From positions 1 through 25,784 of the IMG/VR virus record IMGVR_UViG_3300030328_004553: a stretch of DNA of 25,784 nucleotides; one strand, given 5' to 3'. The notes below the pieces were generated by a model. It had not been told where the DNA came from and made no database searches. It was given only the letters and a program-made list of their open reading frames with translations. Source of the DNA: a virus. Both the position numbers and the translations under genes were made by a program. Positions 1 through 25,784 of the stretch are shown piece by piece; the first letter of the stretch is position 1; every line of letters starts with the position of its first letter.

Positions 1-1166
1 CCACGAATTCTAAGATCACCACCTGTCTCACTATTTTTCAGGAAGGTGTGAGTACCTCCATGCCATATCTGAAAATCATCATTATCTCCAAATACTAATC
101 GAGTAGCATTAAATAAAGTTAAATCACTTGTATCGTAATTCCATCTTGCATTGGTATTATTACCAGTAAATTTTACATTCTCATTAAAGGTAGTAATACC
201 AGCAACGCTTAAGTCACCACGTAGAGTAGAAATACCAGTTACATCTAAATTTCTAGTGGTAACATCTTCACCAATCTTACCCTCACCACCAGTATATAAA
301 TCACCACTTACATACAAATCTCCAGTGATCGTAGCACCATAACCAACAATCTCTAATCTCTTACCAGGAGAGGCACCTCCCCAATAAAAATCTATACCCG
401 CAGTAGTATCAAATACAGCACTATTTGTACTCAGGGTTGAATTTTCAAGAGATATGTTACCAGCACCTATTAATCTAAGATTACCCGCACCTGCATCAGC
501 AATATAACTGTCACTTGAATCGTGATATATTTGTAAATCTGATGAATCTCCCAATAATATTTTATTATTATCTCCAAATATTGCAGAAGAACCAAAACTT
601 ACAGGACTAGAAAATGTAGATACTCCTGTGGCATTTATTAGACCAAAAGTAGAAATACCAACTACATTTAAGGTAGCTGCCGATGAAATACCAAGAGTTG
701 AAATACCAGTTATATTAAGATTTCTACCATTAACTTCATCATATGTAATATCATCCTTAACATATAAATCACCACCAACATATAAATCTCCACCAGTGGT
801 GGTAATTCCTCCATTAGCAGCGAGAGTTGTAATTCCACTAGATCTTAAATTTCTAGTATCAATATCCGTACCAAAAATAGTATCTCCAACTTGAAGAGTA
901 CCACCAATAGTAACATTACCTGCAACGTATTGATTACTGAGAAAAGTAGCTACACCAACGAAAGTCGATAAACCTGTAACACGAAAAGTATCAGAAACCC
1001 GAAGAGATTGTAAGGTAGAAATACCTGATACATCTAATTGGGTTACTGATGCAATTCCACCAATAACATTGGTCGCAGTATCGGCAAACAGAGCATTACC
1101 ACCAGAAGCACTAGAAAGTACTTTTATTGCATTCTGGGCACCTACTCTTACCTTTATATCTGCCAT
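1..1166 (-). CDS. GIST-repeat tail fibre-like virion protein (N-terminal part, cut by window edge)
   Basis: An open frame of 388 complete codons runs from ATG (1166-1164) off the left edge with no stop. The protein begins MADIKVRVGAQNAIKVL and then carries about nine copies of a short motif [V/I/S]-x-G-[I/V/L]-[S/T/A]-T-[F/L], for example VSGISTL, VTGLSTF, VVGISTF and VAGITTF. Two longer units (GDLYV-x-GDLY ... RNL-x-x-TGISTL) sit at about residues 126-158 and 282-315. Two copies of an FGD-x-(N/D)-D-L-Q-I-x-H type motif occur (LGDSSDLQIYHD and FGDNDDFQIWHG). Proteins with these repeats are common, variable tail-fibre or virion proteins in marine T4-like phages, and the repeats are probably short beta turns in a trimeric fibre. 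The start overlaps the stop of the upstream gene (TAATG) and is served by a good Shine-Dalgarno at 1177-1182. The receptor-binding or chaperone C-terminus lies outside the window, so the exact role is inferred. Confidence 0.8.
   Translation of the reverse strand, partial: MADIKVRVGAQNAIKVLSSASGGNALFADTATNVIGGIASVTQLDVSGISTLQSLRVSDTFRVTGLSTFVGVATFLSNQYVAGNVTIGGTLQVGDTIFGTDIDTRNLRSSGITTLAANGGITTTGGDLYVGGDLYVKDDITYDEVNGRNLNITGISTLGISSAATLNVVGISTFGLINATGVSTFSSPVSFGSSAIFGDNNKILLGDSSDLQIYHDSSDSYIADAGAGNLRLIGAGNISLENSTLSTNSAVFDTTAGIDFYWGGASPGKRLEIVGYGATITGDLYVSGDLYTGGEGKIGEDVTTRNLDVTGISTLRGDLSVAGITTFNENVKFTGNNTNARWNYDTSDLTLFNATRLVFGDNDDFQIWHGGTHTFLKNSETGGDLRIR
222..323 (-). repeat. fibre repeat unit, copy 2
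   Basis: This 34-codon unit of the fibre gene encodes GDLYVSGDLYTGG, a short acidic linker, then RNLDVTGISTL. It matches copy 1 at 693-791 in layout and in most key residues (GDLY-x-x-GDLY, RNL, TGISTL). It is an in-frame internal duplication of the coding sequence, not a mobile repeat. Confidence 0.7.
693..791 (-). repeat. fibre repeat unit, copy 1
   Basis: This 33-codon unit encodes GDLYVGGDLYVKDD, a linker, then RNLNITGISTL. It pairs with 222-323. A shorter third relative of its second half (TRNL-x-SSGITTL) lies just upstream in the same gene, around 825-870. Confidence 0.7.
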
Positions 1167-1507
1167 TATCGTGTTACCCCTTCCCTTACAAGAACCATTC
1201 CTTCAACAACTGTTTCCGTTATGGAACCTTTGGTAATTAAGATATTATAAACCTGCCTTCCTGCTGGTAATTCAGCAGTCTGAGCAGCAGTCAACCCTAT
1301 TTCTATTACTCCTGCTGTAGGAGGACTCGCAATAGTAGCAGTAAAAGTAGTTGCTTTAGAACTTCCAGCCCATTTTCTCATTTGAGAACTGGCACTATAA
1401 CCTGTCAAATCCAATGCAGAATTGGTATTGGTAGCTTCTAAATTAAATGTTTGTGTAAAAGTACTTCCCGTATTGATTACAAGATTACTAACATATACGG
1501 CCGCCAT
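1166..1507 (-). CDS. small conserved virion-associated protein, probable beta-sandwich (113 aa)
   Basis: The protein is 113 residues long with no signal peptide or membrane segment. It reads as alternating beta strands. A start such as VINTGSTFTQTFNL is followed by LDLTGYSASSQMRK, a G-x-I-x-I-x-L-T strand with A-A-Q-T (residues about 66-77), LPAGRQVYNILI and a closing VVEGMVLVREGVTR. This layout (LDLTGY-type strand, PAG turn, then a Y-x-I-x-I strand) resembles small proteins next to tail fibres in marine phages and the N-terminal beta domain of phage baseplate/upper-baseplate adaptor proteins. The adaptor comparison is inference from pattern only. Its own late promoter lies at 1533-1540, and its TAA overlaps the fibre start (TAATG), so the two are probably translated together. 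A structural or adaptor role at the fibre base is likely but unproven. Confidence 0.7.
   Translation of the reverse strand: MAAVYVSNLVINTGSTFTQTFNLEATNTNSALDLTGYSASSQMRKWAGSSKATTFTATIASPPTAGVIEIGLTAAQTAELPAGRQVYNILITKGSITETVVEGMVLVREGVTR
1177..1182 (-). promoter_or_regulatory. strong Shine-Dalgarno for the fibre gene
   Basis: AAGGGG lies 10 nt before the ATG at 1166, inside the last codons of the 113-residue gene, in a purine run AAGGGAAGGGG. It is the clearest ribosome binding site in the window; the other start codons have weak or no such signal. It supports ATG 1166 as the fibre start. Confidence 0.7.
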
Positions 1508-1531
1508 ATAGTCTCACAAGAACCTTATTAG

Positions 1532-1735
1532 TTATTTATATTTCGATTCAACAAGCTCTTTTAAAAGACCTTTTAATTCATCAATTTCCTCTTTCATTTT
1601 TTTGATTTCATTTTTTTCATTCTCTATTGAGGCAATTGTATTTAATCTGGAACGATATCCAGAAGTATCTGTATTAATGATAGCTCCTGTTTCTTCATCC
1701 CGATATAAATGAGAATATCCTTTAACTTTAATCAT
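1532..1735 (-). CDS. small coiled-coil protein conserved in T4-like marine phages (67 aa)
   Basis: The N-terminal half contains MIKVKGYSHLYRDEETGAII, whose HLYRD-x-x-T-G-A-I-I segment I recognise as typical of small hypothetical proteins of T4-like cyanophages. Residues about 35-65 form a charged heptad pattern (I, I, M, I, L, L, L at core positions; E/K elsewhere), so a coiled coil, probably oligomeric, is expected. The start overlaps the stop of the 2450-residue gene as ATGA, which implies translational coupling, and the upstream sequence has no good Shine-Dalgarno. A structural or assembly role next to the large baseplate protein is plausible. The function is not known. Confidence 0.75.
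   Translation of the reverse strand: MIKVKGYSHLYRDEETGAIINTDTSGYRSRLNTIASIENEKNEIKKMKEEIDELKGLLKELVESKYK
1533..1540 (-). promoter_or_regulatory. T4-type late promoter box (TATAAATA) for the 113-aa and fibre genes
   Basis: An exact TATAAATA on the minus strand ends 25 nt before the ATG at 1507. T4-like phages use this box with a phage sigma-like factor (gp55) and the sliding clamp (gp45). It lies inside the last codons (TAT AAA TAA) of the 67-residue gene. With initiation about 6 nt downstream, as in T4, the leader would be about 20 nt and contain AAGG. Confidence 0.75.
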
Positions 1736-4700
1736 CTAACTGCAATTGCACGAAGATCTCTAATTTTAGGAACATCTGCTTGATTAGTTCCTGCCATTAT
1801 TATTTTAATAGAATATCCTATAAATTCACCTAAATTATTTGCAGTAAACTGATATTCTAAGTATTGTTCATCCAGACTTGCAGGAACAAAAGAATCGGGT
1901 TTACCATCATTCTTAGATGGATCAATTACCAAATCTCCAAATCCATCACCAGTAGAATCCGTCATATTATCATAACCAGGGAATAATTCGAATTCTTCTG
2001 AAGTTTCACTTATATCACTAGTTCTTCTTAAAGAATAGAGAACTCTAATATCTGATGAAGAACCTCTATATGCTGTAAAAATAACTTTTAAAGAATCTGC
2101 TGGTTTATCTAGGGAAATAGGACTGGAAACATAAATTGCACTATTAGGATCAAAATTAGGTGAATTGACAGAAGCACTCTTACTATAATCAGAAACTGGA
2201 TTGTTTATCCTATTTGATCTAAATTCAGTAAATGCAATATCTGTAAAAATGATTGGAGATACGTTCTCATGACCACTTGCCAGTGTAATTGCTGTTGTAA
2301 ATGATTTATTCCTTTCAATATTTGTCAAATATGTAGTTTCATTTATCTTAGAGCAAACAAGTCTAGGAGTAGTAAAAGTATTTAATGTATTTAACTGAAC
2401 AGGAGAATAACCTTGATCTATAAATGATGTTTCTGTTCCATCAACACTAGTTCCACTTACAGTTCTAACCGATGCAGTAGCCCCAGTTAATAATGATGGA
2501 GTGAAGACATTATAACTAGGAACTATAGCATCATATTGGATGTTTCTAGTACCATTTGCATTAGATCCACCATAGAATCCTTCACTCTCAAATGATAACG
2601 CTGGTATGTTATCTGATAATTCATCAACATCTCTATTTCTTCCCATAGTGGCCGCAAAACCCACATAATAACTATCCAAATCAATACCAAAAGACTTAAT
2701 ATTATGTTGAGTGTTTATTCTTCGAAGAGAAACACCATTAAGTTCATATTTCTCAACTCTTGTATTAGTATTGTAAGGGATAGATAATGTTGAATCTACT
2801 CCTCTAGTAATAGATTCCAAAATTCCTGCACCCACTGATTCATATCCAATAATTTCCCCACCAATTCTTGCATATCCAGTATTAGCAGCTCCTACAGGAA
2901 TACCCTCAAAGGTATTAAAGTCAGGGCTCGTTGTAGATGCAACACTAATTGTAAGATCTGCAGTTGCGAAATCAGTATTAAGAGCAGTTGTATCTAAATT
3001 GCTCTTAATATTATCTAATACAACAACATTTTGACTGGAATGCATTCCATGATCAAATTCATTTACTTTAATAAATGTTCCATCATTAGGATTAGAATCT
3101 ACAATTAAACTAGTAAGAAGTTTTTGATTAGTATTTTGAATAGCACCCGCATCATCATAATATCTTAAATCTTCATTAAATTTAAATCCACCATTCGCAC
3201 TTGTTCCTTGTATACCAGAAAGATATAATGTATCCACCCCACCATTATCACTAATTCTTATTAATGCACCCTCACCAATATTTCCACTCATATCAGATGT
3301 AGTAAGGCCTACAATATCACCGCCAGTATATCCTGTTCCCACCTTTGCAGTTCCAAATCCAGTAATTGAACCATTAGCATCAACTGTAATATTAGCCAAT
3401 TTATATCCTGAACCTTTACCTACTACATTAAAGGTATTAACAATTCCTGTTGTAGCCTCGTAACCAAAACCACCTGTAACAATCCCACTGGCACCTGAAA
3501 CTGAACATCCAGTACCCACAACATATGCAAAAACACCATCATTACTATGACCAAGAATTTTTCTTCCTGGAGTAAATGTAGTAATACCACTATTACCTGT
3601 TATTAAAGTTGTAATACCTATTTGTCCTGTTTTAGGAAGAGTAAGTATTGCATTATCTTCTAATGTAGGTACATATCCATTACTTTGATTTAAGGTAGGA
3701 TTTGCAAAATATGCAGTTCCACTACTAGAAGTAAAGTTTGCTTTATATAACTTAAACTTTAAATCTTCTGTTTGAGATGGTGTCCAAATAGATCCATTTT
3801 GAGATTTAAATAAACTACCTAGAGCCCACTGTTGATTATACTGTATAGCAGATACGTTAGGAAGACTTTGAATATTAACAGCATCTTCACCCATCCTAGC
3901 AATCCATACATCGTAAGCATTGCTTGTTGGTGCAAGAAGAACAATAGCATATTCTCTTCCTGGTGCTAGATAGATAGGTTCAGGAAACTTAACATTGGTA
4001 GCTACAGACCCATCAGTTGAAGTATTAATATCTTCAGATGGTACAACCACAGGTGTTCCCAATAATACTCTAGTAGGAGTACCTAATTGAACTGTTCTAA
4101 TTTGTACTGTTACACTACTATTTCCAGCAACTCCATTTGCATTTTGATCTCTATTCCCAAAGAATAAATCAACAGAAGTTATAACAACTCCATTGTCATC
4201 TCCTTCCACTCCTGCGGATCCTGGTGCTTCAATATTACCACCAACAGTAAATGATTGAGCTAATGGGTCATCATGTGGAGCTGGTGGAATTAGTTCACGA
4301 GAATTAGTTGTTATTGTAGTATTAACAGTTTGTATCTGCCTAACAATAAATGTTCCTCGTGATTCATAATCTGCTTGAGCAGCTGAAATTATTTGACTAC
4401 CTCTTAAAGGTGTACTATTATTAGCATCACTACTAAGTCTATAAACTTTTCTTCCAGTTTCAATTCTCACTGTAGGTGCAGGATCGGCATATGGATCTTG
4501 TAAGAAGAATGAACCAATTACATCCCCATAACGATCTGATTTTAATCTCACCTCTTTAACATACGCAACTGCTCCATCCTCTTGACCAACCAATCTCATT
4601 CCCTGAGTGACATATCCACTATATAATCCTTGTGCTTCATTAGAAAGGGCTAATGTATCTACATTTAATATAGGAGATGAAGAAGTATATTCACTTTGCA

Positions 4701-7700
4701 AAACTTCTTGGGTATATGGATTATCATCAAATACCCTAGTTGGTGCATTAAATGGACCTTCTTTATGATTAGATGCAGCAACTCTAAATGAAATAACCTC
4801 TTCATCATTCAGATAACCTATTACAGTCTCTCCAACCTTAAAGGTACCTACAGAGCCATAGTTTACTAATGTATTATCATCCGCAATTTCTAATAATTTA
4901 GGAATAAAATAAACATCAGAATTACCATCAAAGAACTGATAATATGGTGTTAGTGGTTTTAGATCAGAAGCACTGAATTGAGTGTTTCTGGATCTCATCC
5001 ACTCATCATCACCAGTATTTACTACGATATCATCACTTCTAGTTTGTACTTCAGTAGTAGTAACAATTCTAGTGGGGCGATTATCTCTTCGACGGCCAAA
5101 AATAATACGGAAGAACCAGTTTCTTCTTCTTAAAGGTGGAACGTTATCAACATCCCTTGTTACACTTTCTTCAGTAATACTTTCATCCAATCTTACAGTT
5201 CTTACCCAACTATCGCTTGAAGGTGATAGGGTAACATCACCCCTATAAGAAACTACATGGAAAGGATTAATATTCTCAACTCTTGTTGCATATGATTGTT
5301 CCAACCAATCAACTTCTTCATATTTTAAAGTTACAGCATTTCCAGTCTTTTGTACATTAGGATCTAATAAATCAAAATTAGTACCCATATCATACTCTTC
5401 ATCTATAACATTAGATGCTGGTAAAAGTTGACTTTGGAGACTATTTCTTGCAATAATAGGTCTTATTTCTCTTCTTTCCGTATCAACATCTATAGAAGAG
5501 AAATTATAATTAACAAATTCATCATTAATAAAACTATCAACAAAAAATCCACTCTTAAATCTATTTCTTCCATTAGCATCTTCAATTCTTAAAGCTTCAG
5601 TACTTACTTCAAGAAGTGAAAGTGTAGTAACTTCTTCCAAACTTTCAATACGATCTTCTAAAAGACCAATATCTCTCATCGTATATCTTCTATTATCCGT
5701 TAATGTAATTCTTGCATCCCTTGGATCGTACAAATATGGTGGCAAAATAAGAGTTGCCAATTCCATTGAACTGTTAATATTTACAGGAGGTTGAGGTAGA
5801 GGAGCTGATTGTCCTTTTTGTATTGTTAATAATCCAAATTCATTTAAATAAATTTTATCAATTCTACCAAGATAATAATCATATCCTAATATAGTACTTC
5901 CATTAGGTGATACTAAGAATTTAGGAACTGTATTAAAAGCAGTTGTTCTAGATGCAAAAGCAAATGGTGAAGATGATGTGCCACTAAAAACAGGAACTCT
6001 TGGTCTAAAATCAAGAGTATCAGTTGCCCTTATGCGATCAGGACCAACTAACGGAATATCTTTAGTGTATCTTTCTTTCCCATAACTAAGTACTGTAAAT
6101 ACGTCTCCACTATCATTAGCAGGTACTGTATAATGGTCATAAACAATTAACAATCTTTTAGAAGGAATAGATGAACTACTCTTTCTAACTATTCTTGAAT
6201 AATCATAATATTGATCTCTTTGACCCTTATCCAAAGTAAATGATTTCGAAATATTTTGATATCTTGCATCTGTATCGGATGTATTAATACCATCAAGATT
6301 TGTTGTAATATTAGATTCTTTAAATACTACAGTCTCTAAATTCGTAAATACTTTATCATTTAGATATACAATACCTAATTTATTAGATCCACCTGAAGAT
6401 GGACTAGATGCATTATTTGTGACCACTCTTGCAATAGCATGAGAAGATTGGCCTACAATATTCTCCCCAATAATTGCATTAGTTGCAACATTAGCAGTTG
6501 CATTAAATGAAAGCGTATCAAATGTAGGTTGACTACCATTAACAGATTCATAAACTGCTAACACTCTTACAACATCAGGTACATTTAAAGATATTTCTTC
6601 ATCTTGAACTCTTAAACCATAAGCAAGTGTATTAGTAATTAATCCATCTTGAATACCAGTAGTAATACCAGATTGTGGTAATTTGGATAGAGTTACATCA
6701 AGTAATTTACTTCTTTCATAATTTTTTATTTTACTCTGAATACCTTGTTTCTTTGCTGTAACATTAATAAGAGTTCCTGCAGTATCATCTTCCAATCCAG
6801 TAAATGATGCCTTAAATCCTCCACTATTTAAATCCTTATAACTATCCGAACTTACTGTACCAACTCCATTTGAAGCAGTTCCATAATGTATAGAAAATCT
6901 ACTTACACCATAAGAATCAAAAAATGCTGTTGAAATTCCAGCTCCACTTCCATCTTTTAGATCATCAATAGTTACAGTGGCAGCTGCTCCAACTACCTTT
7001 TGACCTGTTATTTGAGCTGAAATACTAAGAGATGAAGATGCAAGATCTACAGAAGATATATTAGGATCAGGTAATACTTCATATAAAGGTCCTGTATCAC
7101 TTTTATTCCATATTTGTGCTATTCTTAAACTAGTCTCAACACGATTAGAACTAGAAGCAGTTCCATCATAAACTCCAGCAACACCACCAGAATCAGTCAT
7201 ATTACTAATTGTAAATGATCTTGAATCAGGAGAAATAGCTGTAATCTTATTGTAAATAGGAACCTCTCCACTAGTAGGTTTAGGATATGAAATAATATCC
7301 CCAACCTTAATACCACTAAAGGGTATAGAACTACCACTTGTTACTGTAGTTCCATTTATATTACAAACATTAATTCCAAGTAATGGTATTGGAATCAAAG
7401 ATGAATCTGCAGTAAAATCTTGAAGATATGGTGCAACTGCGGCTTGTTTTACCGATCTAATATCATTTGCACTATAGTTAATTGTTGCTTGAATTGTTCT
7501 TACAGGACTTGTAGATCCATTAATACTAATTTGCTCTCCTACAAGAAATTCACCTGAAGTTTGAGTCAAATAAACATCACTAGCACCACTACCCGCCGCA
7601 GTAGTATATCCTGTAGCATTGCTACTCAATCCTCTAATAATTGCAGTTGCTGGTAATTCTGTAGCACTAACAGCAGTGGTTAGAGTAAGTTTAGTATATG

Positions 7701-9084
7701 TATTGACATCATAAAGATAAAGATTCCATTCACTAGAGGGACCTGTATATGAAGAATCTTTTGGATTGAAGGAATATAATCTTGCCTCACCAATTAGTGT
7801 ACCAGCAACAGCTCCAGTATTATCTAATAGATCATCATATAAATTAATAACCTTTCTATATTGAGGTTGACCAAAAACATTATTAACTACTATACGATTC
7901 CCCATTTCAAAATTAACACTAGATGCATCTATAGTTCTAGTATCTCTAGGTTTATCAGCATCTAAAATAGTTAAAGAATCAGTATTTACAGAATAACCAT
8001 TAACATAAGCTTCTCCACCAGAAACCTTCACACACATTAAATCATCAGAAGGTGTATTTCCTTGTTCTGTCTTTTCTCCACTAAAATATATTCCCCCATT
8101 TCCTAATCTATTATTTAAAGAATTAGCTACAGATATACTAAAAGGATTTATAGCATAATTTCCAGATTCTTCATACGTTCTTTCTGCCAAATAATCTCTA
8201 ATTAAATTATAATCTGTTTTAGTTTTAACTTTTCTAATTTGACCCTTATTTACTCTTAGAATTTCAAAGAAATCTTGATCATTTTTATCGTCTAATAATT
8301 TCTTAGTAAGAGTTAAAGTGATTTTTAATCTATCTGCACCAGGTGCTGCAAAATTTGTAAACCCAGACGCATTATCATAAAGTGAAGGATCGTCTTTTGC
8401 ACTAATTATTTGCTCATCAATTTTTAATCCTACTCTATAAGAAGGAGTATTAGTATAATAATCTAAAATAAGTGTCTGACTACTAACGTTTACAAAAGTT
8501 CCTCTAATAAAATAAACACCTTCAGATACAAATGCAGCAGAACCTACAGCAGTTGCATTAGTCGATATTAAAGTTGCAACTCCAGATCCTGCATTAATAG
8601 TTGTATTACCATAAACAATATTTTCTTGAGTAAGTAATTCTTCACCATCAATAAAAGTAAGTAGACTAGAATCTGTAGAACCACTATTTAAATATTTTAC
8701 ATAAATTGTTAAATTTTCTACATCATTTCCATCTGGTAATACCACATAATCTACAGAAGCAGTAACACCAGAACTTTGTCCTTCTATAATTTTACCTACA
8801 AGGTTATCTACATATAAAGAAATATCAATTCCAAATTGAGTGGAATTTAGTTTTACGGCATAATAAGCATTATCAAAAGTAGGAGCTCCAGGAATTACAA
8901 TAGATCCTTCCTTAAAAATATGACTACCAAATGTCTCTATTTGATTTTGAGCAATAGATTGAAGATTAGTTAGTTCTCTTGCTTGAACTGGAAATCCTGG
9001 TTTAAATAAAACCTTGTAAAAATTATTACTGGGATCAAAGTCATCATAGTAAGGACTTATATTTAAATCTTTTGATTGTGCCAT
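1732..9084 (-). CDS. large DUF4815-type baseplate/virion structural protein (2450 aa), in the gp9/gp10 slot
   Basis: The N-terminus (YYDDFDPSNNFYKVLFKPG, then QARELTNLQS, residues about 12-45) matches the DUF4815 pattern of phage virion proteins. The middle contains a basic stretch (RRRNWFF ... FGRRRDNRPTR, about 1319-1340), then a block ending in LKPLTPYYQFFDG. A DPLAQSF motif at 1606-1612 precedes a Jelly-roll-like segment (VTVQIRTVQLG, LAPGREYAIVLLAP). Between about residues 1885 and 1940 are G-S-G-Y type repeats, then an HGMHSSQNVVVL module and an EIIGYES ... ITRGVDST module. The C-terminus carries an Asp-rich loop (DSTGDGFGDL, from about 2376) that could bind calcium. It follows gp8, where T4 has genes 9 and 10, which suggests it is a large wedge-attached or peripheral baseplate protein; this is inference from position. 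The 6-nt gap after gp8 implies co-transcription. It is far larger than T4 gp10 (602 aa). Confidence 0.85.
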   Translation of the reverse strand: MAQSKDLNISPYYDDFDPSNNFYKVLFKPGFPVQARELTNLQSIAQNQIETFGSHIFKEGSIVIPGAPTFDNAYYAVKLNSTQFGIDISLYVDNLVGKIIEGQSSGVTASVDYVVLPDGNDVENLTIYVKYLNSGSTDSSLLTFIDGEELLTQENIVYGNTTINAGSGVATLISTNATAVGSAAFVSEGVYFIRGTFVNVSSQTLILDYYTNTPSYRVGLKIDEQIISAKDDPSLYDNASGFTNFAAPGADRLKITLTLTKKLLDDKNDQDFFEILRVNKGQIRKVKTKTDYNLIRDYLAERTYEESGNYAINPFSISVANSLNNRLGNGGIYFSGEKTEQGNTPSDDLMCVKVSGGEAYVNGYSVNTDSLTILDADKPRDTRTIDASSVNFEMGNRIVVNNVFGQPQYRKVINLYDDLLDNTGAVAGTLIGEARLYSFNPKDSSYTGPSSEWNLYLYDVNTYTKLTLTTAVSATELPATAIIRGLSSNATGYTTAAGSGASDVYLTQTSGEFLVGEQISINGSTSPVRTIQATINYSANDIRSVKQAAVAPYLQDFTADSSLIPIPLLGINVCNINGTTVTSGSSIPFSGIKVGDIISYPKPTSGEVPIYNKITAISPDSRSFTISNMTDSGGVAGVYDGTASSSNRVETSLRIAQIWNKSDTGPLYEVLPDPNISSVDLASSSLSISAQITGQKVVGAAATVTIDDLKDGSGAGISTAFFDSYGVSRFSIHYGTASNGVGTVSSDSYKDLNSGGFKASFTGLEDDTAGTLINVTAKKQGIQSKIKNYERSKLLDVTLSKLPQSGITTGIQDGLITNTLAYGLRVQDEEISLNVPDVVRVLAVYESVNGSQPTFDTLSFNATANVATNAIIGENIVGQSSHAIARVVTNNASSPSSGGSNKLGIVYLNDKVFTNLETVVFKESNITTNLDGINTSDTDARYQNISKSFTLDKGQRDQYYDYSRIVRKSSSSIPSKRLLIVYDHYTVPANDSGDVFTVLSYGKERYTKDIPLVGPDRIRATDTLDFRPRVPVFSGTSSSPFAFASRTTAFNTVPKFLVSPNGSTILGYDYYLGRIDKIYLNEFGLLTIQKGQSAPLPQPPVNINSSMELATLILPPYLYDPRDARITLTDNRRYTMRDIGLLEDRIESLEEVTTLSLLEVSTEALRIEDANGRNRFKSGFFVDSFINDEFVNYNFSSIDVDTERREIRPIIARNSLQSQLLPASNVIDEEYDMGTNFDLLDPNVQKTGNAVTLKYEEVDWLEQSYATRVENINPFHVVSYRGDVTLSPSSDSWVRTVRLDESITEESVTRDVDNVPPLRRRNWFFRIIFGRRRDNRPTRIVTTTEVQTRSDDIVVNTGDDEWMRSRNTQFSASDLKPLTPYYQFFDGNSDVYFIPKLLEIADDNTLVNYGSVGTFKVGETVIGYLNDEEVISFRVAASNHKEGPFNAPTRVFDDNPYTQEVLQSEYTSSSPILNVDTLALSNEAQGLYSGYVTQGMRLVGQEDGAVAYVKEVRLKSDRYGDVIGSFFLQDPYADPAPTVRIETGRKVYRLSSDANNSTPLRGSQIISAAQADYESRGTFIVRQIQTVNTTITTNSRELIPPAPHDDPLAQSFTVGGNIEAPGSAGVEGDDNGVVITSVDLFFGNRDQNANGVAGNSSVTVQIRTVQLGTPTRVLLGTPVVVPSEDINTSTDGSVATNVKFPEPIYLAPGREYAIVLLAPTSNAYDVWIARMGEDAVNIQSLPNVSAIQYNQQWALGSLFKSQNGSIWTPSQTEDLKFKLYKANFTSSSGTAYFANPTLNQSNGYVPTLEDNAILTLPKTGQIGITTLITGNSGITTFTPGRKILGHSNDGVFAYVVGTGCSVSGASGIVTGGFGYEATTGIVNTFNVVGKGSGYKLANITVDANGSITGFGTAKVGTGYTGGDIVGLTTSDMSGNIGEGALIRISDNGGVDTLYLSGIQGTSANGGFKFNEDLRYYDDAGAIQNTNQKLLTSLIVDSNPNDGTFIKVNEFDHGMHSSQNVVVLDNIKSNLDTTALNTDFATADLTISVASTTSPDFNTFEGIPVGAANTGYARIGGEIIGYESVGAGILESITRGVDSTLSIPYNTNTRVEKYELNGVSLRRINTQHNIKSFGIDLDSYYVGFAATMGRNRDVDELSDNIPALSFESEGFYGGSNANGTRNIQYDAIVPSYNVFTPSLLTGATASVRTVSGTSVDGTETSFIDQGYSPVQLNTLNTFTTPRLVCSKINETTYLTNIERNKSFTTAITLASGHENVSPIIFTDIAFTEFRSNRINNPVSDYSKSASVNSPNFDPNSAIYVSSPISLDKPADSLKVIFTAYRGSSSDIRVLYSLRRTSDISETSEEFELFPGYDNMTDSTGDGFGDLVIDPSKNDGKPDSFVPASLDEQYLEYQFTANNLGEFIGYSIKIIMAGTNQADVPKIRDLRAIAVR

Positions 9085-9090
9085 GTTTCT

Positions 9091-10680
9091 TTAGAATTCC
9101 AGAATAATTTTAATGTCTTCTTTTTGTCGAATATTACGGGTAATTTCTTCTCTATTATCAATATAAAGAATATCCCCAGATGTTTTATTTATCTCGGAAT
9201 CTGCAAGACCACCTGTAAAATAAACTCCCAAATCAATTTCTTTTGATCCTGAAGTCATTGTACGGCCTGTAAAAGCAGTAGCAACATTGACATAATTTAC
9301 ACTGGTAAATGTAATCTTGGAACTTGAAGATTCAAAAGGTAAAACTTTAGCTTCAGTACTAATACCAATATAGTCTGTTTGATTTCCTGTTGTAGGATTA
9401 TAATATAGTGAACGATCTTGATAATACTTCAGAACACTAGTTTCTTTATCATAGGATGCAATATATCCTTTAGCGGTTCCACCAGTTACAACTTGTTCTA
9501 TTTCAGAGCCAATAGCGGGAGTATCAGACCAATATCCCGTTCCTCCTTCTGTATCACCATCATCTAATTTTATAGCTCCTAAAGAAGAGTATTCACTAGA
9601 TGTATATGTGGATCCTATAGAAGTATAAGTTGATGGATTCTTTACAATTCCAACTTGTGCAAATTTTGTACTTACTGGGAAATCTTTAGTTGAATCGTCA
9701 AATCTTGCATATACTAAAACTCTATCAGCACCCAATTCTTTATAAATGTCATATCCATGACCTCTTGAAGGCGGAATAATGACAATTAAATCTGCATAGG
9801 TAGTTGGAACACCAGTTGGTTGAGCATCACCTAAATCTACTACACCATAAGTATATCCACTTCCACCTGCCGTTATTACTGCAGATGTAATTTTACCACC
9901 AGCAACCGTTATAGAAGCTTTAGCACCTGTACCATCACCTAATATATCTACATTATAAGGTCCTCCATTGTTATACCCGTCTCCCGCATTTTTAATATAT
10001 ATTGTTTTTATTTGATTAAAATTAACTGTAGAATCACCTGCTTCCCTAACACTTTGTATTTGAGAATTAGTGGTTGTTTCCCAGTTATTAGGAACTACAA
10101 TATATTCAGTAGAATCAAATTTAATAATATCACTAGGAGATACTGAAAAAAGAAATTTCCAAATATAACCATCCGCACCTGCAGCAAATGGTTCTAAATC
10201 AGTAGAGGTGGGTTCAAATTTAGAATTAACACCATCAAGATCTTCACCAGAAGATCCATTTTTTATACAAATATAAACATTAAAATCACTATTAATTACA
10301 TAATAATTTGCATCATACAATCTTGCAGTATCTGAAACTGGAGCTTTATTGTTAACACTATAATCTTGCCTATACATATCATAGGCAGTATTAACCTTCC
10401 ATTGTACTTTCCTTACAACTCTTCTAATATTGGTACTATTAATCTTTTTTCCAAAAAGAGAAGTACTTCCATATTGCCATTCATAACTGAAATTGTCAAT
10501 GGGATTTGGAGGGCCAGAAGCAGCAGTATTCCAATCTGATGTTCTACCAAACCCAGGGTTTGGTGTTGTAGGATTACTAAGACCTAGAAATACATAATAA
10601 GAATTATTAGTATCTAGTACAGAATCTACAAAATTACCAGCGTTAGATATTCTAAATTGATCTGTGACTACAGCAGACAT
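9091..10680 (-). CDS. 8: baseplate wedge protein gp8
   Basis: At 529 residues this is longer than T4 gp8 (334 aa). The N-terminal part has features typical of gp8 in marine T4-like phages: ISNAGNFVDS-VLD (11-23), YYVFLGLS (28-35), YDMYRQDY (100-107), NYYVINSDFNVYICIKNG (125-142) and DGYIWKFLFSVSPSDIIKF (170-188). Residues about 235-285 form two G-x-G-Y beta repeats (AGDGYNNGG, then AGGSGYTYGVVDL) that probably account for part of the extra length. T4 gp8 is a dimer that binds gp10, gp7 and gp6 on the outside of the wedge. The gene lies after the giant gp7-slot gene, matching the T4 order 6-7-8. It has its own late promoter at 10698-10705 and no Shine-Dalgarno in its short leader. Confidence 0.85.
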   Translation of the reverse strand: MSAVVTDQFRISNAGNFVDSVLDTNNSYYVFLGLSNPTTPNPGFGRTSDWNTAASGPPNPIDNFSYEWQYGSTSLFGKKINSTNIRRVVRKVQWKVNTAYDMYRQDYSVNNKAPVSDTARLYDANYYVINSDFNVYICIKNGSSGEDLDGVNSKFEPTSTDLEPFAAGADGYIWKFLFSVSPSDIIKFDSTEYIVVPNNWETTTNSQIQSVREAGDSTVNFNQIKTIYIKNAGDGYNNGGPYNVDILGDGTGAKASITVAGGKITSAVITAGGSGYTYGVVDLGDAQPTGVPTTYADLIVIIPPSRGHGYDIYKELGADRVLVYARFDDSTKDFPVSTKFAQVGIVKNPSTYTSIGSTYTSSEYSSLGAIKLDDGDTEGGTGYWSDTPAIGSEIEQVVTGGTAKGYIASYDKETSVLKYYQDRSLYYNPTTGNQTDYIGISTEAKVLPFESSSSKITFTSVNYVNVATAFTGRTMTSGSKEIDLGVYFTGGLADSEINKTSGDILYIDNREEITRNIRQKEDIKIILEF

Positions 10681-10697
10681 ATTAATTAGTTTTTAGG

Positions 10698-10705
10698 TAT
10701 TTATA
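10698..10705 (-). promoter_or_regulatory. T4-type late promoter box (TATAAATA) for gp8
   Basis: An exact TATAAATA lies in the 31-nt gap between the giant gene and gp8 and ends 17 nt before the gp8 ATG. The spacing is identical to that of the gp25 promoter. With T4-like initiation the leader would be about 12 nt (AAACTAATTAAT) and has no Shine-Dalgarno. Confidence 0.85.
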
Positions 10706-10711
10706 AGAGTA

Positions 10712-13700
10712 TTATGAATAGAAGGGATCGAGAGCTCCAGTATCTCTCAATCCACTTGATCGACGTTGAATCGTTGGGAAAGTAGTTAATCCAGAATTAA
10801 TAGTCAATCCAGTTACTCCTAATGCTATAGGTTCATTACTTCTTGTAAAGGAACCACCTAGTCTACCCCAAGAGAATCTACCAATAGAATCCATAGAACT
10901 ACCAGTACTCGCCAATCCCACTACAGTTGTATCAGATTTTATATTACATGTAATAATTCCAGCAGTACCAGAATTCCATATATGATTAATATTGTAAATA
11001 TTATCCAAGAAAGTAGTTCCAATACCAACCACTTCACTATCAGAATCAAATATTGAAGTAACTCCTGTTCCTACAGTAGTATTAGTAATATAAATTGGAT
11101 AATTAATATTTAAGTCAGAATAACTTGAAGCAAACAAACTAAATTTGAGTGCTAATGGAACACCATCACCTGTGGTTGTACCAATTCCAGTAATAATTCC
11201 AGAGAAACCTTTAACAGAAGTAATATTTCCAATTAATTCTGAAGTAAATGTAGGAAGAGTTACTAAAACATTAGGAGCAGCAGTTGCTGTATATCCAAAT
11301 CCTTGAGCAGTTATTTCGGTTGAAGTAATAGAACCATCAGTTATAGTTGCTGTTCCTGTTGCAGTTGGATTTGCAGTAGTTCCAATACCTGTAGTTGGAA
11401 TTCCTATTGATAGCGAAGTGGTTGCCCCTAAATATCCACTACCACCACTTACAATATCAAGTGAAGAAATAGTACCTGCAGTAGATACTATAGCAGTAAT
11501 AGCAGCTGAAACACGTGTGACACTGTTATCTACCACTCTTCCACTAATGGGTGAAGATCCTGAAATTTCTCCTTCTTCATCAAAGAATGAAGCATCATCA
11601 ACAAATATTTCAGTATCAGTGGTTGTAAGACTACCAATAATTTTTGCAGTAGGGAATATTAAAGGTTCTAGAGAAGGGCGAGATTTGTAAACCACTTCAC
11701 CATTTATTATTCTATCTACTTTTTGTTTTGTCCAATTTAATGTTTTTTCTTCACTTGTAATACCTACTCCTTTATAGAGATTAGTTTCTATAATATCAGT
11801 AGCAGTAATGGCAGTAGCGACACGAGACTGTTGGTTTTCAACACTATTCAAAATCTTATCTAATTGAACCGTATCTCCAATTTTTAAAGATGGATATACA
11901 TTTGTTATCGTTTCAGTATCAGTTCCACTACTTCCACGATAGAAGAATATAGAAACTTCATCGTCTGCTTTTGGTGCTTCTCTAAACGCAAAGGATGTAC
12001 CTCCATCAAAGAGATAAGAAACACCTGGTTCTTGTATCACACCATTTATAATAATCAATAAACAATTAGCAAGATTTACTCCAGCAAAACTAGTTTCTGC
12101 TTCAATTTGGAAACTTAAAAGTTCATTATCATATCTTAATTCAAATCTCTTTCTAGATCCATCTTGCAAACTCTTAATAGAATCAATATAATCAAATTGA
12201 CCGAATTGCCAAGCAGCAAAATTATCATTATAAGTTTCTAAGACTGTTAATTCAAAAGGAACTATTGGAGAAGATAAACTAGCATCAGTTACTAATCCTA
12301 CAGGAGTAAAGACATCTCCTTTTTTAAATCCATATCCCTCTCTAGCAATTTCCCATTTAGGAACCTCAAAATAAGTAGAAGCACTACTAACAGTAGAACT
12401 AGCACTAACGTCTACATTTAATAATAAACCCACTCCAGTCTCCGTAGTGGCACCTATACCTAATCTAGAAACACCAGTAACTGAAAGGTTAGTATAAGAT
12501 GCTTCAGGGATATCTAAATATGGATTAGTGTAATTCGTACCTGCTGCTCCAATAGCAAAGGATAGAGTACCACCAGCACCTACTGTGGCTGTAACCTGTC
12601 CACCTGATCCTACACTGGATCCAACTTTGACGGTAAGGGTATCATCATCATAAGAAATAATTGAGGTTACAACACCTGCCACTGGATCAGTAGGTCTAGG
12701 ATAAGAATGTTCAGTAGCATAATCATCTTTAGAGCACTTAAATATCAAAGAATTAGTTCTAATTCCGACATTATCAGATGTTGTTAATCCATGAGCAGGA
12801 ACAGTTAAAGATAACTCCCCAGTTGTTGGAATATATGATGCAGATGTTGCGGTTAAAGCTGTACCAGCCCAATTAGTAACATATAAGGTTGTAGAAGCAC
12901 CACTTACAAACGTATGATCATATGAGACATCTGTTACCCCTATAGAAATAGTAGATCCTGTATATCCTGAACCAATAGTTGCATTTCCATACCAAGGCAT
13001 TACAGATCCACCACTATTATAAGTGTGAGGAATAGTACTAACGCCAACATTAGTAGTAAATGTATTGGTAGCTCCAATACCTAATATGCTATAATCAATA
13101 CTTGTACTTCCAAATCCTACAGGTGATTCTGGGAATATAGTTGTAGTAATACCAGATCCACTAGGACATGTAAATGCCAAACCAGATAATTTAACTTGAG
13201 CAATAATACCTGCCTCAAAATTATGTTCTTGTTGTGTAGTAATTTCCAATACACCAGTTTCATTATTATAAGATGAAGTACTAATAGCAAGAGCAGGGCC
13301 TGTAGTAGCAATACCCACAACATTAGTAATACCACCATTAGAATCTTTTTCTAGGTATGCACGTGCTCCTACTGCTGGTGCATACCCCAATCCTGGTGTA
13401 GATCCTAAAGAAATAATTAAACCGCCTCTGGGCAATTCATTTTGATTTACATCAATATCACTAATAATCACGGGATCATCAGTAGAGGTCCTAATACCTG
13501 TAAATCTTACACTACTTATTCCACTTGTTACATCTTCTTGAATTTCGAAATTATTGGAAGGATTATTCTCCGCAGTAGGTGATTGGAAAATATTACTAAT
13601 TAATAATAATCCATTACCTCCAGTTGTTCCTAATCCTACAGTATTAACTCCTGCATTTGTTAAAGTATATGTTTCCCCTATTCCAGTAAATTGATCTGAA

Positions 13701-16700
13701 ATGTCATCATAAACCTGATTAGTACTATAATCTTCTCTCAAATAAACTCTTCCCCCAAAATCAGAAGTAGCATAATTTAAATTGCTAGAATTCTTAATTA
13801 ATTGAGGATTTCCTTTAGGAGCATCGGTAAACCATATCTTCTCACCCTTAATATTATAAGATCCTCTATAAAGATTAATAGTTGATGAATTTGTATGATT
13901 GGTTGATCCAGATCCAATAAATCCTCTTTCAACTTCTACAAGATTTGTAGATCCCACACCAGTTATTGGACCAACAGTAGTTGTTCCAACACCAACATTA
14001 ATAACCTTCATATATTCATTATCGATTTTTAATATATCTGAAGTAGTTAATGATGAAATTCCACTTAGAGAGAAAGTAGTTCTTGAAGTACTAATTCCAG
14101 TACTAGCATCATCAGTATTATTCTGTAGAGTAAATGATATAGGTACAAAAGCAATTGGAGACTGAATTACATTATCAATCGTAATAATAGATTTTGTATT
14201 ACTCTTAGCCATTTCAAATTGATGATTATTTCCTGTTCCTATTCCAACAAAAGTAACAGCACTTCCACCTCTAGTTGTCGATATCTGGAAAGTATCAGCA
14301 CTATCTCTAATAGCAAAAACTGTAGATGGAAGTTCATCAACAGCTCCTGTAGAACTTTGATATAGCATTGGAGTTGACCCTACACCAACAAAAGTAGATC
14401 CAGGAGTATAAATCAATTCTTCATCTGTTCTAAAGTAATGATTGTCTATATTAAATTTATTACCATTAAGTGAAATAATAGTTGATTGAGCAGGATTAAA
14501 TTTCTTTGCAAAAATAGGAGTATTACCCGACTTTAATATAAAATTAGTTTTATTAATTCTAGAACCATTAGTAGCATTATAAGCATATAAATTAAAGGAT
14601 TCTACTGCTGAACCATATGTTAAATCTGGGATAGCGTCACTGGAAAAATCAGTCTCCGTATAAAAAACTTTATTTAAAGAAGAAACCTGAATATTATCAG
14701 TTATAAATTCAGTCTCAGGATAGAACTTTAATACAAAGTTACTAGAATCATATTCAGCACCAAAAGTTCCAATTCCTAAGCGTGTATCAATTTCGACATC
14801 CCCTGCATTAGAAAGAATTGGACCAGGTTGAATATAAACATCTGTACCATCATGACTCATCTTAATTTGATGAAGAGCTCTAGTAGATCCAACACTAACT
14901 TCAACTATAGAATTATTTGCATCAAATAGATTTTTATCTATTGCAACAGCAGTAGTAGTTCCTACTCCCACCGCATAATTTGATTGATAAACTAAACTCC
15001 TTTCAGAACCTGCAGGTTCATTAAAAGATGAAAATCTGTAGATATCAGTTCCAGTTGAAGTTGATCCAAAACCAACTACATTGGAACTATATGCAATTTT
15101 ATCAGTTAAATCATTTACATACTGTAAAGAAAATGTTGATCCAGTCAAATCCCCTTTAAATGATCCCATTAAAGTTTCAGAATAACCAGTTATTTCACTA
15201 TGAGTATCTGCAAAATAATCTGCAATATAAGTATCAGTTCCATCATGAGTAACATACAATTCAACATAGTTCATCTGAGATGTTGTCTGATTAACTAGAT
15301 GTGTTTTTACATATAGTGAATTATATTTCGTAGAATCTACACTTATAATAGAAGTAGTAGTAACCCCAAGAACACTATCGACTGTAGCTATTCCAACAGC
15401 TCCTGTAATATCAATAAATCCTACCGACTGAGTTCCAATACCTGTATTATTTAAAAAATCCAAATCAAGTGCTTTAATATCATAATCAAAATCAACACTA
15501 TTGGGTAAAGGAGTAAATCTTAAATAACGAGTACCTAATCCAGTAGTTTCAATACTAAATGATCCGATAGGCCCTTCATCCTCTAAATCACCTTTTTGTA
15601 AAAAGATAGAATTGGATCCAGTATTTAATATTACTATCTCTGTAAGTTGAACATCAGTATTATTTTCATTACCAATTTTAAATAAAATATTTTTAAATGA
15701 TACATTAGAATCTATTTCTAAAATATTAAGATAATCTGTTAACTCACTTGATAAATTAGAGAACTGATCTTGAATATTATCAATTTTTAAAACTTCATTA
15801 CTTTTTGCTAAAGTATATGCAGTAAAAACTTTATTTGGTGTTTTTATAGAATTGGAAGCATTTCCCGATCCTAAATCTAAAGCATATGCATAATTATAAA
15901 TTGTATCTACCCTATTATCTCCAATAACATCCCTAATAGAAAGTGAGAAATCCGTACTCCCTATTCCAACTAATGATGTTGATGTAATTCCCGTATTAGC
16001 AAAATTCTTAAGACCGCTAGTATGAAGTAAAGAAGAAACAGGACTCCTTAATTGATCAAAAGTACGAGTACTCTGAACAGTATATGACATATTTTGATAA
16101 TAGTCATTATTAGGAGTAACTTGAGTATCTAGATTTAATGATCCAATATCATCAGACCACCCAATATCTTTCTTAACCATATAATTTACTGAGAATCTAC
16201 CCAAATTCTCAGTTATATTATTAATCTTAGCTGTAGTACCTGAATCTTTTCCTGTTATTATTTCTCCAATACTTAATCTGTAAGTACCAGAGACTTTAAT
16301 ATAATCACTTTCAGTACTTGTAATAATTAAGTCTCTTTCAATATCATTAGATATTATTTTTTCACCTGTATTAAAGAAAGATGGAATTAAATTAGCTACA
16401 AATGTAGGATAATTAGTCTTGTTTATAATAGAAGCTACGTTAGATTGATCTGTAACTGCTATACCAGGATTGGTACTTATTCCTGCTAAATCTATAGTGA
16501 CTGAATCATTACTTCCACTTGCAGCTACCGTATATCCACTAACCCTAGCAAATCTATATCCAAAATCGGGAGAATTAAATCCTGTACCACCAGAACTAAC
16601 AGGATCATATTGTACGATATTTTCAATAAATACCTCATCACCAACCGTGAAAGGTGCGATTCCAAATCCTGCTGAAGGGGTGTTTATAAAACATGTAAAT

Positions 16701-19700
16701 ATTCCAGTTGAATTGGAAGAAATTGTACTAATAGAAACTCCATTAGTATTTTCTATAGCAAATAATTCTATTCCACCACTTGGAAGACCACTTGGAAGAA
16801 CTGTAGGATTAATATTAGTTATTGTATTATTAGTTAATTCTGCTTCTAGCAAACCACCCTCAATTATCTCTCTTGTAGTAGGATTAACCATTCTAATAAG
16901 AGGAGGAGTTAAATAATCATTTCCACCAAAAGTTACTGTAATAACACCTATCGTATTAGAATTTTCAATAATAATAAGTGGGGAAATAAAAGCAGCAGGT
17001 TGTAATGTCTTATCAGAAGAATATTCAAATCCCTCATTAATAATTCTTACCTTATTGGAATTACCCACATTTGTTGACGTGGCCACAAGAGATCCACCTG
17101 TTCCTTCCGTAGAAGAAGATCCAACAAAATTAGGTAATTTTTTATAATTAATTCCACCCGATAAAATACTGACATTATTAATACCACCCCTTGCAGTTAA
17201 AGAAGAAGTAGTATACTCTAACGAATCACATTCAGAAGATGTATAAGATAATTTTTCAGGTATTTCTTTTAATGAAATATCAAAAGTAGTATTACCTATT
17301 CCGATAATATTATATGAAGAATTATAGGAACTATCAGTAAAGACTATTTGAGAAGAATTGGGAGAAGTTGTATCTGTAGTACTAATAAATCCTGATTTTT
17401 CTAGATTATAATATAATTTTTGTGGAAATGTGGTACTATAATTAATAGTAGAAGTTGCATTGGTAGAAACTCCTATAGTTCCAACATCTACAACATCAAA
17501 TATTGTAGAAGAAGTAGAAACAAATTCATTCTTAAACTCCTTATCATAATATAAATTAAATTTATAATCCTCCAATGAAGAATGAGATAAATCAAAAACT
17601 AAATTATTATTTTTTAGAACTAAAAGTTGTGGGTTTACTTGTGAAATAATTTGATCAACTCCACCAGTAGATCCAATCCCTATAGTAACTGGGGGCTCAC
17701 TCTTTACATCAACTGAAGTTGCTGATAATTTTATTATATTTTCATTAACTTTATAAACATAATAACTTTGTGAAGATATTCCACTTGGGAAAAGATCAGC
17801 AGAATATGCTATTTTATCTCCAGTTTTTAATCCATGAGAGCTTAAAGTTAATTCATTGGTAGTTGTATTAATACCTGTAGAGTTAAATCCTATAGGGTTA
17901 ACTAAAATATAACCTGTATCATCTTGCCTCTCTAAAACAACTGCTGTAGAAGTTCCAATACCCACAGATAAATTTGGTTTGATAGTTAAATCAATAATAT
18001 CTCCTCTCTCTAAACTGTGAGAAGTTGATAATGATACTGTTGACTTAATTCTTTCTACTTTTCCTGTTACTTGCAAATAATTAGATTCAAAAGAATAATT
18101 ATCATAATTATCACCACCACTACGGAAATAAACATCCGAGAACATGGTTCCAATACCAGTTTTTATTCCAATCCTATTTGCAGATTTATCAGACACATAT
18201 ACTGTAGAAGGTAGTGTAAAGGTAGAACTTGTAGGTGAAGTTGAAATTGAAATATTTCCAGTCGTTCCAGCTGAATAACTTATTTGTTCATTTTCAGTGA
18301 AAGGATGATTTTCAAGATAAATTTGCTGAGTAGGAATATCTCTAGTAACACTTACATCAGCAAAATCAAAGGTCATAGTAGAAGTTATTCCCGTTATTGT
18401 ACCAAAACCTATGGCTTTTGTAGGGTTAAAGAAAACTTTATTATTAACTTTAGAATCGAATATATTAACTGACCCTTTAATATTAAATGAATCGGGTATA
18501 AACGATACAGAAGAAGTGGCGGTATGAGATAATCCAATAGCACCTCTTTCAACTCTTAATAAATTGGTATTTCTATAAGCTTCTAACAATTTTAAGGTTT
18601 CATTTCCAATTTTAATACTACTTCCCACAGAAACATTCTCAGGAATCCTAGAAACCCATATTTCAGTACTTACACCCACTATGGATGAAACTGATCCAAG
18701 TGGATATGTCAAAGATGCCATTGAAGTAGTTAATCCCACCATATTAGGGCCATTTAATTCTGACAATTGAGTGGAAAGACCAGAAACTATAATATTATCG
18801 TTGTTTTCCCAATCATGAGATGGTATTATATTAACTTTTACATTTTGACCGCCTATCCACGTAAATACTACATCACTATAAGAACTAGTGGCAGTGCTTA
18901 CATTTACAACATCTTTACCTTTTAATGATGAAACTCTAGAAATTAATCCACTACCATTGGTACCAGTATCATCAAATATTAAGGAATCATTAATTTTATA
19001 ATTATCACCTGAAGAAATTACCGATAATTTATCAATTGAACCAGATGATACGGATTCTATAATAGCTTTTTGTCTTGAAATCTCATTTGTCTCAATTATA
19101 AAATCATTATCAGCATTTTTATCAGAAACTTTATAAGGAAATGTGTTTCTAATGAGATCAGATTCTGAAAAATCAAAAGATTGATCAATATTTTGACTTA
19201 ATGGTACAGATCTATAAGAATCACCAATAAAATAAGGGAATTTTGGTACTATAGGAGCAACACTATCATCTACAGTTGCAAAATATGCATAAATTCCATC
19301 AGGGAATTCGGGAGTTTTACCAAATCTTCCATTATTTCGATCTAAATCTCCAGCATTAGTAAATTTATAGTCTTCTACAAAAAATCCAGCTTCAAAAGTA
19401 GTAGTTGAAGGTCTATCAAAAATATTAGAAGTGTCAATTTCATAACCTGGTTCTAATTTTTTTACTGAAGATGCAGTAGTTGGGTCAGGATATCCATAAG
19501 GACCATAAATGGGGTTACCATCATAGGCCCATCCAATAATTTTAGAAGCAACTGTAGCATCTTCATTGAATGAATCTATATAATTTTGAGTATACCCACT
19601 CACACTATACCCTAAATCATTAGTAGTTTTTAACAATAATTCACTACTTTGATATTTTTTACTTATATCAATACTTAATGGTCTTACATTAACGTCAATT

Positions 19701-22700
19701 AAGGCATTTTTTCCTGCTGCAACAACACTTATGGAGGTATCTAAACTTGAATATCCAATTCCTGGATTAATAACCTCTACACTAGATATTCTATTATTAA
19801 TAATAATAGGTCGTAAGGAAGCTCCACTACCTTTACCACTAGAATCGATAACATTTACGGATGGAACTGAGAAATATTGTTCACCACCATACTGAAGATT
19901 AACAGAATCAATTCTACCATTCACTATTATGGGTTCTAATTGAGCATTTTTACCCGTTTTTATAGAAATTATTGGTTTATTTTCAAAATTTAATATAGAA
20001 GAACCATATCCAGTCCCAGTTTCATAAAGATAAGCATCAATAATAGATCCTCTTACCGTTGGAGTAAGAATTACCGTTTCTACAAGTTGAGTAGTGGTTC
20101 CAAATCCTACAGGAGCATAGTCTAAAGACACTACAATGTCTGGATAAGCAAAATTATGATAACCAGTTCCAGTAGATCCCAAACTTACATAATTTTTTGA
20201 TATATAATTGCTTCTTATTGTTCCTCCAACCCCTGCATCAGTCAATTTAAAGGAATTATCATCAATTTTATTGATTTGATATTGATTTGTAGTTGTCAAT
20301 CCTGCAATAGATGTTCCAGTAGTGGAATATTCTACTATTTCACCCTCTCCAAACCCGTGATTATCAAAATTAACAGTATTATAAGCACTCGAAATACCAC
20401 TAGGTTTAACAATTAACTTTCTATTTGTAAATTTACCTCCATTTACAACTTCTATAGCAGTAATTGAAGTTTGATTGGGAAGAGTTGTAAATTGATGTAT
20501 CCCTGCAAGACTTGTCGTACCAAATCCTACAGTATTAATACCCGTTATAGAGTCATTAAGGGAAGAATATAATTGAATAGTATCATTATTAATAACATTT
20601 ACAAAATAAAATGAATTATTAACTAAAGAAGAAACTCCTATGCCAAGGCCTATTCCACTATTTCCATTAGACTTATAAATTACCTGTTGATTGTTCTTAA
20701 ATCTATGATTTTCAAGAAATGTAATTTGATCTGTGGTATTATTAACTCCTCCAGAATTAAGAGTTGACCTAGCATCAAAATTAACACTTCTAGATTTCTT
20801 AATAATTACTGGATTTAATACCGCATTACTATTTCCACCAGTAACACCAATAGATACCACTCTTTCAATATCAAATCCTTGAGGATCTACATCAATTTTT
20901 GTAATTGGACCACTAACTACGGGTTGTAATAATGCTGTAATACCAATACCTGATGCAATATCTATTTTAGGAAGATTAATAACATCATAATCACTTCCTT
21001 CATTTAAAATACTTATATTTTCTAATGGGCCATAATAAATTTTATCATTAGATTTATAGTTAGTAATCTCCACTCCATTAATTAACATTCCAATGGATCC
21101 TGGAGATGTCTCAACTTGAGTTCCTCTATTAAGAGTTGATTCTAAAGAAAACTTTTTAAGTAATTTCTGAGGTCCTATTACATCTATTTTCTGAGAATCT
21201 AAAGTAAATCTATGCCCACCAGTATTAATACCACTACTACTAGATGGAACATTTAATTCTATAAAATTAGTACCATCTACAAAAGCTCTAGATGTATATA
21301 ACTTCATCTCTTTTGTAGTAGTTCCTATTCCAACATAATAAGATCCTGTATCTAATCCAATATAAGGAGTTTGCCATGAGTCAGGTTCATAATAAACCTT
21401 ATCACCATTTATAAATTTTAGATTATTATTAAATTGAAGAGTTTTATAATTATTAGTTAAAAGATTCTTCTCTGTTAATCCAGTTGCTACAACAGATTCT
21501 ATATTAATTGCTATAGTATTAATATAATTGGATGTACTAAGTCCACTTCTTCCTGATGGTAAGGAATTGGATGCAATATAAGCAGTATTAGCACTACCCA
21601 CATACAAATTCTGAACATCAGAAAGTATAGTTCCATCTTTTAAGGGTACTATATCACTAAAAGCAGTATTAATTCTTCTTCTAATATCATATATTCCCTC
21701 TTCCAATTCTACAATATTGGTATTAACACTTAAAGTTATAACTCTATCATCAATACCATTAACTTTAAGATTTCCATCTCCACCAAATACCACATTATTT
21801 GAATTAGATTCGAGTATTTCAACCTTATCATCTATTTTAAGACTTGATCTATCAATATCTCCCTTAGTTGTACAAGTAGCATTGTTTATACTCTCTAAAT
21901 TAAATCTTACACTAGTATTGTATATCCATGAATTTGCAAAAATTTCTTTGGAAGTCTTATTAGTAGCAGGATTTTCAATTAAATCCCCAATATTACTCAC
22001 ACTAATAATTTGACCTTCATCTATACTAAGATTTTTAGATACTTGATCAAAATCAGATAAAACTCCAGTCAGTCTTAACTTAACTTTTGTGCCATCAGTA
22101 TCACCATCCTCATATCCAAAATAGATATCATCATTTCTTATAACATCTGCAGTTTGTATTGATGCTCCAATACCTGTACATCCAAAAAACTGATTAATAC
22201 TCTTATTTGTATAACTAATGGATGTATTAACCCCAGAAATAATAGTACCTGTAGCTCCAAATCCTACAGTAGAATCAACCGCTATGGTGGAAGCTCCAGC
22301 AGCAACATTTACTAATACTTTAGATGCTGGTGTAATACTAAAATTACCTTGTATGGTTGATGCAGATTCATCATAACCCATAAAAAGTGAAATTTTATAA
22401 TATTGCTTATTTTCAGTTAAAGCTACTCCAACTCTAGTGAAAGGTTCTACTTCTGAAATAGATGCATTTGTACTTAAATCTGATTCTTTAAATATTGTTT
22501 GACCAACCAATTTAGAAGGATCACCAGAAATTAAATCTGCTATTATTATTTCTCTTCTAACAAAATCAGCTGAAGATGGCTTAAGTAAATAGTCCTCTAA
22601 ATTGATAACTTTAGGTGTTTCCCCATAAAGAACATTAAATAAGATTCTAAATGACTCATTTGTACCTTTTGACTCATATAATGATCTTGCATTCTTTATA

Positions 22701-23278
22701 AAATTACCAGCATTTACATTAGATGCAAAAGAAACGTCTTCTAAACCAGGTGTTAAAGTAGATTTCTGTTTTTTGTAAAATTCTTTAAGAAATAAAGCAC
22801 TTAAATTCTGTATTGATGAATCAGCAGAATGAGATTCTTTATTTGTATCACTAAAAACTAATTCTCCTTTATTTAATTCTTGATGATAACTAGTAATACC
22901 ACAAAATCCCCTGATACACCCAGTAAAGGTGTTTGTAGTCAGGCCAGTATATGTAATAATCTCATTATTAATTTTTAACAATCCATACTCTTTAGGAAAT
23001 CCCTTAGTAGTAGAAACTTCAATAGTACTAGCATCACTACTAATACCAGAACTCAATGTTGTAGAATCAACTACTACATTAGGTGTTAAATTATCTAATT
23101 TTAAATATTGATCTAAATTATCTGTAATATCAACAGGGCCACCCTGATATTCTTGAGAAATATAATATTGTTTTAAAAAATCTACCGTATCGGGAGATTC
23201 GCTTAAAACAAACTCAGGTAATTGATTGTCAATTATTTCCTGAATCTTAACTTTAGATTCAAAACCAGTCTGTATCAT
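10712..23278 (-). CDS. giant modular baseplate protein (4188 aa) in the gp7 position, with a YHYH-like domain
   Basis: One uninterrupted frame of 12.6 kb. It lies between gp6 and gp8, where T4 carries gene 7 (1032 aa), so it may be the gp7 counterpart or a giant replacement; sequence homology to T4 gp7 is not evident to me. Residues 1-75 look unique (QIIDNQLPEF-like helix, FLKQYY). A module with GFPKEYG (93-99), EIITYTG (106-112) and IRGFCGI (122-128) follows. A long middle, about 270-3500, is made of repeated beta modules: H-x-[F/G/L]-type FCCH-like units, G-x-G-Y units (three in tandem at about 1070-1193) and three more E-x-[I/L]-x-x / R-G modules. A YHYH-like domain begins GWAYDGNPIYGPYGY (from 1249). 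Near the C-terminus, IINGVIQEP (3743-3751) and a final FPTIQRRSSGLRDTGAL resemble conserved ends of cyanophage virion proteins. No signal peptide or membrane segment was seen. The start is 1 nt after the gp6 stop, so it is translated with gp6. Confidence 0.85.
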   Translation of the reverse strand: MIQTGFESKVKIQEIIDNQLPEFVLSESPDTVDFLKQYYISQEYQGGPVDITDNLDQYLKLDNLTPNVVVDSTTLSSGISSDASTIEVSTTKGFPKEYGLLKINNEIITYTGLTTNTFTGCIRGFCGITSYHQELNKGELVFSDTNKESHSADSSIQNLSALFLKEFYKKQKSTLTPGLEDVSFASNVNAGNFIKNARSLYESKGTNESFRILFNVLYGETPKVINLEDYLLKPSSADFVRREIIIADLISGDPSKLVGQTIFKESDLSTNASISEVEPFTRVGVALTENKQYYKISLFMGYDESASTIQGNFSITPASKVLVNVAAGASTIAVDSTVGFGATGTIISGVNTSISYTNKSINQFFGCTGIGASIQTADVIRNDDIYFGYEDGDTDGTKVKLRLTGVLSDFDQVSKNLSIDEGQIISVSNIGDLIENPATNKTSKEIFANSWIYNTSVRFNLESINNATCTTKGDIDRSSLKIDDKVEILESNSNNVVFGGDGNLKVNGIDDRVITLSVNTNIVELEEGIYDIRRRINTAFSDIVPLKDGTILSDVQNLYVGSANTAYIASNSLPSGRSGLSTSNYINTIAINIESVVATGLTEKNLLTNNYKTLQFNNNLKFINGDKVYYEPDSWQTPYIGLDTGSYYVGIGTTTKEMKLYTSRAFVDGTNFIELNVPSSSSGINTGGHRFTLDSQKIDVIGPQKLLKKFSLESTLNRGTQVETSPGSIGMLINGVEITNYKSNDKIYYGPLENISILNEGSDYDVINLPKIDIASGIGITALLQPVVSGPITKIDVDPQGFDIERVVSIGVTGGNSNAVLNPVIIKKSRSVNFDARSTLNSGGVNNTTDQITFLENHRFKNNQQVIYKSNGNSGIGLGIGVSSLVNNSFYFVNVINNDTIQLYSSLNDSITGINTVGFGTTSLAGIHQFTTLPNQTSITAIEVVNGGKFTNRKLIVKPSGISSAYNTVNFDNHGFGEGEIVEYSTTGTSIAGLTTTNQYQINKIDDNSFKLTDAGVGGTIRSNYISKNYVSLGSTGTGYHNFAYPDIVVSLDYAPVGFGTTTQLVETVILTPTVRGSIIDAYLYETGTGYGSSILNFENKPIISIKTGKNAQLEPIIVNGRIDSVNLQYGGEQYFSVPSVNVIDSSGKGSGASLRPIIINNRISSVEVINPGIGYSSLDTSISVVAAGKNALIDVNVRPLSIDISKKYQSSELLLKTTNDLGYSVSGYTQNYIDSFNEDATVASKIIGWAYDGNPIYGPYGYPDPTTASSVKKLEPGYEIDTSNIFDRPSTTTFEAGFFVEDYKFTNAGDLDRNNGRFGKTPEFPDGIYAYFATVDDSVAPIVPKFPYFIGDSYRSVPLSQNIDQSFDFSESDLIRNTFPYKVSDKNADNDFIIETNEISRQKAIIESVSSGSIDKLSVISSGDNYKINDSLIFDDTGTNGSGLISRVSSLKGKDVVNVSTATSSYSDVVFTWIGGQNVKVNIIPSHDWENNDNIIVSGLSTQLSELNGPNMVGLTTSMASLTYPLGSVSSIVGVSTEIWVSRIPENVSVGSSIKIGNETLKLLEAYRNTNLLRVERGAIGLSHTATSSVSFIPDSFNIKGSVNIFDSKVNNKVFFNPTKAIGFGTITGITSTMTFDFADVSVTRDIPTQQIYLENHPFTENEQISYSAGTTGNISISTSPTSSTFTLPSTVYVSDKSANRIGIKTGIGTMFSDVYFRSGGDNYDNYSFESNYLQVTGKVERIKSTVSLSTSHSLERGDIIDLTIKPNLSVGIGTSTAVVLERQDDTGYILVNPIGFNSTGINTTTNELTLSSHGLKTGDKIAYSADLFPSGISSQSYYVYKVNENIIKLSATSVDVKSEPPVTIGIGSTGGVDQIISQVNPQLLVLKNNNLVFDLSHSSLEDYKFNLYYDKEFKNEFVSTSSTIFDVVDVGTIGVSTNATSTINYSTTFPQKLYYNLEKSGFISTTDTTSPNSSQIVFTDSSYNSSYNIIGIGNTTFDISLKEIPEKLSYTSSECDSLEYTTSSLTARGGINNVSILSGGINYKKLPNFVGSSSTEGTGGSLVATSTNVGNSNKVRIINEGFEYSSDKTLQPAAFISPLIIIENSNTIGVITVTFGGNDYLTPPLIRMVNPTTREIIEGGLLEAELTNNTITNINPTVLPSGLPSGGIELFAIENTNGVSISTISSNSTGIFTCFINTPSAGFGIAPFTVGDEVFIENIVQYDPVSSGGTGFNSPDFGYRFARVSGYTVAASGSNDSVTIDLAGISTNPGIAVTDQSNVASIINKTNYPTFVANLIPSFFNTGEKIISNDIERDLIITSTESDYIKVSGTYRLSIGEIITGKDSGTTAKINNITENLGRFSVNYMVKKDIGWSDDIGSLNLDTQVTPNNDYYQNMSYTVQSTRTFDQLRSPVSSLLHTSGLKNFANTGITSTSLVGIGSTDFSLSIRDVIGDNRVDTIYNYAYALDLGSGNASNSIKTPNKVFTAYTLAKSNEVLKIDNIQDQFSNLSSELTDYLNILEIDSNVSFKNILFKIGNENNTDVQLTEIVILNTGSNSIFLQKGDLEDEGPIGSFSIETTGLGTRYLRFTPLPNSVDFDYDIKALDLDFLNNTGIGTQSVGFIDITGAVGIATVDSVLGVTTTSIISVDSTKYNSLYVKTHLVNQTTSQMNYVELYVTHDGTDTYIADYFADTHSEITGYSETLMGSFKGDLTGSTFSLQYVNDLTDKIAYSSNVVGFGSTSTGTDIYRFSSFNEPAGSERSLVYQSNYAVGVGTTTAVAIDKNLFDANNSIVEVSVGSTRALHQIKMSHDGTDVYIQPGPILSNAGDVEIDTRLGIGTFGAEYDSSNFVLKFYPETEFITDNIQVSSLNKVFYTETDFSSDAIPDLTYGSAVESFNLYAYNATNGSRINKTNFILKSGNTPIFAKKFNPAQSTIISLNGNKFNIDNHYFRTDEELIYTPGSTFVGVGSTPMLYQSSTGAVDELPSTVFAIRDSADTFQISTTRGGSAVTFVGIGTGNNHQFEMAKSNTKSIITIDNVIQSPIAFVPISFTLQNNTDDASTGISTSRTTFSLSGISSLTTSDILKIDNEYMKVINVGVGTTTVGPITGVGSTNLVEVERGFIGSGSTNHTNSSTINLYRGSYNIKGEKIWFTDAPKGNPQLIKNSSNLNYATSDFGGRVYLREDYSTNQVYDDISDQFTGIGETYTLTNAGVNTVGLGTTGGNGLLLISNIFQSPTAENNPSNNFEIQEDVTSGISSVRFTGIRTSTDDPVIISDIDVNQNELPRGGLIISLGSTPGLGYAPAVGARAYLEKDSNGGITNVVGIATTGPALAISTSSYNNETGVLEITTQQEHNFEAGIIAQVKLSGLAFTCPSGSGITTTIFPESPVGFGSTSIDYSILGIGATNTFTTNVGVSTIPHTYNSGGSVMPWYGNATIGSGYTGSTISIGVTDVSYDHTFVSGASTTLYVTNWAGTALTATSASYIPTTGELSLTVPAHGLTTSDNVGIRTNSLIFKCSKDDYATEHSYPRPTDPVAGVVTSIISYDDDTLTVKVGSSVGSGGQVTATVGAGGTLSFAIGAAGTNYTNPYLDIPEASYTNLSVTGVSRLGIGATTETGVGLLLNVDVSASSTVSSASTYFEVPKWEIAREGYGFKKGDVFTPVGLVTDASLSSPIVPFELTVLETYNDNFAAWQFGQFDYIDSIKSLQDGSRKRFELRYDNELLSFQIEAETSFAGVNLANCLLIIINGVIQEPGVSYLFDGGTSFAFREAPKADDEVSIFFYRGSSGTDTETITNVYPSLKIGDTVQLDKILNSVENQQSRVATAITATDIIETNLYKGVGITSEEKTLNWTKQKVDRIINGEVVYKSRPSLEPLIFPTAKIIGSLTTTDTEIFVDDASFFDEEGEISGSSPISGRVVDNSVTRVSAAITAIVSTAGTISSLDIVSGGSGYLGATTSLSIGIPTTGIGTTANPTATGTATITDGSITSTEITAQGFGYTATAAPNVLVTLPTFTSELIGNITSVKGFSGIITGIGTTTGDGVPLALKFSLFASSYSDLNINYPIYITNTTVGTGVTSIFDSDSEVVGIGTTFLDNIYNINHIWNSGTAGIITCNIKSDTTVVGLASTGSSMDSIGRFSWGRLGGSFTRSNEPIALGVTGLTINSGLTTFPTIQRRSSGLRDTGALDPFYS
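19240..19534 (-). other. YHYH-like domain coding segment of the giant gene
   Basis: Residues about 1249-1346 contain GWAYDGNPIYGPYGYPDP (1249-1266), LDRNNGRFG, a TPEFPDGIYAYF segment (GIYAYF at 1328-1333) and KFPYFIGDSY, in the order expected for the YHYH domain family. The family's name-giving Y-H-Y-H is replaced by Y-A-Y-F. The function of this domain is unknown. Confidence 0.75.
19700..20071 (-). repeat. three tandem ~40-residue G-x-G-Y beta repeats within the giant gene
   Basis: Residues about 1070-1193 hold three consecutive units of the form L-x-P-x-[I/V]-x-x-x-x-I-x-x-[A/V]-x-[L/V]-...-G-x-x-Y. They begin LTPTVRGSIIDAYL, LEPIIVNGRIDSVNL and LRPIIINNRISSVEV, and carry TGTGYGSS, GGEQYFSV and PGIGYSSL respectively. 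They are separated by G-K-N-A or G-S-G-A turns. The units have diverged at DNA level and are visible mainly in protein. Confidence 0.75.
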
Positions 23279-23279
23279 A

Positions 23280-25229
23280 TTACTGTCGTTTTAATTGTCC
23301 GTTGGAATAACTAGATGTGTAGAAATCTTTAATAAAGGTGGTGCCTGTTACTTCATCACCAGAACTAATAACATCCCTCACCATATTTATTTTACTTTTA
23401 GAAAGACTTAAATGAATATACAATTCTCTTAACCCTACAACATCATTTGATTCAGGAATTGCTTGTATTTCAATAACACCTGAAGTATTAAGAGTTGAAG
23501 TGATATTTAGTGTATTCAACAATATCTCTCCTTTAATATAATCTACAGTTCCTGCAGATTTAGCAACAACATTATATGTACCATCATCTAGTACATCTAT
23601 AATAGAAATTACTCCTGTTTTTAAGTCTGGATTAGGAATATCAGTTATATAAACTGTTTTTGTAGTGCCAGAAATTTTAAATCCTGTAGATTTAATATTA
23701 AATCCTGATTCATTAACATGGAATTGATTTCCATAACATAATTCATACTGAGCAAATTGATTTAGAGCTGCTTTTAGGTCTCTTCTAATTTTTACCCTTG
23801 TAATATTAGAAGTTATAGCAGTATCTGTATTATCAATAACTTGTTGAATTTTACTATACTTGAATCTTCCACCAAATTTATTTAAATCAACTGAATTGGC
23901 ATATGTAGTAAGAGAATTTACTACACTTGTCTTTAATGCAGCTGGAGTAGATATTTTTGTATTATCAAAATAAACAGCAGAATCAAGTTCTACATATAGC
24001 ATCTTGAGATCTGTTATTTTTTGATTTATTCCAGATACAGTGTATTGCTTTAGTTTGGATAAAATAAGAGATTTATTAAAAGCAGAGACAAAAGATCCAT
24101 TTTTAGGTTTGATGCTAATATAAACGTTTCCAAACTCTGGTGGATCCATCTCCTCACCCCCTACAACGGCGACGGATTCAGTGTCAGGGTATATTTGCTT
24201 AACTATCGCTTCATAGTCTCTAGGAGTGACTGCACGGTACTGTGAGGAGTATACTCTAGGAGCATAATATTTGATTGAACTAACTTCTTCAATACCAGAA
24301 CCATTTTTAGAAACTTCGTTAGTAACAACTGTTGGTGAAAGAGTTAAAGTAAGTGGTGTATATTGAGAATTATAAGGATCAATAGATACAATCTTTCCAG
24401 AGAAGGAGAATGAATTAGCGGCGGATCCGATACCATTACCTTCTTTACCATCAGTAATGATATATTGAACCGTAATAACTGATTCATTTTCTAATTTCTT
24501 ACCAATATGGCCATCACCAAAGAGTAATTCGTACTTTTCATCCTGTATTTCTTGAATTAGAAATATTTCTGATGTTGAATCTACATTTAAGATATTTTCT
24601 ACTAAAGAATACTCATTTCCTAATGCATTTTTATCAGCTGCACTTACGGAATTAACATATACTCGAATTGTTGAAGTATCAATACCTGTATTATCTAATA
24701 TAAACCTTTGATCTAATGAAGTATCTGCAGTAAATGTTTTTGTTATAAAGGTACCTTCTCTAATACCAATATTAGAAAAAGATGCTTGATAGATTCCATT
24801 TACTCTGGCAATCGGTGCTGATATATTTTCAGAAACCGAAAAGACGTATGATGTATCACTTGCATTCCCAGTACACACTAAACCTGCCTGTAAAGTCGCT
24901 ATAGAGGTTCCTGGATCGGTTGCACCTAAAGTAGCGACAAATGATATTCTTGCTTCTGCGGCAGTTCTAGAGCGTGGTACATATCCAATATTTCTTGCTA
25001 ATGAAACTACATTTTCACGAAGAGTTGCTGAATCTAAAAAAGATTCATTAACAATCATATTAGAGTTAAATGCTGTAATATAAGTGTTATAGGCTAACGT
25101 ATCAATTAAAATAGAAAAATTAGACCCCTCAAAGTCAAATCCCGTAAACGTAGAGTTAGCACGGAGATAATCTTTGATAGAGGTCTTTATTTGATCAAAA
25201 TCAAGGTTTGTAAATTTAGTAAACGGCAT
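23280..25229 (-). CDS. 6: baseplate wedge protein gp6
   Basis: At 649 residues it is close to T4 gp6 (660 aa). The N-terminus has the gp6 pattern FTNLDFDQIKTSIKDYL, FDFEGSNFSILIDTLAYNT (about 30-48), NESFLDSATLRENVVSLA (about 61-78) and IGYVPRSR. The centre has YYAPRVYSSQYRAVTPRDYE (about 324-343), then GGEEMDPPEFGNVYISIKP, the usual core of gp6/baseplate J-like proteins. In T4 two gp6 chains per wedge interlock with neighbouring wedges to form the inner baseplate ring around the hub, and contact gp25, gp53 and gp7. The start is 1 nt after the gp25 stop (TAA-A-ATG) and the end is 1 nt before the giant gene, so the three are almost certainly co-transcribed and translationally coupled. There is no clear Shine-Dalgarno. 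Confidence 0.95.
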   Translation of the reverse strand: MPFTKFTNLDFDQIKTSIKDYLRANSTFTGFDFEGSNFSILIDTLAYNTYITAFNSNMIVNESFLDSATLRENVVSLARNIGYVPRSRTAAEARISFVATLGATDPGTSIATLQAGLVCTGNASDTSYVFSVSENISAPIARVNGIYQASFSNIGIREGTFITKTFTADTSLDQRFILDNTGIDTSTIRVYVNSVSAADKNALGNEYSLVENILNVDSTSEIFLIQEIQDEKYELLFGDGHIGKKLENESVITVQYIITDGKEGNGIGSAANSFSFSGKIVSIDPYNSQYTPLTLTLSPTVVTNEVSKNGSGIEEVSSIKYYAPRVYSSQYRAVTPRDYEAIVKQIYPDTESVAVVGGEEMDPPEFGNVYISIKPKNGSFVSAFNKSLILSKLKQYTVSGINQKITDLKMLYVELDSAVYFDNTKISTPAALKTSVVNSLTTYANSVDLNKFGGRFKYSKIQQVIDNTDTAITSNITRVKIRRDLKAALNQFAQYELCYGNQFHVNESGFNIKSTGFKISGTTKTVYITDIPNPDLKTGVISIIDVLDDGTYNVVAKSAGTVDYIKGEILLNTLNITSTLNTSGVIEIQAIPESNDVVGLRELYIHLSLSKSKINMVRDVISSGDEVTGTTFIKDFYTSSYSNGQLKRQ

Positions 25230-25230
25230 T

Positions 25231-25632
25231 TTATCTTGTTGACTCTAAAAGGAATGCATATTCTTGTGCAGGAAACTCTTGTCCAACAATATCATAATAT
25301 ACCGTTACCTCAAAAGCATTATCATTTGGTTGTGGATTAACCAATACTCTTACATCACTAATTCTAGGCTCAAAGTTATCTAATGCAACTTCAATTTGCT
25401 CTTGAATTGTTGAGGCAGTACCAAAATCAACAAAATTAAATAGACTATCATAAACATCCGAACCAAAGGTAGGATTAAAAAACTTTTCCGTAGGGATAGT
25501 CTGAACTATATTACGTACTGATCTACGAATCGCATCTTCGTTCTTTAATACCTTTAGATCATTTGTGATAGGATGAGGAATGAAGGATAAAGTAATATCT
25601 TTATATTCCCGTGAGACCCTTCTAATAGTCAT
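25231..25632 (-). CDS. 25: baseplate wedge/sheath-initiator protein gp25
   Basis: The 133-residue length matches T4 gp25 (132 aa). The conserved EPR motif is present (NFEPRISDV, EPR at residues 88-90), as is the PTFGSDVYDSLF segment (about 54-65) typical of gp25-like proteins of contractile tails and type VI secretion (TssE family). EPR contacts the gp6 core bundle, and the protein provides the strand on which the first sheath ring polymerises. The gene begins a tight cluster with gp6, 1 nt apart, and has a late promoter 17 nt before the ATG. The short leader lacks a Shine-Dalgarno. Confidence 0.97.
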   Translation of the reverse strand: MTIRRVSREYKDITLSFIPHPITNDLKVLKNEDAIRRSVRNIVQTIPTEKFFNPTFGSDVYDSLFNFVDFGTASTIQEQIEVALDNFEPRISDVRVLVNPQPNDNAFEVTVYYDIVGQEFPAQEYAFLLESTR

Positions 25633-25649
25633 TGAACAAGGTTTTTCTT

Positions 25650-25657
25650 TATTTATA
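25650..25657 (-). promoter_or_regulatory. T4-type late promoter box (TATAAATA) for gp25-gp6-giant gene
   Basis: An exact TATAAATA lies in the 41-nt gap upstream of gp25 and ends 17 nt before its ATG. It is the only exact box noticed before a start in the right 15 kb, so it probably drives gp25, gp6 and the giant gene together. The predicted leader is about 12 nt. Confidence 0.85.
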
Positions 25658-25673
25658 CCCAGTTCTTAATATT

Positions 25674-25784
25674 TTACTTTCCTTGACCTCTTCTTTTCTT
25701 ACGAGCCGAGTTACGAGAGGTCGCCGCATACTTTGTATGTTTGCCATTTCCTTGTCGAGTCTTCTTCGGGGGCGATTGTATAAA
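25674..25784 (-). CDS. C-terminal end of a small very basic protein (5' part outside window)
   Basis: The minus strand is open from the right edge to TAA at 25676-25674, giving 36 residues that include SPPKKTRQGNGKHTKYAATS and end SARKKRRGQGK. Twelve of the 36 are Lys or Arg and there is no hydrophobic core, so this looks like a disordered, nucleic-acid-binding or scaffold-like tail. Similar basic C-termini occur in small hypothetical proteins of T4-like cyanophages, from my recollection of the family. The coding call rests on clean composition, the conserved-looking motif and placement directly before the gp25 promoter. The start and function cannot be seen here. Confidence 0.65.
   Translation of the reverse strand, partial: FIQSPPKKTRQGNGKHTKYAATSRNSARKKRRGQGK

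Follow-up and report, generated by a model that had tools for sequence, protein, structure and literature searches.

Gene organisation of the locus

The window, the whole stretch of DNA analysed here, is a virus record of 25.8 kb that looks like a section of the genome of a T4-like marine cyanophage, with its genes on the minus strand. Along that strand, the genes for gp25 and gp6 are followed by those for a 4188-residue protein in the gp7 position (hereafter the giant protein), gp8, a VrlC-like protein with DUF4815, a small protein, an LtfC-like protein and a fibre (Table 1). Annotated relatives, among them P-SSM2, S-SKS1, S-SRM01, S-T4 and S-CAM7, have the same gene order, with gp13 and gp14 of the neck coming next. 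The gp8 protein of the window matches PF09215 (E = 3.1e-10) and the fold of PDB 1n7z (Z 11.0), and the 2450-residue VrlC protein matches PF16075 (E = 9.6e-63).

Table 1. Genes of the window discussed in the text, with the positions of GxGY units and motifs
Feature	Position (nt)	Strand	Remarks
gp25 baseplate wedge protein	25231..25632	-	context, without module
gp6 baseplate wedge protein	23280..25229	-	context, without module
Giant protein, 4188 aa, T4 gene 7 position	10712..23278	-	phrog_2885, baseplate wedge subunit
Giant aa 761, 948, 1424, 2042, 2083, 2119, decayed units	16880..21040, not continuous	-	orthologue mapping
Giant aa 1030-1193, tandem triple of strong units at aa 1075, 1118, 1159	19700..20191	-	iterated HMM
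Giant, probable fourth unit upstream of the triple, GTGYHNFAYPDIVVS	within 19700..20191	-	orthologue columns; sole basis, GxGY-F-YPDI columns conserved in 26 orthologues
Giant aa 3580, decayed unit AAGTNYTNP	12497..12583	-	unit present in three orthologues, best 18.9 bits
Giant aa 3930-4025, unit pair GGSGYLGA + QGFGYTAT	11204..11491	-	HMM 7.5 and 21.6 bits
Giant motifs GTGY; GIGY; GSGY	20017; 19762; 11443 and 12973	-	
gp8, 529 aa, baseplate wedge	9091..10680	-	PF09215, phrog_438
gp8 aa 205-300, inserted two-unit domain AGDGYNNG + GGSGYTYG	9781..10068	-	HMM 7.1 and 18.9 bits
gp8 motif GSGY	9864	-	
VrlC-like DUF4815 protein, 2450 aa	1732..9084	-	phrog_358
VrlC aa 1846-1955, GxGY units GFGY, GSGY, GTGY	3220..3549	-	profile-level match
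VrlC motifs GFGY; GSGY; GTGY	3471; 3414; 3339	-	

A repeat module common to three neighbouring proteins

A sequence-only reading of this DNA had proposed that one GxGY module is shared by gp8, the giant protein and the VrlC protein. The motifs that it listed occur on the minus strand at the places named, and G[SDTFI]GY is found six, three and three times in the giant, gp8 and VrlC, respectively, where shuffled sequences average 0.63, 0.13 and 0.31. The module has the consensus IVNGSITSVTVTNPGSGYTSTPTVTIS with a median unit spacing of 41 residues. Two or more units about 36-50 residues apart are found in gp8 (~40), the giant (41-44) and VrlC, in which the individual GxGY spacings are closer (19 and 25 residues) and the first-to-last distance is 44.

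An HMM built from the three tandem units of the giant alone, which had been suggested as a check, failed to recover the other copies (2.1 bits for gp8 and a negative score for VrlC). After iteration over five complete or nearly complete and six partial cyanophage genomes, the tandem units scored 17.2, 24.1 and 23.3 bits and gp8 rose to 18.9 bits, while no decoy exceeded 7.6; VrlC stayed negative. The quoted giant motif GSGYTGST (12973) is present in the sequence but was not recovered by the HMM, and it was dropped. When all units of one gene were left out of training, gp8, gp14, gp7, gp5 and fibA each beat every decoy; the gp8 of the window, scored with an HMM trained without any gp8 unit, reached 15.2 bits against 7.5 for the best decoy. 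Only the gp8 of a Rhizobium phage fell short.

The VrlC copy, negative with both the raw and the iterated single-sequence HMM, becomes visible only at the profile level. The profile of VrlC orthologues aligned to the gp8 module with an hhalign score of 58.7 (probability 96.8%) and to the giant with 48.8 (94.6%), and in these alignments GxGY falls on GxGY with both loops in register. When VrlC was tiled in nine slices, only aa 1850-1955 responded, which is the place named by the earlier reading. All 21 cross-gene module pairs scored 30-98 in hhalign, compared with at most 21 for control pairs; gp8 against the giant gave 55.3, and the orthologue profile of giant aa 3930-4025 against the gp14 module gave 98. 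For seven cross-gene pairs, the real profiles scored 41-66, and column-shuffled or reversed controls about 20 or less. Similarity above both the shuffled and the composition controls was found for gp8, the giant and VrlC alike. These sequence comparisons support the view that the units in the three neighbouring proteins are one homologous module, as had been claimed.

Copies within the three proteins

The three tandem units that had been described in the giant protein are found at aa 1072-1185 (19724-20065), and the two best-predicted units of this triple have a pLDDT of ~82-92. The claim of a dozen or more units in the giant holds when the units are anchored on orthologues: among the five giant orthologues mapped, 12 unit positions are backed by at least two. 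Several of the corresponding copies in the window have decayed past the motif. Each of the decayed positions from aa 761 to 2119 is backed by two to five orthologous units, and position 801 by one orthologue only.

The gp8 protein is orthologous to T4 gp8 (PF09215; PDB 1n7z) by sequence, position and fold. However, T4 gp8 has 334 residues, and the region aa 199-492 of the window protein, which holds the module, corresponds to only ~88 residues in it. The predicted model of the gp8 module has a pLDDT of 76-90 over aa 221-300. For VrlC, the DUF4815 protein ORF65 (PDB 9euf) shows homology over four stretches (E = 1.5e-38), but it has 1152 residues and the matched stretches leave the GxGY region uncovered.

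Distribution beyond the baseplate wedge

The consensus matches 22 PHROG families, which include wedge, hub, neck (head closure Hc2 = gp14), fibre and virion structural proteins. In the same cyanophage genomes, gp14 has three to four units, and further copies are in the gp5 hub-lysozyme, a long tail fibre and a tail-fibre-like protein. These genes outside the wedge cluster lie up to 125 kb away; in P-SSM2, they are near 12, 75-105 and 215 kb.

Two units were also detected in the sheath proteins of the 44-kb Pseudomonas phage Persinger and of Escherichia phage ET-SD-TH, and two to four in sheath proteins on bacterial genome contigs such as L212 and L236. Where both flanking domains could be detected (Persinger and L212), the units are preceded or followed by Gp18_domIII_N on one side and the subtilisin-like domain on the other. 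A tail tube protein of the lambda-like kind (Phage_TTP_11; contig L243) has two units as a 78-residue insertion that is missing from tubes 68-70% identical to it; the moving piece is therefore two repeats. This tail tube provides the comparison with a close empty homologue; the insertion in gp8 is defined only against the distant T4 protein, and gp5 and gp14 are recorded as presence of the module. A scan of bacterial and archaeal genomes with the consensus sequence as query confirmed at least 333 relatives among the first 584 candidate stretches. The relatives in these genomes include phage-like proteins and others, such as a multicopper oxidase, and some of the bacterial carriers look like secreted proteins.

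None of the consensus, giant, gp8 and Dpo31 (see below) segments matched Pfam at E values up to 1, and the models for Ig, Big, FN3 and PKD domains in particular gave no module match at this level. In NCBIfam, one sub-threshold match was obtained, from gp8 and far under the cut-off. The module sequence strings were not found in the literature. The module appears to be a separate family within the known kind of promiscuous inserted virion beta-domains, absent from Pfam and NCBIfam as searched.

Predicted fold and structural relatives

The models of the module have a mean pLDDT of 63-65, with high values over the units only. In the model, each unit consists of a strand, a hairpin and then a strand past the GxGY loop. 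The best structural matches in VIA are to Ig-like domains, and these matches are weak (Z 4.6 only). Foldseek found no match of the triple-unit model in the PDB at E <= 0.001, and in the viral library it matched phage virion proteins for the most part, with cyanophages as a frequent source. The profile of close orthologues gave no credible match in the PDB. The profile of diverse tandem pairs gave one confident match to a solved structure, residues 445-505 of the Dpo31 tailspike (E = 7.5e-4).

Dpo31 of Cobetia phage Carin-1 (PDB 28lx, 8ck1) has two GxGY units 45 residues apart, like the module. According to the available text of its description (PMC13317679), domain D3* (residues 434-536) is protruding and inserted, and the authors call it Ig-like; the matched segment falls inside this domain. 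A wider family of D3* is not mentioned in that text. As a difference, Dpo31 is a podophage tailspike with a single such domain.

The promiscuous Ig-like domains of phages are optional beta-domain insertions in unrelated virion proteins (Fraser et al. 2006, as cited in PMC10684548), and additions of the Ig-like kind to phage sheaths have been described (PMC9230969). The GxGY module resembles these domains in being an optional insertion common to unrelated virion proteins, but it differs in consisting of two short repeats that match none of the Pfam Ig, Big, FN3 and PKD models.

We also considered that the module belongs to the family of domain I of the T4 sheath protein gp18 (PF22639) and was moved from there into other virion proteins. 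Domain I is likewise inserted and similar in size to the module. In the structural comparison, aa 225-304 of the gp8 model align with residues 99-188 of gp18 over 74 residues (Z 4.4, rmsd 3.1), although a Z value below 8 may reflect a common arrangement. The T4 sequence STPGSNYAVGD and DADGKIKKINIPTGKNY show a suggestive likeness, but the second GxGY is missing from most gp18 proteins. In hhalign, the scores of 22-23 against the gp8 and gp5 modules exceed the shuffled maximum of ~15, whereas those against the giant, gp14 and fibA are near background. The insertion site is alike in the Persinger-type sheaths. A PF22639 model exists, and yet the module sequences did not match it at E values up to 1. 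Kinship with domain I is suggestive only, and we consider this origin unlikely, if the best placed of the alternatives.

Nature and possible role of the module

The module is most probably an old, mobile beta-domain of two repeats that was inserted many times into virion proteins. The units would be the halves of one small domain of ~80-100 residues, built from two (sometimes more) ~41-residue repeats. The putative layout of a repeat is a strand, an NG turn, a strand (I-x-s-V-x-V), the G-x-G-Y loop, a strand (P-x-V-x-I) and a Gly-rich turn. T4-like cyanophages carry it in the gp7-position giant (at about a dozen positions), gp8, VrlC, gp14, gp5 and fibres; other carriers are sheath, tail-tube, cement and tailspike proteins and secreted-looking bacterial proteins.

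Inserted Ig-like domains have been proposed to bind carbohydrates weakly at the surface or to stabilise the virion (PMC9230969). We infer that the GxGY domain would decorate the virion surface, where it may act through weak adhesion to host-surface sugars, cementing of neighbouring subunits, or both. In gp8, the first Gly and the Tyr of both GxGY loops are invariant in 38 orthologues, and the mean pairwise identity of the module (0.57) is close to that of the rest of the protein (0.51-0.78). Such conservation is more in line with a structural or generic-adhesion role than with a fast-evolving receptor tip.

A broader reading, to which we give about an even chance, is that this uncatalogued and very widespread plug-in, a pair of GxGY repeats, travels between the virion proteins of myophages, siphophages and podophages as well as surface or secreted proteins of bacteria. 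Nearly every tail layer of T4-like cyanophages (neck, hub, wedge and fibres) would then have been colonised by it, with a common function in the virion coat that does not depend on the receptor-binding proteins. A recurring virion domain that is missing from the domain libraries searched would account for some of the additional mass of the huge wedge proteins in cyanophages. If it serves as surface decoration in general, it would give a way to test how phages, marine ones and others, adhere to cells or stabilise their tails.

The wedge proteins of T4 are known to contact one another, and gp8, the giant and VrlC are encoded together. The like domains of these three proteins might stack within the wedge, and the module might be shared because of this contact surface. 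Contacts between proteins can involve Ig-like domains (PMC9230969). However, the module occurs equally in neck, sheath, tail tube and podophage tailspike proteins, which lack such partners, and stacking in the wedge is therefore not its general role; we regard it as an improbable explanation.

It had further been suggested that units were copied among the adjacent gp7, gp8 and vrlC genes within one phage lineage. The three genes adjoin, and the units seen in the window are confined to them. Nevertheless, the nearest neighbours of 70 of 86 units are in the same gene of other genomes, and the cross-gene similarity within genomes does not exceed that between genomes (difference 0.74, permutation sd 0.86, P = 0.185). 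The best DNA match between a gp8 unit and a giant unit is ~63% over 41 nt. Because of these three results, recent copying within the locus is unsupported, and the first two largely refute it. This explanation, which is quite improbable, also has to contend with copies in unrelated phages and, up to 125 kb away, in gp14, gp5 and fibres. An ancient copying event between the wedge genes may have occurred. Judged from their sequences, the units are old, and each is tied to its position.

Least probable is that Gly/Ser/Thr/Tyr-rich, beta-solenoid-like stretches arose independently and merely look alike: the carriers are rich in Gly, Ser and Thr, the HMM missed the motif at 12973, and short Gly-rich repeats could be partly convergent, but convergence was rejected on the basis of same-composition column shuffles (<=20 against 41-66) and tiled slices (most others of equal composition <18), and the period, the register and both GxGY loops line up. 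The slices that reached 18 or more are g680, which holds a unit (24-29 against the gp7, gp14 and fibA modules), g3300 (26 against gp8) and g3700 (21 against gp7).

The gp7-position protein of HTVC008M is named 'head closure Hc2', and the match of gp8 to the Hc2 family extends over its module only. The module is a source of wrong annotation.

Recurrent motifs and domain composition of the giant protein

The GxGY module is not the only recurrent element of the giant protein at the T4 gene 7 position: the motif G[IFV]G[TS]T was counted 14 times in its sequence, compared with a mean of 0.17 and a maximum of 2 copies in shuffled versions. In the motif count of VrlC, gp8, gp6, and the fibre protein of the window, G[IFV]G[TS]T was absent. 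A YHYH domain follows shortly after the tandem GxGY units within the giant protein.

Annotated features of the window
Feature	Position	Strand	Evidence
Giant protein	10712-23278	-	
YHYH domain, giant protein	19265-19558	-	PF14240, E=1e-24
VrlC	1732-9084	-	
LtfC-like beta-sandwich protein	1166-1507	-	phrog_3304; PF23926 match below its cut-off

Related proteins in other sequences

The gp7-position protein of Pelagibacter phage HTVC008M (comparison sequence L067:11916-14966) is annotated as 'head closure Hc2', a label that probably stems from the GxGY module that it has in common with gp14. In S-SKS1 (comparison sequence L004:7568-19956), the gp7-position protein appears split over several separate frames rather than encoded in a single one.

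VrlC is homologous over four stretches to ORF65, a DUF4815 protein of solved structure (PDB 9euf; E=1.5e-38).

A T4-like gp8 (phrog_438; L195:3410-4948) with the GxGY module was also found in a gammaproteobacterium bin, on a contig that is probably of phage origin. Fold matches of the predicted module model in the viral library included proteins of Sylvanvirus, a giant virus.
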